From: Hallerella succinigenes | GTDB taxonomy: Bacteria; Fibrobacterota; Fibrobacteria; Fibrobacterales; Fibrobacteraceae | NCBI RefSeq assembly: GCF_002797675.1 | Contig: NZ_PGEX01000001.1 | Coordinates: 1,922,001 to 1,986,000 of the forward strand | Length of the DNA stretch: 64,000 nucleotides | Direction of reading: 5' to 3' | In this document: piece after piece, positions 1 to 64,000 of the stretch | Layout of the letters: each line of letters opens with the position of its first letter | Numbering within the stretch: position 1 is the stretch's first letter | Translations under genes and position numbers: made by a program | Notes under the pieces: generated by a model | Database searches by the model: none | The model's input: only the letters and a program-made list of their open reading frames with translations | Told to the model about the DNA's origin: nothing

Positions 1-1218
1 GGAGCCCGTCAGACGGGCAAAACGTGGGCAATGAAGGAATTCGGCAAGACGCATTTTGAAGATTGCGTCTATGTCAGTTTTTATAACAACAGTAGGATTG
101 CGAAGATTTTCGAGCCGGATTACGACGTCCGTCGCATCTTGAACGCTTTGGAAATTGAACTGCGTGTCAAGATTGTTCCTGAAAAGACTTTGCTGATTTT
201 TGACGAGATTCAGTCTGCGCAGAAGGTGCTTGAATCGCTGAAGTATTTCTGTGAAGATTGTCCCGAATATGCGGTTGTGGTTGCGGGCTCGCTTTTGGGG
301 GTTGCAATTCACGAGGGAATTTCTTTCCCGGTGGGCAAGATCAACGAGTTGTGGCTCCATCCGATGAGTTTTTCTGAGTTTTTGATAGCGCTTGGTGATG
401 AACGCCTTGCCGCGTATATTGACAATCCTGAAAATGCGGAGGTGAACGAGTTTGCGGACTTGTATAGGGAACGTCTCAAGCAGTATTATATTGTTGGGGG
501 AATGCCCGAAGTTGTGAATTCGTTCCGAGAAAATCAAGATTATGATGCTTGCCGTGAAATCCAGAATTCAATCTTGAATCAGTACGAGGGCGATTTCGGT
601 AAACACGTGGACCCGAGGGAATTGCCAAGAATCCGTATGGTTTGGAATTCTCTACCATTGCAGTTGGCAAAGGAAAATCGAAAGTTTTTCTTTGGACAAA
701 TTAAGAAGGGGGCTCGCTCAAAAGATTTTGAAATTGCGATACAGTGGCTTTTGGATTGCGGGCTTGTGCATAAGGTAAATATGGTTTCCAAACCGGGAAT
801 GCCTTTAAAGGCATATGCGGAATTGGATTTCTTCAAGATTTATATGCTCGATGTAGGCTTGCTTGCTGCAAAAAGCGAACTGGATGTGTCGTCGGTTCTG
901 AATGGAAATAGAATCTTTACCGAATTTAAAGGTGCTTTGACGGAACAGTATGTGTTGCAGGAATTGCTTGCCGAGAAGCCGTATACTCCGTTCTATTATG
1001 CCTCCGAAAAATCAACGTACGAGGTTGATTTCTTGATCCAGAAGAAGGGGAATGTCGTTCCCATTGAGGTCAAGGCAGAAGAAAATCTGAAAGCCAAGAG
1101 CCTCCGCTTTTTTGTGGATAAGTTCAAACCTTCTACGGCGATTCGCACATCTATGTCGCCATATCGCAAACAAGAATGGATGGAAAATGTCCCTCTGTGG
1201 GCTGTGAAGGGTATATAG
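1..1218 (+). CDS. DUF4143/AAA_14-family ATPase, 5' end cut by window
   Basis: The reading frame is open from base 1, and the first residues (GARQTGKTWAMKEFG) are the Walker A loop, so only the short N-terminus is missing. LLIFDEIQ is the Walker B strand, and AGSLLGVAI plus the YYIVGGMPEVV stretch are typical of this ATPase family. The C-terminal half (YEVDFLIQKKG, then VVPIEVKAEE) is the DUF4143 part, which resembles a restriction-like fold with D and E-x-K. These proteins are common, often multi-copy, and their cellular role is not settled; some sit beside toxin-antitoxin or defence genes. A second member lies at 61290-62657. The stop is followed within 80 bp by pyrH. Family call is firm, function unknown. 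Confidence 0.85.
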   Translation, partial: GARQTGKTWAMKEFGKTHFEDCVYVSFYNNSRIAKIFEPDYDVRRILNALEIELRVKIVPEKTLLIFDEIQSAQKVLESLKYFCEDCPEYAVVVAGSLLGVAIHEGISFPVGKINELWLHPMSFSEFLIALGDERLAAYIDNPENAEVNEFADLYRERLKQYYIVGGMPEVVNSFRENQDYDACREIQNSILNQYEGDFGKHVDPRELPRIRMVWNSLPLQLAKENRKFFFGQIKKGARSKDFEIAIQWLLDCGLVHKVNMVSKPGMPLKAYAELDFFKIYMLDVGLLAAKSELDVSSVLNGNRIFTEFKGALTEQYVLQELLAEKPYTPFYYASEKSTYEVDFLIQKKGNVVPIEVKAEENLKAKSLRFFVDKFKPSTAIRTSMSPYRKQEWMENVPLWAVKGI

Positions 1219-1296
1219 GCTATTTTTGGGATAAGAGTGTCCTCGCTTTTTGTTACATTTCTCCCGAGAAACGAACCTATCAACTGGCGAATAATT

Positions 1297-2004
1297 ATGT
1301 CTAAATTTAAGCGCATTCTTCTGAAGCTCAGTGGCGAAGCCCTTGCGGGTGAAAAAGGCCACGGTATTGATAATGTCATCCTTGCCGACATGGCAAGTGA
1401 AATCGCTTCCATCGTCAAGCAGGGCGTGCAGGTGGCTCTCGTTATCGGCGGCGGCAACCTGGTCCGCGGAATTTCTGCTTCGGCCGGCGGTATGAACCGT
1501 GCCCAGGGCGATGCCATGGGTATGCTCGGCACCGTGATGAACGGCCTTGCCATGCAGGACGCTTTGGATAAGCAGGGCATCGACTCCGTGGTGATGTCTG
1601 CGATCCGCATGGAACCGGTCTGCGAATTCTTTGACCGCCGCCGTGCGCTCAAGCTCCTTTCCGCAGGTTCCGTGGTGATCTTCTCTGCCGGAACGGGCAA
1701 TCCTTTCTTTACGACGGACAGCTGTGCTGCTCTCCGCGCCATCGAAAGCGAATGCGACGTGATCATGAAGGCGACGAAGGTCGACGGTATTTATACGGCT
1801 GACCCGGTCAAGGATCCGAAAGCGACCCGTTTTGACGATATCAGCTACCAGGAAGTCATCTCCCGCGGTCTCAAGGTCATGGACACGGCTGCGGTCGCTC
1901 TTTGCATGGAACACAATATGCCTATCTTCGTGTTCAAAATGGTAAAGGGAAACTTGACGAAGGCTGCCGTAGAAGGTAATTTAGGAACGCTCGTACACTG
2001 CTAA
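1297..2004 (+). CDS. pyrH: UMP kinase
   Basis: Phosphorylates UMP to UDP with ATP in the cytoplasm, feeding pyrimidine nucleotide synthesis. The 235-residue product has the amino-acid-kinase fold signatures LLKLSGEAL near the start, GGGNLVRG around residue 55 and [10 protein letters not shown] around residue 130, and its length matches bacterial UMP kinases. An in-frame upstream extension exists, but ATG 1297 puts the conserved [16 protein letters not shown] at the N-terminus. It is followed 47 bp later by frr, the usual pyrH-frr order. Confidence 0.97.
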
Positions 2005-2051
2005 TTTGGCTGTGTGCATAACTTTTATTTTGAATTTGAAGAGGCTATTTC

Positions 2052-2588
2052 ATGGCTGAAGAATATGAAGTAAAGATGCAAAAGGCTGTTGAAGCTACGG
2101 AACGCGAATTCGCCAAGATCCGTACAAGCGTTGCAACTCCGGCAATCTTGAACAACGTGATGGTGGATTATTACGGCACGCCGACTCCGATTCCGCAGGT
2201 GGCAAAGGTTTCCATTCCGGAACCGCGTATGCTCCTCGTGACTCCGTGGGAAAAGCCGATGGTCGAAGCGATCAACAAGGCGATTCTCGTTGCCAATATC
2301 GGCGTAACCCCGATGATGGAAAGCAACTGCATCCGCGTCGCGATTCCTATCCTTACTTCGGAACGTCGCGAAGAACTTGTAAAGCTTGCCCGCAAGCATG
2401 CCGAAGAAGGCAAGGTCGCCATTCGCAACATCCGTCGCGATGCGAACGACGCCATCAAGAAGAACAAGGAAATCGCTGAAGACGAAGCGAAGAAGAGCCA
2501 GGAACAGATCCAGAAGGTTACCGACGCCTATATCGCAAAGATTGACGAAATCCTGAAGGTGAAAGAAGCCGACCTTCTTGCAGTGTAA
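2052..2588 (+). CDS. frr: Ribosome recycling factor
   Basis: With EF-G, splits the post-termination ribosome so subunits and mRNA are reused. The 178 residues are close to the usual ~185, and the sequence carries the family hallmarks: the EFAKIRTSVATPAIL-type N-terminal helix, the central VSIPEPRMLLVTPWEK strand region, and the C-terminal long helix IRNIRRDANDAIKK. Starts at ATG 2052 with a GAGG upstream. uppS begins 6 bp after its stop, so the two are probably cotranscribed. Confidence 0.97.
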   Translation: MAEEYEVKMQKAVEATEREFAKIRTSVATPAILNNVMVDYYGTPTPIPQVAKVSIPEPRMLLVTPWEKPMVEAINKAILVANIGVTPMMESNCIRVAIPILTSERREELVKLARKHAEEGKVAIRNIRRDANDAIKKNKEIAEDEAKKSQEQIQKVTDAYIAKIDEILKVKEADLLAV

Positions 2589-2594
2589 TTGCCT

Positions 2595-3305
2595 ATGTCG
2601 AACGAACTGAAACACGTTGCTATCATTATGGACGGCAATGGCCGCTGGGCCAAAGGTCGCGGTCTTGAACGCTTTCTGGGGCATCGCAAAGGTACTCAGG
2701 CAACGATCGACGCTGTGAAATTCGGGTGCGATCTGCACTTGGAACATTTGACCCTGTACGTCTTCAGTTCCGAAAACTGGCAGCGTCCTTCAAAGGAAGT
2801 GGATTACCTGATGAAGCTCCTTGTGGAAATGGTCCACAAGGAACTTCCCGACCTCATGGAAAAAAACGTGAAGCTCGTGGTCATCGGGAACATTAACCGC
2901 TTGCCGGATGCTCCGCGGTCTCAATTGCAGCATGCGATTGATGAAACGGCAAACAATACCGGTATGCAGTTGAACTTGGCCATTTCTTACGGTGGACGTC
3001 TCGAAATCGTAGACGCTTGCAAGGCTATCGCGAAAGAAGTCCAGGAAGGCAAACTTTCCTTGGACGCTGTAGACGAATCCGTCTTTGCAAAGCATCTCTA
3101 TTTGAAGGGAGCCCCGGACCCGGATCTTGTAATTCGTACCGGTGGGGAATTCCGACTTTCCAACTATTTGCTGTGGCAGGCTGCCTACAGTGAATTCTAC
3201 GTCACCCCGACGCTTTGGCCGGACTTTACAAACGAAGAGTTCCAGAAGGCCATCGAGTTCTACAATACGCGCGAAAGAAGATTCGGAAAGGTTTTACATG
3301 AGTAA
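2595..3305 (+). CDS. uppS: Undecaprenyl diphosphate synthase (cis-prenyltransferase)
   Basis: Adds eight isopentenyl units to farnesyl diphosphate in cis to make the C55 lipid carrier for peptidoglycan and O-antigen. Signatures: IIMDGNGRWAKGRG near the N-terminus, containing the catalytic Asp; FSSENWQRP; and RTGGEFRLSNYLLWQ near the C-terminus. About 236 residues. ATG 2595 is preferred over the upstream TTG because it gives the normal family N-terminus. Its 3' end overlaps cdsA by 8 bp, indicating translational coupling. Confidence 0.96.
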   Translation: MSNELKHVAIIMDGNGRWAKGRGLERFLGHRKGTQATIDAVKFGCDLHLEHLTLYVFSSENWQRPSKEVDYLMKLLVEMVHKELPDLMEKNVKLVVIGNINRLPDAPRSQLQHAIDETANNTGMQLNLAISYGGRLEIVDACKAIAKEVQEGKLSLDAVDESVFAKHLYLKGAPDPDLVIRTGGEFRLSNYLLWQAAYSEFYVTPTLWPDFTNEEFQKAIEFYNTRERRFGKVLHE

Positions 3306-4179
3306 TTTGGCCCAACGATTGATTACCGCGTTCATCGCCATTCCGGTGGTGTTCTTTTTGCTGTGGTTCAACGATTTTAGCCGTGTAGGCCTTTTGTGCT
3401 TTTTGGCTGGCGTCGGTGCCTGGGAATGGGCGCGCATGGCTTCCAAAATGTATCAAGGCCCGGATACCCGGTATCTTTCGTTTGCGTCTTCCTTGGCGTT
3501 GACCCTTGCCTGGGTGCTTTCCGAAGGGGGGTATTTTGGACTCCCGGCGGTGCCTTTTGTGCTCGGTTCCACGTTCCTTGTCAGCTTTGCCATTTATATT
3601 GCCCTTGCCTATGCGAAGGTGAAAATCGATCACCTTTTCCCATGGCTCGTGATGCAGCTCGGTGCGCCTCTTTATTTGGGACTTTGGGGTGGCATGAACG
3701 TTTTGATGGTGGGGAATGGCCACGGCTTTGAACATTGCTACGCTTTTATCCTTGTCATGACGAGCGTTTGGCTCTGCGATACGGTCGCCTATTTCTTTGG
3801 CAAGTTTGCAGCGGGCAAGGGACCTTTTGGCCGTCATCTGTTTGCTCCGACGATTAGCCCGAAGAAGACGTGGGAAGGCTCCATTGCCGGCTCCATTGCG
3901 ACGATCGCCTGGGTGGCCTATTTTGCAAAGTGCACTTCGGCGCTTTCCGCTTTCGGGGTGCAGTTCAACTGGGCTTCGGCAATTGCACTCGGTTTCATTT
4001 TGACCGTCGCCGGTCAGGCTGGAGACCTTTTGATGAGCGCTCTCAAGCGTTGGAGCGGTACCAAGGATTCTGGGAATCTCTTTGTGGGTCATGGCGGAGT
4101 CCTTGATCGGTGTGATTCTTTTTACTTGGCGGCCCCGACCCTTTATTTGATGATGGAATTCCTGAAGGGTATCGCTTAA
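3298..4179 (+). CDS. cdsA: Phosphatidate cytidylyltransferase (CDP-diglyceride synthase)
   Basis: Integral membrane enzyme that makes CDP-diacylglycerol from phosphatidate and CTP for phospholipid synthesis. The 293-residue product has many hydrophobic helices (for example LITAFIAIPVVFFLLWF at the start) and the CDP-alcohol signature near the C-terminus: SALKRWSGTKDSG followed by GHGGVLDRCD. ATG 3298 lies inside the end of uppS and gives a standard N-terminus. A strong terminator follows at 4198, so the pyrH-frr-uppS-cdsA run probably ends here. Confidence 0.95.
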   Translation: MSNLAQRLITAFIAIPVVFFLLWFNDFSRVGLLCFLAGVGAWEWARMASKMYQGPDTRYLSFASSLALTLAWVLSEGGYFGLPAVPFVLGSTFLVSFAIYIALAYAKVKIDHLFPWLVMQLGAPLYLGLWGGMNVLMVGNGHGFEHCYAFILVMTSVWLCDTVAYFFGKFAAGKGPFGRHLFAPTISPKKTWEGSIAGSIATIAWVAYFAKCTSALSAFGVQFNWASAIALGFILTVAGQAGDLLMSALKRWSGTKDSGNLFVGHGGVLDRCDSFYLAAPTLYLMMEFLKGIA

Positions 4180-4197
4180 ATTTCTCGAAATTTTAAG

Positions 4198-4222
4198 GCT
4201 GGGTTTTGCCCAGCTTTTTTTT
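4198..4222 (+). terminator. Rho-independent terminator after cdsA
   Basis: A perfect GCTGGG/CCCAGC stem with a 5-nt loop is followed directly by eight T residues. It closes the pyrH-to-cdsA operon, leaving the deacetylase gene with its own promoter. Confidence 0.9.
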
Positions 4223-4330
4223 GCGCCTAAAGATTCTGTTGTTTTTGTTTACAACGGAGTTTTGGCTGTTAGTGCGAACTTTGGCTTTTGCGACTGTATT
4301 TTTTAGTGCGATTTTTAAAAAGGGATGAGT

Positions 4331-5623
4331 ATGAATTGCACAAAAATTTCTTTGGTGGCAGTACTTGTTTGGGGAACTTCTTTTGCGTTTTCCCAGTCGG
4401 TTGAAATCGGCACGTGGGCGGGCTTTAGAAAAGGCGCGGTTTCCTTTACGTTTGACGACGGACCTAAAAGCGATGTGGAAATTGCCGCTCCGATGTTTGA
4501 AAAGTACGGCTATAGGGCCACGTTCAATATTGTGACCAACTGGGTCGGTGCAAATGGAATGGTCAGCTGGAGCGATGTTCAAACCATGGCAAGCGCAGGC
4601 CATGAAATTGCAAGCCACAGCGAATCGCATCCAGGTAACGGGGCGATGCCGGCGAATGAAATTGCTTCCTCCAAACAGGTGATTTCGAACAACGTTCAGC
4701 AGTCCTATGGCTGCATCACGCTCGCTTATCCGAACTGCAATACTCCTGGCGATCAGCAGGTTTTACACAATTATATTGCGGGTAGAATCTGTAATGCAAG
4801 CTGGAGCGGAGGTTCCGATATCATGGGGCAAAATGGCCCGAGCAATTGGGCTGCCGTCCCTGCGATCATGACGGGGAATCAAGGCTCGGAGGATTTGACG
4901 GGGAACATACAGCGCGCGGTGAATAGCGGTGGCTGGGTCATGTTCCTCACGCATGGGTTCACGACGGGAACAAACGGTTATGCGACCTATTCCCCCACCA
5001 ATGCGACTGTGATGGAAAGCGCGCTGGGATGGGCAAAGCAAAATGACAAGGATGTTTGGGTCGCGCCATTCCGCAACGTGACGATGTATATCAAGGAACG
5101 CAATGCGGCTTTCATCGATCCGATGGACGGTGGAAATGCGGACAGTTATGCTTTTGAATTAAAGCATTCCATTGCGGATAATATTTCAAAATACGATTAC
5201 CCGCTTTCCTTGCGGATGGCACAGCCGACTGGCTGGGAAAACATTCGGGTGATGCAAGAAAATGCCGAACTCGAAGCTTTGATAGCCGATGGCTATATCT
5301 ATTTTGATGCGGTTCCGAATGCGGGAAAAATCACCATTTCGAATATGGACGCTTTGAGCTCTTCCAGCTCCGCGGAGGAATCCTCTTCGAGTGCAACGAC
5401 GGCTCTTTCGGAAATCCCGAACCATTTCCCGTTTGCGGTTTATGCGGATAACGGTTCCATTGCGGTTTCGGGTGCGCAGGGAATGTCTGTGACGGTGTTC
5501 AATGCTTTGGGAAATAAACTGCGTTCGACGAAGGTTTTGGGCTGTGAACAGAAGGTGTTCTCGGGAGCAAAGGGTTTGTATATCGTGAAGGTGGGCTCCC
5601 ACTCCTTCAAGGTGCGCCTGTAA
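4331..5623 (+). CDS. Secreted polysaccharide deacetylase (NodB homology) with C-terminal surface module
   Basis: Probably removes acetyl groups from xylan or another plant or cell-wall polysaccharide outside the cytoplasm. The N-terminus is a signal peptide (LVAVLVWGTSFAFSQ). The NodB domain shows the catalytic FTFDDGPKSD near residue 40, the SHSESHP metal-binding motif near residue 96 and the LTHGF motif around residue 200. After the catalytic part come a Ser-rich linker (SSSSSAEESSSSA) and a ~65-residue C-terminal module (VTVFNALGNKL, GLYIVKVGSHSFKVRL), as seen on secreted Fibrobacter enzymes. The start is set at ATG 4331 because AGGG at 4321 is 6 nt upstream; ATG 4325 abuts it. Substrate not deducible. 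Confidence 0.85.
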   Translation: MNCTKISLVAVLVWGTSFAFSQSVEIGTWAGFRKGAVSFTFDDGPKSDVEIAAPMFEKYGYRATFNIVTNWVGANGMVSWSDVQTMASAGHEIASHSESHPGNGAMPANEIASSKQVISNNVQQSYGCITLAYPNCNTPGDQQVLHNYIAGRICNASWSGGSDIMGQNGPSNWAAVPAIMTGNQGSEDLTGNIQRAVNSGGWVMFLTHGFTTGTNGYATYSPTNATVMESALGWAKQNDKDVWVAPFRNVTMYIKERNAAFIDPMDGGNADSYAFELKHSIADNISKYDYPLSLRMAQPTGWENIRVMQENAELEALIADGYIYFDAVPNAGKITISNMDALSSSSSAEESSSSATTALSEIPNHFPFAVYADNGSIAVSGAQGMSVTVFNALGNKLRSTKVLGCEQKVFSGAKGLYIVKVGSHSFKVRL

Positions 5624-5642
5624 CACAGATTTTCTTGAAAAC

Positions 5643-5678
5643 AAAAGGGATTCCTCTTCGGAGGGATTCCCTTTTTTT
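5643..5678 (+). terminator. Terminator after deacetylase gene
   Basis: An AAGGGATTCC arm pairs with GGATTCCCTT across a short loop (one mismatch) and is followed by seven T residues. Confidence 0.85.
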
Positions 5679-5723
5679 ATTCTATCTTTGCAGGTGGAAA
5701 ACCTAAAATTTTGAGGCAGAAGA

Positions 5724-6866
5724 ATGAAAAATGTCGCCCTTCTCGGTGCTACGGGTTCGATCGGAACTTCGACCATTGGCGTTTTGAAGCAGCATCCGGA
5801 GCGTTTTAAGCTTTATGCAGTCGCTGCCAACCGCAACTGGAAACAGGTCGCGCAGATTGCCCGTGAAATGGATGTGGAACGTTTTTGCATGTTCGAGCCG
5901 GAAGCCGCCAAGGCTCTTTCGAAGGAACTCGGAAAGCCTGTGCTCACCGGCATGGACGGCCTTTGTGAACTTGCAAGCGATCCGAAGACTGACATCGTTT
6001 TGAACTCTTTGATGGGTTCCGTCGGCTGCCTCCCGACACTTTCCGCCATTCGCGCATCCAAGCACATCGCTCTTGCCAACAAGGAAACATTGGTGATGGC
6101 GGGCGAAGTGATTACTGCCGCTCTCAAGGCGAACCCGAAGGCTTACCTGACTCCGGTCGATTCTGAACACAACGCTATTTTCCAGTGCCTTGCCGACCGT
6201 CCGAAGGAAGAAGTCGAAGAACTGCAGATCACCGCATCGGGTGGACCTTTCCGCGAATGGCCCATTGAAAAATTCAAGGACATTCGCCTGGAAGATGCTT
6301 TGAACCATCCGGTCTGGAGTATGGGCAAAAAGATCACGATTGATTCCGCGAGCATGATGAACAAGGGCCTTGAAATCATCGAGGCGCACTTCCTGTTCGA
6401 CATTCCGTATGAACAGATCAAGGTTGTGGTGCATCCGCAGAGCCGTGTGCATTCCTTAGTCCAGTTTCGTGATGGCAGCCTCATAGCTCAGCTCGGCGCT
6501 CCGGACATGAAGATTCCTATCCAGTGCGCTATGACCTGGCCGGAACGCATTCCGCTCGAAACGGACCGCTTGGATCTTGCTGAACTTGGAAAGCTCACGT
6601 TCTTCAAACCGGACTTTGAAAAGTTCCGCTGCCTCGCCCTCGCGATGGAATGCGGTAAAAAAGGTGGGCTTTATACAGCGACGATGAACGCTGCAAACGA
6701 AGTGCTCGTAAACGCATTCCTCGAAAAGAAGATCGGCTTTATGGACATTCCGAACGGCGTCGAAAAGATCGTGGAAAAGACCCCGACCGTTGTGAATCTC
6801 GATTTGGAAACGATTCTGGCTGCCGATGCGGAAGCGCGTAAACTGGCCGCAGAACTCATTCCGTAA
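5724..6866 (+). CDS. dxr: 1-deoxy-D-xylulose 5-phosphate reductoisomerase
   Basis: Second enzyme of the MEP isoprenoid pathway: converts DXP to MEP using NADPH and a divalent metal. The 380 residues match the family. The NADPH-binding GATGSIGTST is at residues 8-17, LANKETLVMAG lies near residue 115, the metal and substrate motifs PVDSEHNAIFQ and ASGGPFRE follow, and the C-terminal helical domain contains MNAANEVLVNAFL. In many bacteria dxr sits between cdsA and rseP; here that order is kept, but two secreted-enzyme genes are inserted around it. Confidence 0.97.
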   Translation: MKNVALLGATGSIGTSTIGVLKQHPERFKLYAVAANRNWKQVAQIAREMDVERFCMFEPEAAKALSKELGKPVLTGMDGLCELASDPKTDIVLNSLMGSVGCLPTLSAIRASKHIALANKETLVMAGEVITAALKANPKAYLTPVDSEHNAIFQCLADRPKEEVEELQITASGGPFREWPIEKFKDIRLEDALNHPVWSMGKKITIDSASMMNKGLEIIEAHFLFDIPYEQIKVVVHPQSRVHSLVQFRDGSLIAQLGAPDMKIPIQCAMTWPERIPLETDRLDLAELGKLTFFKPDFEKFRCLALAMECGKKGGLYTATMNAANEVLVNAFLEKKIGFMDIPNGVEKIVEKTPTVVNLDLETILAADAEARKLAAELIP

Positions 6867-6884
6867 TCGATTTTTGCCTGATTT

Positions 6885-6918
6885 GAAAGGAATTCGATAT
6901 TTGTCGGGTTCCTTTTTT
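6885..6918 (+). terminator. Terminator after dxr
   Basis: GAAAGGAA..CGA pairs with TCG..TTCCTTT around a short A/T loop, ending in a T run. Confidence 0.8.
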
Positions 6919-7020
6919 TGTTAAAGTGGCTACAGCTGTAACCATATACGGCAAAAATATGTGGAATTTTGCTCCTTTTTGGCATAGATTTGATAAAAGA
7001 ACCTATCCCATGGAGGTCTT

Positions 7021-8859
7021 ATGTCCGCTCAATTCGGTTTGAAACAGTGCGTTCCATTTGCGATTACGCTTTTATCTATGGCTTCGGCCTCCTTTGCGGC
7101 GACAGCCTATATCAACCAGATCGGTTATCGTACGGGTGACGCCAAGGAATTCACCCTTTTCGAAGGCTCCGGCGATGTGAAAATCGTGGATGCAAGTGGC
7201 ACGACCGTGTTGACCGTGACCCCGTCTGCTGCAACAACTTGGGCGGCAAGCGGTCAGAGCGTTCAGCTGGTGGATTTTTCGGATTTGAAGACTCCGGGCA
7301 CTTATTCGATTCAAGTCGGCGGACAGGTACTCCGTTCCGATTTAAAAGTTTTGGATGCGCCGTATGTGGATGTCGCGAAAGCATCTCTGAAATGGTATTA
7401 CTATCAGCGCGCATCGATGGCTCTCGAAGAAACTTATGCCGGACAGTGGAAGCGCCCGGCAGGTCACCCGGATACACAAGTTTCCTTGCACAGCTCTACG
7501 GGAAAATTGGGGAGCATCAGCAGCCCTAAGGGTTGGTACGATGCCGGTGACTATGGCAAGTACATTGTGAACTCGGGTATTTCCACGTATACGCTCCTTG
7601 CGTTGTACGAACATTTCCCGGCCTATTTCAACACGCTCAAGTGGAACATCCCTGCCGAAGGAAGCCTTCCGGATCTTCTCGCCGAAATCAAGTACAATCT
7701 GGATTGGATGCTTACCATGCAGGATATTGATGGCGGCGTTTTCCACAAGCTTACGACGCTCGAATTCCCGGGCGATGTAATGCCGGCTGCCGATAAAGCG
7801 GCTCGTTATGTGGTGGGCAAAGGGACTGCGGCGACGTTTGACTTTGCCGCGGTGATGGCAGTCGCTGCCCGTGTGTACAAACCGTTTGATGCCGCTTATG
7901 CAGAACAGTGCCTGACTGCGGCAAAGAGCGCTTACACTTGGGGCATTGCAAATCCGAACGTCGCGTTCAGCAATCCGTACGATGTAGCGACCGGGGAATA
8001 TGGCGATTCCTGGCTTGAAGATGAAAAGCTCTTTGCCGGCACGGAACTCGCTTTGACGACAGGAGATGCTTCTTATACGCAGGGAGGTGCGACAAGAAGT
8101 GTTCCGAGCTGGGGCGACGTGGCTGGCCTTGCGACCTATGAAAAGGCGGCGCATGCCGATGCCTATGGCTCGGAAGGTAGTGCCGCGAAGGACAGCTTGC
8201 TCAAAACGGCGGATGTCTTTGTGGCCCGCGCAGAAACCGGTTTCGGTGTCGTGATGGATTACGGCGATTTCGTCTGGGGATCGAATGCTGTTGCGGCCAA
8301 TCAGGGTGTTTGGCTGTTGCATGCTTATTACATTACCGGTGATAAGAAGTATTATGTGGCTGCAAACAAGGTCCTGGATTATCTTCTTGGCAAGAACCCG
8401 CTGAACATGTCCTTTGTGACGGGTTACGGATCCAAGTCTCCGAAACTTCCGCATCACCGTCCGAGTACGGCTGACGGCGTTACGGCTCCGGTGCCGGGCA
8501 TGGTTGTGGGCGGCCCGCAGCCCGGTGGTGAAGATATCGGTTCGCAGTCCTGGGAATGCAGCGATTACAAAACGGGATATCCGGCAACTTCTTACATCGA
8601 TCACCGTTGCAGCTATGCCAGTAACGAGGTCGCGATCAACTGGAACGCTCCGTTTGCTTACCTGGCGTTCGCTCTCGAAGCTTTGAATGCAGGATATGTT
8701 CCGGACTTTGCTGTCGATGGCATTACGAGCATTAAAACCAAACCGGTTGTTTCTCGCAAGGCGAACGTTTCCAAGGCGCGCCTCCGCTTTTCGGGCGAAA
8801 TGCTCTTTATCGAAAAGAACGGCAAACGCTTTAACCTGAACGGTCTCCGTATCAAGTAA
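7021..8859 (+). CDS. Secreted glycoside hydrolase family 9 endoglucanase
   Basis: Cleaves beta-1,4-glucan of cellulose outside the cell. After a signal peptide ending SMASASFAA there is an Ig-like CelD_N domain (about residues 30-105, beginning INQIGYRTGDAK), then the (alpha/alpha)6 catalytic domain. Catalytic landmarks: GWYDAGDYGKY near residue 175 (nucleophile-side Asp), LPHHRPS near residue 480, and YIDHRCSYASNEVAINWNAP near the end, with the Asp and the proton-donor Glu. The C-terminal ~40 residues (LRFSGEMLFIEKNGKRF) form a short Fibrobacter-type tail. Length of 612 residues is normal for CelD_N-GH9 enzymes. Clean ATG with a GGAGG upstream. It has its own terminators on both sides. Confidence 0.93.
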   Translation: MSAQFGLKQCVPFAITLLSMASASFAATAYINQIGYRTGDAKEFTLFEGSGDVKIVDASGTTVLTVTPSAATTWAASGQSVQLVDFSDLKTPGTYSIQVGGQVLRSDLKVLDAPYVDVAKASLKWYYYQRASMALEETYAGQWKRPAGHPDTQVSLHSSTGKLGSISSPKGWYDAGDYGKYIVNSGISTYTLLALYEHFPAYFNTLKWNIPAEGSLPDLLAEIKYNLDWMLTMQDIDGGVFHKLTTLEFPGDVMPAADKAARYVVGKGTAATFDFAAVMAVAARVYKPFDAAYAEQCLTAAKSAYTWGIANPNVAFSNPYDVATGEYGDSWLEDEKLFAGTELALTTGDASYTQGGATRSVPSWGDVAGLATYEKAAHADAYGSEGSAAKDSLLKTADVFVARAETGFGVVMDYGDFVWGSNAVAANQGVWLLHAYYITGDKKYYVAANKVLDYLLGKNPLNMSFVTGYGSKSPKLPHHRPSTADGVTAPVPGMVVGGPQPGGEDIGSQSWECSDYKTGYPATSYIDHRCSYASNEVAINWNAPFAYLAFALEALNAGYVPDFAVDGITSIKTKPVVSRKANVSKARLRFSGEMLFIEKNGKRFNLNGLRIK

Positions 8860-8877
8860 AACACCTTTTGTAAAAGC

Positions 8878-8911
8878 TTCTTCGCTTGCTCATGCAGGCG
8901 AGGATTTTTTA
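8878..8911 (+). terminator. Probable terminator after GH9 gene
   Basis: CTTCGCTTG pairs imperfectly (G-U allowed) with CAGGCGAGG around CTCATG and is followed by six T residues. Confidence 0.65.
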
Positions 8912-8940
8912 TTGGAATGTTTTTGTTAAATTACGGAGTA

Positions 8941-10311
8941 ATGGAATCCATATTCAACAATATTCTGATTTTTATGCTCGGCATTTTGAGCCTGAGCTTT
9001 CTCGTTTTTATTCATGAACTTGGACATTTTTTGGTGGCCAAGTGGAACAAGGTCAAGGTCAGAACCTTTTCGATCGGTTTCGGTAAAAAGCTTTTGAAGT
9101 TCAAAAAGGGTGACACGGAATATTGCATTTCGATGATCCCCTTTGGTGGCTATGTGGCGATGGAAGGCGAAAATCCGGATGAAGCGGATTCAAACGACCC
9201 GAATTCCTTTGCCGGTAAAAGTGTGAAGGCTCGTGCGGCGATTGCTTTTGCAGGTCCGTTTGTGAATATCGCATTCGCTTTTGTAATGCTGATCGGGCTT
9301 TACATGTACGGCGTCGAAGAACCGGAATCTTCCCGTTTAATCGTGGGGCTTGTCGTGCCGGAAAGCGCGGCAGAACTTGCCGGTGTTCAGATGGGCGATA
9401 CAATTTTTGAAGTCGATGGCAATCCGACAAAGGGCTGGGACGATTTCCGGGAACAGATCGGTGTACGCCTTGGTGCAAAGGTTCCTGTGAAGCTTTTGCG
9501 CGGTTCCGATACGCTCACGCTCACCCTCGTTCCGCAAGAAATGGTGATACCAGCCCAGGATTCCGGTAAGAGCGATATTCGCATGGGCGTCGGCGAAGCG
9601 GGCATTTATCCGCGTCACCGCGTAGTCGTTTCTGGGGAACCGATGGCAGGGAGCGCTGCTGAAAAAGCGGGATTCCTCCCGGGCGATACGATTGTCGAAA
9701 TCGATCACCAGTGGATTTACCGTCACAAGGACGTGGTCGATCACATCAATGGTTCGGAAGGTAAGTCTGTGCTGGTGACGATTCACCGTGGCGCAGATAC
9801 GCTGTACAAGGAACTTTCGCCGGTTTACAATGCGGAATATAAACGTTACATGATCGGCATTCACATGACCTATGTGATGTTCAAGGAAACGCATATCGTG
9901 AGCCGTAGCTTCCCGGAAGCATTTGCCAAGGCTTCGGCGACCAGCTGGAAAATGACGACGAGCGTGTTCCGCTACTTTAAGCGGATGTTCCAGGGACAGG
10001 TCAAGGTCGATGCGATGTCTGGCCCGGTGACGATCGTCGCTGTGATGGGAAATGTCTGGATGGCTGGTTTCCAGCAGTTCTTGATGATTCTTGCCCTTAT
10101 CAGTATTAACTTGGGCATTATGAACCTTCTTCCGCTTGCGATTACGGACGGTGGACTTTTGCTGTTCCTTTTGATTGAAGCGGTGCGCGGAAAACCGATT
10201 TCTCAAGAAAAGCAGGCGATCATTCAGCGCATTGCGATGGCTTTCTTCATAGCGCTCTTCGTGTTCATCACGTTCCTCGATCTGGAAAAAATTTCGCTCT
10301 TCTTGCGGTAA
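8941..10311 (+). CDS. rseP: Site-2 protease RseP/RasP-type, membrane zinc metalloprotease
   Basis: Intramembrane protease that cleaves anti-sigma factors and remnant signal peptides. The first transmembrane helix carries the zinc-binding HELGH; two PDZ domains follow (ESAAELAGVQMGDTIFEV and SAAEKAGFLPGDTIVEI); the third zinc ligand is in NLLPLAITDGG near the C-terminus, where most relatives read NLLPxPxLDGG, so this motif is slightly divergent but keeps the Asp. The start is uncertain: ATG 8941 gives the normal N-terminus but its GGAG is only 2 nt away; an in-frame ATG at 8917 adds eight residues. Confidence 0.93.
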   Translation: MESIFNNILIFMLGILSLSFLVFIHELGHFLVAKWNKVKVRTFSIGFGKKLLKFKKGDTEYCISMIPFGGYVAMEGENPDEADSNDPNSFAGKSVKARAAIAFAGPFVNIAFAFVMLIGLYMYGVEEPESSRLIVGLVVPESAAELAGVQMGDTIFEVDGNPTKGWDDFREQIGVRLGAKVPVKLLRGSDTLTLTLVPQEMVIPAQDSGKSDIRMGVGEAGIYPRHRVVVSGEPMAGSAAEKAGFLPGDTIVEIDHQWIYRHKDVVDHINGSEGKSVLVTIHRGADTLYKELSPVYNAEYKRYMIGIHMTYVMFKETHIVSRSFPEAFAKASATSWKMTTSVFRYFKRMFQGQVKVDAMSGPVTIVAVMGNVWMAGFQQFLMILALISINLGIMNLLPLAITDGGLLLFLLIEAVRGKPISQEKQAIIQRIAMAFFIALFVFITFLDLEKISLFLR

Positions 10312-10634
10312 AGCAAACGCAGGCGAAGCAACTCGCCTCGTTCCTTACGTACAACATATTCAGGATGGTTGCGCTTACACGCCCGAAATAGGACTAGCCC
10401 GCGCGTCGGGCGCCCACCGGGGCGAAAAACCGGGCCGAAAGGCCCGGAACAAAGAAGGAATAGCGCCTGAATTACGATAATTTTACGCCTGAAAACGACA
10501 AATAAACCCATCTTCAGGAAATGAATGTATTTTTAGAGGTCCCTATAGAATGTCTTGGCGCTGGGCGAGATGACTTGGCAATCTCTAGTTGTTTTATAGA
10601 TTATAGCAACAAACTATATCGCAGTGGATTAGGT
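10312..10634 (+). repeat. Non-coding stretch with GC-rich hairpins
   Basis: No credible gene. It holds a small GGCGAAG/CGCC hairpin just after rseP and a very stable CCGGGCC-GAAA-GGCCCGG hairpin at 10430-10447 with no T tail, preceded by more GC-rich palindromic sequence. This looks like a REP-type interspersed repeat or a structured RNA end rather than a classic terminator. The rest before the ATG at 10635 is A+T-rich with no clear signal. Confidence 0.5.
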
Positions 10635-11168
10635 ATGAACATTCTGATTCTTTCGGGTAGCCCGCGCAAGGGCGGCAATACGAATTTATTGGTGGAGGCG
10701 TTCGTGAAGGGTGCTTCGCCAAGGCACCATGTCGAAGTCGTCTCTGTTCACGATTACAAAATCAATCCTTGCATCGGGTGCAATTCGTGCTTTGCACGCG
10801 AAGACCACAAGTGCTGCCAGAAAGACGACATGCAAATTGTCTACGAAAAAGCCGCAGCTGCCGAGATGCTCGTGATTGCGTCTCCCGTGTATTTCTATGG
10901 TCTGAGTGCGCAACTCAAGGCTGTCATTGACCGGTTCCACAATCCGATCCGCGATACGTTCCACATCCACAAGATGGCCTTGCTCTTGGTCGGTGCCGCC
11001 TCGCTCCCGGAACTGTTTGACGGCATCCTCGCGCAGTACAGGCTTTGCCTCAATTTCTTCAAGTTGCAAGATATGGGCCGCGTGCTCGTGCGTGGCGCAA
11101 AGGACAAAGGCGATGTCGGGGAAATTGCCTTGCAGCAGGCGTATGAACTTGGAAAAATGTTGGAATAA
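10635..11168 (+). CDS. NADPH-dependent FMN reductase / flavodoxin-like iron-sulfur flavoprotein
   Basis: A 177-residue flavodoxin-fold protein. The N-terminal NILILSGSPRKGGNTNLL is the phosphate-binding loop for FMN, and VIASPVYFYGLSAQLKAVID is the second flavin-contacting segment. Between them, CIGCNSCFAREDHKCC carries four or five cysteines in the arrangement found in iron-sulfur flavoproteins, so a cluster or redox thiols are possible. An upstream in-frame extension from 10521 is dismissed because ATG 10635 gives the conserved beginning. Physiological substrate unknown; the next gene follows at 33 bp. Confidence 0.85.
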   Translation: MNILILSGSPRKGGNTNLLVEAFVKGASPRHHVEVVSVHDYKINPCIGCNSCFAREDHKCCQKDDMQIVYEKAAAAEMLVIASPVYFYGLSAQLKAVIDRFHNPIRDTFHIHKMALLLVGAASLPELFDGILAQYRLCLNFFKLQDMGRVLVRGAKDKGDVGEIALQQAYELGKMLE

Positions 11169-11201
11169 ATTCGGATAGGGACAAATTCAAAGGATGCGGA
11201 A

Positions 11202-11807
11202 ATGTTTGATATTTCTAAAATGAAATGGGTCAGGGAACCCCGGAATTATAGCATCAATCAGGAATGCGTCGAAATGGTGACCGCCCCGCATACGGACCTT
11301 TGGCAAAGGACCTACTATCATTTCAGAAACGATAACGCTCCCATTCTGCAGATGGAAACAGAAGAAAAGTTCTTTTCCTTTGTCGTCAAAACCGATTTTT
11401 CCGAAAGTCGTCATCGCTTCGATCAGTGCGGGGTGGCACTGTATCTGGATTCGGAAAATTGGCTTAAGGCGTCGGTCGAATATGAGAATGAAAAATTTCA
11501 GCACCTGGGTTCTGTCGTGACAAACCGCGGGTATTCAGACTGGGCGACGACTGCGATTCCTGCAGATGTAAAATCCATGTGGTATAGGCTCAGCAGGCGC
11601 GAAGATGACTACTGCATAGAGTGCTCTCGGGACGGGGTGCAGTTTTCCCAAATGCGGATTTGCCACATGCTCGAAGGAGCCGGAAAAATTCGGTTTGGCA
11701 TATATGCATGCAGCCCGGAAAATTCCAGCTTCACGGCTCGATTTACGGATATGCAGGTGACGGAATGCGCATGGAAAGCGCACGACGGCCAGCAACCGGA
11801 TATGTAA
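11202..11807 (+). CDS. DUF1349 (concanavalin-like) domain protein
   Basis: A 201-residue cytoplasmic protein whose motifs (TDLWQRTYYHF, FDQCGVALYLDSENWLKASVEY, GYSDWATT, IRFGIYACSP) match the DUF1349 family of jelly-roll, sugar-binding-like folds such as yeast Ygr-type regulators. No signal peptide. It could bind a carbohydrate or act with the preceding flavoprotein, but nothing in the sequence settles this. ATG 11202 with AAAGGA upstream. Confidence 0.8.
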   Translation: MFDISKMKWVREPRNYSINQECVEMVTAPHTDLWQRTYYHFRNDNAPILQMETEEKFFSFVVKTDFSESRHRFDQCGVALYLDSENWLKASVEYENEKFQHLGSVVTNRGYSDWATTAIPADVKSMWYRLSRREDDYCIECSRDGVQFSQMRICHMLEGAGKIRFGIYACSPENSSFTARFTDMQVTECAWKAHDGQQPDM

Positions 11808-11852
11808 TCGCAATTCGAAAATGCCCCCTTGAGGGTGTATGGAGGCGCGCCC

Positions 11853-12117
11853 TTATTCCTCCTCTTCCCGCAGCTTCTTGAATAGTGGACGATACCCTGC
11901 GATATCTTCCAGCTGCACGATGGTCGTGATCATGCTCCCCGCATCTTTGGATAAACGCTGCTCGTTCAGAATCAGAAAGTGCTTGAAGGTGCTCGGGTCA
12001 ACGAAATTTGAGCAATTCCGTCATTTCCTAGCAATTGCTTGTTTTCCATCGCAATGTAATCCTTCATCTGCTTGAAAAGACGGATGAGAGCCTTGCTCGG
12101 TAAAGGCATAGGGCATC
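11853..12117 (-). pseudogene. Internally deleted remnant of the RhuM/ORF6N-PLD-like family
   Basis: The minus strand here matches scattered pieces of the intact genes at 13305-15473: the C-terminal end (equivalent of the YHTLFERLLREGE stretch), the FKHFLILNGQR segment, and the segment encoding QMKDYIAAENKQLLGNNG. The DNA between them has been lost, leaving no full frame. It fills most of the gap between the DUF1349 and GNAT genes. Confidence 0.75.
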
Positions 12118-12277
12118 TTTCGAACACCGCCCCCGCAAGCCCCGGCAGTTGTCAAGTATTCCTAGACAACTACTCATGTGCGGAATACGAACGACACGAA
12201 AAAAAATTCTATATTCCCTCTAGTACCAACTTACGGAGACTGGATGCTGTTTAGCAAATCTTGGTTCATTGTCTAGG

Positions 12278-12313
12278 GCCTTGGGAGACATTCCTTGGGC
12301 CGTCTTCCAAGGC
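12278..12313 (+). terminator. Strong hairpin upstream of GNAT gene
   Basis: GCCTTGGGAGAC pairs with GTCTTCCAAGGC (one G-U) around a 12-nt loop, followed by GATTTTTA. It is either a terminator/attenuator or a leader structure; it ends about 40 nt before the GTG start at 12356. Confidence 0.5.
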
Positions 12314-12355
12314 GATTTTTATGCCCGTCATAAAAATTCAACCTGGAGATAAACA

Positions 12356-12979
12356 GTGAAAAATTACACCATCCGCACGGAACAACCGCGCGACTTTAAG
12401 ACCGTCGAAAACCTTACCCGCGAAGCCTTCTGGAACGTGTACCGTCTTGGATGCACCGAGCATTACGTGCTGCACTGCTACAGGAGCGAGCCCGACTTTG
12501 TGCCGGAACTCTCGCTCGTACTGGAAGTGGACGGCGAAATCATCGGCCACGTGATGTACGCGTGGTCGCACATCGACGCCGACGACGGGCGCAAAATCCG
12601 CATGATGACCTTCGGACCCATCAGCATCCGCCCCGACTACAAGCGCAAGGGATACGGGAAAACATTGCTCGACCATTCCATGCGAATTGCCGCCGAGATG
12701 GGCGCGGGCTGCCTCCTGATTTGCGGGAACATCGCGTTCTACGGCAAGAGCGGCTTTGTGGTCGCGAGCACCAGGGGAATCCGCTACGCCGACGACCCCG
12801 AAAGCGACGCGCCTTACTTCCTCTGCAAAGAACTGCAAGAAGGGTTCCTCGACGGAATCACCGGCAGCTACCGCGATCCCGAACCGTACTTTGTCGCCAT
12901 GCGCAACCCCGAAGCGTTCGAGAAGTACGACGCGGAATTCCCGCCGAAGGAAAAGCTCGTGCTGCCCGGGCAACTCTAA
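12356..12979 (+). CDS. GNAT-family N-acetyltransferase
   Basis: Transfers an acetyl group from acetyl-CoA to an unidentified amine. The 207-residue product has the GNAT core: ISIRPDYKRKGYGKTLL (motif A, acetyl-CoA pyrophosphate binding) near residue 90, and GNIAFYGKSGFV (motif B). The N-terminus TIRTEQPRDFKTVENLTREAFW is typical of this YhbS-like subgroup. Start is GTG 12356 with GGAG 7 nt upstream. Base composition is more G+C-rich than the genes just downstream. Confidence 0.85.
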   Translation: MKNYTIRTEQPRDFKTVENLTREAFWNVYRLGCTEHYVLHCYRSEPDFVPELSLVLEVDGEIIGHVMYAWSHIDADDGRKIRMMTFGPISIRPDYKRKGYGKTLLDHSMRIAAEMGAGCLLICGNIAFYGKSGFVVASTRGIRYADDPESDAPYFLCKELQEGFLDGITGSYRDPEPYFVAMRNPEAFEKYDAEFPPKEKLVLPGQL

Positions 12980-13062
12980 CCCGTCCCCCGCGCAACCTTA
13001 ACTTGTCTCCCCGATCTCCTAAAAGCAAGCGTCAGGAGGAATTCTTCTGGTGCTTTTTCTTT

Positions 13063-13289
13063 AAAAATGCCACGAATTTGACAATCTTTTTCTGAAAAAT
13101 GCCACGAATTTGACGATGTGTTTAATACTACACTTTTGTACACTACTTGTTATCATTTCTTACAGACCGGGCGATGACCAGTTCTGGATTGGCTGCACGA
13201 TGGCCGAGACCGAGATAAAAAATATCGAAAGTCGGTTTGATTGGCTAAAAAACGGGTGGATAAGTTCTCTTTTTAAAAATAGGGATTAG
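13063..13289 (+). pseudogene. Short direct repeat and 3' gene scrap
   Basis: Two copies of AAAAATGCCACGAATTTGAC lie at 13063-13082 and 13095-13114. From about 13164 an open frame RPGDDQFWIGC...RFDWLKNGW runs to TAG at 13287-13289. It reads like the C-terminal end of a protein but has no start, so I take it as a gene fragment of unknown family. The rest of the 12980-13304 gap shows nothing recognisable. Confidence 0.35.
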
Positions 13290-13304
13290 TTCTCTGAAAA
13301 GCTT

Positions 13305-14417
13305 TTATTCCCCCTCTCGCAGCAGCCTTTCAAACAGTGTATGATACCCCGCGACATCCTCCAGCTGCATGATGGTCGTGATCTTGTTGCCGGCATCTTT
13401 GGAAGATGCCCCGCAGTGGAAAAGTTTCTCGGTGTCTGTCCCGAAATCCAGGTAGATATACCTGTCGTGGAACATGTTTCCCGTGGCACGAACATCGCTA
13501 AGTTCAACATCCGGGCGGGCGGCCCTGAAGTCCGCCAGCATGCTCTCGGTCAGGCGGGTGCGACCGTGCTGTTCGCTGAAAATCTTGACAGAAACACCCT
13601 TCGCTACGCACCGCAGCAAATCAAGCGTCTTTACATCCAGATAGTCATCCACAATCAGCACCGACTTTTTTGCCATACCGTAGATTTGCGTATAGGCGAC
13701 ATCTGCCTCAAGCCGCTGCCCGTTCAGAATCAGAAAGTGTTTGAAGGTGCTCGGGTCAACGAAATTCGCCATGACTTTTTGCAGGTCCAGGTTCACCTTT
13801 CCGAGATTTTCACGCATATCATGAACTTCACCAGAAAGTTCCCTAATACCGGCAGAATGTTTCGCGATATCCCTCGTATTTTGTGCAGTCTGCAATGCGA
13901 TTTGGGCAATTCCGTTATTTCCTAGCAATTGCTTGTTTTCCGCTGCAATGTAGTCCTTCATCTGCTTGAAAAGACGGATGAGGGCCTTGCTCTGTGCGGT
14001 CGCCTGCTCGCCCTTAAGAACCGTCATGAGCATGTAGATGCCCTGCTCGGTGAAGGCGTAGGGAGCGTACCTGGCGCCACCCCAACTTGAGGTGCAATTT
14101 TTGCACCTCAAGATACCTTGCGGTTCAACTTTGCTCTCATCACTTGAGGTCCAAATTTTGGACTTCAAGCTTTCAAATTCCTCTGAATTCAGCCGAAACC
14201 GAAAATCTTCATCGAATTTTTCGATATTGTTCTTGACTTGTCTGTTAAAATCTTTCGTGCTATACCCGTAAATCTCTGCCAAATCGGCATCGAGCATGAC
14301 CTTTACCCCGCGGATGGTATATATTCGCGACTTGAGCAAATCCTCGTCTATCAGGGAAAATTCGGGCTTTTTCGGCGCAACGGCCTCGGTCGCACTGGCC
14401 GCAACATCTTTCTTCAT
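13305..14417 (-). CDS. ORF6N-domain protein with PLD-like C-terminal domain
   Basis: The N-terminus (LLKSRIYTIRGVKVMLDADLAEIYG, broken here as LLKSRIYTIRG + VKVMLDADLAEIYG) is the ORF6N phage/virus-type DNA-binding-associated domain. A coiled-coil-like middle follows (NTRDIAKHSAGIREL...). The C-terminal ~150 residues contain KSVLIVDDYLDVKTL and then HDRYIYLDFG...CGASSKDAG, which fits the H-x-R/K-x4-D...GS pattern of a phospholipase-D-like fold. ATG 14417 has GAGG upstream. The C-terminal half and the first ten codons are near-duplicates of the adjacent gene, whose N-terminal domain differs. Role unknown; a phage-derived regulator or a nuclease-like effector are both possible. Confidence 0.8.
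   Translation of the reverse strand: MKKDVAASATEAVAPKKPEFSLIDEDLLKSRIYTIRGVKVMLDADLAEIYGYSTKDFNRQVKNNIEKFDEDFRFRLNSEEFESLKSKIWTSSDESKVEPQGILRCKNCTSSWGGARYAPYAFTEQGIYMLMTVLKGEQATAQSKALIRLFKQMKDYIAAENKQLLGNNGIAQIALQTAQNTRDIAKHSAGIRELSGEVHDMRENLGKVNLDLQKVMANFVDPSTFKHFLILNGQRLEADVAYTQIYGMAKKSVLIVDDYLDVKTLDLLRCVAKGVSVKIFSEQHGRTRLTESMLADFRAARPDVELSDVRATGNMFHDRYIYLDFGTDTEKLFHCGASSKDAGNKITTIMQLEDVAGYHTLFERLLREGE
13322..13785. repeat. Direct repeat unit 1 (PLD-like coding segment)
   Basis: This ~460-bp stretch is highly similar to 14457-14925 in the same orientation. Boundaries are approximate. It encodes the shared C-terminal domain of the ORF6N and RhuM proteins and could recombine to fuse or delete one gene. 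Confidence 0.8.
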
Positions 14418-14441
14418 CGTCAACTCCTCTGGCGCTTTTCA

Positions 14442-15473
14442 TTATCTTTCATTTTCCAGTAGCCTCTCGAACAGTGCACGATACCCCGCGATATCTTCCA
14501 GCTGCATGATGGTCGTGATCTTGTTGCCGGCATCCTTACTTGAAGCCCCGCAGTGGAAAAGCTTCTCGCTGTCGGTCTTGAAATCCAGATAGATGTACCT
14601 GTCGTGGAACATGTTCCCCGTGGTGCGTACATCGTCAAGTTCAACGTCCGGGCGGGCAGCCCTGAAGTCCGCCAACATGCTTTCGGTCAGGCGTGTGCGC
14701 CCGTGCTGCTCGCTGAAAATCTGGACTGAAACACCCTTCACCACACACCGCAGCAAGTCGAGCGTCTTTACATCCAGGTAGTCATCCACAATCAGCACCG
14801 ACTTCTTTGCCAAGCCGTAAATCTGCGTGTAGGCTACATCGGCCTCCAACCGTTGCCCGTTCAGAATCAAAAAATGCTTGAAAGTGGTCGGGTCGATAAA
14901 ATTTGCCATGACCTTCTGGACGTCATTAGATAATTGCTCAATTTTTTGATTTTGGGCTGAGTGGGCTGTGTTGACGAAAAAATCCACCCTTTGCTCAACG
15001 GCGGTAAGGCGCATGTCAACATTTTGCTTGAAAAGGGCAATCTCCGTGCCTCCCATTGCCAGCATCCGTTGATTGATGCTGTATCCCCTGAGTAAATGAT
15101 CCCTAAGGACTTGGTTTGCCCACTGGCGAAACTTTACGCCATTTGCGGATTTTACCCTGTATCCTACAGATATAATGACATCTAGGTTATAGTGTTCAAC
15201 ATTTCTGCGGACGTCTCGACCGCCTTCATTTTGAACTGTCGCAAAATTTGCGACAGTTGGGGTATCCTTGAGTTCTTCTTTTAAGGCATTGGCAATGTGT
15301 TTGCCAATTGTTTTTACATCTCTGCCGAAAAGGATGGCCATTTGCTGTCGATTTAGCCAAACACTCTCGTTTTCGACCCGGACTTCGATGTGGAATTCAC
15401 CACCCTCCGGCTGGTAAACGACTATCTCGTTTTTGTCGGCCTCGGCCGCACTGGCCGCAACATCTTTCTTCAT
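14442..15473 (-). CDS. RhuM-family protein with PLD-like C-terminal domain
   Basis: The N-terminal ~190 residues are the RhuM/virulence-protein domain: VWLNRQQMAILFGRDVKTIG, NVEHYNLDVIISVGYRV, FRQWANQVLRDHLLRGYSIN. The C-terminal part repeats that of the gene at 13305-14417 almost exactly (FKHFLILNGQRLEADVAYTQ; HDRYIYLDFKTD; CGASSKDAG). ATG 15473 is chosen: it has AGAGGA 7 nt upstream and shares the MKKDVAASA leader with its paralogue; the upstream in-frame extension is not protein-like. The two genes are 24 bp apart and probably cotranscribed. RhuM proteins occur on phages and in islands; no activity can be assigned. Confidence 0.82.
   Translation of the reverse strand: MKKDVAASAAEADKNEIVVYQPEGGEFHIEVRVENESVWLNRQQMAILFGRDVKTIGKHIANALKEELKDTPTVANFATVQNEGGRDVRRNVEHYNLDVIISVGYRVKSANGVKFRQWANQVLRDHLLRGYSINQRMLAMGGTEIALFKQNVDMRLTAVEQRVDFFVNTAHSAQNQKIEQLSNDVQKVMANFIDPTTFKHFLILNGQRLEADVAYTQIYGLAKKSVLIVDDYLDVKTLDLLRCVVKGVSVQIFSEQHGRTRLTESMLADFRAARPDVELDDVRTTGNMFHDRYIYLDFKTDSEKLFHCGASSKDAGNKITTIMQLEDIAGYRALFERLLENER
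14457..14925. repeat. Direct repeat unit 2 (PLD-like coding segment)
   Basis: Second copy of the segment at 13322-13785. Further shards occur at 11853-12117 and 45990-46190. Confidence 0.8.
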
Positions 15474-15545
15474 CGTCAATTCCTCTGGCATACAAGCGGA
15501 AAAACACCAAAGACTACACACTTGTGCACTACAATATAGATTCAA

Positions 15546-15756
15546 AAATCCCGTTTATCAATAGACCCGCACGATTTTCTGAAAATTATTTTGGTGGGGG
15601 AAGTCTCCCGCACCACCTAAAGGTGGCCATGCCCACATAAGCGCTGAAGCGCTAAGTGGTCAAAGGCCGCAACGCCCCGACTGCAAAAAAACGGGATTTG
15701 TCGCAAAACCTTGGGATTGCCATCTTTTGTCTTCAAAAAGGGTATATTTCCCTTGT
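15546..15756. other. Divergent intergenic region with hairpins
   Basis: Lies between the minus-strand RhuM gene and the plus-strand restriction enzyme, so promoters in both directions are expected. It holds a CCACCT-AA-AGGTGG hairpin (15613-15626), a doubled AGCGCT palindrome (about 15640-15653) and an AAGGG...CCCTT dyad just before the ATG at 15757. No gene seen. Confidence 0.4.
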
Positions 15757-18700
15757 ATGTCAATCAAGTTCATTTTGCCTAAAAAGTCCGTCAATTCCGC
15801 GTTCCTCAAGCTCCCTGTCCCCGTCGAAAAGATGGAATATTTCAAGCTTTCGCTCAAGAATCTTTATAGCAAGCGGAACGCTGCGCAGGACGAAGAATAC
15901 CACAAGGGCGAAATCTGGAACTTTTTACGCAAGATTTTTGAACCCGATTATTCGGTGCAGGTCAACCGCCCGATAGACCTTGCAATTTTTAACGGCAATA
16001 CGGCAAGTGCAAAGCCTGCGGTGATTATCGAAGCGAAGTCGCCGACGAATGCGGCGGAAATGTTTTCGGCGGAGCATCCGAACGTAAAATCGTTGCAGGA
16101 ACTTGTCTATTACTTTATGCTGGAATACGTGCAATCGGGCAATCACGAAATCAAGTGGCTCGCCATCACGAATTTTGACGAATGGTATTTCTTCGACGTA
16201 AAAGACTTTATCCGCTATTTCGGGAACAAGTCAAAACCGATATACGATCAGTTCCTGAAATTCAAGGCGAATCAGATGAGCGGCAACAAGACCTCGGATT
16301 TCTACAACGAAATCGCGAAACCCGCCATCGACGATTTCCTCGCCTCCTGCGACATCAACGTTGTACGTTTTAACTTGGAAGATGCTTGCAAGAACGTCAT
16401 TGCGAGTCCCGGATCAAAGTCCGGGATAAACTCCACGAAGCAATCTAATGCAGCGTGTCATCCTGAGCGGAGCGTAAGCGGAGTCGAAGGATCTAAAAAA
16501 CTCCTCCCTCTCTACAAATTCCTCTCCCCGGAAACCCTCCTCGCGAAGCCTTTCGCAAACGACAGCAACAGCCTAGACCGCAATTTTTATGCGGAACTCT
16601 TGCACATCATCGGCCTCGAAGAAGTAAAAGAAGAAAAGGGAAGCAAGAAAGTCATCCGACGCAAGAAGCCCGCAAATCGCGACAAGGCGAGCCTCCTCGA
16701 AAGTGCAATTTACCAACTCGAAGACGATTTCCCGAACAAGGAAGAATGCGAAGCGATGGCGCTCCGTCTTTGCATCACATGGGTGAACCGCCTGCTGTTC
16801 CTGAAACTTGTCGAATCGCAAATCCTCATGTATCAAAAGGGCGATGCATCGTACCGGTTCATGAGTACAGACAAAATAGCGAACTTCGACGAACTGAATA
16901 TTTTCTTTTTCAAGGTGCTCGGCAAGAAAATCGAGGATCGCGACGAAGACGTGCTCAAGCGTTACCCGAACGTCCCTTACCTGAACAGTTCACTGTTCGA
17001 GTCGACCGAAGACGAAAAGCACCTGAAAATCCGAGGCATTCCCGATGCCCAGATGGAAATTTTCAACAAGACCGTTCTGAAGGACGAACGCGGCAAACGC
17101 GCGAAAGGCACGCTCCCGAATCTGGATTACATCTTCAAGTTCCTCGATGCGTACAACTTCGCAAGCGATGCCCAAGGCGGCGTGACCTCTACGAGCAAGA
17201 CGCTCATCAACGCGTCGGTTCTCGGACTCATCTTCGAAAAAATCAACGGCTACAAAGACGGCAGTTTCTTTACGCCGGGGTTCATCACCGACTACATGGC
17301 CCGCGATGTGCTGGAACGGACGGTAGTGCAGAAGTTCAACGAGAAAAAGTCCTGGAAATGCGAAAATTTGGAAGATGTCTCGGACAAGATTGAAGATATT
17401 TCAGAAGCGAATGAAATTGTCGATGACATCCGCGTTGCTGATGTCGCCGTGGGCTCTGGGCATTTCTTGGTGTCGGCCCTTAATCGCCTGCTTGCAATCA
17501 AATCGGAATTGAACATTTTGTGCGATGCAGACGGCAAACGCATCAAACGTCGCGACCTGATTTTGAAAGTAGATAACGATGAACTTTCTGTTGTTGATGA
17601 CGAGGGCGAACCGTTTGAATACAAGCCGGGCAACGAAGAAAGCCAGCGGTATCAAGAAGCTTTGTTCAACGAGAAACGTCGCATTATCGAGAATTGCCTT
17701 TTCGGCGTTGACTTGAACCCCAACAGCGTGAACATCTGCCGTTTGCGCCTTTGGATTGAACTTTTGAAGAACGCCTACTACACCAAGGAAAGCGGCTACA
17801 AACAACTTCAGACACTCCCGAACATCGACATCAATATCAAAGTCGGCGATTCGCTGCTGAGCAAATACCCCGTGCAGAACGGGCGCTTGATTGCGGACTA
17901 TCTTACTCGTGATGAACGAGCCGACCGCAAACGGGATAGCCTCAAGAATAGCCTTATTGAATACAGACAACTTGTGCAGGAATACAAAACGGGCAAGTCG
18001 CAGAGTTCCAAGATGATGCTCCGGCACAAGATTGCGTCGCTCAAGAGCCGAATGGTTGAAGACGGGCAGATTGAAATGTTCGACGAATACAAGGGCTCAG
18101 CGGGCGACACCATCGATTTTTCCAACTCGCTTGAATGGATGTTTGAGTTCCCAGAAATCCTTGATGACGAAGGTCGCTTTACAGGCTTCGACGCCATCAT
18201 CGGAAACCCGCCGTATGTGCAACTCCAGAGCATGGGCGAGATGAGCGACGTTTACGGCAAACGGGATTACAGTTGCTACAACAAGTCCGCAGACCTTTAT
18301 TGCCTTTTTGTGGAACGTGCCTACAGCCTGCTGAAAAAGAACGGATATTTCTCGTTCATCATGCCGAACAAGTGGATGCTTGTGGATTACGGCAAGGAAC
18401 TGCGAGAGTTTATGAGCCAGACCTCGCTCAAGAAAATTCTCAACTTTGGCGATGTCCAGTTCTTTGCCGATGCGACCATTTATGTGTGCATATTCGTATC
18501 GCAAAAGTCCGGCGACAAGATGCCCGTTTTGGCGTGCTCGCTGAACAGCAAGAACTATCACGGCGAATTCGAAAAAGAAGTCAATGCCGCGACATTCGAG
18601 TTCCCGGCAGAAAATTTTGGAGCAAGCGAATGGAGCATCCGCAACAAACTCCACGATTCCGTATTGCAGAAAATGAACGTCGGCACGGCTCTGAAAGATA

Positions 18701-19635
18701 TGCCGATTACCATTAATTACGGTTTAAAGACAGGTTATAATGACGCGTTTTTTATTGATGGAAAGACGAGAGAAAAACTCATTGCTGAAGACCCCAAGAG
18801 CGAAGAACTCATAAAGCCCCTGCTTCGTGGCCGAGACATTAACGCATGGGTGACGGAAAGCGATCAGTATCTAATCAATCCGCATAACGGAATTAAAGAA
18901 AAGAACATTGCGCCGATTAACATAGACGAATACCCTGCAATCAAAAAGCATCTTGACCAATTTATAGATAAATTGATTAAACGTGGAGACAAAGGCGATT
19001 CGCCATACAATCTACGTAATTGTGCCTATTTGGAAGAATTTGCCAAACCGAAAATCATGTATCCGAACATGACCTCGGTATTCCCGTTTACCTATGACGA
19101 AACCGGCTCTTTCGGCAACGACAAATCTTTTATCATTACGGAAAAGGACAATTCGCAGAATTTGCCAAAGGGAACGGAAAACGTCATTGCGAGCGAAGCG
19201 AAGCAATCCAATGCAGAATCAATCAGCGATGTCATTCCCGCGAAGGCGGGAATCTCCTCTCCTAGTGGCTATAACCTACTGAAAGCCCTTCTCGCCATAT
19301 TCAATTCCAACCTCGTCAAACTTTGGATATGGTACAACTGTCCTGAACTCATGGGCGGCACCCGTGAAATCCGCAAAGCCTACTTTGAAAACCTCCGCAT
19401 CCCACTAGACAATGCGGAACTCCTGCACCAACTCGCCACCCTCGCCGATGAAATCATTCGCCTGAAAAAAGAATTGGTGAACAGCAACAAAACTCAGGTC
19501 CCTGAGCCTGCCGAAGGGCCGACCGAAGCAACCCAAAAGCAACTTGCCACCCTCGAAACCCAAGTCAACACCCTCGTCTATCAACTCTACGGCATCACCG
19601 ATGCAGAAGAAATCGAAGCTGTGGAGAAAAGGTGA
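15757..19635 (+). CDS. Type IIG restriction-modification enzyme (Eco57I/PglX-like fusion)
   Basis: A single ~1290-residue polypeptide combining nuclease, N6-adenine methyltransferase and target recognition. The N-terminal nuclease motif is D...VIIEAKSP at about residues 72-93. Motif I of the methylase is AVGSGHFL near residue 565, and motif IV IIGNPPYVQLQ near residue 815; a TaqI-like specificity domain follows (LLRGRDINAW, NGIKEKNI, SFIITEKD). ATG 15757 follows a compact leader. Two in-frame insertions of interspersed repeats (16396-16497 and 19183-19253) encode low-complexity peptides such as VIASEAKQSN and VIPAKAGIS. The TIR operon starts 15 bp after its stop. Confidence 0.92.
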   Translation: MSIKFILPKKSVNSAFLKLPVPVEKMEYFKLSLKNLYSKRNAAQDEEYHKGEIWNFLRKIFEPDYSVQVNRPIDLAIFNGNTASAKPAVIIEAKSPTNAAEMFSAEHPNVKSLQELVYYFMLEYVQSGNHEIKWLAITNFDEWYFFDVKDFIRYFGNKSKPIYDQFLKFKANQMSGNKTSDFYNEIAKPAIDDFLASCDINVVRFNLEDACKNVIASPGSKSGINSTKQSNAACHPERSVSGVEGSKKLLPLYKFLSPETLLAKPFANDSNSLDRNFYAELLHIIGLEEVKEEKGSKKVIRRKKPANRDKASLLESAIYQLEDDFPNKEECEAMALRLCITWVNRLLFLKLVESQILMYQKGDASYRFMSTDKIANFDELNIFFFKVLGKKIEDRDEDVLKRYPNVPYLNSSLFESTEDEKHLKIRGIPDAQMEIFNKTVLKDERGKRAKGTLPNLDYIFKFLDAYNFASDAQGGVTSTSKTLINASVLGLIFEKINGYKDGSFFTPGFITDYMARDVLERTVVQKFNEKKSWKCENLEDVSDKIEDISEANEIVDDIRVADVAVGSGHFLVSALNRLLAIKSELNILCDADGKRIKRRDLILKVDNDELSVVDDEGEPFEYKPGNEESQRYQEALFNEKRRIIENCLFGVDLNPNSVNICRLRLWIELLKNAYYTKESGYKQLQTLPNIDINIKVGDSLLSKYPVQNGRLIADYLTRDERADRKRDSLKNSLIEYRQLVQEYKTGKSQSSKMMLRHKIASLKSRMVEDGQIEMFDEYKGSAGDTIDFSNSLEWMFEFPEILDDEGRFTGFDAIIGNPPYVQLQSMGEMSDVYGKRDYSCYNKSADLYCLFVERAYSLLKKNGYFSFIMPNKWMLVDYGKELREFMSQTSLKKILNFGDVQFFADATIYVCIFVSQKSGDKMPVLACSLNSKNYHGEFEKEVNAATFEFPAENFGASEWSIRNKLHDSVLQKMNVGTALKDMPITINYGLKTGYNDAFFIDGKTREKLIAEDPKSEELIKPLLRGRDINAWVTESDQYLINPHNGIKEKNIAPINIDEYPAIKKHLDQFIDKLIKRGDKGDSPYNLRNCAYLEEFAKPKIMYPNMTSVFPFTYDETGSFGNDKSFIITEKDNSQNLPKGTENVIASEAKQSNAESISDVIPAKAGISSPSGYNLLKALLAIFNSNLVKLWIWYNCPELMGGTREIRKAYFENLRIPLDNAELLHQLATLADEIIRLKKELVNSNKTQVPEPAEGPTEATQKQLATLETQVNTLVYQLYGITDAEEIEAVEKR
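16396..16497 (+). repeat. Interspersed repeat insertion inside type IIG gene (copy 1)
   Basis: Starts GTCATTGCGAG, includes a CCCGG...CCGGG palindrome (16408-16425), and ends with TGTCATCCTGAGCGGAGCG...GAAGGATCT, a sequence style normally found between genes. It is read in frame as VIASPGSKSG...HPERSVSGVEGS. Confidence 0.75.
19183..19253 (+). repeat. Interspersed repeat insertion inside type IIG gene (copy 2)
   Basis: GTCATTGCGAGCGAAGCGAA (from 19183) is followed by ATTCCCGCGAAGGCGGGAAT (19234-19253), a perfect ATTCCC-N8-GGGAAT dyad of the form known from neisserial dRS3. Both are translated in frame (VIASEAKQSN, VIPAKAGIS). Confidence 0.75.
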
Positions 19636-19650
19636 AAAAGGAGTTTTTTT

Positions 19651-20565
19651 ATGTTTAGAGCGTATGCATTAGATTTAGATCAAATAGGTTCCTTAATAGA
19701 GAATGAACCTGTTAAATCTATTTATGATAATGTAGATAGAGAAAAAATTAATTCTTCTTTAAAAAAATTTCTGAAGGCTAATGTTACTTGTTTGAATGGA
19801 GAAAAATTAATAGAGATTTTTTTTCCTTCTAAATGTTGTCCTGTTTTTTTATCTCATTCTGGTTTAGATAAAAGTAGAGTTGAACAGTTTGCGCAATGGT
19901 TGAAGAAAAATTTTGAAATAAATTCATTCATTGATTCGGATTTATGGGGATGCATAACGGATTTACAACGGGAAATTGATCAAGAGTGTAAAGAGAATGC
20001 AAGTAAGCAATCGATAGAACGATACATTAAATCACGTTGTTCGGGGACTCCTTTTAATGCAAATAAATATGAAAGTACTACGCATGTTCATATAATGCTA
20101 TGTCAAGCATTGGCACATATGATTGATCGTGCTGAGTGCTTTATATTTCTTGGGTCATCCAATTCATATTCAAATCAAAATGGCGAAAAAGGAACATTTT
20201 CTCCATGGATTTACCATGAATTGTCTATGGTGGGTATAATGCGAGAAAGAAAAAGGGAATCTATACCAGATTTTTCGCAGCTAAATTGTTCTTCGACAAT
20301 GTTTGAAGGTGATGAAGGTAAGAAAAAAATAAAAGTTTTTTATCCTGAGCCTTTAAAAGAACATGTTCTTTTGACGGAGAATTGTTTAAAATTATGGGCT
20401 AGTCAAAACTTTAGCACAAATTCTGTCAATGATCCTTTGTCAGAGGAGGCTGTCCGTCTTTGTGAAAATAAAGATGCTAAAGAAAAATGGGAAAAAGCCT
20501 TGAATTGGCTTTACGAAAAATGTCGCAAAAAGGTTACGGAGTATGAAACGTCAAGTCTTTTATAG
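19651..20565 (+). CDS. TIR-domain protein A (first of five)
   Basis: A 304-residue protein with a ~60-residue N-terminal region and a TIR-like fold starting at CCPVFLSHSGLDKSRVEQFA (residues ~62-80), followed by INSFIDSDLWG, THVHIMLCQAL and CFIFLGSSNSYS. The candidate catalytic Glu of TIR NADases is in SPWIYHELSM at about residue 190. By family knowledge, such proteins cleave NAD+ or make cyclic-ADPR-type signals on phage infection; here that is inference. AAAGGAG precedes ATG 19651. A+T content rises sharply at this gene relative to the restriction enzyme. Paralogous to the protein at 22392. Overlaps the next gene by 23 bp. Confidence 0.85.
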   Translation: MFRAYALDLDQIGSLIENEPVKSIYDNVDREKINSSLKKFLKANVTCLNGEKLIEIFFPSKCCPVFLSHSGLDKSRVEQFAQWLKKNFEINSFIDSDLWGCITDLQREIDQECKENASKQSIERYIKSRCSGTPFNANKYESTTHVHIMLCQALAHMIDRAECFIFLGSSNSYSNQNGEKGTFSPWIYHELSMVGIMRERKRESIPDFSQLNCSSTMFEGDEGKKKIKVFYPEPLKEHVLLTENCLKLWASQNFSTNSVNDPLSEEAVRLCENKDAKEKWEKALNWLYEKCRKKVTEYETSSLL

Positions 20566-21040
20566 TTTTCACTACAAACAAGATTCTCGTCGAGTTGCTC
20601 AAATTCGAAATATTGGGGCTATTGAAGGAAATACTTCTGTATCCGACAATGATTGGGAAGAAGTAAAGAAAGGTGGAGACGAGGCCATTCGTCGCTGGAT
20701 TGATGCTAATATGCAGTATCGCTCGTGTTTGATTGTCCTTGTGGGGGAACATACCTCGGAAAGACCTTGGGTTGACTACGAAATTCGACGAGCATGGAAT
20801 AAGGGAATGGGTGTTTTTGGAATATACATCCATCGTATAAAAGATCCTTTGCTTTGTCGATATGGTTATATGGGTTTTTCTAATATGGGTGATAATCCCT
20901 TTGATAAAATATTCTTTGAAAATGGTAATCCATTATCTTCTGTGGTACCATGTTATAATCCAAATCCTAACGATGCATACAATGACATTGCAGAACATTT
21001 AGAAGAATGGGTTGAAAAAGCAATTAAGGTGAGAGGTTAA
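20543..21040 (+). CDS. DUF1863 / ThsB-like TIR-domain protein B
   Basis: A compact 165-residue protein beginning KRQVFYSFHYKQDSRRVAQI, with RNIGAIEGNTSVS and WIDANMQYRSCLIVLVGEHT. This is the signature of the DUF1863 (MTH538-like) flavodoxin-type TIR family that includes Thoeris ThsB proteins. RPWVDYEIRRAW carries the likely catalytic Glu at about residue 80. ThsB proteins make an NAD+-derived messenger that activates a partner effector. No SIR2-SLOG ThsA is encoded beside it; the nearest candidate effector is the membrane protein at 21664. Confidence 0.87.
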   Translation: MKRQVFYSFHYKQDSRRVAQIRNIGAIEGNTSVSDNDWEEVKKGGDEAIRRWIDANMQYRSCLIVLVGEHTSERPWVDYEIRRAWNKGMGVFGIYIHRIKDPLLCRYGYMGFSNMGDNPFDKIFFENGNPLSSVVPCYNPNPNDAYNDIAEHLEEWVEKAIKVRG

Positions 21041-21043
21041 AGA

Positions 21044-21649
21044 ATGGCTTTATTTAATATTGATCGATTTGAGTCTATTGCTCGAGAAAATCGCGTTGTT
21101 GCGTCAAAATATGCTATTGATGAGGCTGTATTATTAGAATCGGAAATGAAATGTTTCTCTCGGTATGATGAAAAGAAAATATATGACATTTTTCTGTCTC
21201 ATAGTTATAGGGATCGAGTGGCTGTTGCAGGATTGGTAAAATATTTGAAAAGACAATACCATTACGAAATATATGTTGATTGGATAGACGATCAAAACTT
21301 GAATCGTTCTCGTGTGACAAAGGAAACGGCGGAGACTATAAAATCTCGAATGAGAAATTGTAAATGTCTTTTTTATGTAACATCAGAGAATGCTCCACAA
21401 TCAAAGTGGATGCCCTGGGAATTAGGATTGATGGATGGATTAAAAGATAGAGTTGCGATATGCCCGTTAACAAGAGAGGTATATAATGCTGATGATTATC
21501 ATGGACAAGAATATTTAGGAATATATCCATATATTTCTGAAACCAAAACTGATAAAGGTCAAAATGCACTATGGGTGAATAATGACAAAAGGCATTATAT
21601 AATTTTTGAAGAATGGATTAAAGGAAACAATCCTTACTTACGTCAATAA
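21044..21649 (+). CDS. TIR-domain protein C
   Basis: A 201-residue protein with YDIFLSHSYRDRVAVAGLVK at about residues 47-66, YEIYVDWIDDQNLNRS, CLFYVTSENAPQSKW and MPWELGLMDG, with the putative catalytic Glu near residue 126. The C-terminal EYLGIYPYI motif is shared with the last TIR protein (EYVGLYPF at 27828-28496), so the two are paralogues. Starts 3 bp after the preceding stop with AGAGG upstream; clearly operonic. Confidence 0.87.
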   Translation: MALFNIDRFESIARENRVVASKYAIDEAVLLESEMKCFSRYDEKKIYDIFLSHSYRDRVAVAGLVKYLKRQYHYEIYVDWIDDQNLNRSRVTKETAETIKSRMRNCKCLFYVTSENAPQSKWMPWELGLMDGLKDRVAICPLTREVYNADDYHGQEYLGIYPYISETKTDKGQNALWVNNDKRHYIIFEEWIKGNNPYLRQ

Positions 21650-21663
21650 AAAAGGAGTTTGCA

Positions 21664-22395
21664 ATGTGTGACAATAGAGAAGAAAAAAGACAACATATAG
21701 ATATTATCGAATCAACCATTACTCGAATGAGCGAGAACTCAAAGCAAATGAAGGAATGGTGTATTGCTCTAATTACAGGACTTGTTGGCGTCAATTTTGT
21801 TATTAAGATTTCATGGTTGATTATTATTGCCTTGATTGTAACAATTCTTTTTGGGGGTTTAGATACGTTTTACTTAACACTCGAAAGACGATATCGCTAT
21901 CTGTATAATGATGCAGTGTGTATTGGAAATAAATATTCCATATCGAAATGCTTTGCTAAGATTAGATGTTTTCTTGCAAAAAAAAGAAACAGACAAAAAA
22001 TAAAATACATAAAGTCGTTTGTATTTTGTAGAAAAATTCCTTTGTATGGAATGTCTACAAAGAAATATGAAAAGTATGTAACATATTGTTCTGCATTTAT
22101 ATCAAAAAGTATATGCCTTTTTTATGGAGGGGTGTCTCTCGCATTGGTGATTCTATTTATTGTAGCAGTTAAATCATCAAATGTTGATGAAACTACCAAA
22201 ATAGAATTGTCAAATAAACAGATTGAATTTAAGATGAATGACCCTTTGAACGTGAATGTAAAAGAATTTGATTCGTTGAAAATAAATTTAGATAAAATTG
22301 ATTCATTGATTCTTAAAATTGATGAATTGAAAAAAGTTAACGTTCAAATTCTTGATACAGTAAAAAACAAAACTCTTGTGAAAAAAGGAAAATGA
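21664..22395 (+). CDS. Multi-pass membrane protein embedded in the TIR operon
   Basis: A 243-residue protein I cannot place in a named family. Hydrophobic segments: EWCIALITGLVGVNFVIKI and LIIIALIVTILFGGLDTF near residues 35-75, and ICLFYGGVSLALVILFIVAV near residues 155-180. Between them is a basic, Lys-rich cytoplasmic-type loop; the C-terminal ~60 residues are Asp/Lys/Leu-rich with heptad-like spacing (DSLKINLDKIDSLILKIDEL). Small membrane proteins beside TIR signal producers often act as abortive-infection effectors, so that is my inference. Its stop overlaps the next ATG by 4 bp. Confidence 0.75.
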   Translation: MCDNREEKRQHIDIIESTITRMSENSKQMKEWCIALITGLVGVNFVIKISWLIIIALIVTILFGGLDTFYLTLERRYRYLYNDAVCIGNKYSISKCFAKIRCFLAKKRNRQKIKYIKSFVFCRKIPLYGMSTKKYEKYVTYCSAFISKSICLFYGGVSLALVILFIVAVKSSNVDETTKIELSNKQIEFKMNDPLNVNVKEFDSLKINLDKIDSLILKIDELKKVNVQILDTVKNKTLVKKGK

Positions 22396-23204
22396 GTATG
22401 GCTAGATATTTTTTTAGTATGAAAGAAATGAAAAATGCTAACGAAATAATGATACCGGAAAATAAATTTAATTTTGACGAATGTGTAAAACAGGGATATT
22501 TGATTGCAAGTAGAAATAAGAGAAAAACGGCTGAAAAACTGGATGCGTATCCATTTCCTAAAAATGCTGATGATGTTGATTTGACGGAGGTTATGAAAGA
22601 TTGGTTTCCGTTAGGAGAGAATGACATTTTTCTATCGCATTCGCATAGTGATGAAAAATTAGCAATAGCAATATCATATTATTTAGCGAAAAATTTTAAA
22701 TTAAAATGTTTTGTTGATTCTTGTGTTTGGGGATATGCAGAGACATTGCTGAGAAAATTGGATGAGAAGTATTCTGATAACAATAATTATGATTGTCGCA
22801 ATGGAACGACTGCTCATGTTCATCTTATGCTAAATTCAGCATTAATGAAAGTTATGCATTCCTGTACAAGCTTTATTTTTTTGCAAACAAAAAATTCTTT
22901 GCGAAATGATCGAAAAGGTGTGAAAAATTGGACATACTCATCATGGATTTATTCGGAGCTGAGTATGAGTCGAGTGATGTCTGACATTTTATATTCGGAC
23001 AAAGAAAAGAAAAAATCTCGTTCTTCTTGTATTTTGTTGGAATCTGCTCAACTCCCTATGGGTTATAGCAACATTACAACAAATCATTTGAAAAATATTA
23101 CACTAGAAGATTTACAAATTAGTTTTAGAGAAGATTGGCAAGAATTATATGGCTGTTCAAATAAGGAAAAAATATTTGAAAACTTGTACGTTAATGCGAA
23201 ATAA
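22392..23204 (+). CDS. TIR-domain protein A' (paralogue of the first)
   Basis: A 270-residue protein with the same architecture as the one at 19651: an N-terminal ~75-residue region, then NDIFLSHSHSDEKLAIAISY, FVDSCVWGYAETLLRKLDE, AHVHLMLNSALMKVM, CTSFIFLQTKNS and SSWIYSELSM, with the putative catalytic Glu near residue 189. Start ATGA-overlaps the membrane protein gene. A nested IS cluster begins 51 bp after its stop, separating it from the fifth TIR gene. Confidence 0.85.
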   Translation: MSMARYFFSMKEMKNANEIMIPENKFNFDECVKQGYLIASRNKRKTAEKLDAYPFPKNADDVDLTEVMKDWFPLGENDIFLSHSHSDEKLAIAISYYLAKNFKLKCFVDSCVWGYAETLLRKLDEKYSDNNNYDCRNGTTAHVHLMLNSALMKVMHSCTSFIFLQTKNSLRNDRKGVKNWTYSSWIYSELSMSRVMSDILYSDKEKKKSRSSCILLESAQLPMGYSNITTNHLKNITLEDLQISFREDWQELYGCSNKEKIFENLYVNAK

Positions 23205-24364
23205 CGATTGTGTGTATGACAGCAATGTAGTCGTTTTTTTTAATAGATATTGAACTATTAGTGTCCGGAGAAAATTTTCAAAGCGTCTAGACCCCAGAAT
23301 TTACGCGGTCTAGACTTTGATTTTGCCGTTGCAAGCCCCCTCCCTAGAAATTTGGACGCTACGATGGGCAAGGTGGATGCTGCAGCATGCGTTCCCAGTC
23401 CCTTGTGGGATGTTCAAAAAAGTCAAACATGTCAATGTAGAGCATCAGGATTATTCGCATCATTGTCGCAAGTCCGGAAAAGCTCCAGCGCCGTTCAAGG
23501 CTGCGCTGCACAAGGGTCAGGAGAAGGTTCGCGATGAGGGTTACCCAGATCTGGGTCTTGATGGCGTTCTCGCTCACCCCATAGAAGTAGCGCAGGGGAA
23601 AGTTCTGCTTAAGTTGCTTGAAAAGCGATTCGATCTGACAGCGCCTTTGATAGATGGCGATAACTTCATCCACGCCGAGGTCGTGGCTGTTTGTCAGCAG
23701 CTGGACCTCCTGCTCCTTGCTCCCTCTCCTCGAAGTCTTGGTCTCGGTGTACGAGATAATCCGGGCCCTATGCGTTGTAGCGCCCTTGTGGAACACGACG
23801 TCCCTGACCGACCTGTTCCGGTACCTGCCATCGTCGAGCAGGACGCTCTCCGAGACCGTCTCGTAGGTCAGGTTTCTTTTCATCTTGGTCACGTAGGTAA
23901 CGCCATGCTGCGTCAGATCCTCCAGCTTTTCATAGTCGATGTAGGCGCGGTCCATGGCGAGCACGTCGCCGTCGTCAAAGTCGCATGGCTTGAGCATGAA
24001 GCTGTCGTGGGTGGCCGCGGAAGTAAACTTGATGTCGCCGGGAACCCCCTCGTTCGCGCTGATGACTGTATGGACCTTTATGCCGCCTTTCTTCTTTCCA
24101 ATTTTCGGGTCCCTGCCGACACCCCTGAAAACCAGGTTGGAGAACAGCGTCACCGTTGTGGAATCGATGATTTTGAGCCGTCCCAGCCATCCGGGCAGCC
24201 CGTTGAGGCGGCTGTCCGGTAAAAGTCGGCTTCTGTGCGCCCTTAGCAGGCTGAAATAGGTGTCCCCGAAGATGGACTCGCTTCTCTTCGCGTTGGCGTC
24301 CCCCCTTCCTCAGGTCAAAATGTCCGCTTTCATCTCCTAAATCCGGGGCGGAAAGGGGACTTTT

Positions 24365-24853
24365 ATGTCCAGAAAAACTACCGATACAACACTCAGGGAT
24401 TCATTTCTTGAGCGAATAAAGAAGCCGGGATGCCCGTCTGTCAAGACCATCGCCGAAGAAATGAACCTGCCAAAAGCTACATTGTACTCATGGATTGCTG
24501 CGGAACGGCAACGCAAACGTCAGGGAGTCTCCATGAGCAAGAAATCGGCAAAAAGATCCGCACTCACCAAGTTCAGCCTCGTCGCAAAATCTGAGGGCAT
24601 GACACCAGAGGAACTCGAAAAGTTCTGTGCCGAAAACGGGGTTTCTTTTGCGGAACTCCAGTCCTGGAGAGACCTTTCTCTTTCCGCAATGGAGAACTCT
24701 GGTGACGGAAACGTGATGTCCGTAAAACAGCATGAGGATGAAGTTGCCAAGCTCAAGGCGGAACTTGCACGCAAGGAAAAAGCACTTGCCGAAGCAGCCG
24801 CACTCCTGATTCTTCAAAAAAAAACTTCGGCAATATTGGGACCGGAAAAGTAG
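24365..24853 (+). CDS. IS3 OrfA (helix-turn-helix)
   Basis: A 162-residue DNA-binding protein: VKTIAEEMNLPKATLYSWIA is the helix-turn-helix, and a Lys/Glu/Leu-rich C-terminal coiled coil follows. A run of nine A residues at 24816-24824 near its end is a -1 frameshift site: slipping there joins OrfA to OrfB to make the OrfAB transposase, the usual IS3 arrangement. Confidence 0.9.
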   Translation: MSRKTTDTTLRDSFLERIKKPGCPSVKTIAEEMNLPKATLYSWIAAERQRKRQGVSMSKKSAKRSALTKFSLVAKSEGMTPEELEKFCAENGVSFAELQSWRDLSLSAMENSGDGNVMSVKQHEDEVAKLKAELARKEKALAEAAALLILQKKTSAILGPEK

Positions 24854-25878
24854 AAGAGGAAAAGAAACGGAAAATCCTTGCGGCCATCGAGGAGGCTATC
24901 CAAAATGGCGCAAGGCTTTCCAAGGCGTGCGATGTAATCGGTCTTTGCGAACGTCGTTACAGGCGCTGGCGAAGGAATGTTGCGGACAACCGAGGTGGCT
25001 ATCGTGAAAACAATTCACAACGGCTTTCCCTGGAAGAAACAGCCTCGATTATCGAAAACTTTACGAGGGAAGAATACCGTAACCTCCCGTTGAATATCGC
25101 CCATGCAAAGCTTATGGATCAAGGAATCTACATTGCTTCGCCGTCGACTTGCGAACGCGTTATGAAAGCTTATTATCAAGGCATAGGCAGAGTCGCCGAC
25201 CGCAATATTGTGCGGCGTAAACGGCCTGAATATTCAGCGAAAGGACCGAACCAGGTCTGGTGTTGGGACATTACCTGGCTCCATTCCGAAGTGACCGGGA
25301 AGTACTATTACCTCTACTTGATTATCGACATGTATTCGAGGTACATCGTCGGATGGAGTCTGCATACAAAAGAAGATGGAAAACTGGCGGAGATGCTCTT
25401 TGCGGAGACTCTACAAAAATATTGCCCCGGCGAAAACGTATCTCTGTTGGTCCATGCGGACAACGGGAAACCCATGCGCAGCAAGGATCTTAAATCTTTG
25501 TTTGAAAAGCTGCACGTGATGTCAAGCCATAGCCGGCCGCATACGAGTAACGACAACGCCTTTGCCGAGAGCATTTTTGCTACGATGAAAAGTCGTGTGG
25601 TATATCCGGAATACTTCATGACTATCGAGGACGCAGAACGATTTGTCGTGGAATTTGTGGACTGGTACAACAACGAACATCTGCACTCCGGACTGGATTT
25701 GCTGCCGCCGTGCGCCGTTCATTTTGGCTACCACCAGGAGATTCTCGACCGCAGAAATGCGTTGCTGGAAAGGTCCAGGGAACTGCATCCAGAACGCTTT
25801 GGGGGAAGGAGAAAGTTCTACAAAATTGATGAAACCGTCAGCCTAAAACATCGAATCCACTTGCAAAAAGCAGTATGA
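24816..25878 (+). CDS. IS3 OrfB part of OrfAB transposase (rve DDE integrase core)
   Basis: Read in the -1 frame from the A9 slip site: KVEEEKKRKILAAIEEA, then LCERRYRRWRRN, then the DDE core with VWCWDITWLHSEVTGKYYYL (first Asp), LLVHADNGKPM (second Asp) and NDNAFAESIFATMK (Glu). There is also an internal TTG at 25090 that would give only a partial protein. All catalytic residues are present, so the element is probably active. Confidence 0.9.
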
Positions 25879-26299
25879 CATACTAACTTTAAACTAAACT
25901 AACCGAGCGGACATATTGCCTGAAAATTGCCGGCGTCCCCCAGCGTACTCCGCTTGGGCACGCAGCCCATCTGCAGGTGCGGCATTCTGCTCACGAATGT
26001 CAGCGCAGACGCCTCTATCTCCCGCAGGGAATCGAACCGCATCACGACCGCATAGAGCATCGAAAGCAGGTGAGTCCATGCGTCGAAGGACTTCCTGTAG
26101 CGTTCTCCGCCGGATTCCGTGCTGATTCTGAGGATTTCGTCCCTGTCGAGATACTTGCAGAGTTGCGCGAAGACCGGCTGTCCGGTAAAAAATGTACTTT
26201 TGGCCATAGCGTTTTGTTTCCCTTTGTTTTGTGGTAATTACAAGGTAAAAACAAAACGGGCAGGTTCTTCGCCTGAGGAACCTGCCATTTTTATTTTTG

Positions 26300-27769
26300 G
26301 GCTCTTCATCAACATGTGTGGGTGGCTTCGCCACCCTTTTTTTGTTGACTTTCGCCTAAATCAAACAAAAAAAATGGGCTATTTTCTAAAATTTAATCGC
26401 CAAAAAAAACAGAAGAAAAAGCCCATGTCAAAATTATACAAATCCATCTTCAATGTCAACGGCTGTTCAGTCGTCAAGCAGGAGCAAACCGACACCACGG
26501 TCACCATCACGGTAAGACTCACCAAGGGCAACGCCAGCAGGTGCGGCTGTTGTGGGCGAAAAGGGAAGCTCTACGACAACGGCCGGGAACAGAGGGTATG
26601 GCGGACGCTCGATCTCGGCACGAAGATGGGCTTCATCAGGATGGACACCTACAGGGTGAAGTGCAAGAAATGCGGCGTAAAAACGGTGAAGGTGCCGTGG
26701 GCAAGCCACAGGTCAGGCTTCACCGACGCCTTCGAGCAGCAGGTCGCATGGGCCGTATGCAGCATGTCGAAAAAGGCTGTCGCAAAGCAGCTACGCATCG
26801 CCTGGAATACCGTGGGGGAAATTGCCGACCGCGTATGGGATCGCCTGGACACAAGGCCGATCAAGGCAGGCTGCATCTTCAGGCGCATAGGCATCGACGA
26901 GACCAGCTACAAGAAAGGGCACAAGTACATAACGGTGGTAGTGGATCACGACAGGCGCTGCGTGATCTGGGTCCACGAGGGCTACGGGAAGGAGGTGCTG
27001 GACCTCTTCATGAGGGAACTCAGCGAAGAGCAGCGCAAGGGCGTGGAGCTTGTGACTTGTGACGGAGCCAAGTGGATAAGGTCAAGCATCGAGGAGTTCC
27101 TGCCCAATGCCGAACGGTGCGTGGACAGCTTCCATGTCGTACAGTGGGCGACAGAAGCCCTGGACAAGGTCCGTGTGGAAGCCTGGAAGGAGGCCCGCAA
27201 GGAAAACCGCAATCAGAAACGGGGCCGAGGCAGGCCCACGAAGGATAGCGTCCCGAAGGACCGCACCGCGGAGGGGATAAAGAACTCCAGGTACGCTCTG
27301 GGCAAGGCTCCAGAGAACCTTAACGAAAGCCAGCAGAGAAAAATAGAACTCATAGCAAGCCGCTATCCGCGTCTCTACAGGGCATACCAGCTCAAGGAGG
27401 AACTGCGCATCATCCTGAAGATGGGCTATGACGATGCCAGGGAAAATCTGGACAGGTGGCTGTGGCGTGCAAGCCACTCACGCATCGGCTCAGTCAAGGA
27501 TCTGTACGCAAAGATCAAGCGTAACTACGACGGAATCCTCAACACAATCAGGCTGGGCGTGTCAAACGCAAGGATCGAGGCGACGAACAACAAGATAAAG
27601 CTACTGATACGGACTGCCTATGGCTTCAGGAACATGAACAACATGCTGTCGCTGATAATGTTGAGCTGTTCCTATGTCGATGTAAAGATAGCCTACGAAT
27701 GGGAATCGGAATCGAGAGAATCATCTAGCAAGGCTGCCTAAATGCTACCACACATATTGATGATGCCTC
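26300..27769 (+). mobile_element. ISL3-family element inside the IS4 leader
   Basis: Flanked by an 8-bp target duplication TATTTTTG at 26292-26299 and 27770-27777, as expected for ISL3. The ends share CATCAA(C/T)ATGTGTGG in inverted orientation. It inserted between the IS4 inverted repeat and the IS4 transposase start. Confidence 0.9.
26425..27741 (+). CDS. ISL3-family transposase
   Basis: A ~438-residue transposase. The N-terminal zinc-finger-like CGCCGRKG and CKKCGVKTVKVPW are typical of ISL3; the DDE domain shows IGIDETSYKKGHKYITVVVD, LVTCDGAKWIRSSIEE and ARIEATNNKIKLLIRTAYGF (Glu). ATG 26425 is chosen over a long spurious upstream extension that runs through the IS end. The gene is intact. 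Confidence 0.93.
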   Translation: MSKLYKSIFNVNGCSVVKQEQTDTTVTITVRLTKGNASRCGCCGRKGKLYDNGREQRVWRTLDLGTKMGFIRMDTYRVKCKKCGVKTVKVPWASHRSGFTDAFEQQVAWAVCSMSKKAVAKQLRIAWNTVGEIADRVWDRLDTRPIKAGCIFRRIGIDETSYKKGHKYITVVVDHDRRCVIWVHEGYGKEVLDLFMRELSEEQRKGVELVTCDGAKWIRSSIEEFLPNAERCVDSFHVVQWATEALDKVRVEAWKEARKENRNQKRGRGRPTKDSVPKDRTAEGIKNSRYALGKAPENLNESQQRKIELIASRYPRLYRAYQLKEELRIILKMGYDDARENLDRWLWRASHSRIGSVKDLYAKIKRNYDGILNTIRLGVSNARIEATNNKIKLLIRTAYGFRNMNNMLSLIMLSCSYVDVKIAYEWESESRESSSKAA

Positions 27770-27827
27770 TATTTTTGGCTATATTTTTTACCGGACACTA
27801 ATAATATTGAACTTAGTAAAGGTTTCT

Positions 27828-28496
27828 ATGTGTGAAAATAATATTGAATCTATTCTAAATCAATTTAGAGCTTTGCATGTTGGCAATCTCAAGGATGTTT
27901 ATAGTCACTACTCGGATAAAATTGAATTTGATGAAAATTTTACATCGTATAAAGAGCTTTGTAATAAACTAAATGAGGAACTAAAACAAAATATTGAGTT
28001 GAATAATCGCAATAAAACATCTGTTTTTTTGTCGCATAGCCATAAAAATCTTAAATATGCATATTGTGTAGCTCTTTTTTTGACCAGAAAATACGGAGTA
28101 AATGTCTATATTGACGAATTTGATTCATTTATGCCATCAATAACAAGTCCACAAACGGCAAAGAGATTAATCAGTAAAATAAAGCATTCGAATAGGTTTA
28201 TTTTTATCGGTACAGAAGAATCATTTGATTCAAAATGGTGTAATTGGGAGGTTGGTTTAGGAGATACAAAAAGGTTGAAGGGACATCTTGCTTTTTTTGT
28301 AATGAATGATAGAATAGAAAAAAATGGTGGCTATGATAAAAATGAATATGTTGGTTTATATCCTTTCATTTGGGACAAAGACATTCGACATAACAATAAA
28401 GATGATGATGTTCTATATGTAGGTTATTATGAGCGGGATAACAGCACTTTAGTTTCTTTAGATGATTGGTTGCACCAAAACAAAACTTTTTTTTAA
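27828..28496 (+). CDS. TIR-domain protein C' (fifth TIR gene)
   Basis: A 222-residue protein: KTSVFLSHSHKNLKYAYCVA at about residues 64-83, VNVYIDEFDSF, NRFIFIGTEESFDSKW, CNWEVGLGD with the putative catalytic Glu near residue 141, and EYVGLYPFIWD near the end. Paralogous to the protein at 21044. ATG 27828 has AAAGG 7 nt upstream. Removing the IS4 cluster would place this gene about 70 bp after the fourth TIR gene, so it belongs to the same operon but now may lack its original promoter. Confidence 0.86.
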   Translation: MCENNIESILNQFRALHVGNLKDVYSHYSDKIEFDENFTSYKELCNKLNEELKQNIELNNRNKTSVFLSHSHKNLKYAYCVALFLTRKYGVNVYIDEFDSFMPSITSPQTAKRLISKIKHSNRFIFIGTEESFDSKWCNWEVGLGDTKRLKGHLAFFVMNDRIEKNGGYDKNEYVGLYPFIWDKDIRHNNKDDDVLYVGYYERDNSTLVSLDDWLHQNKTFF

Positions 28497-28499
28497 TAG

Positions 28500-28613
28500 C
28501 TTTCACAGGCTCATCTTATTCCAAGGTTCAATTCAAAACCGAAGAAGAGGTCGAGAAGGTTGTTGTTGAAAGCCTTACGTTTCTTCGCAAAAATTTTAAC
28601 TATTAACCAATAG
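28500..28613 (+). pseudogene. Short 3' gene scrap between TIR and DUF262 genes
   Basis: An open frame of 37 codons with protein-like sequence (SSYSKVQFKTEEEVEKVLLK) ends at TAG 28611-28613 but has no start. Family not recognised. Confidence 0.3.
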
Positions 28614-28620
28614 ACAAATT

Positions 28621-30276
28621 ATGTTTAACGCAAAACCAGAATCTTCAAATTACAACGAACTGATTAACAACATCGAATCAGGTCGTGTTAAAATTCCTCA
28701 GTTTCAAAGAAAGTTTGTTTGGTCTTTGGATATGACTGTCAAACTTCTTGATAGTATTATCAAGGGTTATCCCATAGGGTCTTTTATTCTTTGGAAAACT
28801 AGGGAACGCCTACGTTCTATTCGTAATGTCGGTGGAATTTCCTTGCCGGAGCCCCCTGATGGCGACATGATTCAGTATGTGTTGGATGGTCAACAACGTA
28901 TGACCAGCTTGTATGTTGCCATGAGAGGTTTGAAAATAAACGATGACGACCGCAACGACGATTTCTCTGAAATCTATGTGGATCTTGAGGCTAAAGAAGA
29001 CGAACCTATTGTTATTGGAAATGTCGAGGAGAAGCCGGCTGATACATTGGTTCGTTTTACAGATTTGTTAGGAAGTACAGTCAAAGTTGCAATAGCACAT
29101 CCAAATTATAGTGAAAAAATCGAAGCATATAGTCAGGCCGTAAAAGGGTATCAGTTCTCTATAATTTCTGTAAGTGATGCTCCTATTGAAATTGCAACAG
29201 AAATTTTCACCCGACTGAATGAAGGCGGTAAACGGCTTTCCGTATTTGAAATTATGGTTGCCAAAACCTATGATCTTCCGTCTAACTTTGATCTTTCTGA
29301 GAAATACGAAAAACTTGTAGATGAACTCAAAAAATCTGATTTCGAAACCATTTCGAGTGCTGTAGTACTACAAGCTGTGTCCGCCTGTCTTGTTGGAGAG
29401 TGTGCAAAGAAACATATTTTAAAATTGGATAAGTTCTCGATTATTAAGGAATGGGATAATATCATTAATGCATTCAAGGAATCGGTTGATTATATGCATT
29501 CGTTCTTCCGTATTCCGGTGTCCCAGTTAATGCCCTATGATTCGTTACTTGTTCCCTTTACATATTACTTCTACAAACACAAAGAAAAACCTATTGCAGA
29601 ACAGCAAATGTTTATGCAGGATTTTTTCTGGCGTTGCGTTTTGACTTCAAGATATTCTGCAGCAACAGAAACAAAGCTCGCGCAAGATATCAAGCGTATT
29701 GATGCTGTTATTTCAGGAAACAAGCCGGATTACGACGAGCCAATTGATATTTCGGAAGATTTTTTGAAATCTCATGGTGGATTTTCAACGGGAGCGGCTT
29801 TTATCAAGGGTATGCTCTGTCTGTTAGCGTACCATCATCCGCAATCCTTCTTGGATAACAGTCTCGTGACTATAGACAATTCCTGGTTAAAACAAGCCAA
29901 TAGCAAAAACTACCATCACTTCTTCCCTAAAGCCTATATGAAAAAACGTGGCTTTGAGGATTCTATAGTCAATCACATAGCCAATATCACAATTGTTGAT
30001 GATTTCCTTAACAAACGTAAAATTCAGGATAAAGCGCCGTCAAAATACATTAAGGAATTCAAAAAGAATAAGAAATTGGAAAGTGCCTTACAGACTCATC
30101 TCATTTGCATTCCGAACCAAGAAAATGCTGACGATTCGAAAACGACTTTTCAAGAGTTGCTTGCTGATTGGGGAGTTACAAAAGATGATTATGAAGTATT
30201 CTTCAAAAAACGTCTTGAACAGTTTAACAAGGAACTCAAGGAACGCGTTATTTTAACAAACCTTGATCGTTCGTAG
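28621..30276 (+). CDS. DUF262 / HNH (DUF1524) GmrSD-like protein
   Basis: A 551-residue protein. The N-terminal DUF262 domain has IPQFQRKFVWSLDMTVKLLD, GYPIGSFILWKT and YVLDGQQRMTSLY (DGQQR, the ParB/Srx-type nucleotide-binding motif). The C-terminal part carries NYHHFFPKAYMKKRG and HIANITIVDDFLNKRK, which match the DUF1524 HNH nuclease (H-H...N...N-K). Fused proteins of this kind resemble GmrSD type IV restriction of modified phage DNA; that role is inferred. A 50-residue N-terminal stub of the same family lies at 53070-53222. Confidence 0.85.
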   Translation: MFNAKPESSNYNELINNIESGRVKIPQFQRKFVWSLDMTVKLLDSIIKGYPIGSFILWKTRERLRSIRNVGGISLPEPPDGDMIQYVLDGQQRMTSLYVAMRGLKINDDDRNDDFSEIYVDLEAKEDEPIVIGNVEEKPADTLVRFTDLLGSTVKVAIAHPNYSEKIEAYSQAVKGYQFSIISVSDAPIEIATEIFTRLNEGGKRLSVFEIMVAKTYDLPSNFDLSEKYEKLVDELKKSDFETISSAVVLQAVSACLVGECAKKHILKLDKFSIIKEWDNIINAFKESVDYMHSFFRIPVSQLMPYDSLLVPFTYYFYKHKEKPIAEQQMFMQDFFWRCVLTSRYSAATETKLAQDIKRIDAVISGNKPDYDEPIDISEDFLKSHGGFSTGAAFIKGMLCLLAYHHPQSFLDNSLVTIDNSWLKQANSKNYHHFFPKAYMKKRGFEDSIVNHIANITIVDDFLNKRKIQDKAPSKYIKEFKKNKKLESALQTHLICIPNQENADDSKTTFQELLADWGVTKDDYEVFFKKRLEQFNKELKERVILTNLDRS

Positions 30277-30508
30277 AAATAGTGAATACGTGTGTGCAAA
30301 ATCGTAAGAAAGGATAATCGACTTGAAAAGCTTACATTCTCGTCTAAATAGCAGTTCTATAGACGAAAATTGGCGAAATTGAGCAAAAAACGGCAAAATT
30401 TTAGGCGAGAGAATGTTTTTTTTTCGGAAAACGCCGGTTTGACATTTTTTGACATCTGATTGCGAGTGTATTTGCCTAGAATGGATTCCTCTAGATAAAA
30501 AAGGACGT
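30277..30508 (+). other. Intergenic stretch with repeated GGCGA/GGCAAAAT-type motifs
   Basis: A+T-rich, with AATTGGCGAAATTG, AACGGCAAAATTTT and TAGGCGAGAGAA at 30367-30412. This resembles the iterated GGCGATAAA region before 58939 and the leader before 61290, hinting at a common regulatory or repeat style. No gene. Confidence 0.3.
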
Positions 30509-30762
30509 ATGAAAAAGAATATCTTAGATTTTATTGATTCTGGACGCGAAAACGGTTTGCTTCTCGTTGATCCGAATACCGGAAGTGGCAAAACGTTCTG
30601 GTCTTGCCAGACAATTCACGATTATGCTCGGAATCCCAATAACAAAAAGAAAATCTTTTTCACGACGACTCTCTTAAAAAATCTGCCAGAAGATGAACTT
30701 AAAAAAGCGTACAATAATGAAGTTCTTTACAAAAAGGAAGTTCTGGTTGATTATTCTGGAGC
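30509..30762 (+). pseudogene. Truncated DEAD/DEAH-type helicase
   Basis: ATG 30509 starts a protein with a P-loop (LLVDPNTGSGKTFWSCQT) and a following KKKIFFTTTLLKNLPEDEL strand typical of superfamily 2 helicases. The frame is broken at about 30762 where IS21 sequence begins. Only ~85 residues remain, so it cannot be functional. Confidence 0.75.
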
Positions 30763-31453
30763 GGCGGAGCCGCCAGTCCGGAGAAGTGAGGGCCACTAGT
30801 CCCGTCACTGCGGTCTTGCAGTTGTCGGGCACGAGCATCTTCGAGACTCCGCCGAAAAACTCGAACATGTGGATGTGTGCGTCGTTCCATGACTTCTGTT
30901 TTTCGTCCGGGAAGGCCTCCGCGTAGGCATACATGCTGTAGTTGAGAACGCCTACGAACACGTAAGCCTTTTTCTGTTCCCCCGTTTCGGGGTCGATGAT
31001 GTATGCGGGACCTCCGGCCCAGTCGACTTCGATCTGCTCGCCGGGTTTGCGGTTGATGTGCATTGTAGCCCTGCGGACGCGTTCGTCCTGCAGGATGTAG
31101 TGGCAGAACTGCGAGTACATCAGCGGCTTGGTGTTCTCGAGCCTGCATTCTTCAAGATATTCCGCCCAGAGGAGCTTCTTGTTCACGCCGTTGCGCAGCA
31201 GTTCGTTCTTAACGTGGTCGAAATCGGGCAACTTCCTGTCGGTGATTTTCCTGGTCTCGTTACCGTTCGGGTGTATGATCTTGTCGATTTCCCTGTCGCT
31301 GAGACGTTCTTCCAGGGGCCAGCGGAGATTGTACTCGTTGGCCAGTTTCAGGACCTTGTTTACGGTCTTTTTTGACACCTGGCAGCTTGCCGCAATGTCG
31401 TTCTGGCTTAATCCCAGGCTTCGCAGCCTGAGAATTTCGCGGTATTTGGTCAT
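30763..31453 (-). pseudogene. istA: IS21 IstA transposase, N-terminal part only
   Basis: Starts MTKYREILRLRSLGLSQNDI with a helix-turn-helix (AASCQVSKKTVNKVLKL), then the rve core beginning EQIEVDWAGGPAYI (first Asp) and MLVPDNCKTAV (second Asp). The catalytic Glu and C-terminal region are gone; normal IstA proteins have around 500 residues, here about 230. Confidence 0.85.
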
Positions 31454-31602
31454 TAGACCTCCTGTCTATTTTGTTCGCACGGAATTGTGCAGGCCAAAAT
31501 TAGACAGGTTTCCATGTCTCCGGAATCGCGGTTTCCGATTAATCGGAACGACGGTTTCCTTTACTCCGGTTTCATGGTGTAATTCACTCCGGAATACTCA
31601 CC
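30763..31602 (-). mobile_element. IS21-family remnant
   Basis: Contains the upstream end and the first half of istA on the minus strand; the rest of istA and all of istB are missing. The genes on both sides are truncated at its edges, so it probably marks an insertion followed by a deletion. Ends are approximate and no target duplication was found. Confidence 0.75.
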
Positions 31603-32680
31603 AGTAAACTACAAGGGCGAATATCATTACCGTTCAGGGAGCACGAAGCAACTTTTGCAAGGTGCGACCCTGACTAATTTCCTTTTGCGTAAGACGGGGA
31701 AAAACTGGGATGCGGTTCCTCTGGAAAACGTTTCTGTGGACGACCTCGACAAAGAGAGTTTTGATATTTTCTATCGCGAGGCCGCACGAAGCGGACGGAT
31801 GAGTGCTGACGACTTGAAACTTTCGGTGACTCAGTTGCTGGAAAAATTGAATCTGGTAGATGGTTCCCTGCTGAAAAGGGCGGCAGTTTTGCTTTTTCAT
31901 CGGAATCCTGAGAAATGGATTACTGGTTCTTTTGTCAAAATCGGGTTCTTTGAAAATGACGCAGATTTGCGCTATCAAGACGAAGTACATGGGTCGTTGA
32001 TGATCCAAGCAGATCGTGTAATTGACTTGCTTTATACGAAGTATTTGACGGCCGAAATTTCTTATGACAATGTCACCCGTATTGAGCGTTATCCGTTTCC
32101 TAAAGACGCTATTCGCGAGGCTGTTTTTAACGCCTTGATACACCAGGATTTTTCTGTCGGTGTGCCTGTGCAAATCAGCGTGTATAGGGACAAACTTTAC
32201 ATTAGCAATGATTGCGTGTTTCCGCCCAGTTGGACTACGGAAACCCTTTTCCAAAAGCACCGCTCTTTACCTCACAATCCCGATATTGCATATACCTTCT
32301 TCAGGGCGGGTTTTGTAGAAAGCTGGGGCCGTGGTGTGGAAAAAATTTGCAAGTTGTGCAAGGAACATGGCATTGCTGAACCTGAATACACGGTGCATCC
32401 AAACGATATCATGGTGCTTTTCGAGGCAAAAACTCCCAGTTTGCATGGTCGTGACCAAGAAAATGTCCAAGAAAATGTCCAAGAAAATGTCCAAGAAAAA
32501 AGCCGGGCATCTGCGATTATCGAACTCATCTGTGCGGATAATTCAATATCTCTGAGGGAGCTATCTAAAAAGCTAGGGGTGTCCTCGAAAACCGTACAAC
32601 GCGAAATCGAAAAACTGAAGGCCAAAAACGTTGTTCGCCGTATAGGTGGCGATAAGGGCGGTCATTGGGAGATTTCCTGA
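31603..32680 (+). pseudogene. AlbA_2 / HATPase_c_4 regulator, 5' truncated
   Basis: The frame begins at the IS21 edge with VNYKGEYHYRSGSTKQ, which is the middle of an AlbA_2 (Schlafen-type) domain, so the normal N-terminus is missing. Downstream are KDAIREAVFNALIHQDFS and FFRAGFVESWGRGVEKICK (the HATPase_c_4-like part) and a C-terminal winged helix (SISLRELSKKLGVSSKTVQR). The linker is made of four tandem copies of a 12-bp unit giving repeated ENVQ. An internal start at 31655 could still give a ~340-residue protein. Truncation probably came from the IS21 event. Confidence 0.75.
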
Positions 32681-32694
32681 AAGAGGGAATAACC

Positions 32695-32943
32695 ATGCAA
32701 CCACTAAAACTTGAAGATCTTACCGCGCAGTTCGATAGCATCGTCCGCAGGTATCGCGACGGTGGGCTTATCGCTTACCGCGACGCGCACTATTTCATGA
32801 ACGACATGCTGAATCTTTTCGAACGAATCGAAAGGCTTCGCCTGTATGTAAACAATGACGGCGCCAAGAAGGTTCTGGTCCATTTCACGAAAAAGCTCGG
32901 GAACCTGAACAATCGAAATTCGAAGAAGCCGATAAATGCCTAA
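32695..32943 (+). CDS. Small hypothetical protein
   Basis: 82 residues, starting MQPLKLEDLTAQFDSIVRRY, mostly helical and charged, with a basic C-terminus (KKLGNLNNRNSKKP). GAGGGAATAACC precedes ATG 32695, 15 bp after the AlbA_2 stop. Family not recognised. Confidence 0.5.
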   Translation: MQPLKLEDLTAQFDSIVRRYRDGGLIAYRDAHYFMNDMLNLFERIERLRLYVNNDGAKKVLVHFTKKLGNLNNRNSKKPINA

Positions 32944-33016
32944 CGAGCTTGCTGGACACTAGTAGTGACAATTTCCGTAGTTGCCGAAGCAAGAGCGATG
33001 AGCGCGAGGATGAGAG

Positions 33017-33050
33017 GTTTAATCTTTGATCATAAAGAGCCACTATAAGA
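33017..33050 (+). repeat. 34-bp cassette repeat, divergent copy 1
   Basis: Same 34-bp length as the consensus. The first 14 bases differ, but from ATAA the sequence AGAGCCA + CTATAAG + A is kept, matching copy 2. Confidence 0.65.
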
Positions 33051-33062
33051 CAATGACTGCGT

Positions 33063-33320
33063 TTATCGCCATCGATAGAAATCCCCGTTGATGGTTCTGC
33101 CGTCGATGCGCTGGGCTACATCAAGGTGTGAAACGGGTAAACCGGCTATCTTCTCAAGCCAGGGAACGCCGTGTTCGATGTTGGTGAACGCTTCCCCTTC
33201 TTCCGTCTTTAACAGGCAGAGAACAGCCTGCCGCACTTTCTTTGCGATGTTGCCGATACGGCAGATGTGGTCGCCATCAAGGAAAATGTCGTGGGATTTG
33301 TCAAGGGCCATTTCGTTCAT
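33063..33320 (-). pseudogene. Phage baseplate (Gp46/GPW_gp25-like) protein or fragment
   Basis: 85 residues with HDIFLDGDHICRIGN, KVRQAVLCLLKTEEGEAF and IEHGVPWLEKIAG, matching the pattern of tail baseplate wedge proteins of Mu-like phages (D-I-x-L-D ... A-x-x-I/V-R ... G-E-x-F ... G-V-P-W). No other phage structural gene is nearby, so this is a captured piece rather than part of a prophage. Confidence 0.5.
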
Positions 33321-33336
33321 CAGCCCGTAAACTATT

Positions 33337-33481
33337 ATGGGGAAGCTTACAGCCCTACGTCGGCGTAAAGCCCATGCTCCGCGTGACTAACGAGCAAATT
33401 GAAGACGGCGAATTGTTGGCGAAGCTTCTGGATGCTATGCTCCCGGAACTGCCTGCCGCGAAAGTGAAGAAGAAAAAGTAG
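33337..33481 (+). pseudogene. C-terminal gene tail (KKKK type), copy 1
   Basis: The open frame ending at 33481 reads LQPYVGVKPMLRVTN, GELLAKLLDAMLPELP and a Lys-rich end, with no start of its own. A similar tail (LLARPLDAMLPEVP...KKK) ends at 36891. Parent gene not identified. Confidence 0.45.
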
Positions 33482-33492
33482 GGGTGTTTGTT

Positions 33493-34560
33493 CTACGTAG
33501 AAGGAACGATAATCACTCGCCATTCGTTTTCCGACCGCAGGATATACCCCTTGTCGGTCATATTTTTTAACTGTTTTTGAATGGCTGACATGTTGATCCC
33601 GATTTTTTGTTGTAGTTCTCGGTATGTAATGGATGGGTTGTCCAATAGGCTTTCGAGAATTCTTGTCGAGTTCTCGCTGCGGAATGTTATCCGTTCCCCA
33701 TCGTACCACCAAACATCGGGTGAATGCTCCTGAACAAAGCCTATGTTGTATGCGATTTCTTCGGCATAAATTTTCTTGAAATAATTCTTGAATGCCCTGA
33801 TTTGTCGAAGAGTCGCTTGCGCTCCATCAGAAGGGGCGTCGCCGACTTCCAAATCGGATTGGTGTAGAGCGTCAAGGTATTCGTTTTTCTTGCGGCTACG
33901 GACCACTATCATTGGGTAGCCGTGCCTGGCTAGAATGTAGTTGACGAGTAATCGTGCAATTCGTCCGTTTCCATCTTCAAAGGGGTGAATGCGGATATAA
34001 CGGTAATGGAACAAAGCGGCGAGATCGACAGGATTCATTGATTTTGACGATTCCGTTTCGTTGTACCAATCTACAAGGTCAGCCATTAAGGCAGGAGTTT
34101 CTTCTGGGGAAGCGTAGGTGAAAATATCCCCATAACGTGTAATGACGCTGTTCGGACGCGTTTTGTATTGCCCCGCATGAATTGTATATGATGAGTGGTT
34201 CCCGTCGGGAAGAGTGTAATGGACTTGATAGTCTTCTCGAATCAGGGTCCTGTGCAATTGGCGGATGAAATTTTGGGTTAATGGTGAGAATGTGTCCTGC
34301 GATTTTTCTGAAGTCATTTTAAGACAAACTTCGCTGGCCTTCATCTCTTCGCAATCCCTAACCTTCGCGATACCTTCCACCTTGCCAAAAAAGAGCAGCA
34401 GTTCCGTTTGTCCGTATGTTAACGTATTGCCTTCGATATGGTTGCTGTTGTAGTTGAAATCCACCGAAAAACGACGGCTCAGGCGAAATAGGTCGTGCTC
34501 GCTAAGGGGTTGCATTGCCCGCCATTCGGCAAGGGTATTTTCGAGATTTGGGCGCTTCAT
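33493..34560 (-). CDS. Fic-domain protein (AMPylase family)
   Basis: A 355-residue protein likely to transfer AMP to a target protein. The active-site loop is HPFEDGNGRIARLL (His to Arg of HxFx[DE]GNGRxxR intact) near residue 180. An N-terminal inhibitory motif SNHIEGN (S-x3-E-G) near residue 40 makes it a class II, self-inhibited Fic. The C-terminal ~60 residues form a winged helix (NPSITYRELQQKIGINMSAI), common in Fic regulators. Starts at ATG 34560. It stands alone in cassette A of the repeat array. Confidence 0.9.
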   Translation of the reverse strand: MKRPNLENTLAEWRAMQPLSEHDLFRLSRRFSVDFNYNSNHIEGNTLTYGQTELLLFFGKVEGIAKVRDCEEMKASEVCLKMTSEKSQDTFSPLTQNFIRQLHRTLIREDYQVHYTLPDGNHSSYTIHAGQYKTRPNSVITRYGDIFTYASPEETPALMADLVDWYNETESSKSMNPVDLAALFHYRYIRIHPFEDGNGRIARLLVNYILARHGYPMIVVRSRKKNEYLDALHQSDLEVGDAPSDGAQATLRQIRAFKNYFKKIYAEEIAYNIGFVQEHSPDVWWYDGERITFRSENSTRILESLLDNPSITYRELQQKIGINMSAIQKQLKNMTDKGYILRSENEWRVIIVPST

Positions 34561-34585
34561 ACCCTAAATATAACAAAATTTCATT

Positions 34586-34610
34586 AAAAGGTGGTATTGC
34601 ACCACCTTTT
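34586..34610. promoter_or_regulatory. Inverted repeat upstream of Fic gene
   Basis: AAAAGGTGGT-ATTGC-ACCACCTTTT is a perfect 10-bp dyad 26 bp upstream of the Fic ATG. It could be an operator for the Fic protein's winged helix, or a terminator for the plus strand (T-rich tail after CGGCG). Confidence 0.5.
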
Positions 34611-34784
34611 CGGCGTTTTTTTGTGCCAGCGGGGTTGCCGGGTTGATAGCCACTACGATGAGATGCACGGCGACACGCTCGTAATCTTTTTCTATGGCAA
34701 TAGGGAAGATCCGCTTTGCTGAAGTCCGCGAATAGGCTGATGGGATGAAACAGATGTTTCTTGAAAGAAATTATATTGCAGAGA

Positions 34785-35975
34785 ATGAAATTTCTTGTTG
34801 GGATAACTCTTTTCTTGAATGTATGGCTTTGGGCGGGTACGGAAATTCCGTACTCCGTAGAATCTATATCTCAGTTCAAGGAGTATAGAAAAAATTTACT
34901 TGAATTGTTAAAAAATCAGAAAAAAGAAGATGTTGTTTCAATTGTGCAATATGTAAAAGAAAGGGCTCCAGATGAATTTGCAATTGATAACTTGGAACTG
35001 ATCCAAATCTACTTGTTGGTGGAACGTTATGACCTGGCTCTTGATTTGTGGATTGGGGAGTATGAAAAGGTTGGACGGAAAGTGCAATATTCTTTTGTTA
35101 GGGATTCCTTGCTGGATTATCTTGATGCAAATATGAATTTGACAGACTCTAGTGTAGTAAAGAAAAAACTTAAAGAAGTTGTTGTGTCTAACGTTGATGA
35201 AGAACAAAGGGGCTTGTATAAAATCCTGTTGGAAATGACGCCTTTTTACGAAATGCAAAATAAGTTCTATGCAATGCATTATAAAACATGGGATCGTGAG
35301 CAACAAACCTTGGTTTATAAGTTGGCCGTCAAGTATGTGGGTGACTCCTTGGCAAATTCAACTTTTGGTCAATTTGTTTTTGAAAATCGTGTGATTGATA
35401 AATTTTATTATAGAAGTGGAATTAATCCTGAATGCATAGAGAAATTGATTCTATTGCTTAAAGAATTTGAGCGTAATTTCCCAAATTCGGAAAGATTGCC
35501 GTGGATAAAGTATGAACGAAATCGATTTGAAAAATTATTGAAGGATTACTCGGAGTTCTTGAACTATCATAAGAAAAAATTATATACTGGTGGTTTGGGT
35601 ATTGAAGGCTGGTTGACGAATGATGGTTGGGAAATTGGAATCCCGATACAATTTCATCGCTTCTTGTTTATCCCGACTTTAGACTCGGATGAAAAACTTA
35701 ATGATGACGGATGGATATTTATTTTTGGCTTTGACTTGTTTGAAGTAAAGCATTTAAAGATTGTTCCGTTTGTTGGTTTGTGGGACCCTTATGTGGCAGG
35801 AATGCAGATTGAATTTCGTCCCTGGCTCGAAAAGTATCCCGATACAAAATTTGGCGCAGCTGCGTATATATCGCTAAAACTAAAGTATATGATGAAATAT
35901 GGAGAATTGGCAGAAACTGATGAAAAAGGTTTCGCTCATTTGTTTTATGCAGGTCTAGGTTTTCATTTTTGGTAA
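34785..35975 (+). CDS. Exported protein of unknown function
   Basis: A ~396-residue protein with an N-terminal signal peptide (FLVGITLFLNVWLWAG), a helical middle rich in charged residues, and a C-terminal ~120 residues of alternating hydrophobic/aromatic strands (FLFIPTLDSDE, IFIFGFDLFEV, KIVPFVGLWDPYVAG) ending in LFYAGLGFHFW. The terminal aromatic residue and strand pattern suggest an outer-membrane beta structure. ATG 34785 is chosen because it places the signal peptide at the N-terminus. Low G+C. Family not recognised. Confidence 0.65.
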   Translation: MKFLVGITLFLNVWLWAGTEIPYSVESISQFKEYRKNLLELLKNQKKEDVVSIVQYVKERAPDEFAIDNLELIQIYLLVERYDLALDLWIGEYEKVGRKVQYSFVRDSLLDYLDANMNLTDSSVVKKKLKEVVVSNVDEEQRGLYKILLEMTPFYEMQNKFYAMHYKTWDREQQTLVYKLAVKYVGDSLANSTFGQFVFENRVIDKFYYRSGINPECIEKLILLLKEFERNFPNSERLPWIKYERNRFEKLLKDYSEFLNYHKKKLYTGGLGIEGWLTNDGWEIGIPIQFHRFLFIPTLDSDEKLNDDGWIFIFGFDLFEVKHLKIVPFVGLWDPYVAGMQIEFRPWLEKYPDTKFGAAAYISLKLKYMMKYGELAETDEKGFAHLFYAGLGFHFW

Positions 35976-36180
35976 TTTTGGGGTGTTAGGGGCTGTCCCC
36001 CTAGGCGACTTGAGCGAAGTGAAAGTCCAATCTTCCCCCTTTACAGACCGCTCGGCTCTGTCGCATAAAAGAACCTACGAAATCGCCTCGCTTTCGCCAA
36101 CACGACTCGTTAAGACGAGTCGCTTATGGCTCACATTTACAGACCGCTCGGTTGCATTTTGTCTAAGTTCTAAGCTCTAG
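35976..36180. repeat. Non-coding repeat-rich stretch
   Basis: Two direct repeats TTTACAGACCGCTCGG (36040-36055 and 36136-36151) enclose a perfect CGACTCGT-TAAG-ACGAGTCG hairpin (36103-36122). The open frame crossing it encodes a low-complexity Ser/Arg-rich peptide and is not credible as a gene. Confidence 0.55.
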
Positions 36181-36181
36181 G

Positions 36182-36300
36182 TTCTGCCGAGACCGTCGTG
36201 CAGAAGATTCTCGACAGCGTCGAAGTGCCGCAAAATTTAAATGCGGATCGCGATCGTCGCTATGCTAAAGCAGAAGTAATGAGACAAGAAAAAAGTATAT
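36182..36300 (+). pseudogene. MoxR-like ATPase C-terminal tail, copy 1
   Basis: Reads SAETVVQKILDSVEVP and then runs on past the usual end (QNLNADRDRRYAKAEV) to TGA at 36300. SAETVVQKILDSVEVP resembles the extreme C-terminus of MoxR AAA+ ATPases; the rest of the gene is absent. A close second copy ends at 37674. Confidence 0.5.
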
Positions 36301-36415
36301 GAATTTGGCTGGAATCCTTGATTTTATTGGGTTTTCGTGTCTCATTAAACCCGATAAATTTTGTCTTCCTCATTTTGCTGCTTTTTCGCGTTTTCAGCTT
36401 TCGTGAGACAAAAAA

Positions 36416-36436
36416 AACAGGGCTGAAGGCCCTGTT
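36416..36436 (-). terminator. Minus-strand terminator
   Basis: AACAGGGC-TGAA-GCCCTGTT-type hairpin with an A run on its plus-strand left side, i.e. a T run after the stem on the minus strand. It would end transcription of the minus-strand gene remnant at 36551-36750. Confidence 0.7.
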
Positions 36437-36550
36437 GCGATTTGTTTGTGGATTATTGCATGTTTTTTAGATGTTTAGCCAAAAAGGGGAAGGCCGCGAA
36501 TCACTAGTAAAGCCATATCTGTACCTACCTCGTTTTCAATATATATTGTT

Positions 36551-36750
36551 TTATTTTGGAAGTGCGATGTTTACGCTGCGTTGGAGTAACCGTGAAAATT
36601 CTTCTAGTGTGGGAACCTTAAGAACGCCTTTGCCGTAGGGATTCAATATTCTGATTTTAGCGACGCTCGTTCCTAATTTTTTTTGCAGTGATATACTGTT
36701 TGACCATTTCTTTGACCTCGAACGCGTTAAACGGATAGCCGAAACGTTCA
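36551..36750 (-). pseudogene. 3' end of an unknown minus-strand gene, open at the repeat
   Basis: Read on the minus strand from the repeat edge: ERFGYPFNAFEVKEMVKQYI, then after a run of eight A residues (36677-36684) the frame is lost. Removing one A restores KKLGTSVAKIRILNPYG and VPTLEEFSRLLQRSVNIALP to a TAA at 36551-36553. So it is a C-terminal fragment with a poly-A frameshift. Family unknown. Confidence 0.55.
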
Positions 36751-36784
36751 GTTTTACCTCCGCTTATAAAGAGCCACTATAAGT
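36751..36784 (+). repeat. 34-bp cassette repeat, copy 2
   Basis: GTTTTACCTCCG + CTTATAA + AGAGCCA + CTATAAG + T. One core base (A for C) and the last base differ from the consensus. Confidence 0.9.
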
Positions 36785-36825
36785 CTAAAGCTGTGTCGAG
36801 TTCTGAAAAGTTCTGTGACCATGTT

Positions 36826-36891
36826 TTGCTGGCTCGCCCGCTCGATGCGATGTTACCGGAAGTGCCTGCACCAAAAGCGAAGAAGAAGTAA
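36826..36891 (+). pseudogene. C-terminal gene tail (KKK type), copy 2
   Basis: LLARPLDAMLPEVPAPKAKKK ends at TAA 36889-36891 (given here in one 20-plus pattern as LLARPLDAMLPEVP then APKAKKK). It parallels the tail at 33337-33481 (LLAKLLDAMLPELP). No start; parent gene unidentified. Confidence 0.45.
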
Positions 36892-36942
36892 GTCCTGACG
36901 AACGCACCTATCAACGGGGTGAGCGCCGGTTGCACCGAGTTT

Positions 36943-37239
36943 TTATTTTTCAAACAAGTCCGAGTGCGTTCCTGTGCGGACAAGTTCTAATATCAACACG
37001 TTGTCTTGCTTTCGGTAAATCAAGAGCCAATCCGGCTTTATGTGAAGTTCCCGATGCTCGGACCAATTGCCTCCAAGAGCATGATCCCGATACTTGTCTT
37101 CAAGAGGTTCGTCATTTGCGAGCTTTGAAACAACGGCGTACAATTCCTTCATATCGTAATTCCGTTTCTTTGCTCGTTTGACATCTTTCTTGTATTGTGA
37201 TGTCCATAGGATTTTGTATCTAGGTCCTTTCTCTACCAA
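36943..37239 (-). CDS. yafQ: YafQ-family mRNA interferase toxin
   Basis: A 98-residue RelE-superfamily toxin that would cleave mRNA on the ribosome. Diagnostic stretches: YKILWTSQYKKDVKRAKKRN, YRDHALGGNWSEHRELHI (the conserved His/Arg region) and KPDWLLIYRKQDN. Its start overlaps the antitoxin stop by 7 bp, so the two are translationally coupled. It is the downstream gene of a minus-strand pair within cassette B. Confidence 0.9.
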   Translation of the reverse strand: MVEKGPRYKILWTSQYKKDVKRAKKRNYDMKELYAVVSKLANDEPLEDKYRDHALGGNWSEHRELHIKPDWLLIYRKQDNVLILELVRTGTHSDLFEK

Positions 37240-37514
37240 GATTTCATCTCCCGAATGGCTTCGTTGACCGTATACGTCTTCATCTTCGAGGGGTTCTTCT
37301 GGTATTTCGCGTAAATTTCATCTGACTCTTCCATCGCCTTGATGGTTTTCCGATTCGGACGATTGATGGAAATTTCAAAAGGGATTCTCCCTTCGCGTAG
37401 AACTTGCTTGGTAAATACGTTGTACAGCCCCGAGATGGTTATTCCCACCTTTTCGCAAAAATCGGCGATGCCTTTTTTGTCGTCGTCGTCCAGTGTTATC
37501 GTCAAATTTGCCAT
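37233..37514 (-). CDS. dinJ: DinJ/RelB-family antitoxin
   Basis: A 93-residue ribbon-helix-helix antitoxin: ANLTITLDDDDKKGIADFCE is the DNA-binding strand and first helix, GLYNVFTKQVLREGRIPFEI the second half, and the C-terminal IYAKYQKNPSKMKTYTVNEA the toxin-binding part. AGAGGGC precedes the ATG. It probably represses its own promoter in the A+T-rich stretch 37515-37580, which contains TATA-rich dyads. Confidence 0.9.
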   Translation of the reverse strand: MANLTITLDDDDKKGIADFCEKVGITISGLYNVFTKQVLREGRIPFEISINRPNRKTIKAMEESDEIYAKYQKNPSKMKTYTVNEAIREMKSW

Positions 37515-37596
37515 TGTGCCCTCTTTGAAATGAGTGAAATCTATATGAAATATATATAAAAATCACATAAAATTCAGTGTTTTATAGTTGTGTTTT

Positions 37597-37674
37597 ACAG
37601 GAGAACATGCTGCAGAAGGAGTCTCTGCCGAAACTGTCGTGCAGAAGATTCTCGATAGCGTCGAAGTGCCGTAA
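37597..37674 (+). pseudogene. MoxR-like ATPase C-terminal tail, copy 2
   Basis: GEHAAEGVSAETVVQKIL and DSVEVP end at TAA 37672-37674. This matches the last residues of MoxR AAA+ ATPases and copy 1 at 36182. The fragment starts abruptly after a GTTTTAC heptamer. Confidence 0.5.
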
Positions 37675-37712
37675 AATTTAAACGCGGATCGCGAGCGTCG
37701 CGGGATCACCTT

Positions 37713-38303
37713 TTACACAAGCCGGGCCTTAAGCTCGGCTTTCACTTTTTTGAGGTCGCTGCAAGTGAGGACGGGAATGAGATTGTTGATTTCTTCGATA
37801 CTCTTGTCCCACCACTTGAACTTGAGCATGATGTCGATGAGTTCGTCGTCGAATCGCTTGCGGATGAGTTTGGCGGGGTTACCTGCCACGATGGTATAGG
37901 GCGTGACGTCGCTTGCTACGACAGAATTTGCCCCGATGATGGCGCCGTCTCCGATGTGGACGCCTGGGAGAATCGTCACATTCTGCCCGATCCATACGTC
38001 GTTACCGATGACGGCATCGCCTTTGAGCGGAAGGTCGCTCTGGGTCGGGGCGGGCTGCTCCCATGTGCCGAAGATGTAGAACGGGTAAGTGGTGGCTGCG
38101 TTCATCTGGTGGTTAGCCCCGTTCATCACGAATTCCACGCCGGCGGCAATCTGGCAGAACTTGCCGATGATGAGCTTGTCGCCGATAAAGTCGTAATGGT
38201 GGGTGACGTGCCGCTCAAAGTCCTTGTCGGCAAAGTAGGTGAAATCGCCCACAATGATGTTTTTGTTTTTGACATCGGGCTTGACGAAGGTCAAAGCCTC
38301 CAC
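37713..38303 (-). CDS. Xenobiotic (Vat/CatB-type) O-acetyltransferase, N-terminus uncertain
   Basis: A left-handed beta-helix (hexapeptide) acetyltransferase of the group that inactivates streptogramin A or chloramphenicol. Motifs: NIIVGDFTYFADKDFERHV, KLIIGKFCQIAAGVEFVMNG, ANHQMNAATTYPF (active-site His), GNDVWIGQNVTILPGVHIGD and VVASDVTPYTIVAGNPAKLI. The frame stays open and conserved upstream of GTG 38303 (TPDPNVIQPIANVE) but no ATG/GTG/TTG precedes it, so the true start was lost or is an unusual codon. Could still be made from GTG 38303, shortened. Native substrate unknown. Confidence 0.8.
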   Translation of the reverse strand: MEALTFVKPDVKNKNIIVGDFTYFADKDFERHVTHHYDFIGDKLIIGKFCQIAAGVEFVMNGANHQMNAATTYPFYIFGTWEQPAPTQSDLPLKGDAVIGNDVWIGQNVTILPGVHIGDGAIIGANSVVASDVTPYTIVAGNPAKLIRKRFDDELIDIMLKFKWWDKSIEEINNLIPVLTCSDLKKVKAELKARLV

Positions 38304-38384
38304 GTTGGCGATAGGCTGGATGACGTTTGGGTCGGGAGTCTTTGCTGGTATGGAAGGAATATAGATTAATTTTCGAATTTTATG

Positions 38385-38437
38385 TTAGCAGCGCCTTGAT
38401 GTAGGCCTGCACCTGCTTGACGGAGAGAGGGGGTGCT
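38385..38437 (-). pseudogene. C-terminal gene scrap open at the repeat
   Basis: The minus strand reads APPLSVKQVQAYIKALLT then TAA (38385-38387), running out of repeat copy 3 with no start. Family unknown. Confidence 0.35.
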
Positions 38438-38471
38438 GTCTTCCCTCGGCTTATAAAGAATCTCTATAAGA
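38438..38471 (+). repeat. 34-bp cassette repeat, divergent copy 3
   Basis: GTCTTCCCTCGG + CTTATAA + AGAATCT + CTATAAG + A. Arms are perfect; the spacer and left part have drifted. Confidence 0.75.
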
Positions 38472-38670
38472 TTCATCTTGGAAACACATATGTCGAAGTG
38501 CCTGGAGACGATGCTTAGTAACCATTTCAACCGTCTACTGATGCAACCAAATGGAATGATAAATACAGTTCTTCGTTGAACAAAAAAAGAAAATTTTCAT
38601 ACAAGTTAAAAATTTTTACTATATTTAAGGTAACGATTTAGGGTGATGGAAACATCCCTAGACACTACTT

Positions 38671-38735
38671 AAGAACTCTGACTAAAATAACTCTTCAGTT
38701 TCCACAAATTATTTTTAAATAATTGGAGAGTTCTT
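38671..38735 (+). promoter_or_regulatory. Ribosome-site-sequestering leader of the peptide gene
   Basis: AAGAACTCT (38671-38679) and AGAGTTCTT (38727-38735) form a 9-bp long-range stem that masks the GGAGAG. Between them, AAATTATTT and AAATAATT can form an inner A/T stem. A promoter-like TACTATATTT lies at about 38615-38625. Confidence 0.5.
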
Positions 38736-38736
38736 T

Positions 38737-38799
38737 ATGCTAAAAGTCATAATTAACATCATTCAAATTATCTGCGACATACTCGTGATAATTCTTTAA
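38737..38799 (+). CDS. Short hydrophobic peptide, probable type I toxin
   Basis: A 20-residue peptide starting MLKVIINIIQ and ending LVIIL, almost entirely Ile/Leu/Val with single Lys, Asp, Cys: a membrane peptide like the Ibs, Fst or TisB group of type I toxins. GGAGAG sits 6 nt before the ATG. The 5' leader contains AAGAACTCT at 38671-38679, a perfect complement of AGAGTTCTT at 38727-38735 that covers the ribosome site, so translation is probably RNA-controlled. A terminator follows directly. It is the only gene in its 364-bp cassette. No antisense RNA can be proven from sequence alone. Confidence 0.55.
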   Translation: MLKVIINIIQIICDILVIIL

Positions 38800-38808
38800 C
38801 CTAATTGG

Positions 38809-38834
38809 GGTACGGATTCAACCGTACCTCTTTT
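38809..38834 (+). terminator. Terminator of the peptide gene
   Basis: GGTACGG-ATTCA(A)-CCGTACC with TCTTTT after it, ending one base before repeat copy 4. Confidence 0.8.
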
Positions 38835-38835
38835 A

Positions 38836-38869
38836 GTTTTACCTCCGCTTATAAAGAGCCCCTATAAGA
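38836..38869 (+). repeat. 34-bp cassette repeat, copy 4 (consensus)
   Basis: GTTTTACCTCCG + CTTATAA + AGAGCCC + CTATAAG + A. The two 7-bp arms are inverted (one mismatch) around a 7-bp spacer. Confidence 0.95.
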
Positions 38870-39427
38870 TTCTAAAGTAATCGTAGATTTCCGTAAGCGT
38901 CGCCACGGTACTTCTCGGGCTCTTCGAAGCGCTTCCCTGATCGATTGCAATCGCAGGCGAAAGTCCGCGGATAAAGTCCACCGATCCGCGATCCGGACGT
39001 CCGAGGAAACGGCGCGCATACGTGCTGAGCGTTTCCACAAATCGGCGCTGTCCTTCCGCAAAAAGCGTGTGGAAAGCAAGGCTCGATTTTCCAGAACCGG
39101 AAACACCCGAAATCACCGTCAACTGATGACGCGGAATCGTCACGCTAAAGTTTTTCAAATTGTGCTTCCGCGCGCCGACGATCTGAATATCCAAGCAGTC
39201 CGCCACTTCTTTTTTACGAGCGATGGACTTCGCTTCTTCTGTTTTCGGTGAAAGGACTTTCGCAAGGAATTTCCCCGTCAAAGACTTCGGATTTTTCGCT
39301 ACTTCTTCGGGGGAACCTGTTGCGATAATTTCACCGCCGTTCACGCCCGCATCCGGGCCAAGGTCAATAATCCAGTCCGCGCATTTGATCACGTCCATAT
39401 TGTGTTCGATGATCACCATGCTGTTGC
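38870..39427 (-). pseudogene. uvrA: UvrA fragment spanning a tandem-UvrA junction
   Basis: The whole cassette is one open minus-strand frame without start or stop. It reads [41 protein letters not shown] (C-terminal end of a UvrA unit), then [39 protein letters not shown] (Walker A), [10 protein letters not shown] and [20 protein letters not shown] (N-terminal end of another unit). Such an order occurs where two UvrA copies are fused head to tail, as in double-length UvrA proteins. It is bounded exactly by repeat copies 4 and 5. Confidence 0.88.
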
Positions 39428-39461
39428 GTTTTACCTCCGCTTATAAAGAGCCCCTATAAGA
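39428..39461 (+). repeat. 34-bp cassette repeat, copy 5 (consensus)
   Basis: Matches the consensus of copy 4 through CTATAAGA. Confidence 0.95.
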
Positions 39462-39573
39462 TAAAGGAGTTTTGAAAGTTTTTTTAAAAATTTTGAAAAG
39501 TACTTGACAATGTTTTTTTTGTTTACATTCCTTTATGCGAGGCATTCTCGTTCAAATAACAAAAGGAGTAACT

Positions 39574-39909
39574 ATGGATTTTACTTGTAAGAAATGTGGA
39601 ATCGGAAATTATACATCTCTTTCCAGTTTGGTGAATTGCTCTTGCCCTAAAGGCGGCAATCATGAACCTTATGAAGGTCGCGATTGCGGTAACAACTGGA
39701 CTTGTAAGAAATGTGGAATCGGAAATTATACATCTCTTTCCAGTTTGGTGAATTGCTCTTGCCCTAAAGGTGGCTATCATGAACCTTATGAAGGTCGCGA
39801 TTGCGGTAACAACTGGACTTGTAAGAAATGCGGAATCGGAAATTATACATCTCTTTCCAGTTTGGTGAATTGCTCTTGTCCTAAAGGTGGCGATCACGAA
39901 CCGTTTTAA
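39574..39909 (+). CDS. Triple zinc-ribbon repeat protein
   Basis: A 111-residue protein made of three nearly identical 39-residue units, each TCKKCGIGNYTSLSSLVNCS + CPKGG-x-HEPYEGRDCGNNW; the third stops at HEPF. Each unit has C-x2-C ... C-x-C ... H, a compact zinc-binding pattern. At DNA level the unit is a 117-bp tandem repeat (starts at 39583, 39700, 39817) with only a few base changes, so it has expanded recently or is kept uniform. ATG 39574 has AAAGGAG upstream; TTGACA lies at 39504. The next gene follows at 15 bp. Nucleic-acid or protein binding is a guess. Confidence 0.75.
   Translation: MDFTCKKCGIGNYTSLSSLVNCSCPKGGNHEPYEGRDCGNNWTCKKCGIGNYTSLSSLVNCSCPKGGYHEPYEGRDCGNNWTCKKCGIGNYTSLSSLVNCSCPKGGDHEPF
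39583..39906 (+). repeat. 117-bp tandem repeat, 2.8 copies
   Basis: Copies begin at 39583, 39700 and 39817 and differ at a handful of positions (for example GGCAAT, GGCTAT, GGCGAT before the His codon). Confidence 0.95.
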
Positions 39910-39924
39910 CAGGGACTTGACATT

Positions 39925-40572
39925 ATGTTTTCCATCGCTAATGTTTCCGAGTTGTTCAAGGATGCACAATATGTGAATTTTTATCCGTTCGTGGGTGAAA
40001 ATTATTTTTCTGCGCCACATAAAATCCTTGTCTTGGGCGAGTCTCATTATGGCCCGAAAACGATAAATTCGAATCATGATTTTACGAATTGGATTGTCGG
40101 TGAAGATTACCTTTTGCCTAAAATAGATGGCAAGGGCTTTCCAGGTTATACACGGTGTTTTGATAACACTGCGCGTGTTCTTGCGGAATGTTGTAACAGT
40201 GACTCTTACAAGGTGTATCGCGAGATTGCTTTCTATAACTATTTCCAGGAAACAGTCGGCGAAGGCCACCATCGTTCTAAGGCTTTTCTGACTTCAGAAT
40301 TGGTTGAAAAATCAAGAAAGGCTTTAGGCGAAGTTTTGGAAACTCTAAAGCCAGATTTGGTTGTTGGCTGGGGATATAGTAGACTGGAATGGGAATGGCT
40401 CCCTCACGACCGTAAACAAATTTGGCAGGTTCCAGGGAAATTGCACTTGTTTACGATTGATGAATATTTGCCAGTACCATTTTGGTGCATGAAACATCCG
40501 TCAAACTTTTTCCCCGTTGGCTTGCATCGGGAACTTTATGGGCTTATAAAAGAACATCTTTGGGGTAAATAG
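39925..40572 (+). CDS. Uracil-DNA-glycosylase-superfamily-like protein (tentative)
   Basis: A 215-residue protein. HKILVLGESHYGPKTINSN near residue 32 and PFWCMKHPSNFFPVGLHREL near the C-terminus resemble the first and last motifs of the UDG fold (GxxP/GES... and HPS), and KPDLVVGWGYSRLEW gives a central strand. The canonical catalytic motifs are not exact, so glycosylase activity is unproven. It shares an operon with the zinc-ribbon protein, suggesting a two-gene unit acting on nucleic acid. Ends in a clear terminator. Confidence 0.5.
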   Translation: MFSIANVSELFKDAQYVNFYPFVGENYFSAPHKILVLGESHYGPKTINSNHDFTNWIVGEDYLLPKIDGKGFPGYTRCFDNTARVLAECCNSDSYKVYREIAFYNYFQETVGEGHHRSKAFLTSELVEKSRKALGEVLETLKPDLVVGWGYSRLEWEWLPHDRKQIWQVPGKLHLFTIDEYLPVPFWCMKHPSNFFPVGLHRELYGLIKEHLWGK

Positions 40573-40596
40573 AAAGCCGAGATTCTTCTCGGCTTT
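40573..40596 (+). terminator. Terminator of the zinc-ribbon operon
   Basis: AAAGCCGAGA-TTCT-TCTCGGCTTT with a T run; follows the stop codon directly. Confidence 0.88.
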
Positions 40597-40666
40597 TCTT
40601 ATGAAAAAAATGAAGTTTTGGCTAAATATTTCAACAGATGAACGCTGTTTAGCTCATATACAAATT

Positions 40667-42037
40667 GGTAGTGTCAAGGGTTTTTCGCAAAAATAGTTTG
40701 TCCCAACATCAGATCTAGGCTACATTTCCGTCCTTTTCCTGTTCCCGTTTCAGCTCGTTCTCCTTTTCCATCTCGTAAAGATGCTTCATGTTCAGGTATC
40801 TCTTGGTACCCCATTCCTTCGTGGCGATATGCCTTAGCCTAGCGCACACAAGCATCAGGGCAGATTCCCCGTCCGGGAAGCAACCCACAACCCGAGTCCT
40901 TCTGCGTATCTCCCGGTTCAGGCGTTCCAGGATGTTGTTCGTCCTTATGCTGCGCCAGTGTTCGTGCGGGAAGTCGAGATAGGTCAGCGTCTCCATCACG
41001 CCCTTGCGGTAAAGGTCTGCGGCGGATTTTAGCCCCATATCGCGCAGTTTCTGTTCTACGTCGGCAACCTTTTTCAGTGTCGCCTCCTTGTCTTCCTGGG
41101 CGTACGTAGCCTTCAGCAGGGGCATGGCCGAAGCGAGCTTGTTGCGAGGGATCTTTGTCATCAGGTTCCTGAAAAAATGCACCATGCAGCGTTGCCATTT
41201 CGCATCCGGGAACACTTCCGAGGCCGATTCCAGGAAGCCCAGGTGTTTGTCCGATGTGAACAGCCGGACGCCATTCAGGCCACGTTCCCTGAGGCTTACG
41301 AGGAAGCTACGCCAGCATTCCTTGCTTTCGCTTGCGCCCTCGCATGCTCCGAGTATCTCCCGGTAGCCGTCTTCGGACACCCCTATCGCGACAAGTACCG
41401 AGACGCTGGTCATTTCGCCGCCCCAGCTGCGCTTCAGGTAGATGCCGTCAACGAACACGTAGGGGTATTCCCCGCCTATGGCCCTGTTTCGCCATTCCTC
41501 GATCTTGCCGTATACCTTCTGGTTCAGGTTGCTGACGGTCGAGGCGCTGACCCGAGAGCCCCACAGGAGCTCCGTGACGTCTTCCACGCGGCGCACGGAT
41601 ACTCCCGCCAGGTACATCTCGATGAGAGACTCCTCCACGGACGATTCCCTGCGTCTGTAGCGCTCGATGATGGCGGTCTCGAACGGGGCCAGGCGCAGCT
41701 TGGGTACGGACAGGTCGACCTCTCCGGCGGAAGTCAGAAGCTTGCGGTGGTAATGACCGCTGCGGTAGTTCCTGCGCTCGTCAGTCCGCTCATGCCTTTC
41801 CGCGTTGCACAGCTCCGCGGCTTCCTCGTCCAGCATCGTGTTGAGGGTTTCCTCGATGGTCTTTCTAATGACTCCTTTCAGGTCGTTCTTGAGGCCTTCT
41901 TCGTCGATTTTGATTATATTGTTGTCCATAGGATGGTCCTTTTTAGGTTGATTTGTGATTATTTCAAATCTAAAAATTGGAACATCCTATTTTTTTTACT
42001 CCCTTAGAGGAATTTGCGAAAGAAAATATACGTTACC
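40667..42037 (-). mobile_element. IS256-family element
   Basis: A 1371-bp element with an 8-bp target duplication TACAAATT at 40659-40666 and 42038-42045. Terminal bases GGTA and an inner TTTCGCAAA are repeated in inverted orientation at both ends. Confidence 0.92.
40715..41929 (-). CDS. IS256-family (Mutator-type) transposase
   Basis: A 404-residue transposase. Mutator-type landmarks: AELCNAERHERTDERRNYRS near the N-terminus; PYVFVDGIYLKRSWGGEMTS (first Asp); GVRLFTSDKHLGFLESASEV (second Asp); KWQRCMVHFFRNLM; and the Glu in NNILERLNREIRRRTRVVG. Appears intact. Confidence 0.95.
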   Translation of the reverse strand: MDNNIIKIDEEGLKNDLKGVIRKTIEETLNTMLDEEAAELCNAERHERTDERRNYRSGHYHRKLLTSAGEVDLSVPKLRLAPFETAIIERYRRRESSVEESLIEMYLAGVSVRRVEDVTELLWGSRVSASTVSNLNQKVYGKIEEWRNRAIGGEYPYVFVDGIYLKRSWGGEMTSVSVLVAIGVSEDGYREILGACEGASESKECWRSFLVSLRERGLNGVRLFTSDKHLGFLESASEVFPDAKWQRCMVHFFRNLMTKIPRNKLASAMPLLKATYAQEDKEATLKKVADVEQKLRDMGLKSAADLYRKGVMETLTYLDFPHEHWRSIRTNNILERLNREIRRRTRVVGCFPDGESALMLVCARLRHIATKEWGTKRYLNMKHLYEMEKENELKREQEKDGNVA

Positions 42038-42206
42038 TACAAATTCAAGGCGTGTTCCCAGATGAGATTGTTGTTGATTTGTTTTTCTACTAAACCAATA
42101 AATGTTATGATGGCGTTCAGATAATCTATTGTAGCTGGAACGCACTCATTTTGTGATTGGGTAAGTTCGGAAAGAAGTTTTTCATACTCATCTTCAACGT
42201 TTGAGT

Positions 42207-42240
42207 TTTACCTCCGCTTATAAAGAGCCCCTATAAGATT
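42207..42240 (+). repeat. 34-bp cassette repeat, copy 6 (consensus)
   Basis: Matches the consensus of copy 4. Confidence 0.95.
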
Positions 42241-42489
42241 CAATGTGACCGCAGGCCGTGATGCACAGGCAAAAACTTACATCGAAACCCTCGATAAAAT
42301 TTTTGACCACGATCATCTGTATCTTTCGATTTGCGATAACGGAATTTCCGCTCAAAAAACGCTCAACCTGTTTACCGTTGCACTCGCGAAGGAATTGAAC
42401 CGCGAACTCGTCGCGGTCGGCGACGTGCACTACATTAAGCGGGAAGACGCCGACGCTCACAAGGCTCTCCGTTGCATTTCGCTCGTTGG
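42241..42489 (+). pseudogene. dnaE: DnaE (DNA polymerase III alpha) PHP-domain fragment
   Basis: The whole 249-bp cassette is one open plus-strand frame without start or stop: ETLDKIFDHDHLYLSICDNG, LNLFTVALAKELNRELVAVG and DVHYIKREDADAHKALRCIS. This is the internal PHP-domain region of the replicative polymerase (compare L-x-L-x-D-x-G ... NDVHYL-x-x-ED-x-x-AHD). It is bounded exactly by repeat copies 6 and 7. Confidence 0.88.
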
Positions 42490-42523
42490 TTTTACCTCCG
42501 CTTATAAAGAGCCCCTATAAGAT
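42490..42523 (+). repeat. 34-bp cassette repeat, copy 7 (consensus)
   Basis: Matches the consensus of copy 4. Confidence 0.95.
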
Positions 42524-42624
42524 TCAATCGCCTAAAACACGCTAAAAGACGCTTAAAAAGGACTAAAGAGGAATCCGACTTTTCTCAGTGGAAAAATGTA
42601 TATTGGTGATATGTAGGTTTGATT

Positions 42625-42858
42625 ATGGAACTTGTAGAAAACATAAAGGAAAAATTTTCATTTTACAAGGAAAATGACACGGACAAGATGTATCGCGTCG
42701 ATTTTCCGGATATGGACGGTTGGCTAGCTGTTTCATTTGACAAAAAAAAAGTTCTATTTCTCTATAAGGATTATCCCCAGAATTTTTCGAAGGAAGAAAA
42801 GGCTATCTTTGAAAAAGAAGAACCTTTCTGGGCCTCATTTTTTAATAACGGTCGATAA
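42625..42858 (+). CDS. Small orphan protein of cassette G
   Basis: 77 residues: MELVENIKEKFSFYKENDTD, YRVDFPDMDGWLAVSFDKKK, then an acidic-aromatic end (EKEEPFWASFFNNGR). ATG 42625 is chosen; its leader GATATGTAGGTTTGATTATGG is nearly shared with the gene at 43684. Family unknown; small cassette-borne proteins of this kind are often anti-phage or toxin-related, but nothing proves that here. Confidence 0.55.
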   Translation: MELVENIKEKFSFYKENDTDKMYRVDFPDMDGWLAVSFDKKKVLFLYKDYPQNFSKEEKAIFEKEEPFWASFFNNGR

Positions 42859-43128
42859 TCATTTTACATCACCATCGATACCTTTCATCTGATTTTCGGG
42901 ACGAGTGTTAATAAATCCCATCATTTTTTGAAATTCATAGTTATTCGCTATAGTTTCTATATTCGCCAGATACGCTTGCTGTTCTAATTTAATACCATAA
43001 GTGCTCATTGTTTTTTGACAACCAAAACGTTCCTTTAAGAAACGATCTGAAATTGTAAATGTCTTAAAGCCATTATTCTCCGGTATACGTCTTTGCAACT
43101 CCAAATACTCTACGATACCGCTCCTTTT
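42859..43128 (-). pseudogene. 3' end of a minus-strand gene, open at the repeat
   Basis: From repeat copy 8 the minus strand reads KRSGIVEYLELQRRIPENNG, FKTFTISDRFLKERFGCQKT, then IETIANNYEFQKMMGFINT and a stop at 42859, convergent with and abutting the 77-residue ORF. Internal TTG codons could start it, but the open frame into the repeat suggests a truncated gene. Family unknown. Confidence 0.5.
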
Positions 43129-43162
43129 GTTTTACCTCCGCTTATAAAGAGCCCCTATAAGA
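43129..43162 (+). repeat. 34-bp cassette repeat, copy 8 (consensus)
   Basis: Matches the consensus of copy 4. Confidence 0.95.
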
Positions 43163-43269
43163 TACATTACGGAATACTCACGTGGACACATACGCACCAC
43201 TGCCACCTGTCTAGGGACTGGGTCGCGTGTTGTACGAAACAGTCAAAGGAATCGAAGTGGAGGTCACCC

Positions 43270-43656
43270 ATGCTGGTAGCCGTGGAAAAGCCCCGTACGC
43301 GAAACACTGAGGCCGTCTCGTTCAAGGTCGAAGGCGAACGAATCCCGGAATGGCTTCTGGGGATAGTCCGCGAAGTTTACCCGACAGCGAAGGTTGAGGA
43401 CGGCGACGATAGAATCGAGATATCGAGCACAGACTGGTACAAGGACATGGAATCCAGGGACACTCCGGCAAGGACGCTAAAGATCATGCGGACCGCCGCT
43501 GGACTCACGCAGAAGGATTTGGCAAAGAAATTGGGGATTGCGTTCCAGAACTACAACCCGCTTGAACGCGGAACGCGCCCAATCACCATGCAGATGGCGA
43601 TGAGGCTTGCGGATGCCCTTGGCACGTCCTACGAGATGTTCTACAAGGAAAAATAA
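43270..43656 (+). CDS. XRE-family transcriptional regulator / antitoxin-like
   Basis: A 128-residue protein. The C-terminal ~60 residues are a Cro/CI helix-turn-helix: LKIMRTAAGLTQKDLAKKLG, IAFQNYNPLERGTRPITMQM, AMRLADALGTSYEMFYKEK. The N-terminal half (VSFKVEGERIPEWLLGIVRE) resembles N-terminal parts of HigA/MqsA-like antitoxins. GGAGG is 6-8 nt before ATG 43270. A 27-codon frame starting at GTG 43227 overlaps its start and could be a leader peptide or small partner, but is weak. Confidence 0.75.
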   Translation: MLVAVEKPRTRNTEAVSFKVEGERIPEWLLGIVREVYPTAKVEDGDDRIEISSTDWYKDMESRDTPARTLKIMRTAAGLTQKDLAKKLGIAFQNYNPLERGTRPITMQMAMRLADALGTSYEMFYKEK

Positions 43657-43683
43657 CCTATATTCGGATATGGAGGTTTGATT

Positions 43684-43953
43684 GTGGCTGAACAGAAAAA
43701 AGAATTCTTCTGGAAATACGAAAGTGTCCTTGACCACGACATAACTCCGGAACAGTTCAAGGCTATTACAGGATGTAGCTGGGAAAGGCGCTTCGAATAC
43801 CTCCAAATCGTCGTCAATAGCCCCTATGCTGGAGCATCTGACATTTGCCTTTTGTATGGTGGCCGATATGGAAGGCCTAGAAACGAGAATGTATGCAATA
43901 AGTATTCGGCACTAGCAGCTAAAGCACCTATGGTGATGGATTACTGCTACTAA
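43684..43953 (+). CDS. Small orphan protein of cassette H
   Basis: 89 residues: AEQKKEFFWKYESVLDHDIT, PEQFKAITGCSWERRFEYLQ, IVVNSPYAGASDICLLYGGR. GTG 43684 follows GGAGG by 7 nt. It starts 27 bp after the XRE gene, so the two may form a unit. Its TAA (43951-43953) is the last codon before repeat copy 9. Family unknown. Confidence 0.6.
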   Translation: MAEQKKEFFWKYESVLDHDITPEQFKAITGCSWERRFEYLQIVVNSPYAGASDICLLYGGRYGRPRNENVCNKYSALAAKAPMVMDYCY

Positions 43954-43987
43954 GTTTTACCTCGTATCGTAAAGAGCCCCTATAAGA
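43954..43987 (+). repeat. 34-bp cassette repeat, variant copy 9
   Basis: GTTTTACCTCGT + ATCGTAA + AGAGCCC + CTATAAG + A. The left arm is changed (ATCGTAA for CTTATAA) while the spacer and right arm are intact. Confidence 0.9.
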
Positions 43988-44013
43988 CATATATTCAGAA
44001 AAGGAGGACGATT

Positions 44014-44205
44014 ATGCCTGCTGAATTTACACCAAGTCCGGAATTCCTGAAGTTACTCGCACTCGTTGACGAGTGGTCTACGCACGATAAGGAATACATC
44101 TGGGAAAGCTCCCTGAAGGATGGAGCACCTCAATATGTGCACGAAGCTTTAAAAGATCTTGTCAATATTCAAAAGGAACTAGACAAGGAAGGAAGCTGCA
44201 TCTAG
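44014..44205 (+). CDS. Small orphan protein of cassette I
   Basis: 63 residues, acidic: MPAEFTPSPEFLKLLALVDE, WSTHDKEYIWESSLKDGAPQ, then VHEALKDLVNIQKELDK. AAAGGAGG precedes the ATG. Family unknown. Its stop overlaps the stop of the convergent fragment on the other strand. Confidence 0.55.
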   Translation: MPAEFTPSPEFLKLLALVDEWSTHDKEYIWESSLKDGAPQYVHEALKDLVNIQKELDKEGSCI

Positions 44206-44286
44206 ATTCCTAGTGGCTTGGCTCGCTCCGTCACAATCTTGTAGACCTGCTTCGACATGTTCTGCGCACGGCTCCTGTTCACGAAA
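44202..44286 (-). pseudogene. C-terminal gene scrap open at the repeat
   Basis: From repeat copy 10 the minus strand reads FVNRSRAQNMSKQVYKIVTE then RAKPLGI and TAG (44202-44204). No start; protein-like composition; family unknown. Confidence 0.45.
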
Positions 44287-44320
44287 GTTTTACCTCCGCT
44301 TATAAAGAGCCCCTATAAGA
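44287..44320 (+). repeat. 34-bp cassette repeat, copy 10 (consensus)
   Basis: Matches the consensus of copy 4. It is the last copy noticed. Confidence 0.95.
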
Positions 44321-44339
44321 TCTACTTTCTGAATAAACC

Positions 44340-44640
44340 TTATTTTATGCGGGTTCGCAAGCGATTTGACGTTGAAAAAATCAGAAAAATTGGATGAAAT
44401 TCTGGGATTTGGGCCATTTTTTCGGAGCCCTGGTGCTGCCGAAATGGCTGTAGATTTCCAGGAACTCCCTGTCCGTGACGCTCAGCAGGCAGACTGTGGA
44501 GCGGGTCTCGATTAAATTGGCGATTCGGTGCCGTTGCAGCCCGCAGGAGCGTGTAGCCGTAATTCAAAAAGTCGTTGGGGTGTTTGTATTTCCCTGCTCG
44601 TGTCCGACATTCTGCTTGGGGCAAAGCACCGCTTGTGAAC
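44340..44640 (-). pseudogene. Gene scraps including a cas1-like piece
   Basis: On the minus strand, AGKYKHPNDFLNYGYTLLRA followed by ATA (about 44529-44596) closely resembles the conserved region of Cas1 integrases (N-x2-LNYGY-x-LLRA). It then passes into another frame reading RIANLIETRSTVCLLSVTDR and EFLEIYSHFGSTRAPKKW of unknown origin, ending near 44390. Neither piece has a start. No CRISPR array or other cas gene is near. Confidence 0.4.
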
Positions 44641-44726
44641 GAATCTTTTGTATGTATCCTTGAAATTGAATGCCCGCATAAAATGTACTATATTACGTAG
44701 AAAAATAATTACGTAAAAAAATAATT

Positions 44727-45690
44727 ATGTATAAAATTACTTTATCTATAATATTCCTTTATCTATAATATTCCTTTATCTATAATATTCCTATTGGCGA
44801 TAACGCAAACAGCCTTTGCCCAAATGACAGATACGCTTGTCAACGGAAAGGCTATACAGGCTGTCAAAACGGGCGAAACTCTAGGACTGAAAATGGATTG
44901 CGGCACCTTGCCAAGCGTAAATGCGGAGTGCACCATATTCGGACGCATTCCGGCCAACACCTCTGGCGACGAATACGAGGTTTCGTTTATCGCATAAGGA
45001 AACCACGTCGCAGAAATCAGAGAAATTACAATCGGTATAAATGTCACACTGTAAGCTTCCCCAAGCCATGATTTTGAATATCGAGTAGCCGCCTACACTT
45101 CAGAAAAAGATTCTATCGTCTTTAACGGCACGATTTCTGTCGAACAACAAAATTTTATAACAACATTAGTGACTATCGAAAATGAATCCCAGGATGTCGT
45201 CGCAGGTTACGCAATCAAGCCGATTGTGTTCCGTTATGCCCACATGCAAACAGCGGTTGTGGATGGAATTCTAGAGGGTCTCGAAGTCAGCCAGGATAAA
45301 GAAAAGGCTCTTGTCATTATTTCGGGAAGCATTCCTCAAAATGTTGGAGATAGGGTATTGGCCATTCGCGTAACCGCCAAGGGGAATAGCAATGATGCGT
45401 AAGCTTCTGCGACGATCAACATCTCGGCAAATCCGGATTATTCCTCCAACTCTGTTTCTAGTAGCAGTGCTGCGAAGTCCAGTAGTAGTTATCGTGCAGA
45501 ATCTAGTAGCAGTCAGGAGTTCTCTAGTTCTTCGAACGAACGTTCTGCGATTTACGTTGAACAAAAAGAGTTTCGCGTGAATTTTTCGAACAACGAATTG
45601 AATGTGACTTTTGCAAATAAGCCAGGTGCAAACGTGCAAATTTTTGACGTGAAGGGTCACCTGATCGAAACGATTCGGATTGACGCTTGA
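44727..45690 (+). pseudogene. Decayed secreted protein with Ser-rich linker
   Basis: With a single copy of the 17-bp unit at 44740 the start reads MYKITLSIIFLLAITQTAFA, a signal peptide. Three tandem copies now shift the frame. The downstream frame runs to TGA 45688-45690 without frameshift but with three TAA stops (44995, 45052, 45400). It includes TLPSVNAECTIFGRIPAN, YAHMQTAVVDGILEG, ALVIISGSIPQNVGDRVLAI, a Ser-rich linker (SSSSAAKSSSS) and a C-terminal module (VTFANKPGANVQIFDVKGHL). It was a secreted or surface protein with the same kind of tail as the deacetylase. Confidence 0.8.
44740..44790 (+). repeat. 17-bp tandem triplication in a signal-peptide codon run
   Basis: CTTTATCTATAATATTC at 44740, 44757 and 44774, perfect. 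As 17 is not a multiple of 3, copy number sets the frame; any in-frame passage through a second copy meets TAA. Confidence 0.95.
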
Positions 45691-45695
45691 ATTAA

Positions 45696-45941
45696 TTACG
45701 CTTCTTTCCCGAGCACGGCGCGGGCGAGCTGATCAGCGCATGATGTCGGCTTCCCGCCACAGGTGTTCCCGAGCAACTTGGCTGCAATGTCTTCGGCCTT
45801 CATGCCTTCGCAAAGTTTTGCAATGGCCTTGAGGTTTCCGTTGCAACCACCCGTAAAGCGGATATTACGGATAAAGTCTCCGTCACGCGTGAACTGGATT
45901 GTTGTGGCGCATGTACCTTTTGTCTTGAACGTCTCTTCCAT
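45696..45941 (-). CDS. TSCPD-domain protein (TIGR03905-like)
   Basis: An 81-residue protein beginning MEETFKTKGTCATTIQFTRD, with IRFTGGCNGNLKAIAKLCEG, and NTCGGKPTSCADQLARAVLG. The Cys-rich TSCPD fold is also the C-terminal domain of adenosylcobalamin-dependent ribonucleotide reductases; stand-alone versions have no proven role. ATG 45941 gives the standard N-terminus; an upstream in-frame ATG adds nine residues. Confidence 0.85.
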   Translation of the reverse strand: MEETFKTKGTCATTIQFTRDGDFIRNIRFTGGCNGNLKAIAKLCEGMKAEDIAAKLLGNTCGGKPTSCADQLARAVLGKEA

Positions 45942-45989
45942 AATAAACTCGCTGTTTTTTTGCATCAAAAATAGAAAGTCTTGGCTCGG

Positions 45990-46190
45990 AGCGTCATCGA
46001 CCTTTTCGCCAAGCCGTAAATCTGTGTATAGGCGACATCGGCCACAAGCCGCTGCCCATTCAAAATCAGAAAGTGCTTGAAGGTACTCGGGTCTTCATCG
46101 TCAACTCCTCTGGCATACAAGCGGAAAATACCAAAGACTATACACTTGTGCGCTAGATATAGATTCAAAAATCTAGTTTGTTAATTGGCC
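45990..46190 (-). pseudogene. Remnant of the RhuM-PLD gene and its leader
   Basis: Two separated pieces match the gene at 14442-15473: the segment for DPSTFKHFLILNGQRL plus ADVAYTQIYGLAK, fused directly to the 5' leader (GTCAACTCCTCTGGCATACA and the following ~80 bp match 15475-15565 with few changes). Everything between was deleted. Confidence 0.8.
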
Positions 46191-46255
46191 CGAGGTTTCT
46201 TGCACTTTATGACAACCTATTTTGTTTATATTTACATTGGAATAGTTTGACTTTT

Positions 46256-49200
46256 ATGTCCTACGAATACAGCGAAAATATCCTCGTTCAAGAGAGCGCC
46301 GGCAACCTGCTCCAGCATGAGTTGGGCTGGCGTGTTGTATTTGCGTATAATGAAGAAAAATTAGGCGAAAACGGAACATTCGGGCGCACCTCTTACAGAG
46401 AAGTTTTGTTGCATCGGTATTTTCGCGAAGCACTTCAGAAGCTGAATCCGTGGATAACGCCTACGCAAATTGACGAAGCCGTACAAAAGTTCACGGCGAC
46501 GCTCAGCACGTCATCACTGCTCCAAATCAACGAAGAAAAGTACGGCTTTATTCGCGATGGCATTCCTGTCTCTTACAAGAAACCTGATGGAACTTCGGAT
46601 GTCAAGCGGGCTCTTGTCATTGATTTTTTGAATCCGGAGAATAACGATTTTCTCGCCGTCAAGGAGATGAAAATTCACGGCGAAATTTATCGCCGCCGTA
46701 CCGATATTGTCGGCTTTGTTAATGGCATCCCGCTTTTGTTTGTGGAACTCAAGCGTAACGATGTCGCTGTGCAAAACGCCTACGACGACAACTACACGGA
46801 TTATCTTTCGACGATTCCACAACTTTTCTATTACAACGCATTTTTGATGCTTTCTAATGGCGTAGAAGCGAAAGTCGGCACGCTTGGCAGTAAGTATGAC
46901 TTTTTCCACGAATGGAAACGCCTCAAGGAATCCGATGCGGGTTCCGTTGCGCTCCAGACGATGCTTCGCGGGATTTGCAAAAAAGAAACATTCCTTGACC
47001 TGTTGGCGAATTTCATTCTTTACGATCATTCCGATGGAAATACGGTCAAGATTCTCGCCCGCAACCACCAGTATCTTGGCGTAAACGAAGCTTTCAAGGC
47101 ATACGAAGACCGCAAACTTCGCAATGGCAAGTTGGGCGTTTTCTGGCATACGCAGGGGAGTGGCAAAAGCTACTCGATGTTGTTCTTGTCGCAGAAGATT
47201 CGCCGTTGTGCAAAAGGTTCGCCCACAATCGTCATCCTTACGGACCGTGACGAACTGAATAAACAAATTAGCGATACGTTTGAAAATTGCGGAATGCTCG
47301 GCAAGGTAAAAGCATCCAAGTTCATTGCCACGAGCGGGAACGACCTTGTCGCAAAACTCAAGGGCAATCCGAGTTTCATCTTCACGCTGATTCAAAAGTT
47401 CAACAAGAAAGATTTGACCCCGATTTATCCGGATCACGATATTTTAGTGATGTCCGACGAAGCGCACCGCAGCCAGAATGGAATTTTTGCAGACAACATG
47501 TGTGCCTTGCTTCCGACGGCTTCGCGTATCGGCTTTACGGGCACTCCGCTTTTGAAAGATGACAACATCACCGAAAGAACTTTCGGCGGCTACATTTCTA
47601 TTTACGATTTCAAGCGAGCCGTAGAAGATGGTGCGACAGTTCCGCTCTATTACGAAAATCGTGCCGACAAAATCAAGGAACTCAAGAATCCAGAAATTAC
47701 CGACAAGATTCTCAATGCGATTGAAGCCGCAGACCTTGACCCGGAACAGCAAGAAAAATTGGAAAAGGATTTTGCCAAGGAATACCACCTGCTTACAGCA
47801 GAACCGCGATTGCGCTTGGTTGCAAAAGATTTTGCACATCATTATTCAGACCTTTGGACTAGCGGCAAGGCGATGTTTGTTTGCCTGAACAAGGTGACTT
47901 GCGTTCGCATGTACAATTACGTTCAGGAATATTGGGCCGAAGAAATCGTAGCTCTCGAAAAGCAGTTGAAAACTGCAACCCAGCAAGAAGCCCAGGAACT
48001 GGAGCGCAAAATCCAGTGGATGCGCGAAACGGAAATGGCTGTCGTCGTAAGCCAAGAACAGAACGAGCAACAGACATTTGCCAAGTGGGGCTTGGACATT
48101 ACTCCGCACCGCACCAAGATGGAAAAGCGGGAACTGGATAAGGAATTCAAGGACCCCAAAAATAAATTCCGCGTTGTGTTCGTTTGTGCCATGTGGCTCA
48201 CCGGTTTCGATGTCAAGTGCCTCAGTTGCCTTTACTTGGATAAACTGTTGAAAGCGCATACGCTGATGCAGACGATTGCCCGTGCGAACCGTGTGAATGA
48301 AGGCAAGAGTAACGGCCTGATTGTGGATTATGCTGGCATCGTAAAGGCGTTGCGCAAGGCTCTCGCCGATTATACGAATAATGTAAGCGGCGGACGTGCC
48401 GACCCGACAATCGACAAGTCGGAATTGCTGAATCGCATTATCGAAGTCATTGCGAAAACGGAAGCATTCCTAGATGAAGTCGATGCTTCCCTTGCAAAAG
48501 TTGTTGAATCCAAGGGCTTTGATAAGATTGCCGCGATTCAAGACACGGCAAATGCCGTCTGTTCTTCGGCTGAAAACAAGAAGACCTTCTCCACATACGC
48601 CGCCGAACTTTCTCGCCTGGTACGCTACACGAACCGCGAAGACGTCACAGCCGAAAATCGCGACAAGATAAACGCGATTGACGCGGTCGCCCGCAACCTG
48701 AAGGCAAAACGCCGTCATGTGACCAATGTGGATTTGATGGTGGAACTGAACAAGATTGTGAACGAATACGTTCAGATGGACGTAGGCGGTAAAAAGAACC
48801 CCAAGCAGTTCGACATCAGCAAGATTGACTTTGAATTGCTCGGCCGTGAATTCGCCAAGGCAAAGCGCAAGAACCTTTTGCTCCGCGATTTGGAAGAACT
48901 GTTAAAGGAGCGACTTTCTTTGCTGTTGGCGACCAACTCCAGCAGAATCAATTTTTACGAGCGTTACCAAGAAATCATCAATGCTTACAATAGCGAACAG
49001 GACCGTGCTACCATCGAAAAGACCTTTATGGACTTGATGGATTTGGCATCATCCATGGATACTGAACAACAACGCTTTGTCCGTGAAGGTTTCAAGAACG
49101 ACGAAGAACTCTCCATGTATGACTTGCTTTTCAAGGATAACTTGAGCAAGCAGGACATCAAAAAATTGAAAACCGTCGCCGTAGAATTGCTCGAAAAGAT

Positions 49201-49381
49201 AAAGGCAAAAATCGAAAGCCTTGATCATTGGACCGACAAACAAGAAACCAAGGCCGCGGTGGATACCCTCATTCGTGACACGCTCTGGAAAGAGTTGCCC
49301 GAAAGTTACGACGATGTGGCCATCAACATGTATCGCGCCCGAGTTTACGAATACGTTTACACCCATTATAGAGTAGCATAA
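46256..49381 (+). CDS. hsdR: Type I restriction enzyme R subunit
   Basis: Translocase-nuclease subunit of a type I system; about 1041 residues. The N-terminal nuclease shows D-I-V and GIPLLFVELKRNDVAVQNAY (E-x-K) around residues 155-175. The SF2 motor has GVFWHTQGSGKSYSMLFLSQ (Walker A, near residue 300), MSDEAHRSQNG (DEAH-type, near 400), RIGFTGTPLL (motif III) and LMQTIARANRVNEG (motif VI). ATG 46256 gives the family N-terminus SYEYSENILVQESAGNLLQH. Followed 13 bp later by a small gene and then hsdM. Confidence 0.95.
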   Translation: MSYEYSENILVQESAGNLLQHELGWRVVFAYNEEKLGENGTFGRTSYREVLLHRYFREALQKLNPWITPTQIDEAVQKFTATLSTSSLLQINEEKYGFIRDGIPVSYKKPDGTSDVKRALVIDFLNPENNDFLAVKEMKIHGEIYRRRTDIVGFVNGIPLLFVELKRNDVAVQNAYDDNYTDYLSTIPQLFYYNAFLMLSNGVEAKVGTLGSKYDFFHEWKRLKESDAGSVALQTMLRGICKKETFLDLLANFILYDHSDGNTVKILARNHQYLGVNEAFKAYEDRKLRNGKLGVFWHTQGSGKSYSMLFLSQKIRRCAKGSPTIVILTDRDELNKQISDTFENCGMLGKVKASKFIATSGNDLVAKLKGNPSFIFTLIQKFNKKDLTPIYPDHDILVMSDEAHRSQNGIFADNMCALLPTASRIGFTGTPLLKDDNITERTFGGYISIYDFKRAVEDGATVPLYYENRADKIKELKNPEITDKILNAIEAADLDPEQQEKLEKDFAKEYHLLTAEPRLRLVAKDFAHHYSDLWTSGKAMFVCLNKVTCVRMYNYVQEYWAEEIVALEKQLKTATQQEAQELERKIQWMRETEMAVVVSQEQNEQQTFAKWGLDITPHRTKMEKRELDKEFKDPKNKFRVVFVCAMWLTGFDVKCLSCLYLDKLLKAHTLMQTIARANRVNEGKSNGLIVDYAGIVKALRKALADYTNNVSGGRADPTIDKSELLNRIIEVIAKTEAFLDEVDASLAKVVESKGFDKIAAIQDTANAVCSSAENKKTFSTYAAELSRLVRYTNREDVTAENRDKINAIDAVARNLKAKRRHVTNVDLMVELNKIVNEYVQMDVGGKKNPKQFDISKIDFELLGREFAKAKRKNLLLRDLEELLKERLSLLLATNSSRINFYERYQEIINAYNSEQDRATIEKTFMDLMDLASSMDTEQQRFVREGFKNDEELSMYDLLFKDNLSKQDIKKLKTVAVELLEKIKAKIESLDHWTDKQETKAAVDTLIRDTLWKELPESYDDVAINMYRARVYEYVYTHYRVA

Positions 49382-49394
49382 ATCTGGAGGCCCA

Positions 49395-49961
49395 GTGCGT
49401 ATAGAAGATATTCTCGCCATGGAAGAATCCCAGACTTTTGCACGCAATTCCCATATTGCGGAATACTTGAAAGATTACAAGTACGTGAAGGATTTCGGCG
49501 AAGGTGTGGACCGTATGTGCCGGGAAATGGAAGCGCAGGGGTTGCCCAAGCCGGAATACAAACAGGACTCCTTTATTTTGAAGGCCATTATTCGAAATTC
49601 GGGTTATGTTTTAAAAAAAGCTGACTTTGTTCCGGAAAAGGTTGACTTTAATCCTAAAAAGGTTGACGTTCCTCCGAAAAAAGTTGACTTTGACCTGCAA
49701 AAACTTAACTTTGAAAAAATGGTAGACGCTTCAACGTACAATATAACGATGAAAAGGCACATGAAGGCAATGATTGCCGAAGTTGGGTTGCAACAGGTTT
49801 TTGGAGCCAAGTATGTTGCCAATTCCCTTAAGGTTAGCAAAACTGCCGCAATCGGAATTATAAAGAAAATGTTTAGTTTGGGTGTTATAAAGCCCGTGCA
49901 AGGAAATGGCAAAGGGAAATACATGCTCAATCAAGAAACTAGCAAGGACCAAAATGGATAA
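49395..49961 (+). CDS. HATPase-tail / winged-helix protein between hsdR and hsdM
   Basis: A 188-residue protein starting GTG 49395 just after a GGAGG. Its first 60 residues (QTFARNSHIAEYLKDYKYVK, DFGEGVDRMCREMEAQGLP) equal the C-terminal end of AlbA_2/HATPase_c_4 regulators; the preceding domains are missing. Then comes a linker of repeated KVDFxPKK units (ADFVPEKVDFNPKKVD, VPPKKVDFDLQK) and a C-terminal winged helix (FGAKYVANSLKVSKTAAIGI). Its stop overlaps the hsdM start by 8 bp. Probably a truncated but still translated regulator; a role in restriction control is inference. Confidence 0.65.
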   Translation: MRIEDILAMEESQTFARNSHIAEYLKDYKYVKDFGEGVDRMCREMEAQGLPKPEYKQDSFILKAIIRNSGYVLKKADFVPEKVDFNPKKVDVPPKKVDFDLQKLNFEKMVDASTYNITMKRHMKAMIAEVGLQQVFGAKYVANSLKVSKTAAIGIIKKMFSLGVIKPVQGNGKGKYMLNQETSKDQNG

Positions 49962-51828
49962 CAAGAGCTTAAAGAAACTTGAAGCCGATTTGTGGGAATC
50001 TGCGGACTTGCTCCGTGCCGATTCCAAGTTGACGTCGAATCAGTATTGCATGCCTGTTTTGGGACTTTTGTTCCTGCGTTATGCCTATGGCCGCTTCAAG
50101 AGAGTCGAAGCCGAAATTCTCAAGAACCGCCCGAGTCGCGGTGGCCGCGTGCTTCCTGTTGAACCTAGCGATTTTGCGTCCAAGAGTGCGTTGTTTCTCC
50201 CGAAAGAAGCGCAATTTGATTACCTGGTGAACTTGCCCGCAAATATTGCATCGGCAAAACTCAAGAACGCGCACGGTCAGCCGCTCAACAGCCTTGGCGA
50301 AGTCGTGAACAACGCCATGGAACTTGTCGAAGCCCAGAGTGAAAAGCTGAAGGGCGTATTGCCCAAGACCTACACCGATTTCAAGGACGAACTGCTTGCC
50401 GAACTTTTGCGCACCTTCAACAACAATGCCCTCGACGATGTGGGCGGCGACGTGATGGGCCGAATTTACGAGTACTTCCTCAGTAAATTTGCCAAGAATA
50501 TCGCTAGCGACGATGGCGTGTTTTTTACGCCCAAGTCCTTGGTGAAAATGATCGTAAATGTGCTGGAGCCCGCTTATGGCGTGCTTTTGGACCCTGCCTG
50601 CGGAAGCGGTGGCATGTTCGTGCAGACCGGCGACTTTGTAAATGCGGCGGGCATGGCAAGCAACGAAACCATGACCTTTTACGGCCAAGAAAAGGTGGAA
50701 TACAACGCACAGCTTTGCCAGATGAACATGGCTGTTCACGGGCTTACCGGAGTTGTAAAATCGGGCGACGAGGCGAACTCCTTCTATCACGATGCGCACA
50801 ACCTTGCTGGCGAATGCGATTACGTGATGGCGAACCCGCCCTTCAATGTGGATAAGGTAAAAGCGGAAAGCTGCCTGAATGCCGGGCGACTCCCTTTCGG
50901 GCTCCCTGCGGTAAACAAGGACAAGGAAATCGGCAACGGAAACTACCTGTGGATTTCTTACTTTTACAGTTACCTGAACGAAACCGGCCGCGCGGGCTTT
51001 GTGATGGCCGCCTCCGCGACAGATAGCCAGAGCAAGGACAAGGACATCCGCGAAAAGCTGGTGGCTACGGGACACGTGGATTGCATGATAAGTGTGGGCA
51101 ACAACTTCTTTTATACCAAGAGCCTGCCGTGCACCCTGTGGTTCTTTGACAAGGGCAAACGCAAAAAGATTCAAGACAAGGTCCTGTTCATCGATGCCCG
51201 CAACTATTACACCGTCGTGGACCGCACCCTGAACGAATGGAACGAATGGCAACTCAAGAACCTGAACGCCATTGTTTGGCTCTACCGCGGCGAAACGGAC
51301 AAGTATGAATACTTGCTTGTGGAATACCGCAACGCCTTGCTTGCCTACGCCGACACCACCGAAGACAAGCAACTCGAAAAGATTCTCCGCAAGTCCGCAA
51401 AGATTGCAAAAATATTCGCGGAACTCAAGGAACACCGCGAAACGCTCCGTGCGCAGGCGAAATCCGCCGTAGAAGCCGCTGACAAAAAGAGCAAGAAGAA
51501 AACCCAGGAAGAATGGGACACCCGCCTCGCGGAACTCGACGAAATCATCGGAGTCGCCAAGGAAGCCGACTGGCTCTACGAAAAATTCGGTGACGGCAAG
51601 TACAAGGACATCCTTGGGCTGTGCAAGATTGCCACCCGTGCCGAAATCGCCGAAAAGAACTACAGCCTGACCCCCGGCGCCTATGTAGGTGTCGCTCCCG
51701 TAGAAGATGACGGCGTGGATTTTGCCGAACGCATGACCGAAATCCACCAAGAACTCCTGAAACTCCAGGACGAAAGCAACGCCCTCATGAAAACCATCTC
51801 GAAGAACATGAAGGAGATGGGACTGTGA
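49954..51828 (+). CDS. hsdM: Type I restriction-modification M subunit (N6-adenine methylase)
   Basis: Methylates adenine in the host target sequence. The 624-residue product has the HsdM N-terminal helical domain (MDNKSLKKLEADLWESADLL), motif I LDPACGSGGMFVQTGDFV near residue 212 and motif IV DYVMANPPFNVDKVK near residue 292. ATG 49954 overlaps the end of the preceding gene. A Lys/Glu-rich coiled region near residues 490-530 links to the C-terminal part. The stop overlaps hsdS (GTGA). Confidence 0.96.
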   Translation: MDNKSLKKLEADLWESADLLRADSKLTSNQYCMPVLGLLFLRYAYGRFKRVEAEILKNRPSRGGRVLPVEPSDFASKSALFLPKEAQFDYLVNLPANIASAKLKNAHGQPLNSLGEVVNNAMELVEAQSEKLKGVLPKTYTDFKDELLAELLRTFNNNALDDVGGDVMGRIYEYFLSKFAKNIASDDGVFFTPKSLVKMIVNVLEPAYGVLLDPACGSGGMFVQTGDFVNAAGMASNETMTFYGQEKVEYNAQLCQMNMAVHGLTGVVKSGDEANSFYHDAHNLAGECDYVMANPPFNVDKVKAESCLNAGRLPFGLPAVNKDKEIGNGNYLWISYFYSYLNETGRAGFVMAASATDSQSKDKDIREKLVATGHVDCMISVGNNFFYTKSLPCTLWFFDKGKRKKIQDKVLFIDARNYYTVVDRTLNEWNEWQLKNLNAIVWLYRGETDKYEYLLVEYRNALLAYADTTEDKQLEKILRKSAKIAKIFAELKEHRETLRAQAKSAVEAADKKSKKKTQEEWDTRLAELDEIIGVAKEADWLYEKFGDGKYKDILGLCKIATRAEIAEKNYSLTPGAYVGVAPVEDDGVDFAERMTEIHQELLKLQDESNALMKTISKNMKEMGL

Positions 51829-53048
51829 AGCTAGACGAAAGACGAGAGACGAAAGACGAGAGAGTGTGTCATGAGCGAAGCGAAGGATCCAAAACAATTT
51901 TATCGGAAGTATGCGAATTTATTGTTGATTGTCCTCATTCTACAGCAAATGATGAAGGTATTGGTTTCCCATTAGTGCGAACACCAAATGTTGGCAAAGG
52001 ACGATTGGTGTATAATGACATGCACCGAGTGTCGGAAGATGTCTATAATCAAAGGAATTTTAGAGCTGTTCCACAAGAAGATGATTTAATTTTTGCTCGT
52101 GAAGCTCCTGCAGGAAATGTTGCCTTGATTCGAAAGGGAGAAAAGGTTTGCTTGGGACAAAGAACTGTTTTATTGCGACCGAACAAGCAAAAGGTAGATC
52201 CAAGTTTTTTGACATATTATCTATTAGCTCCTAAACAGCAGTATGGCTTAACAGGAACTGCTAATGGAGCGACTGTTGCTCATGTAAATATGCCAACTAT
52301 TCGCAACTTGGCAATTGAACTTCCTGATATCAAAGTTCAGCGAAAGCTAGGCGGAATCCTTTCTGCCTACGACAACCTGATAGAAAACAACCAGAAACAA
52401 ATCAAACTCCTCGAAGAAGCCGCCCAGCGCCTCTACAAACAATGGTTCATCGACCTCCGCTACCCCGGCCACGAAACCACCAAAATCGTAAACGGCCTCC
52501 CCGAAGGATGGAGAAAAGAGAAACTGGTTGATTTAGCATCAGTCCAATTCGGCTATGCTTTTGATGGCTCTTTATTTAATTCTAATGGCAACGGAACTCC
52601 TATAGTTCGCATTAGGAATATTCCCGATGGGTTTACAAACGACTATACAACAGAAAATGCACCTGAAGAGTATATCATAAACAATGGCGATATTGTTGTC
52701 GGCATGGATGGCGAATTTCACATCAATTCTTGGTGTGGCGACAAATCTTATTTGGTTCAACGCTCATGTTGTTTCAGACCGCACAATCCCAAAATCAAGG
52801 GTTGGCTTTTGTGGGCGATTCATGACCCTATAAAGTTCTTTGAAAAAACAGTCGTTGGTGCAACAGTGGCTCATTTAGGGAAAAAACATATTGATACAAT
52901 AGAACTTTTGACAGGACCAGAAAAGTTGTATAAACCATTTCAAAGTTTGTTCTGCAAACGTCAAACTTTACTTAATCAAAACCGTAAACTATCGGAATCC
53001 CGCGACCGTTTATTGCCTAAACTTATGAATGGCGAACTGGAGGTGTAA
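51825..53048 (+). CDS. hsdS: Type I restriction-modification S (specificity) subunit
   Basis: Two target-recognition domains separated by the conserved helix NLIENNQKQIKLLEEAAQRL YKQWF (shown in parts: DNLIENNQKQIKLLEEAAQ, RLYKQWFIDLRYPGHE). TRD1 includes LVRTPNVGKGRLVYND and ATVAHVNMPTIRNLAIELPD; TRD2 includes DLASVQFGYAFDGSLF and ATVAHLGKKHIDTIELL. It starts GTG 51825, overlapping hsdM. The first ~22 residues (KLDERRETKDERVCHERSEG) come from an interspersed repeat with internal 14-bp tandem units, an unusual N-terminal extension. Confidence 0.93.
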   Translation: MKLDERRETKDERVCHERSEGSKTILSEVCEFIVDCPHSTANDEGIGFPLVRTPNVGKGRLVYNDMHRVSEDVYNQRNFRAVPQEDDLIFAREAPAGNVALIRKGEKVCLGQRTVLLRPNKQKVDPSFLTYYLLAPKQQYGLTGTANGATVAHVNMPTIRNLAIELPDIKVQRKLGGILSAYDNLIENNQKQIKLLEEAAQRLYKQWFIDLRYPGHETTKIVNGLPEGWRKEKLVDLASVQFGYAFDGSLFNSNGNGTPIVRIRNIPDGFTNDYTTENAPEEYIINNGDIVVGMDGEFHINSWCGDKSYLVQRSCCFRPHNPKIKGWLLWAIHDPIKFFEKTVVGATVAHLGKKHIDTIELLTGPEKLYKPFQSLFCKRQTLLNQNRKLSESRDRLLPKLMNGELEV

Positions 53049-53069
53049 AAATGGATAAGGAATTAGGTT

Positions 53070-53222
53070 ATGCCTGAAAAATATGAACCGTCCACAAAAA
53101 GTATAGAATCTATTCTTGGCTTTATCAATTCTGGTGAAGTCGCTATTCCCGAAATTCAACGGCCCTTTGTTTGGAAACCCAAGCAAGTTCGCGATCTGAT
53201 AGATTCCTATGAGGGCTTGTAG
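53070..53222 (+). pseudogene. DUF262 N-terminal stub
   Basis: A 50-residue frame from ATG 53070: EKYEPSTKSIESILGFINSG, EVAIPEIQRPFVWKPKQVRD, LIDSYEGL then TAG. It is the start of a DUF262 (GmrS-like) protein with the DGQQR part and the rest gone. Full family member at 28621-30276. Confidence 0.8.
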
Positions 53223-53318
53223 AAGAGAAAAAAACTGGACTTAACTCATTAAAATCGTTTTTTAACAAATTTAAGCTTTTTAAATAAAAACGATGAGTTG
53301 GAGTATTATATTACCTAT

Positions 53319-56300
53319 ATGAGCGTCGCTAGGAACATATTTAGAGCAATACATGAGGGCCGTTGGCTCTCTATTGAATATGTCAATGCGGATGCTAAAA
53401 CCACTTATTACTGGATAAGCATATCAAATATTGAAATCAAAAATTATAACGGGAAATACCGCGTTCAATTAAATGTTTTTGGCTTACATTTGGGATTGCG
53501 GACATGCAAACAACTTTTTATGTATTGCGATGGCATACGAAATGCCGAAATAATAGAAGGCTCCTTTGCACCTCGAAATGAAAAATTGATTTATGATATT
53601 AATGCCAACCCCTCCAAATATTCGTCAATTTTCACAAATACCCACAATATAGGGATATTGAACTATCTTCAGGAATGTGAAAAGCTTTCCAGCGATAGCT
53701 ACTTAAAATCTTTTCGGTTGCTTGAACACTTGGACGAATCTAAATTCCATAATGGTACATATCGTCTTACAGAAAAGGAAAACAACTCATTAATCGATTA
53801 TTTCGTAAATAGACAAAATAAAAGATCAAAGGGAGAAATTGTTCCAATTGAAAAGTTGGGATTAAATAAGTTAAGCATAAAAAACGAAAAAGGCCTTTAT
53901 GTCTTGGCATATAATGAACTCTTGTTTGATATTCAAAATCAGTCGTTGCGGTTGCAGCGAGAACCGACCATCTTAAAGAAATTTGTGCTCAAGAACGGTA
54001 ACATTTCGCAGACAGTCAAAATATCAAAATATTTGCACGAAGACGAACTTTTCTTGCTAGAAAATTTTGACGCGAACGAAAAGAAAATCAAGGACGCCAT
54101 TATTGAAAATAAGCAGTTGAATTACAAGGAGTTGGTTGACGATATGCCGCATATTGTGGCATTGGAATCCAGCACCTGTGATTTGACAAGTGAATACAAT
54201 GCCATTGCTGAGTCTCTAGACAAGAAGAATCTTTCTACACCGCTGCGAGCTTTCTTTGGGGAGTTTCTAAGTCGATCACGAAAGAGAAAGAATTACCCTA
54301 TTGCTGTGTTAGATAACAAAGTCAATCTTGACCAATTGCTTGCCATTCATAAGACTCTCAAATACCCAATGGCATACATTCAGGGCCCTCCGGGAACGGG
54401 TAAAACCAGAACCATAGTAAATACAATTATCAGTGCTTTTTTCAATAATCAAACTGTTTTACTTTCGTCGCAGAACAATCATCCTGTCGATGGCGCTGTT
54501 GAACAATTAAAGAATATTGAGATTCATCAAAAAAGAATCCCTTTCCCAATTTTACGTTTAGGGAACAATGAAGAAGTCAAGAATTCCTTAGATTACATAA
54601 AAGAAATTTATGAATTCACCCAGAATTGGAAAATAAGGGATGAAGCATTAGATGATTTTAATGCCGAGAAAAAAGAAAATACTGCAAAATTGGCGGCATA
54701 TCTTGAAAAATACGAAGACAAATTGGATTTGTTAGAACGCAAAGAGGCAATTGAAGACTTTTTACGCCAGAATAAGGCTTTTGACATTAGCATCAATATT
54801 CAAAGCAAACAACTGGATCAGATTTTAAAAAATATTGAAAGTCTTGGCGAAATATCGGCAGATCAGGCATTGTCATATCTGCCGAATGATTATGAAAAAT
54901 TCTTATACTACATTCGTTTTCTTTCTGCAAAATGCATTCAGCGGCTAAAAGAACCCAAGTATAAGGAACTTTGGGAAATTGTTAATTGTGAAGATAGAGA
55001 TACAGCTGTTAAGCGGTTTAATAAATATTTAAAAGATGATGGAAATTTAAACAATCTTCAAAAAGTGTTTCCAGTTATTGCAACTACGAGCCAGTCTGCA
55101 AAGAAATTGGGTTCGCCCAAAATTCATTTTGATTTGACCATTCTTGATGAAGCAAGCCAGTGTAACATAGCCATGTCTCTTTTGCCTATTTTGCGTGGTG
55201 AAAGTTTAATGCTAGTAGGCGATCCGCAACAACTGAATCCCGTTATAACGTTGGATGACCTGGACAATAAGCGCTTGATAGAGAAGTATAAAATCGCTCC
55301 CGAGTATGATTACAAGAAAAATTCCATTTATAAATCCTATTTAGCTGCAGATTCTATAAGCGACGAAGTTTTGCTGAGCCACCACTACCGCTCTGTAAAA
55401 GAAATTATTGGATTCAATAACAAAAAGTATTACAATAATAAGTTGCAAATCAATACCCCAAAAAGAAGCTCGCCTCCGCTTGTGTTCCAAGAAACTGCAA
55501 ATGAAGATCCTGTCAATCGTAATACGTCCTTAAATGAAGCGCAGGCCATTGCGGATTTTGTGGCGAATCGTCCAGAAAAGTCAATAGGGATTATTACACC
55601 ATTTGTGGCGCAAAAGCAACTTATAGACCAAGAACTTTCGTCAAGGGGTGTTGCAGCAACCTGCGGGACCGTCCACACTTTTCAAGGGGATGAAAAAGAT
55701 ATCATTCTTTTTTCTTTTGCCCTGACAAAAAGAACGTCGCAGAATACATATAATTGGTTTGCAGGAAACAAGGAATTGATAAATGTTGCTGTTTCGCGAG
55801 CCAAAGAAGAGTTGGTGATTTTTTCTAATAGCGAAACATTGAATAGATTGCGTAAAGATAATGACGATCTTTATGAATTAGTTCAATATGTACAAACGAA
55901 AGGTGAATATAAGGTAACCCCCAAACATTCCCATTCTAGAGCTTTGGGAGTGAAAACATATAGTACCAAAACAGAATCGGATTTCTTTGAGAATATAAGC
56001 CATGTCTTGAGTGTTGTTGATCCGCGTAAAAGATATTCTGTTAAAAAGGATGTTCCAATAGCACAAGTGTTTCAAGAAAATAAAAGTTCTGACAATCTCT
56101 TTTATTCCGGCCGCTTTGATTTTGTTCTTTATGAAAAAGATGGTCAGTATGAAGTTCCAATTTTAGCCATTGAATTGGACGGTGAGGAGCATCGAACCAA
56201 CGAAAACCGCATAAGGTGTGACAAGGCAAAAGAGCGGATTTGTAAAGATCACTTTTTTGAACTTATTCGCATTCCTAATTCATATGCTAGACGCTATAAT

Positions 56301-56339
56301 CACATCAAAGAAATTTTGATTGAGTACTTTAAGAGATAA
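53319..56339 (+). CDS. SF1 helicase with C-terminal nuclease-like domain
   Basis: A ~1006-residue protein. The N-terminal ~80 residues (FRAIHEGRWLSIEYVNADAK) look WYL-like. The DNA2/NAM7-type motor has AYIQGPPGTGKTRTIVN (near residue 355), LTILDEASQCNIAMSLLPIL, LVGDPQQLNPVI, SHHYRS, CGTVHTFQGDEKDIILFS and INVAVSRAKEELVIFS. The last ~150 residues (YSGRFDFVLYEKDG, VPILAIELDGEEHRTNENR) match a PD-(D/E)xK / DUF2726 nuclease. Such helicase-nuclease fusions occur in defence islands. It is directly downstream of the hsd locus with its own leader; the start is uncertain (TTG 53298 also in frame). Confidence 0.85.
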   Translation: MSVARNIFRAIHEGRWLSIEYVNADAKTTYYWISISNIEIKNYNGKYRVQLNVFGLHLGLRTCKQLFMYCDGIRNAEIIEGSFAPRNEKLIYDINANPSKYSSIFTNTHNIGILNYLQECEKLSSDSYLKSFRLLEHLDESKFHNGTYRLTEKENNSLIDYFVNRQNKRSKGEIVPIEKLGLNKLSIKNEKGLYVLAYNELLFDIQNQSLRLQREPTILKKFVLKNGNISQTVKISKYLHEDELFLLENFDANEKKIKDAIIENKQLNYKELVDDMPHIVALESSTCDLTSEYNAIAESLDKKNLSTPLRAFFGEFLSRSRKRKNYPIAVLDNKVNLDQLLAIHKTLKYPMAYIQGPPGTGKTRTIVNTIISAFFNNQTVLLSSQNNHPVDGAVEQLKNIEIHQKRIPFPILRLGNNEEVKNSLDYIKEIYEFTQNWKIRDEALDDFNAEKKENTAKLAAYLEKYEDKLDLLERKEAIEDFLRQNKAFDISINIQSKQLDQILKNIESLGEISADQALSYLPNDYEKFLYYIRFLSAKCIQRLKEPKYKELWEIVNCEDRDTAVKRFNKYLKDDGNLNNLQKVFPVIATTSQSAKKLGSPKIHFDLTILDEASQCNIAMSLLPILRGESLMLVGDPQQLNPVITLDDLDNKRLIEKYKIAPEYDYKKNSIYKSYLAADSISDEVLLSHHYRSVKEIIGFNNKKYYNNKLQINTPKRSSPPLVFQETANEDPVNRNTSLNEAQAIADFVANRPEKSIGIITPFVAQKQLIDQELSSRGVAATCGTVHTFQGDEKDIILFSFALTKRTSQNTYNWFAGNKELINVAVSRAKEELVIFSNSETLNRLRKDNDDLYELVQYVQTKGEYKVTPKHSHSRALGVKTYSTKTESDFFENISHVLSVVDPRKRYSVKKDVPIAQVFQENKSSDNLFYSGRFDFVLYEKDGQYEVPILAIELDGEEHRTNENRIRCDKAKERICKDHFFELIRIPNSYARRYNHIKEILIEYFKR

Positions 56340-56478
56340 CTTTTAACATTTTATGCTGGAGCTGGCTATGGCTGAAAATCTCCCCATATCCCATGTCCTT
56401 GTGGACTGCGAAAACCCCCTTCCTCAGGTCAAAATGTCCGCTTTCATCTCCTAAATCCGGGGCGGAAAGGGGACTTTT

Positions 56479-56967
56479 ATGTCCAGAAAAACTACCGATA
56501 CAACACTCAGGGATTCATTTCTTGAGCGAATAAAGAAGCCGGGATGCCCGTCTGTCAAGACCATCGCCGAAGAAATGAACCTGCCAAAAGCTACATTGTA
56601 CTCATGGATTGCTGCGGAACGGCAACGCAAACGTCAGGGAGTCTCCATGAGCAAGAAATCGGCAAAAAGATCCGCACTCACCAAGTTCAGCCTCGTCGCA
56701 AAATCTGAGGGCATGACACCAGAGGAACTCGAAAAGTTCTGTGCCGAAAACGGGGTTTCTTTTGCGGAACTCCAGTCCTGGAGAGACCTTTCTCTTTCCG
56801 CAATGGAGAACTCTGGTGACGGAAACGTGATGTCCGTAAAACAGCATGAGGATGAAGTTGCCAAGCTCAAGGCGGAACTTGCACGCAAGGAAAAAGCACT
56901 TGCCGAAGCAGCCGCACTCCTGATTCTTCAAAAAAAAACTTCGGCAATATTGGGACCGGAAAAGTAG
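56479..56967 (+). CDS. IS3 OrfA, copy 2
   Basis: Same 162-residue protein as at 24365-24853, with the A9 slip site at 56930-56938. Confidence 0.92.
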   Translation: MSRKTTDTTLRDSFLERIKKPGCPSVKTIAEEMNLPKATLYSWIAAERQRKRQGVSMSKKSAKRSALTKFSLVAKSEGMTPEELEKFCAENGVSFAELQSWRDLSLSAMENSGDGNVMSVKQHEDEVAKLKAELARKEKALAEAAALLILQKKTSAILGPEK

Positions 56968-57992
56968 AAGAGGAAAAGAAACGGAAAATCCTTGCGGCCA
57001 TCGAGGAGGCTATCCAAAATGGCGCAAGGCTTTCCAAGGCGTGCGATGTAATCGGTCTTTGCGAACGTCGTTACAGGCGCTGGCGAAGGAATGTTGCGGA
57101 CAACCGAGGTGGCTATCGTGAAAACAATTCACAACGGCTTTCCCTGGAAGAAACAGCCTCGATTATCGAAAACTTTACGAGGGAAGAATACCGTAACCTC
57201 CCGTTGAATATCGCCCATGCAAAGCTTATGGATCAAGGAATCTACATTGCTTCGCCGTCGACTTGCGAACGCGTTATGAAAGCTTATTATCAAGGCATAG
57301 GCAGAGTCGCCGACCGCAATATTGTGCGGCGTAAACGGCCTGAATATTCAGCGAAAGGACCGAACCAGGTCTGGTGTTGGGACATTACCTGGCTCCATTC
57401 CGAAGTGACCGGGAAGTACTATTACCTCTACTTGATTATCGACATGTATTCGAGGTACATCGTCGGATGGAGTCTGCATACAAAAGAAGATGGAAAACTG
57501 GCGGAGATGCTCTTTGCGGAGACTCTACAAAAATATTACCCCGGCGAAAACGTATCTCTGTTGGTCCATGCGGACAACGGGAAACCCATGCGCAGCAAGG
57601 ATCTTAAATCTTTGTTTGAAAAGCTGCACGTGATGTCAAGCCATAGCCGGCCGCATACGAGTAACGACAACGCCTTTGCCGAGAGCATTTTTGCTACGAT
57701 GAAAAGTCGTGTGGTATATCCGGAATACTTCATGACTATCGAGGACGCAGAACGATTTGTCGTGGAATTTGTGGACTGGTACAACAACGAACATCTGCAC
57801 TCCGGACTGGATTTGCTGCCGCCGTGCGCCGTTCATTTTGGCTACCACCAGGAGATTCTCGACCGCAGAAATGCGTTGCTGGAAAGGTCCAGGGAACTGC
57901 ATCCTGAACGCTTTGGGGGAAGGAGAAAGTTCTACAAAATTGATGAAACCGTCAGCCTAAAACATCGAATCCACTTGCAAAAAGCAGTATGA
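56930..57992 (+). CDS. IS3 OrfB part of OrfAB transposase, copy 2
   Basis: Read in the -1 frame from A9, as in copy 1. One visible residue change from copy 1 (QKYYPGEN versus QKYCPGEN). DDE residues intact. Confidence 0.92.
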
Positions 57993-58836
57993 CATACTAA
58001 CTTTAAACTAAACTAACCGAGCGGACATATTGCCTGAAAATTGCCGGAAAATGTCGGGCTGAACGGCCTGACCGACCTTGTCGTGAATACGGACGGCTCT
58101 CCGCTAAAGTTCGTGCTGTTCCACAATTCCACGAACAAGATAAATCTTTCGCTTACGCAGCTGAAGGATTTCGGCTACGCCCTGAGCGAGGGCCGCGTCG
58201 AACTTGTGGAACTTGCGATTCCCGAGAAGATGACCAAGAAACAGGCCGAAAACGCGCTCGACTTCTACATCGCCTTTTACATGGGCCAAGTGATGCCCCG
58301 CGAACCGTTCAACAGCCATTGCGTGATTCTTTCGAAGGATCATGACTATGACCCGCTCGTTCTGCACGTGCAAAAGCAGTTCGGCGAAGATCGCTGCGAA
58401 CGCGTGGAATCGTACGAGGAACTGGCGAAACGCCTGGGGCTAATCGCAAAGCCTCAAGAAGCGAAAAAGGTCGTTGCGCCCAAGAAGCCCGCTCCGCAAC
58501 CGGCGAAGGCCACGAAGAAGGCTACGCCACAAAAGGCCTTTGACTTGCAAAAGGCTCTCGAAAAGGCGAAGGCGAATCTGAAGGGCATTTCAAAGAATCC
58601 GCCCACCACCAAGGCCAAGTTGCAGAAGACGCTAAAGAACTGGTTCGCCACAGAAAAGCTGACCGACGCAAATATTCAAAGCCTGATAGACTCCCTCCAA
58701 AACGCAGGTTTCCTGGAACTCTCGAAAACCAATCAGGTTAAGTATAAATGATTGCGGTAAAAACATGAATAACTCATTTTGTCACTTTGTGTCAAGTCGA
58801 TGGAGTTATATTTAGGTAGAATAGAAATCCTGAACG

Positions 58837-58937
58837 GCGATAAATTTAAAAATTGGCGATAAATCGGTGATAAACGCTAAAAACGGCGATAAAAGTGGCG
58901 ATAAATACTGAGAACGGCGATAAAAGTGGCGATAAAA
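58837..58937 (+). promoter_or_regulatory. Iterated GGCGATAAA motif before SIR2-like gene
   Basis: About seven copies of (G/T)GGCGATAAA or a close variant (CGGTGATAAA, CGCTAAAAAC) follow one another with ~10-22 bp spacing, the last ending just before the ATG. Looks like an iteron or cooperative binding array; no palindrome. Similar short motifs occur before 30509 and 61290. Confidence 0.6.
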
Positions 58938-58938
58938 A

Positions 58939-60105
58939 ATGATGTCTGATGTTTTTGTCATAGGTGCCGGTTGCAGTGTCCCGTATGGATTCCCTACGGG
59001 TGCAATGCTGATGCAAAAGTTGAAAAATTTTGACTATGGAACGAAATTTCCTAGAAAAAATTATAGCGATGGTGATATTTTCCTAGTTGACTTGTATCAA
59101 GAACATTTCGGTTATTCAAGTACAGATAATAAGATAGAGTATCAAAGCGAATATGCAATGGTCTTGCCATATCCTGAGCATGAAAAATTGTATAATCAAT
59201 TGATGGGTGCGATTGTTCTTCCGTTTTCTCAAAGCGTTCGAAATTCAATGATGGTTTCGACAGATGAATTTTTGAAGAATCGCTTAGGTCAAAAGCAAAA
59301 CGAACAAGCTGATTTCGGAAAACGTCTGATTGCTTACGAAATCTTGAAGGCGGAACAAGCGTCACGGCTTGGCAACATTGATTGGATACAGCATTTGCTT
59401 TCTCGGATAGACCAACAATCCAATTGGGAAGAAATCCTGAAACAAACGTTGTTCCTTACCTTTAATTATGACCGCGTTCTGGAATATTGTATCTTCTTGT
59501 ATCTGACATCGGACAAGCAATATTCAGATGCTGATGCTCATGCTTTTATAAAAGATATGAAAATATTTCATGTCAATGGCTTTATCGGTCCTCTTGAGAA
59601 AATTCCCTTTGGTGCTGTAGAAAATGGAAAGTATCAAGAAATTGCCAAGGGTATGGAAACTGTCTGGGAAAAGCGCCAGAATCGCAATGAATCCGAAAAA
59701 GAAAAGTACCAAGATTTCCTGAAAAATGCGGAGCGAGTCTATTTTATGGGATTCTCTTATATTCCGGATAATCTGGAATCTATAGGGATTCCTCGTGGTG
59801 CTGAGATTATTCGAAACGCAAAAGTCTATGCCACGGCCATGGGCTTGTCTCCTCAGAATCGTCTAAGAATTTCGACGTATCTGGATCTCAAGGACTTTGA
59901 AAAAAGAAACGAAGCTGAGGAAATGCCCGAGATAGAAGTTCGACGCACGCCTTTTATGACGGATATCATGTATCGGCAGGAATATGAAAAGCAAGAAAGA
60001 GTTGCGAAGAAGCAAATAAGAAGCAGACGGATTCGCTACGAAAACCGAATCCTCAAGGACGCAAGTGCGGTTGACCTGATTCTTGATTATTATACGCTTC
60101 CGTGA
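58939..60105 (+). CDS. SIR2-like domain protein
   Basis: A 388-residue protein. SDVFVIGAGCSVPYGFPTGA at the N-terminus is the SIR2-type nucleotide loop; FLTFNYDRVLEYCIFLYL near residue 175 and KIFHVNGFIGPLE near residue 215 are the Asn-Asp and His motifs of SIR2-like NADases; ERVYFMGFSYIPDNLES is the later Rossmann strand. Bacterial SIR2-like proteins of this sort often deplete NAD+ upon phage infection. A basic C-terminal ~60 residues (KQERVAKKQIRSRRIRYENR) is unusual. Standing alone here, not beside the TIR operon. Followed by a terminator. Confidence 0.78.
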   Translation: MMSDVFVIGAGCSVPYGFPTGAMLMQKLKNFDYGTKFPRKNYSDGDIFLVDLYQEHFGYSSTDNKIEYQSEYAMVLPYPEHEKLYNQLMGAIVLPFSQSVRNSMMVSTDEFLKNRLGQKQNEQADFGKRLIAYEILKAEQASRLGNIDWIQHLLSRIDQQSNWEEILKQTLFLTFNYDRVLEYCIFLYLTSDKQYSDADAHAFIKDMKIFHVNGFIGPLEKIPFGAVENGKYQEIAKGMETVWEKRQNRNESEKEKYQDFLKNAERVYFMGFSYIPDNLESIGIPRGAEIIRNAKVYATAMGLSPQNRLRISTYLDLKDFEKRNEAEEMPEIEVRRTPFMTDIMYRQEYEKQERVAKKQIRSRRIRYENRILKDASAVDLILDYYTLP

Positions 60106-60191
60106 TAAAGTGCAAATCAAAAGTAAAACCAGATGTAAAATTTCCTTAAGCCCCTTGCCAATTTTCTGAATATTAGGTACATAACATCCCA

Positions 60192-60226
60192 GCGCGTCAT
60201 TCCCTAGAAAGGAATGATGCGCTTTT
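60192..60226 (+). terminator. Terminator after SIR2-like gene
   Basis: GCGCGTCATTCC pairs with GGAATGATGCGC (one mismatch) around CTAGAAA and ends in TTTT. Confidence 0.8.
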
Positions 60227-60291
60227 GCTTTATCTGGCTTTGCCGTATTGCAAGGGCGTTCCTAGTTGAAACAATAAATGCAGGAGGCCCT

Positions 60292-61200
60292 ATGGCTAAA
60301 AAAGAAATTGTCACTTATTCTCAGCAGACGTTCGAGAATATCAAGCACACCGACGAAAATGGAACTGAATTCTGGTATGCAAGGGAATTGCAAAAAGCCT
60401 TAGAATATACCGAATATGGCAAGTTCTTACCCGTGATAAAAAAGGCTATCGAAGCATGTCGGAAAACCGGCTTTGATGAAGGAAACCATTTCGCCCACGT
60501 GAGCGAGATGGTCAATATCGGAAGTGGTGCAGAAAGAAAAATGGATAGCTACAAGCTTTCCCGTTACGCTTGCTACCTGATTGTGATGAACGGAGACCCT
60601 CGCAAAGAAGTGATTGCCCTGGGTCAAACATATTTTGCTGTTAAAACCCGGCAGAAGGAAATTTCGGACTCTGCGGCACAGCTTTCGGAAGACGAAAAGC
60701 GCTTGGCCATTCGCGACGAAGTGACTATTCGCAACAAATTCCTCGACAGTTCTGCAAAGGCGGCCGGTGTTGAAACGCCTGTGGATTACGCCGTGTTCCA
60801 GAATCGTGGTTACCAGGGACTCTATAACGGCTTGGGGATGAAGGATATCCACAAACGCAAAGGACTCAAGAAAAACGAGCAAATACTGGACCACATGGGA
60901 GCTACAGAGCTTGCAGCAAATCTTTTCCGCATTACACAAACAGATGACAAACTCCGTCGCGAAAACATCAAGGGCAAGGAGAAGGCAAACGATACACATT
61001 ATGCCGTAGGTAAAAAAGTCCGCCAGACGATTGCTGAACTTGGCGGAGCAATGCCCGAAAATCTCCCCACGCCCAAAATCAGTGCCAAAAAGTTGAAACA
61101 GGAACGTAAAAAGCCATTGCGAAGAAATGACAAACTACGGCTCCCATTTTGTTGGCGCCAACAAAATGTTTATGTCATTAAAAACAAGGATTTTTGCTAA
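60292..61200 (+). CDS. dinD: DNA-damage-inducible protein D
   Basis: A 302-residue DinD: FENIKHTDENGTEFWYAREL, GNHFAHVSEMVNIGSGAERK, YKLSRYACYLIVMNGDPRKE (BRO-N-like region), VIALGQTYFAVKTRQKEISD, then VFQNRGYQGLYNGLGMKDIH and ILDHMGATELAANLFRITQT. In E. coli it is LexA-controlled and modulates RecA; that role is carried over by family only. ATG 60292 follows GGAGG; the upstream extension is spurious. The last ~20 residues (RLPFCWRQQNVYVIKNKDFC) look unlike DinD and contain a 24-bp palindrome, so the 3' end may have been replaced. Confidence 0.9.
   Translation: MAKKEIVTYSQQTFENIKHTDENGTEFWYARELQKALEYTEYGKFLPVIKKAIEACRKTGFDEGNHFAHVSEMVNIGSGAERKMDSYKLSRYACYLIVMNGDPRKEVIALGQTYFAVKTRQKEISDSAAQLSEDEKRLAIRDEVTIRNKFLDSSAKAAGVETPVDYAVFQNRGYQGLYNGLGMKDIHKRKGLKKNEQILDHMGATELAANLFRITQTDDKLRRENIKGKEKANDTHYAVGKKVRQTIAELGGAMPENLPTPKISAKKLKQERKKPLRRNDKLRLPFCWRQQNVYVIKNKDFC
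61145..61168. repeat. Perfect 24-bp palindrome in the dinD tail
   Basis: CATTTTGTTGGC followed immediately by its complement GCCAACAAAATG, centred on GGCGCC. Confidence 0.9.
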
Positions 61201-61289
61201 AAATTGGAAAAACAGGCCAAAATGTCGTAAAAATAGTTGGAAAAGCGGACAAAATTAGTTATTTTAAGGTTGGATAAACGGAAAAACTG

Positions 61290-62657
61290 ATGATTCAACG
61301 TAAAATCGACAACTATTTGGCTGATTTCTATGCAAAGCACAAGAACGCGTTGCTTGTGACCGGGGCCAGGCAAATCGGCAAGACCAGTTCCATTCGGGAG
61401 TTCGGAAGGACGCATTTCAAGCATTTTGTAGAAATCAACTTTCTTGAATCTCCGGCAGCCAAGTCCGTATTCGAGAGCGCCGATCGCTCGAACATCCTTT
61501 TGCGCCTGTCGGCCTACGCCGAAACAAAATTGGTCAAGGGCGAAACCCTGATTTTCTTGGACGAGATTCAGGAATGCCCCGAAGCGGTTACTGCAATCAA
61601 GTTTCTGGTCGAGGACGGGTCTTACCGTTATATTCTGAGCGGCTCGCTTCTGGGTGTTGAACTCAAGGACGTCCGTTCCCTTCCTGTCGGTTTTTTGACC
61701 ATCAAGGAAATGTTCCCTCTGGATTTCGAGGAATTTGCGAGGGCCGTGGGTGTCCAGGTCGGAGTCCTGGATTCGGTACGAGCCGCTTTCGAGAACAAGG
61801 TAGAAGTTGATTCTGTCATCCACGAAAAGATGATGGAGATTTTCCGCCTGTACATGGTTGTGGGCGGCATGCCCGCTGCAGTTGCCGAGTATCTGGAATC
61901 AAACAACATCCAGAACATATTGGAAATCCAGCAAGACATCATCGAGTTGTACAAGAAGGACATTGCCAAGTACGACCCGGAAAACAAGCTTTACCTGAAC
62001 GAAATTTTTGACCTGATTCCGCCGGAACTGAATAACCAGAACAAGAGATTCATTCTAAAAAAATTGAACGAGAACATCAAGTTTTCCCGTCACGAAAATT
62101 CCTTTATCTGGTTAAAAGAAGCGGGGGTGGCTCTCCCCGTTTACAATGTGGATGAACCCAAAATTCCGTTGCTCCTTTCGCGCTCGCGCAACTTGTTTAA
62201 ACTGTTCTTGAACGACGTCGGACTCCTTACTTGCCAATACGCGAACGGGATTCAGCTGAAAATCTTGAACGGTGAAAACGCCATCAATTTCGGTTCCGTT
62301 TATGAGAATGTGGCCGCGATGGAACTGAAAGCGCACGGATTCGATCTTTATTATTTCAATAGTAAAAAACAAGGCGAACTGGATTTTGTCATTGAACGGA
62401 ATGGACGCATACTCCCCATAGAAATCAAGTCGGGCAAGGATTACAAACGGCACAATGCCTTAAAGAACGTCTTGGAAACAACAAATTACGCCATTCAAGA
62501 GGCCGTCGTTTTCTGCAACGACAATGTCTGCGTCAAAGGGAAAGTCTTGTATTGTCCCATCTACATGCTGATGTTCCTGAAAAACGAAGAAATTGATTTG
62601 GGAACATACAAAGTAGATTTACGCGGGCTGGCCAAACGTGCTAATCGCAGCAAATAA
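61290..62657 (+). CDS. DUF4143/AAA_14-family ATPase
   Basis: 455 residues. LLVTGARQIGKTSSIREFGR is Walker A near residue 22; ETLIFLDEIQECPEAVTAIK Walker B; YILSGSLLGVELKDVRSLPV the sensor region; VVGGMPAAVAEYLESNNI the family marker; and the C-terminal DUF4143 part has LDFVIERNGRILPIEIKSGK (D...E-x-K). Intact counterpart of the partial gene at 1-1218. Its leader (61200-61289) has repeated GGAAAA/GGACAAAATT words. Function unknown. Confidence 0.88.
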   Translation: MIQRKIDNYLADFYAKHKNALLVTGARQIGKTSSIREFGRTHFKHFVEINFLESPAAKSVFESADRSNILLRLSAYAETKLVKGETLIFLDEIQECPEAVTAIKFLVEDGSYRYILSGSLLGVELKDVRSLPVGFLTIKEMFPLDFEEFARAVGVQVGVLDSVRAAFENKVEVDSVIHEKMMEIFRLYMVVGGMPAAVAEYLESNNIQNILEIQQDIIELYKKDIAKYDPENKLYLNEIFDLIPPELNNQNKRFILKKLNENIKFSRHENSFIWLKEAGVALPVYNVDEPKIPLLLSRSRNLFKLFLNDVGLLTCQYANGIQLKILNGENAINFGSVYENVAAMELKAHGFDLYYFNSKKQGELDFVIERNGRILPIEIKSGKDYKRHNALKNVLETTNYAIQEAVVFCNDNVCVKGKVLYCPIYMLMFLKNEEIDLGTYKVDLRGLAKRANRSK

Positions 62658-62820
62658 AATCGACAAACCTGGAAATCAAATGGTCGAATGGATAATAGAA
62701 GCGTCGGCCAAGGATGGGGAGGGTGCAGGGATGGGCCTGTGCGGCCTTCGCAACTCCGAGCTGGGGCCCTTCCCGCATGTTTTTTGCTAAATTTTCTTTG
62801 AACAGAAAAAAGGAAATTTT
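62658..62820 (+). other. Intergenic region before purD
   Basis: Holds a GC-rich purine stretch (62715-62775) followed by an A+T-rich TTTTTTGCTAAATTTTC that may include the purD promoter, then AAAAAAGGAAATTTT as ribosome site. No gene. Confidence 0.4.
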
Positions 62821-64000
62821 ATGAATATTCTCGTCGTTGGTAGCGGTGGTCGCGAACATGCCATCGCTCTTGCAGTCAAGAAGTCGCCGCTGTGCGACAC
62901 TCTCGTGTGCGCTCCGGGCAACCCGGGCATGGCAAACCTCGGCAAGTGCGTGCCGGTGGATGTGGCCGACCCGAAGGCAATCGCTGACCTCGCGGTTGCC
63001 GAAAAGATTGACCTCGCGGTCATCGGCCCCGAAATTCCGCTGGTCGCTGGCGTAGTGGATGAATTCCGCCGTCGCGGGCTCCGCGCTTTCGGCCCGACTG
63101 CGGCTGCTGCCGCGCTCGAAGGCTCCAAGGCTTTCAGCAAGGATATCATGAAGAAGTATAACGTGCCGACGGCAGCCTTCGAGACCTTCACCGATCTCGC
63201 CTCCGCCAAGAAGTTCCTCGCAGAACACCCGGCTCCGATTGTGGTGAAGGCGTCGGGCCTCGCTGCGGGCAAGGGCGCCATCGTCTGCATGACCGACAAG
63301 GAAGCGAACGATGCTGTGGAAGAAATGCTCGGCGACAAGGCGGTCTTCGGCGAATCCGGCAAGACGGTCGTGATTGAAGAATTCATGGACGGCGAAGAAG
63401 CCTCCATCTTCGTGGTTTGCGACGGCAAGGACTATGTGATTCTCTCTTCTGCCCAGGACCACAAGCGCGTCTTTGACGACGACAAGGGCCCAAACACTGG
63501 CGGAATGGGCGCCTACAGCCCGGCTCCGGTGGTGACGGACGCTCTCCTCGACGAAGTGAAGAAGACGATTATTGAACCGACTCTCAAGGGCATGGCCGCC
63601 GAAGGCAAGCCCTACACGGGCGTGCTCTACGTGGGCATCATGGTGACTGCGAAGGGCCCGAAGGTCGTGGAATACAACTGCCGTCTCGGCGACCCTGAAT
63701 GCCAGATTGTGCTTCCGCTTTACGACGGCGATGTGCTCGCGTTGTTCGACGCTGCCGAAAAGGGTGAACTCGCGAAACTCGGTGTCCCGAAGGCCCCGAA
63801 GGGCAGTTCCGCCATCGTCGTGCTCGCAAGCAAGGGTTATCCGGGCTCTTACGAAAAGGGCAAGGTCGTGACGGGTATCGAAGAAGCCGAAAAGAACGGC
63901 GCCCAGGTGCTCCATGCCGGTACCAAGATGGTAGACGGCAAGCTGGTCACGAACGGTGGCCGCGTGTTCGGCGTGGTGGGTCATGGCGAAACGCTCCAGG
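62821..64000 (+). CDS. purD: Phosphoribosylamine-glycine ligase (GARS), 3' end beyond window
   Basis: Second step of de novo purine synthesis: joins glycine to phosphoribosylamine using ATP. 393 of about 425 residues are visible, open to the last base. Motifs: NILVVGSGGREHAIALAVKK at the start, IVVKASGLAAGKGAIVCMTD (ATP-grasp), NTGGMGAYSPAP, VLYVGIMVTAKGPKVVEYNC and RLGDPECQIVLPLYDGD. Base composition returns to the G+C-richer core style. AAAGGA precedes ATG 62821. Confidence 0.96.
   Translation, partial: MNILVVGSGGREHAIALAVKKSPLCDTLVCAPGNPGMANLGKCVPVDVADPKAIADLAVAEKIDLAVIGPEIPLVAGVVDEFRRRGLRAFGPTAAAAALEGSKAFSKDIMKKYNVPTAAFETFTDLASAKKFLAEHPAPIVVKASGLAAGKGAIVCMTDKEANDAVEEMLGDKAVFGESGKTVVIEEFMDGEEASIFVVCDGKDYVILSSAQDHKRVFDDDKGPNTGGMGAYSPAPVVTDALLDEVKKTIIEPTLKGMAAEGKPYTGVLYVGIMVTAKGPKVVEYNCRLGDPECQIVLPLYDGDVLALFDAAEKGELAKLGVPKAPKGSSAIVVLASKGYPGSYEKGKVVTGIEEAEKNGAQVLHAGTKMVDGKLVTNGGRVFGVVGHGETLQ

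Follow-up and report, generated by a model that had tools for sequence, protein, structure and literature searches.

The array and its repeat unit

An 11-kb part of the 64-kb window, as we call the whole stretch of DNA that was analysed, is divided by ten direct copies of a short repeat, all in one orientation, into cassettes with unrelated contents, which raises the question of what kind of enzyme has built this array (array 1). In a sequence-only reading, the repeat had been taken for a tyrosine-recombinase site of exactly 34 bp, served by a recombinase in trans. The ten direct copies of that reading stand, with two starts shifted (42205 instead of 42207, 42489 instead of 42490), but the conserved unit comprises 35 bp, GTTTTACCTCCGCTTATAAAGAGCCCCTATAAGAT, and is identical in six of the ten copies, the other four diverging at three to eight positions:

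33017-33051, plus strand: repeat copy 1, the most degenerate copy with its 8 mismatches, at the leader-distal (trailer) end
36751-36785, plus strand: repeat copy 2, 3 mismatches
38438-38472, plus strand: repeat copy 3, 6 mismatches
38836-38870, plus strand: repeat copy 4
39428-39462, plus strand: repeat copy 5
42205-42239, plus strand: repeat copy 6
42489-42523, plus strand: repeat copy 7
43129-43163, plus strand: repeat copy 8
43954-43988, plus strand: repeat copy 9, a variant nearer the array 2 type, 6 mismatches
44287-44321, plus strand: repeat copy 10, leader-proximal

Also the CTTATAA/CTATAAG dyad that had been regarded as the conserved core could not be upheld. Its left arm is missing in the copies at 33017 and 43954 and is different in a second array (array 2), where the repeat reads ...ATCTCGTAAAGAGCCCTTATAAGAC; the constant parts of the repeat are GTTTTACC and AAAGAGCC.YTATAAGA. 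As the dyad differs between the arrays, it was rejected as a recombinase core. Matches to the dyad pattern numbered 23, with 3.8 expected (0 of 100 shuffles). Array 2 has 20 copies and lies 83 kb away. In the 3.13-Mb genome the repeat is confined to these two arrays, and the full array 1 repeat, with up to three mismatches, is matched only in array 1. Folding of the repeat yields no more than weak hairpins (-2.7 and -5.0 kcal/mol), and the repeat has no match to any known RNA element in Rfam. Both its sequence and its fold agree with the earlier statement that a GTTRRRY/RYYYAAC pair is lacking, and an attC site (RYYYAAC...GTTRRRY, with a folded bottom strand) is not what the repeat represents.

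Cassette contents and captured DNA

The nine cassettes of array 1 are as unrelated in content as had been described, and two of them are in addition clean fragments of core genes:

33052-36750: 3,699 bp; Fic/HTH protein (33493-34560, minus strand) and unknown 404-aa protein (34761-35975, plus strand)
36786-38437: 1,652 bp; YafQ toxin (36943-37239, minus), RelB/DinJ antitoxin (37233-37514, minus) and hexapeptide acetyltransferase (37713-38303, minus)
38473-38835: 363 bp, without clear gene
38871-39427: host uvrA fragment, 2 mismatches in 558 to chromosome 546109-546666
39463-42204: 2,742 bp; CX2C repeat protein and 215-aa protein, with a Mutator-family transposase (40715-41929, minus) inserted later
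42240-42488: host dnaE fragment (assigned by eye from the translation), 0 mismatches in 249 to chromosome 1903173-1903421
42524-43128: 605 bp; DUF7675 protein (42619-42858, plus) and 81-aa protein (42859-43104, minus)
43164-43953: 790 bp; XRE regulator (43270-43656, plus) and 91-aa protein (43678-43953, plus)
43989-44286: 298 bp, leader-proximal; 63-aa protein

In the dnaE and uvrA cassettes the identity ends at the repeats, and the chromosomal sources are intact. The same was observed in another species, where the leader-proximal, newest cassette is a copy of the species' own NUDIX gene (0 mismatches in 244) with its edges at the repeats. A 3,678-bp cassette of array 2 that carries tet(O)-tet(40) matches Campylobacter/Monoglobus plasmid DNA exactly, and this match ends at both repeat edges while the plasmids themselves run on. 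None of the dnaE, uvrA, NUDIX and tet(O) sources has a repeat site of its own, and a two-site exchange of the integron or dif type therefore cannot explain these captures. Of the 605-bp cassette, 506 bp recur in array 2 at 99.8% identity, inverted relative to the repeats, and pieces of the 790-bp cassette recur there with different end points; a search of the strain's own genome for the source of these overlapping XRE/DUF cassettes matched only the arrays. The search for plasmid and phage sources of further cassettes yielded no match in array 1, in the array of genome G089 or in most of array 2.

Among 127 cassettes from about 25 genomes, the length ranges from 164 to 3,699 bp with a median of 526 bp, and no spacer of ~30 bp was found among them or in any array of the clade described below. 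The cassettes have no gene in common. Insertion sequences lie inside some of them, and most are free of transposons. Their ends show a weak symmetric motif, with AA at +3,+4 (p 4e-10) and TT at -4,-3 (p 3e-16); beyond this short preference, terminal inverted repeats are not shared.

The leader and the cas1-cas2 genes

The last repeat of array 1 is followed by a conserved non-coding leader and by what is left of two cas genes:

44322-44405: leader, common to array 2 and the arrays of eight relatives
44405-44533, minus strand: cas2 remnant of 43 residues (54-96), 95% identical to the intact Cas2 (tblastn), its DNA 90% identical to array 2
44529-44609, minus strand: cas1 remnant, region of residues 166-190, 78% identical, the rest deleted

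Array 2 starts ~60 bp past an orphan cas1-cas2 pair of type II, both genes intact, so that type II cas1 and cas2 genes adjoin a leader and direct repeats in the 25-48-bp range. Its Cas1 (298 aa) matches the type II Cas1 profile TIGR03639 with E=4e-82, and its Cas2 matches TIGR01573. The REG, FHR and DDIMEPY motifs are retained in the Cas1 alignment, and with them the residues that we take to be the catalytic Glu/His/Glu. Cas2 lacks an N-terminal stretch that, in the regular Cas2s of the alignment, is about 10-18 residues long. A Cas9 was sought in this genome and not found. Array 1, left without a cas1-cas2 pair of its own, either depends in trans on the one ~80 kb away or is now silent.

In a Cas1 tree, the Cas1s of such giant arrays form a single clade (100/97) that is nested among Cas1s accompanied by Cas9 and ordinary arrays with a period of 65-78 bp. 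Cas9 lies near cas1 in 43 of 47 regular loci and in 0 of 12 giant loci. As one genus (g11) possesses a different 35-bp repeat together with a 436-bp phage-terminase cassette, the giant-cassette trait tracks the Cas1 clade rather than one repeat.

Distribution and growth of the arrays

Of the 111 genomes of the family, 65 contain the 18-base core of the repeat, and reversed-pattern matches are almost absent. Eleven further genomes have an intact or nearly intact cas1 of this clade beside leader and repeat, and arrays with adjoining cas1-cas2 and leader are found in 12 genomes altogether. Wherever more than one repeat of a clade array was assembled, the cassettes are large. The gain or loss of cassettes between strains that the sequence-only reading had anticipated does occur, in whole units of cassette and repeat: G043 differs from G034 by one additional 363-bp cassette plus a 35-bp repeat, exactly at the leader, and G082, which shares its distal cassette and flank with G044, has four cassettes more than the latter on the leader side. 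Degenerate distal repeats were seen in seven of the arrays examined, all of them cas-linked or the window's own; the distal repeat of array 2 is not degenerate, and in array 1 one near-leader repeat (copy 9) is also a variant. Strain pairs and distal decay together show growth polarised to the leader with duplication of the repeat. The clade cas1 is absent from many array-bearing genomes, such as G032 (99% complete), and many arrays may therefore be relics. A viral origin was rejected, as viral contigs contain 13 scattered single-site repeat matches only and no close Cas1; the repeat of the third lineage had no match to viral sequences.

Proposed mechanism and alternative explanations

Taking these genomic comparisons together, we consider it most likely that an integron-like outcome is reached here by a CRISPR-like mechanism, in which a Cas9-free orphan Cas1-Cas2 captures kilobase DNA. 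More specifically, the array would consist of giant spacers, i.e. gene cassettes, that an orphan type II-like Cas1-Cas2 integrase has inserted at a CRISPR-type leader and 35-bp repeat, and we assign this reading a probability of roughly 0.87. Cas1-Cas2, presumably the active enzyme, would bind double-stranded DNA fragments without regard to length, from about 160 bp up to several kb, and the two 3' ends of such a fragment would attack the leader-proximal repeat at its two borders. Gap filling by repair would then duplicate the repeat, adding one cassette and one repeat at the leader. Without Cas9, which in type II systems cuts prespacers down to ~30 bp, whole genes and random fragments would be stored, and we infer that the loss of Cas9 lifted the length limit. 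Published in vitro work with short substrates found that Cas1-Cas2 of S. pyogenes on its own integrates DNA at untrimmed length and that trimming to about 30 bp is the work of Cas9 (PMC8034620).

The closest known system is the type II-C adaptation module of Bacteroidota and Fibrobacteraceae, which shares the TIGR03639 Cas1, the cas1-cas2 order, repeats of 35-36 bp, the leader adjoining cas2 and the polarity at the leader end. It differs in possessing Cas9, the N-terminal stretch of Cas2 and spacers of about 30 bp, in place of which the clade arrays hold cassettes of 164-3,699 bp and no normal spacer. That the arrays are ordinary CRISPR arrays in decay, in which insertion sequences and homologous recombination between repeats have replaced or enlarged the short spacers, would fit the loss of Cas9 and the insertion sequences in some cassettes. 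However, not one cassette of the set is spacer-sized, most lack a transposon, and the capture of host and plasmid DNA with exact edges, the perfect repeats of leader-proximal units and recent strain-specific additions indicate active growth, which makes decay highly unlikely.

Another explanation would be an array of the integron or Xer/dif type, with cassettes exchanged at the 35-bp site by a tyrosine recombinase that acts in trans. As in integrons (IntI, attI, attC), unrelated genes and small orphan ORFs, among them a toxin-antitoxin pair and resistance genes, stand in a tandem direct array between recombination sites, vary between strains and are inserted at one end, and as in the pdif/Xer modules of Acinetobacter plasmids, accessory genes are flanked by short repeated sites; the repeat has a partial dyad, and five tyrosine recombinase genes (PF00589) exist in the genome. 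All five lie away from both arrays, neither of which has a recombinase or integron integrase alongside, and both arrays are distant from the two GC-skew shifts, so that nothing points to dif and the Xer/dif link was rejected. A conserved Xer-type site with two inverted arms is absent, the left arm varying between arrays and copies, and the repeat occurs in a single orientation. Unlike in integrons, siteless sources are captured and stay in place, and the insertion itself duplicates the repeat. With the linkage to cas1-cas2 and leader in 12 genomes, we regard this explanation as very improbable.

The direct 35-bp duplications also resemble target-site duplications, as if each cassette were a separate mobile element, casposon-like or other, that duplicates the same target, and a Cas1 homologue can serve as transposase in casposons (PMC6614799). 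Casposons share with the present arrays a Cas1-family enzyme implicated in the integration of kb-size DNA. Here, however, the integrase genes lie beside the leader and outside the cassettes, growth takes place at a single leader, and the cassettes share neither terminal inverted repeats nor a gene; moreover, fragments of host genes cannot be mobile elements. We therefore think that transposition, too, is a very unlikely origin.

Significance

CRISPR adaptation is understood as the storage of ~30-bp memories for RNA-guided immunity, whereas here a CRISPR integrase appears to hold whole genes without an immune effector. In the open-access literature searched, no earlier description of such an array was found. 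The origin of integron cassettes is an open question; if our reading is true, integron-like arrays can also arise along a second route, by an unrelated mechanism, and this route would provide a direct model for cassette origin, because a pre-made recombination site is not needed. The role of Cas9 in spacer length becomes testable in nature, and a tool that places gene-size DNA at a single defined site is suggested. The stored genes, such as tet(O)/tet(40), Fic, the toxin-antitoxin pair and small orphan genes, may benefit the host, which would make the arrays a functional integron analogue, and through the tet(O)/tet(40) cassette of array 2, CRISPR would be connected with the way in which resistance genes spread in gut bacteria. 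It is reasonably probable that this effector-less adaptation module is a dedicated and still active system of gene capture and storage in a gut-bacterial family and at least one Prevotellaceae lineage, a counterpart of the integron that would take up random DNA without a pre-formed site, intact resistance genes included.

Two repeat arrays in one genome

The sequence-only reading had taken ten 34-bp direct repeats in the window for tyrosine-recombinase sites centered on a dyad. All ten are confirmed (array 1), two of them 1-2 bases from where they had been placed, and the unit is 35 bp, with six identical copies. The dyad is not the conserved part, which consists of GTTTTACC and AAAGAGCC.YTATAAGA. 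The full array 1 repeat, at up to 3 mismatches, has no copy elsewhere in the closed 3,127,022-bp genome. A genome search with the repeat core located array 2 on the opposite strand, with cassettes (the DNA between consecutive repeats) of 188 to 3,678 bp. Past its last repeat, array 1 continues with 240 bp that share 90% identity with the equivalent place in array 2, and leader conservation spans about 85 bp. In array 2, this leader is followed by intact cas2 and cas1 on the opposite strand; in array 1 a reduced pair is found, and type I restriction-modification genes (46178-53048) lie directly past the leader end.

Arrays and associated features (bare positions, window; G000:C1, H. succinigenes contig; L093, its stretch with array 2; L159, Prevotellaceae metagenome contig)
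about G000:C1:2048716-2070435, opposite strand: array 2, 20 copies of GTTTTACCTCATCTCGTAAAGAGCCCTTATAAGAC
L093:2345-2656, opposite strand to array 2 leader: cas2, intact (TIGR01573/PF09827 match)
L093:1461-2357, opposite strand to array 2 leader: cas1, intact, type II Cas1 (TIGR03639, E=4e-82; PF01867)
44405-44609: cas2/cas1 remnants of array 1
L093:3959-7636 (G000:C1:2049959-2053636): tet(O)-tet(40) cassette of array 2, 3,678 bp
L159:10001-14154: orphan cas1-cas2 with a third repeat type, GTTTGAAATTATAGAATTAAGCATTATGATTAAAAC, one 558-bp cassette, then genes

The Cas1 of array 2 is the only intact Cas1 relative in the genome, in which no Cas9 was found. Its nearest solved structure found is 4zkj (1e-39), and its catalytic motifs are retained in an alignment with regular relatives, against which Cas2 starts about 10-18 residues later. 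The five tyrosine recombinases of the genome all lie far from both arrays, which speaks against the machinery proposed earlier.

Origin of the cassettes

The 127 distinct cassettes measure 164 to 3,699 bp (median 526), and none is spacer-sized; this set excludes two 56-57-bp intervals adjoining degenerate distal repeats. The two cassette ends share a weak, inward-reading motif, AA at +3,+4 and TT at -4,-3, with p-values against a dinucleotide background of 4e-10 and 3e-16, respectively, which are optimistic because some cassettes share ancestry.

Several cassettes are host DNA. The one at 42240-42488 equals chromosome positions 1903173-1903421 (dnaE) without mismatch, the identity stopping at both repeats, and that at 38871-39427 equals 546109-546666 (uvrA) with 2 mismatches and equally sharp ends. 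As expected if it is the older, the uvrA cassette lies farther from the leader and is more diverged. The leader-proximal 244-bp cassette of the relative G061 likewise matches its own NUDIX gene (assigned by eye from the translation) without mismatch. As all three sources are still in place, the DNA was copied into the array.

Other cassettes are foreign. The 3,678-bp cassette combines an intact tet(O)-type ribosomal protection gene with an intact tet(40)-type efflux gene, both residing as one unit in a Fibrobacteraceae chromosome. From one repeat edge to the other it matches plasmid DNA from Campylobacter (99.7-100%), and on the far side of the left edge the plasmids of Campylobacter and Monoglobus go on with a sequence common to both. 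For the leader-proximal 950-bp cassette of array 2, a 96% match over the full length lies in a congener, in a stretch free of repeats, and the G089 array is partly filled by phage genes; the product of one of its cassettes (L230:8106-8600) matches ADP-ribosyltransferase families (PHROG 16625, 3895). Cassettes of arrays 1 and 2 overlap with differing end points, mostly at 91-100% identity, as expected if one kind of source was sampled repeatedly, and some are inverted relative to the repeats. A small DUF7675-like protein (window 42619-42858), sometimes adjoining an 81-aa partner, also occurs in cassettes of G051, G061 and array 2 and possibly represents a cassette-specific family. Cassettes of array 2 further contain insertion sequences of ~1.5 kb (L093 about 12000-15700), with some 7 to 20 near-identical genomic copies.

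Growth at the leader and distribution

G043 and G034 have cas1-cas2-leader and an 881-bp cassette in common, between which G043 has an extra 363-bp cassette and one 35-bp repeat. G082 and G044 share a distal 317-bp cassette and flank, and G082 has four additional cassettes on the leader side. For these pairs, gains at the leader seem the better explanation, precise losses being less likely. At the distal end, repeats have degenerated in array 1 and in those of the relatives G029, G082, G043, G061, G070 and G089, but not in array 2.

The repeat core is present in 65 of 111 Fibrobacteraceae genomes, mostly draft or metagenome assemblies, that of H. succinigenes being one closed contig. Sixteen genomes encode a Cas1 at least 71% identical to that of array 2, and in 12 of them, H. 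succinigenes included, cas1 is intact or nearly so in an assembled locus with leader and repeat. The many arrays without linked cas1 may be relics. G109 and G110 pair a Cas1 of the same clade (77-79%) with a different 35-bp repeat, GTTGTAATGGAGTTCTACGGGAACTTAGTTAAAAC, and the leader-proximal 436-bp cassette of G109 encodes the beginning of a phage terminase large subunit. Cas1s of 42-52% identity, from the same family and Bacteroidota, mostly accompany ordinary arrays (65-78-bp period); Cas9 occurs at 43/47 of these regular loci versus 0/12 giant-array loci. In a maximum-likelihood tree, giant-array Cas1s form one group (100/97) separate from all regular Cas1s. The Cas1 of L159, on a long branch, is sister to this clade, and on that contig the genes after the 558-bp cassette may be followed by a third, degenerate repeat copy, so that the system may extend beyond Fibrobacteraceae.

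Nature of the system

An integron is ruled out, as there is neither integrase nor attC, and a dif module and a casposon were also rejected, as was a usual CRISPR immune system, since effector and short spacers are missing. Presence, linkage, capture, polarity and phylogeny can be read directly from the genomes, and spacer acquisition by Cas1-Cas2 without length limit would be the simplest reading. In a type II-A system, Cas9 cuts prespacers down to about 30 bp, and substrates that have not been trimmed are integrated by Cas1-Cas2 on its own (PMC8034620). In the giant-array clade, Cas9 has been lost, and Cas2 has lost a stretch at its N-terminus. Cas1-Cas2 would accordingly have to hold a long fragment and be active on these arrays, array 1 perhaps being served in trans. 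No prior description was found in the open-access papers searched, nor in a keyword check of a 2022 review of CRISPR exaptations.

As intact genes occur among the cassettes alongside useless fragments, capture looks random; selection would act afterwards, on stored cassettes, some of whose genes may benefit the host. We think that this system, which works like an integron, most likely descends from a CRISPR adaptation module.

What the first reader, a model, noticed from the sequence alone, without database searches (positions are those of the whole stretch)
38472..38835. Single-gene cassette encoding a probable type I toxin with a self-masking leader
The 364-bp cassette contains one 20-residue, nearly all Ile/Leu/Val peptide with a good ribosome site, a leader whose AAGAACTCT (38671) is perfectly complementary to AGAGTTCTT over that site (38727), a promoter-like region and a terminator ending one base before the next repeat. 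These are the features of type I toxin mRNAs. A toxin cassette would stabilise the array, as toxin-antitoxin cassettes do in chromosomal integrons. DinJ-YafQ in the neighbouring cassette fits the same idea.
Basis: partly seen in the sequence, partly recalled or inferred. Interest (0 to 1): 0.7.

Follow-up and report, generated by a model that had tools for sequence, protein, structure and literature searches.

The report
Silenced membrane-peptide cassette, probable type I-like toxin
One unit of a swappable gene array in a Fibrobacteraceae chromosome encodes a 20-residue membrane peptide whose messenger RNA seems built to hide its own start signal, as in bacterial 'type I' toxins; it has no known relative, and neither toxicity nor an antitoxin RNA has been shown.

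Summary
Cassette 38473-38835 carries one 20-codon ORF (38737-38799, MLKVIINIIQIICDILVIIL) with a good ribosome site, a promoter core shared with other Fibrobacteraceae loci, and an intrinsic terminator just before the next repeat. The ORF is not chance: 0 of 20,000 shuffles gave one as hydrophobic with a ribosome site, and the peptide is strongly amphipathic (permutation p = 0.0015), with K3, N7, Q10 and D14 on one 60-degree face. Folding adds a second, mutually exclusive anti-Shine-Dalgarno segment (38689-38700 with 38721-38732); the two together occur in 3 of 5,000 shuffled leaders, and the site is more occluded than in any of 24 genes of the same genome. The unit is a true mobile cassette: a relative with 96-97% identical flanks holds entirely different cassettes between the same repeats. 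Missing: an antitoxin (no antisense promoter beyond chance), any homologue (168 phylum genomes, phages, plasmids, family libraries), and toxicity data. Best reading: a membrane peptide silenced by its mRNA that works like a type I toxin (0.5). It would be new to this phylum, but is not proven to be a type I toxin-antitoxin system.

The parts
38450..38472 (+). distal (first) cassette site of the part of the array that turns over; variant CTTATAAAGAATCTCTATAAGAT
   Evidence: identity with relative G089:C64 ends exactly at 38472
38473..38835 (+). the cassette (363 bp between repeats)
38614..38627 (+). promoter core TTTTTACTATATTT (-10 TATATT 38620-38625); transcription start inferred near 38632
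   Evidence: same core recurs in other Fibrobacteraceae loci; TATATTT enriched upstream of genes; start site not measured
38637..38662 (+). 5' hairpin (UUUAGGG..GAUGGAAACAUC..CCUAGA)
   Evidence: MFE
38671..38679 (+). anti-SD A (AAGAACTCT), pairs with 38727-38735
   Evidence: duplex -11.7 kcal/mol
38689..38700 (+). anti-SD B (AACTCTTCAGTT), pairs with 38721-38732 (12 pairs); exclusive with A
   Evidence: duplex -13.4 kcal/mol
38723..38730 (+). Shine-Dalgarno TTGGAGAG
   Evidence: mean unpaired probability 0.009
38737..38799 (+). 20-codon ORF MLKVIINIIQIICDILVIIL, amphipathic hydrophobic peptide
38807..38834 (+). intrinsic terminator
38836..38870 (+). next cassette site (35 bp, GTTTTACCTCCGCTTATAAAGAGCCCCTATAAGAT)
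44286..44390 (+). conserved closing end of the array (attI-like in position): site followed by about 80 bp shared by nearly all arrays

Best explanation
The cassette is a self-contained gene for a 20-residue amphipathic membrane peptide. Its roughly 200-nt transcript runs from a start near 38632 to the terminator at 38834 (inferred). As soon as the ribosome site is transcribed it is paired with one of two upstream anti-SD segments (predicted, supported against shuffles), so the mRNA is silent by default. Release by processing, loss of a partner RNA or stress (inferred, not shown) would allow translation. The peptide inserts into the inner membrane and, through the polar face K3-N7-Q10-D14, assembles and depolarises it (inferred by analogy with IbsC and TisB). 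It therefore works like a type I toxin mRNA carried as one mobile cassette. An antisense or trans antitoxin RNA is expected but was not found.
For: ORF with ribosome site: 0 of 20,000 shuffles, unique in 496 kb of array DNA. Amphipathicity p = 0.0015; amphipathic plus K3-D14 / N7-Q10 symmetry p = 1e-4, post hoc. RNA fold z = -4.5. Two exclusive anti-SDs of near-equal energy; jointly 3 of 5,000 shuffles. SD unpaired 0.009, as low in only 10 of 1,000 shuffled leaders, against a median of 0.32 and a lowest value of 0.013 for 24 genes of the same genome. Own terminator and recurrent promoter core. Precise cassette boundaries and complete cassette turnover at this locus. Precedents: aapA3 mRNA has two mutually exclusive SD-sequestering hairpins (PMC6733600); IbsC is 19 residues and 15 suffice for toxicity (PMC8309996); TisB needs K12 and Q19 (PMC11449926).
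Against: No homologue of peptide, leader or cassette, so no test by conservation or covariation. No antisense promoter above chance (3 weak matches against 2.9 expected) and no antisense terminator-like site. Both anti-SD segments keep the site closed, so no open state is visible in the prediction. Thresholds were set after seeing the sequence.
Confidence: 0.5

Rival explanations
1. A translated but non-toxic small membrane protein (partner or regulator of a membrane complex, or an anti-phage membrane peptide) whose mRNA leader regulates its synthesis.
For: All coding, amphipathicity and leader evidence fits equally. Other arrays hold small membrane-protein cassettes without a strongly masked ribosome site, such as a 43-aa ORF in L168 and a 46-aa ORF in L092.
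Against: A near-fully masked ribosome site is unusual among genes of this genome and is a described hallmark of type I toxin mRNAs (PMC6733600). Conserved small membrane subunits are not usually orphan cassettes.
Confidence: 0.22
2. A non-coding small-RNA cassette (promoter, hairpins, terminator) in which the ORF is accidental.
For: Strong folding and own promoter and terminator. Non-coding RNA cassettes exist in these arrays.
Against: The hydrophobic ORF with ribosome site is beyond shuffles, and the peptide is amphipathic beyond permutations of its own residues.
Confidence: 0.15
3. A decayed or captured DNA fragment with no present function, like the uvrA-like and dnaE-like pieces in neighbouring cassettes.
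For: No homologue found; neighbouring cassettes hold truncated genes (38862-39419 uvrA-like, 42240-42484 dnaE-like by reading).
Against: Promoter, leader, ribosome site, ORF and terminator are all intact and in order within 220 bp.
Confidence: 0.1
4. A regulatory leader (RNA switch or thermosensor) in which the peptide is only a readout or a leader peptide.
For: Two near-isoenergetic alternative pairings at the ribosome site. An 8-codon upstream ORF (38646-38672, METSLDTT) stops at anti-SD A (read from the sequence).
Against: A terminator follows the ORF and no further gene lies downstream in the cassette, so there is nothing else to regulate; no Rfam match. The upstream ORF has a poorly spaced ribosome site.
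Confidence: 0.03

Closest known systems
IbsC/SibC (E. coli type I toxin)
   Same: Almost the same length (19 aa against 20) and near-pure Ile/Leu/Val hydrophobic peptide; small transcript.
   Different: No sequence match to any Pfam or NCBIfam model; polar stripe K-N-Q-D absent from IbsC; no antisense Sib-like RNA found; different phylum.
TisB/IstR-1 (charge-zipper membrane toxin)
   Same: Amphipathic helix with a narrow polar face holding a lysine, a glutamine and an aspartate; K3-D14 and N7-Q10 could pair in an antiparallel dimer as proposed for TisB K12-D22 and Q19 (PMC11449926).
   Different: 9 residues shorter; TisB control uses a leader standby site and IstR-1, not two upstream anti-SDs; no homology.
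AapA3/IsoA3 (Helicobacter pylori)
   Same: Two mutually exclusive anti-SD segments that each hide the toxin ribosome site (PMC6733600).
   Different: In AapA3 aSD1 lies upstream, aSD2 in the ORF, and a third at the 3' end closes the full-length mRNA; here both are in the 5' leader and no 3' anti-SD is evident; no antisense RNA found.
Toxin-antitoxin cassettes of Vibrio cholerae superintegron
   Same: A toxin-like gene as a single mobile cassette in a chromosomal array, with its own promoter.
   Different: Here no antitoxin gene was found; the recombination site is a 35-bp direct repeat, not an attC by reading, and no integrase gene adjoins the array.

Membership tests
Type I toxin-antitoxin system | small (<60 aa) hydrophobic peptide with a membrane helix | tested here: met
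   20 aa, mean Kyte-Doolittle 2.51, amphipathic p = 0.0015; membrane insertion itself not tested
Type I toxin-antitoxin system | toxin mRNA with occluded ribosome site | tested here: met
   predicted only: SD unpaired 0.009; two anti-SDs, joint 3/5,000 shuffles
Type I toxin-antitoxin system | antisense (cis) or trans RNA antitoxin | tested here: inconclusive
   antisense promoter-like matches at chance, no antisense terminator-like site; the one trans match to the start region in the genome lies inside a methyltransferase-like ORF
Type I toxin-antitoxin system | toxicity when expressed without antitoxin | not testable with these tools
   needs expression in a laboratory strain
Described type I toxin families (as modelled in Pfam/NCBIfam) | sequence match to a curated model | tested here: not met
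   0 matches at E <= 10; a 20-aa query has little power
Integron gene cassette | units swapped precisely at repeated sites | tested here: met
   G089:C64 shares flanks at 96.6-97% up to 38472 and from 44286, with unrelated cassettes between
Integron gene cassette | tyrosine integrase gene adjoining the array | tested here: not met
   five PF00589 genes in the genome, none within 100 kb of either array; action in trans not excluded
Integron gene cassette | attC site with RYYYAAC...GTTRRRY ends | tested here: inconclusive
   35-bp site begins GTTTTAY and has only a 6-bp inverted repeat, by reading; no formal attC model was run

The most novel reading that the evidence does not exclude
A type I-like toxin in Fibrobacterota, carried as a single mobile cassette of a recombination system that is not a classical integron, silenced by two redundant 5' anti-SD elements in its own mRNA so that no dedicated antisense antitoxin is needed.
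Probability: 0.2. Interest if true: 0.72.

Novelty: new member of a known kind. Interest (0 to 1): 0.45.

Why it matters
Type I systems had been reported only in Proteobacteria, Firmicutes and Tenericutes until a cyanobacterial case in 2025 (PMC12390103), a limit that paper ascribes to search bias. A confirmed case in Fibrobacterota, found by architecture rather than homology, would widen the range. It would also show that a toxin mRNA can travel as one recombination cassette, and would make array stabilisation by RNA-silenced peptides testable.

Tried and rejected
Homologues of the leader or peptide: blast in own genome, 111 family genomes and 168 phylum genomes gave only promoter-like A+T matches or chance matches inside unrelated sequence. 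Phages and plasmids: none. Rfam: none in the window. A trans antitoxin: the only antisense-sense match to the start region lies inside a methyltransferase-like ORF. The 5' half of the cassette (38473-38600) has no supported ORF and no homologue. The 'closing stem' resemblance between this leader (AAGAACTCT/AGAGTTCTT) and the Mu-type ncRNA cassettes was considered and dropped: the conserved inner motif is absent here, and the RNA model finds nothing in this genome. A dedicated recombinase: the conserved 319-aa tyrosine recombinase (L134) is not tied to array-bearing genomes; counting from the lists, about half of array genomes have a close copy and several complete array genomes lack it.

Full report
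What is there. The stretch 38473-38835 lies between two copies of a 35-bp direct repeat (GTTTTACCTCNGCTYATAAAGAGCCCCTATAAGAY). In order it holds a promoter core TTTTTACTATATTT (38614-38627), a 5' hairpin, a leader, the ribosome site TTGGAGAG, a 20-codon ORF (MLKVIINIIQIICDILVIIL, 38737-38799) and a strong terminator (38807-38834) that stops one base before the next repeat. The promoter core is the only part with matches elsewhere in the family, as expected of a shared promoter motif; TATATTT is enriched upstream of genes here.

Is it chance? In 20,000 dinucleotide shuffles of the cassette, 17 gave a similarly hydrophobic ATG ORF of 16-40 codons and none gave one with a ribosome site; in 496 kb of real array DNA this ORF is the only one to pass. 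The thresholds were set after seeing the ORF, and the locus was picked from 64 kb, so the honest figure is about 0.01 or less rather than 5e-5. K3+D14 = N7+Q10, so an antiparallel dimer would put lysine opposite aspartate and asparagine opposite glutamine; stripe and symmetry together occur in 0.011% of permutations (symmetry noticed post hoc).

The leader. The full transcript folds 4.5 s.d. better than shuffles, though the terminator contributes, and its minimum-energy form uses a different pairing, AACTCTTCAGTT (38689-38700) with AATTGGAGAGTT (38721-38732). The two pairings share the ribosome site and exclude each other; in the leader alone they are equal in energy (-20.3 and -20.4 kcal/mol), and longer transcripts favour the second. 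Shuffled leaders contain a best anti-SD as strong in 168 of 5,000 cases, a second one as strong in 8, and both in 3. The ribosome site is unpaired with probability 0.009; 10 of 1,000 shuffled leaders are as closed, and none of 24 own genes with a ribosome site is (median 0.32, lowest 0.013). A masked start site is thus well supported as a prediction, but there are no relatives in which to look for compensatory changes.

The cassette is mobile. Both breakpoints fall exactly on the repeat, so the cassette content of this locus has been exchanged whole. Other cassettes of the window recur at 99% in a second array of the same genome with at least 20 sites; the peptide cassette does not. It is the cassette farthest from the conserved closing end at 44299-44390; by analogy with integrons that would make it the oldest, which is inference.

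What is missing. No homologue was found in 168 phylum genomes, phages, plasmids, viral contigs, Pfam, NCBIfam or the other cassettes collected (159 distinct in all). A 20-residue query has low power and metagenomes could not be searched. The minus strand has three weak promoter matches against 2.9 expected, one of which (TTGAAT-18-TAGCAT, 38766-38737) would start an RNA antisense to the leader, but it is not distinguishable from chance. No antisense terminator-like site was found.

Reading. The architecture, a short hydrophobic amphipathic peptide with an mRNA closed by alternative anti-SDs and its own promoter and terminator on a mobile cassette, is that of type I toxin genes. AapA3 mRNA has two exclusive SD-hiding hairpins (PMC6733600), IbsC is 19 residues and 15 suffice for toxicity (PMC8309996), and TisB depends on a polar face with K12 and Q19 (PMC11449926). 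I therefore think it most likely works like a type I toxin (0.5), without claiming membership, since the antitoxin was not found and toxicity was not tested. Stabilisation of the array, shown for toxin-antitoxin cassettes in Vibrio (PMC11551772), is an open inference here. Type I systems outside Proteobacteria, Firmicutes and Tenericutes are known only from a 2025 cyanobacterial case (PMC12390103), so confirmation in this phylum would be of interest. The organism is a Fibrobacteraceae genus other than the one that holds most array-bearing genomes; the name Hallerella is my guess and was not tested.

Noticed in passing
window 33029-44390; G000:C1:2048717-2070402; 40 of 111 family genomes: Family-wide cassette arrays with a 35-bp site (GTTTTAYCTCNGCTYATAAAGAGCCCCTATAAGAY), a conserved closing end of about 80 bp, complete cassette turnover between relatives, and no tyrosine recombinase gene nearby; hits in GTDB genomes are nearly all Fibrobacter (one MAG labelled Clostridia). 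The recombinase is unidentified and I found no paper describing the arrays.
   Followed up: partly
L098 (about 5290-5475), L141, L101, L144, L168, L114; L200-L218: An unlisted structured RNA of about 100 nt: closing stem that differs in sequence between copies but keeps pairing, inner hairpins, conserved GAGTWAGYGGAA..CCACTT, own promoter. 18 of 27 pairs show two-sided changes in 5 sequences; no Rfam match; found in 15 family genomes, often beside genes that read like Mu-type prophage morphogenesis genes, and also captured in cassettes. Absent from the window's genome.
   Followed up: partly
window 38862-39419 (-) and 42240-42484: Cassettes that hold truncated pieces of housekeeping-like genes (uvrA-like and dnaE-like by reading), so the array captures fragments as well as whole genes.
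   Followed up: no
window 39583-39933: Three tandem 117-bp copies inside a cassette ORF (cysteine-rich repeat protein, 124 aa), 78-98% identical.
   Followed up: no
L168 cassette (316 bp) and L092 cassette (274 bp): Single-gene cassettes for 43-aa and 46-aa membrane proteins in other Fibrobacter arrays.
   Followed up: partly
window 40656-42043: An insertion sequence (IS256-like transposase by reading) inside a cassette, 98% identical to a copy in a Fibrobacter genome (L090).
   Followed up: no
window 38646-38672: Eight-codon upstream ORF (METSLDTT) whose stop codon touches anti-SD A; ribosome site poorly spaced, significance unknown.
   Followed up: no
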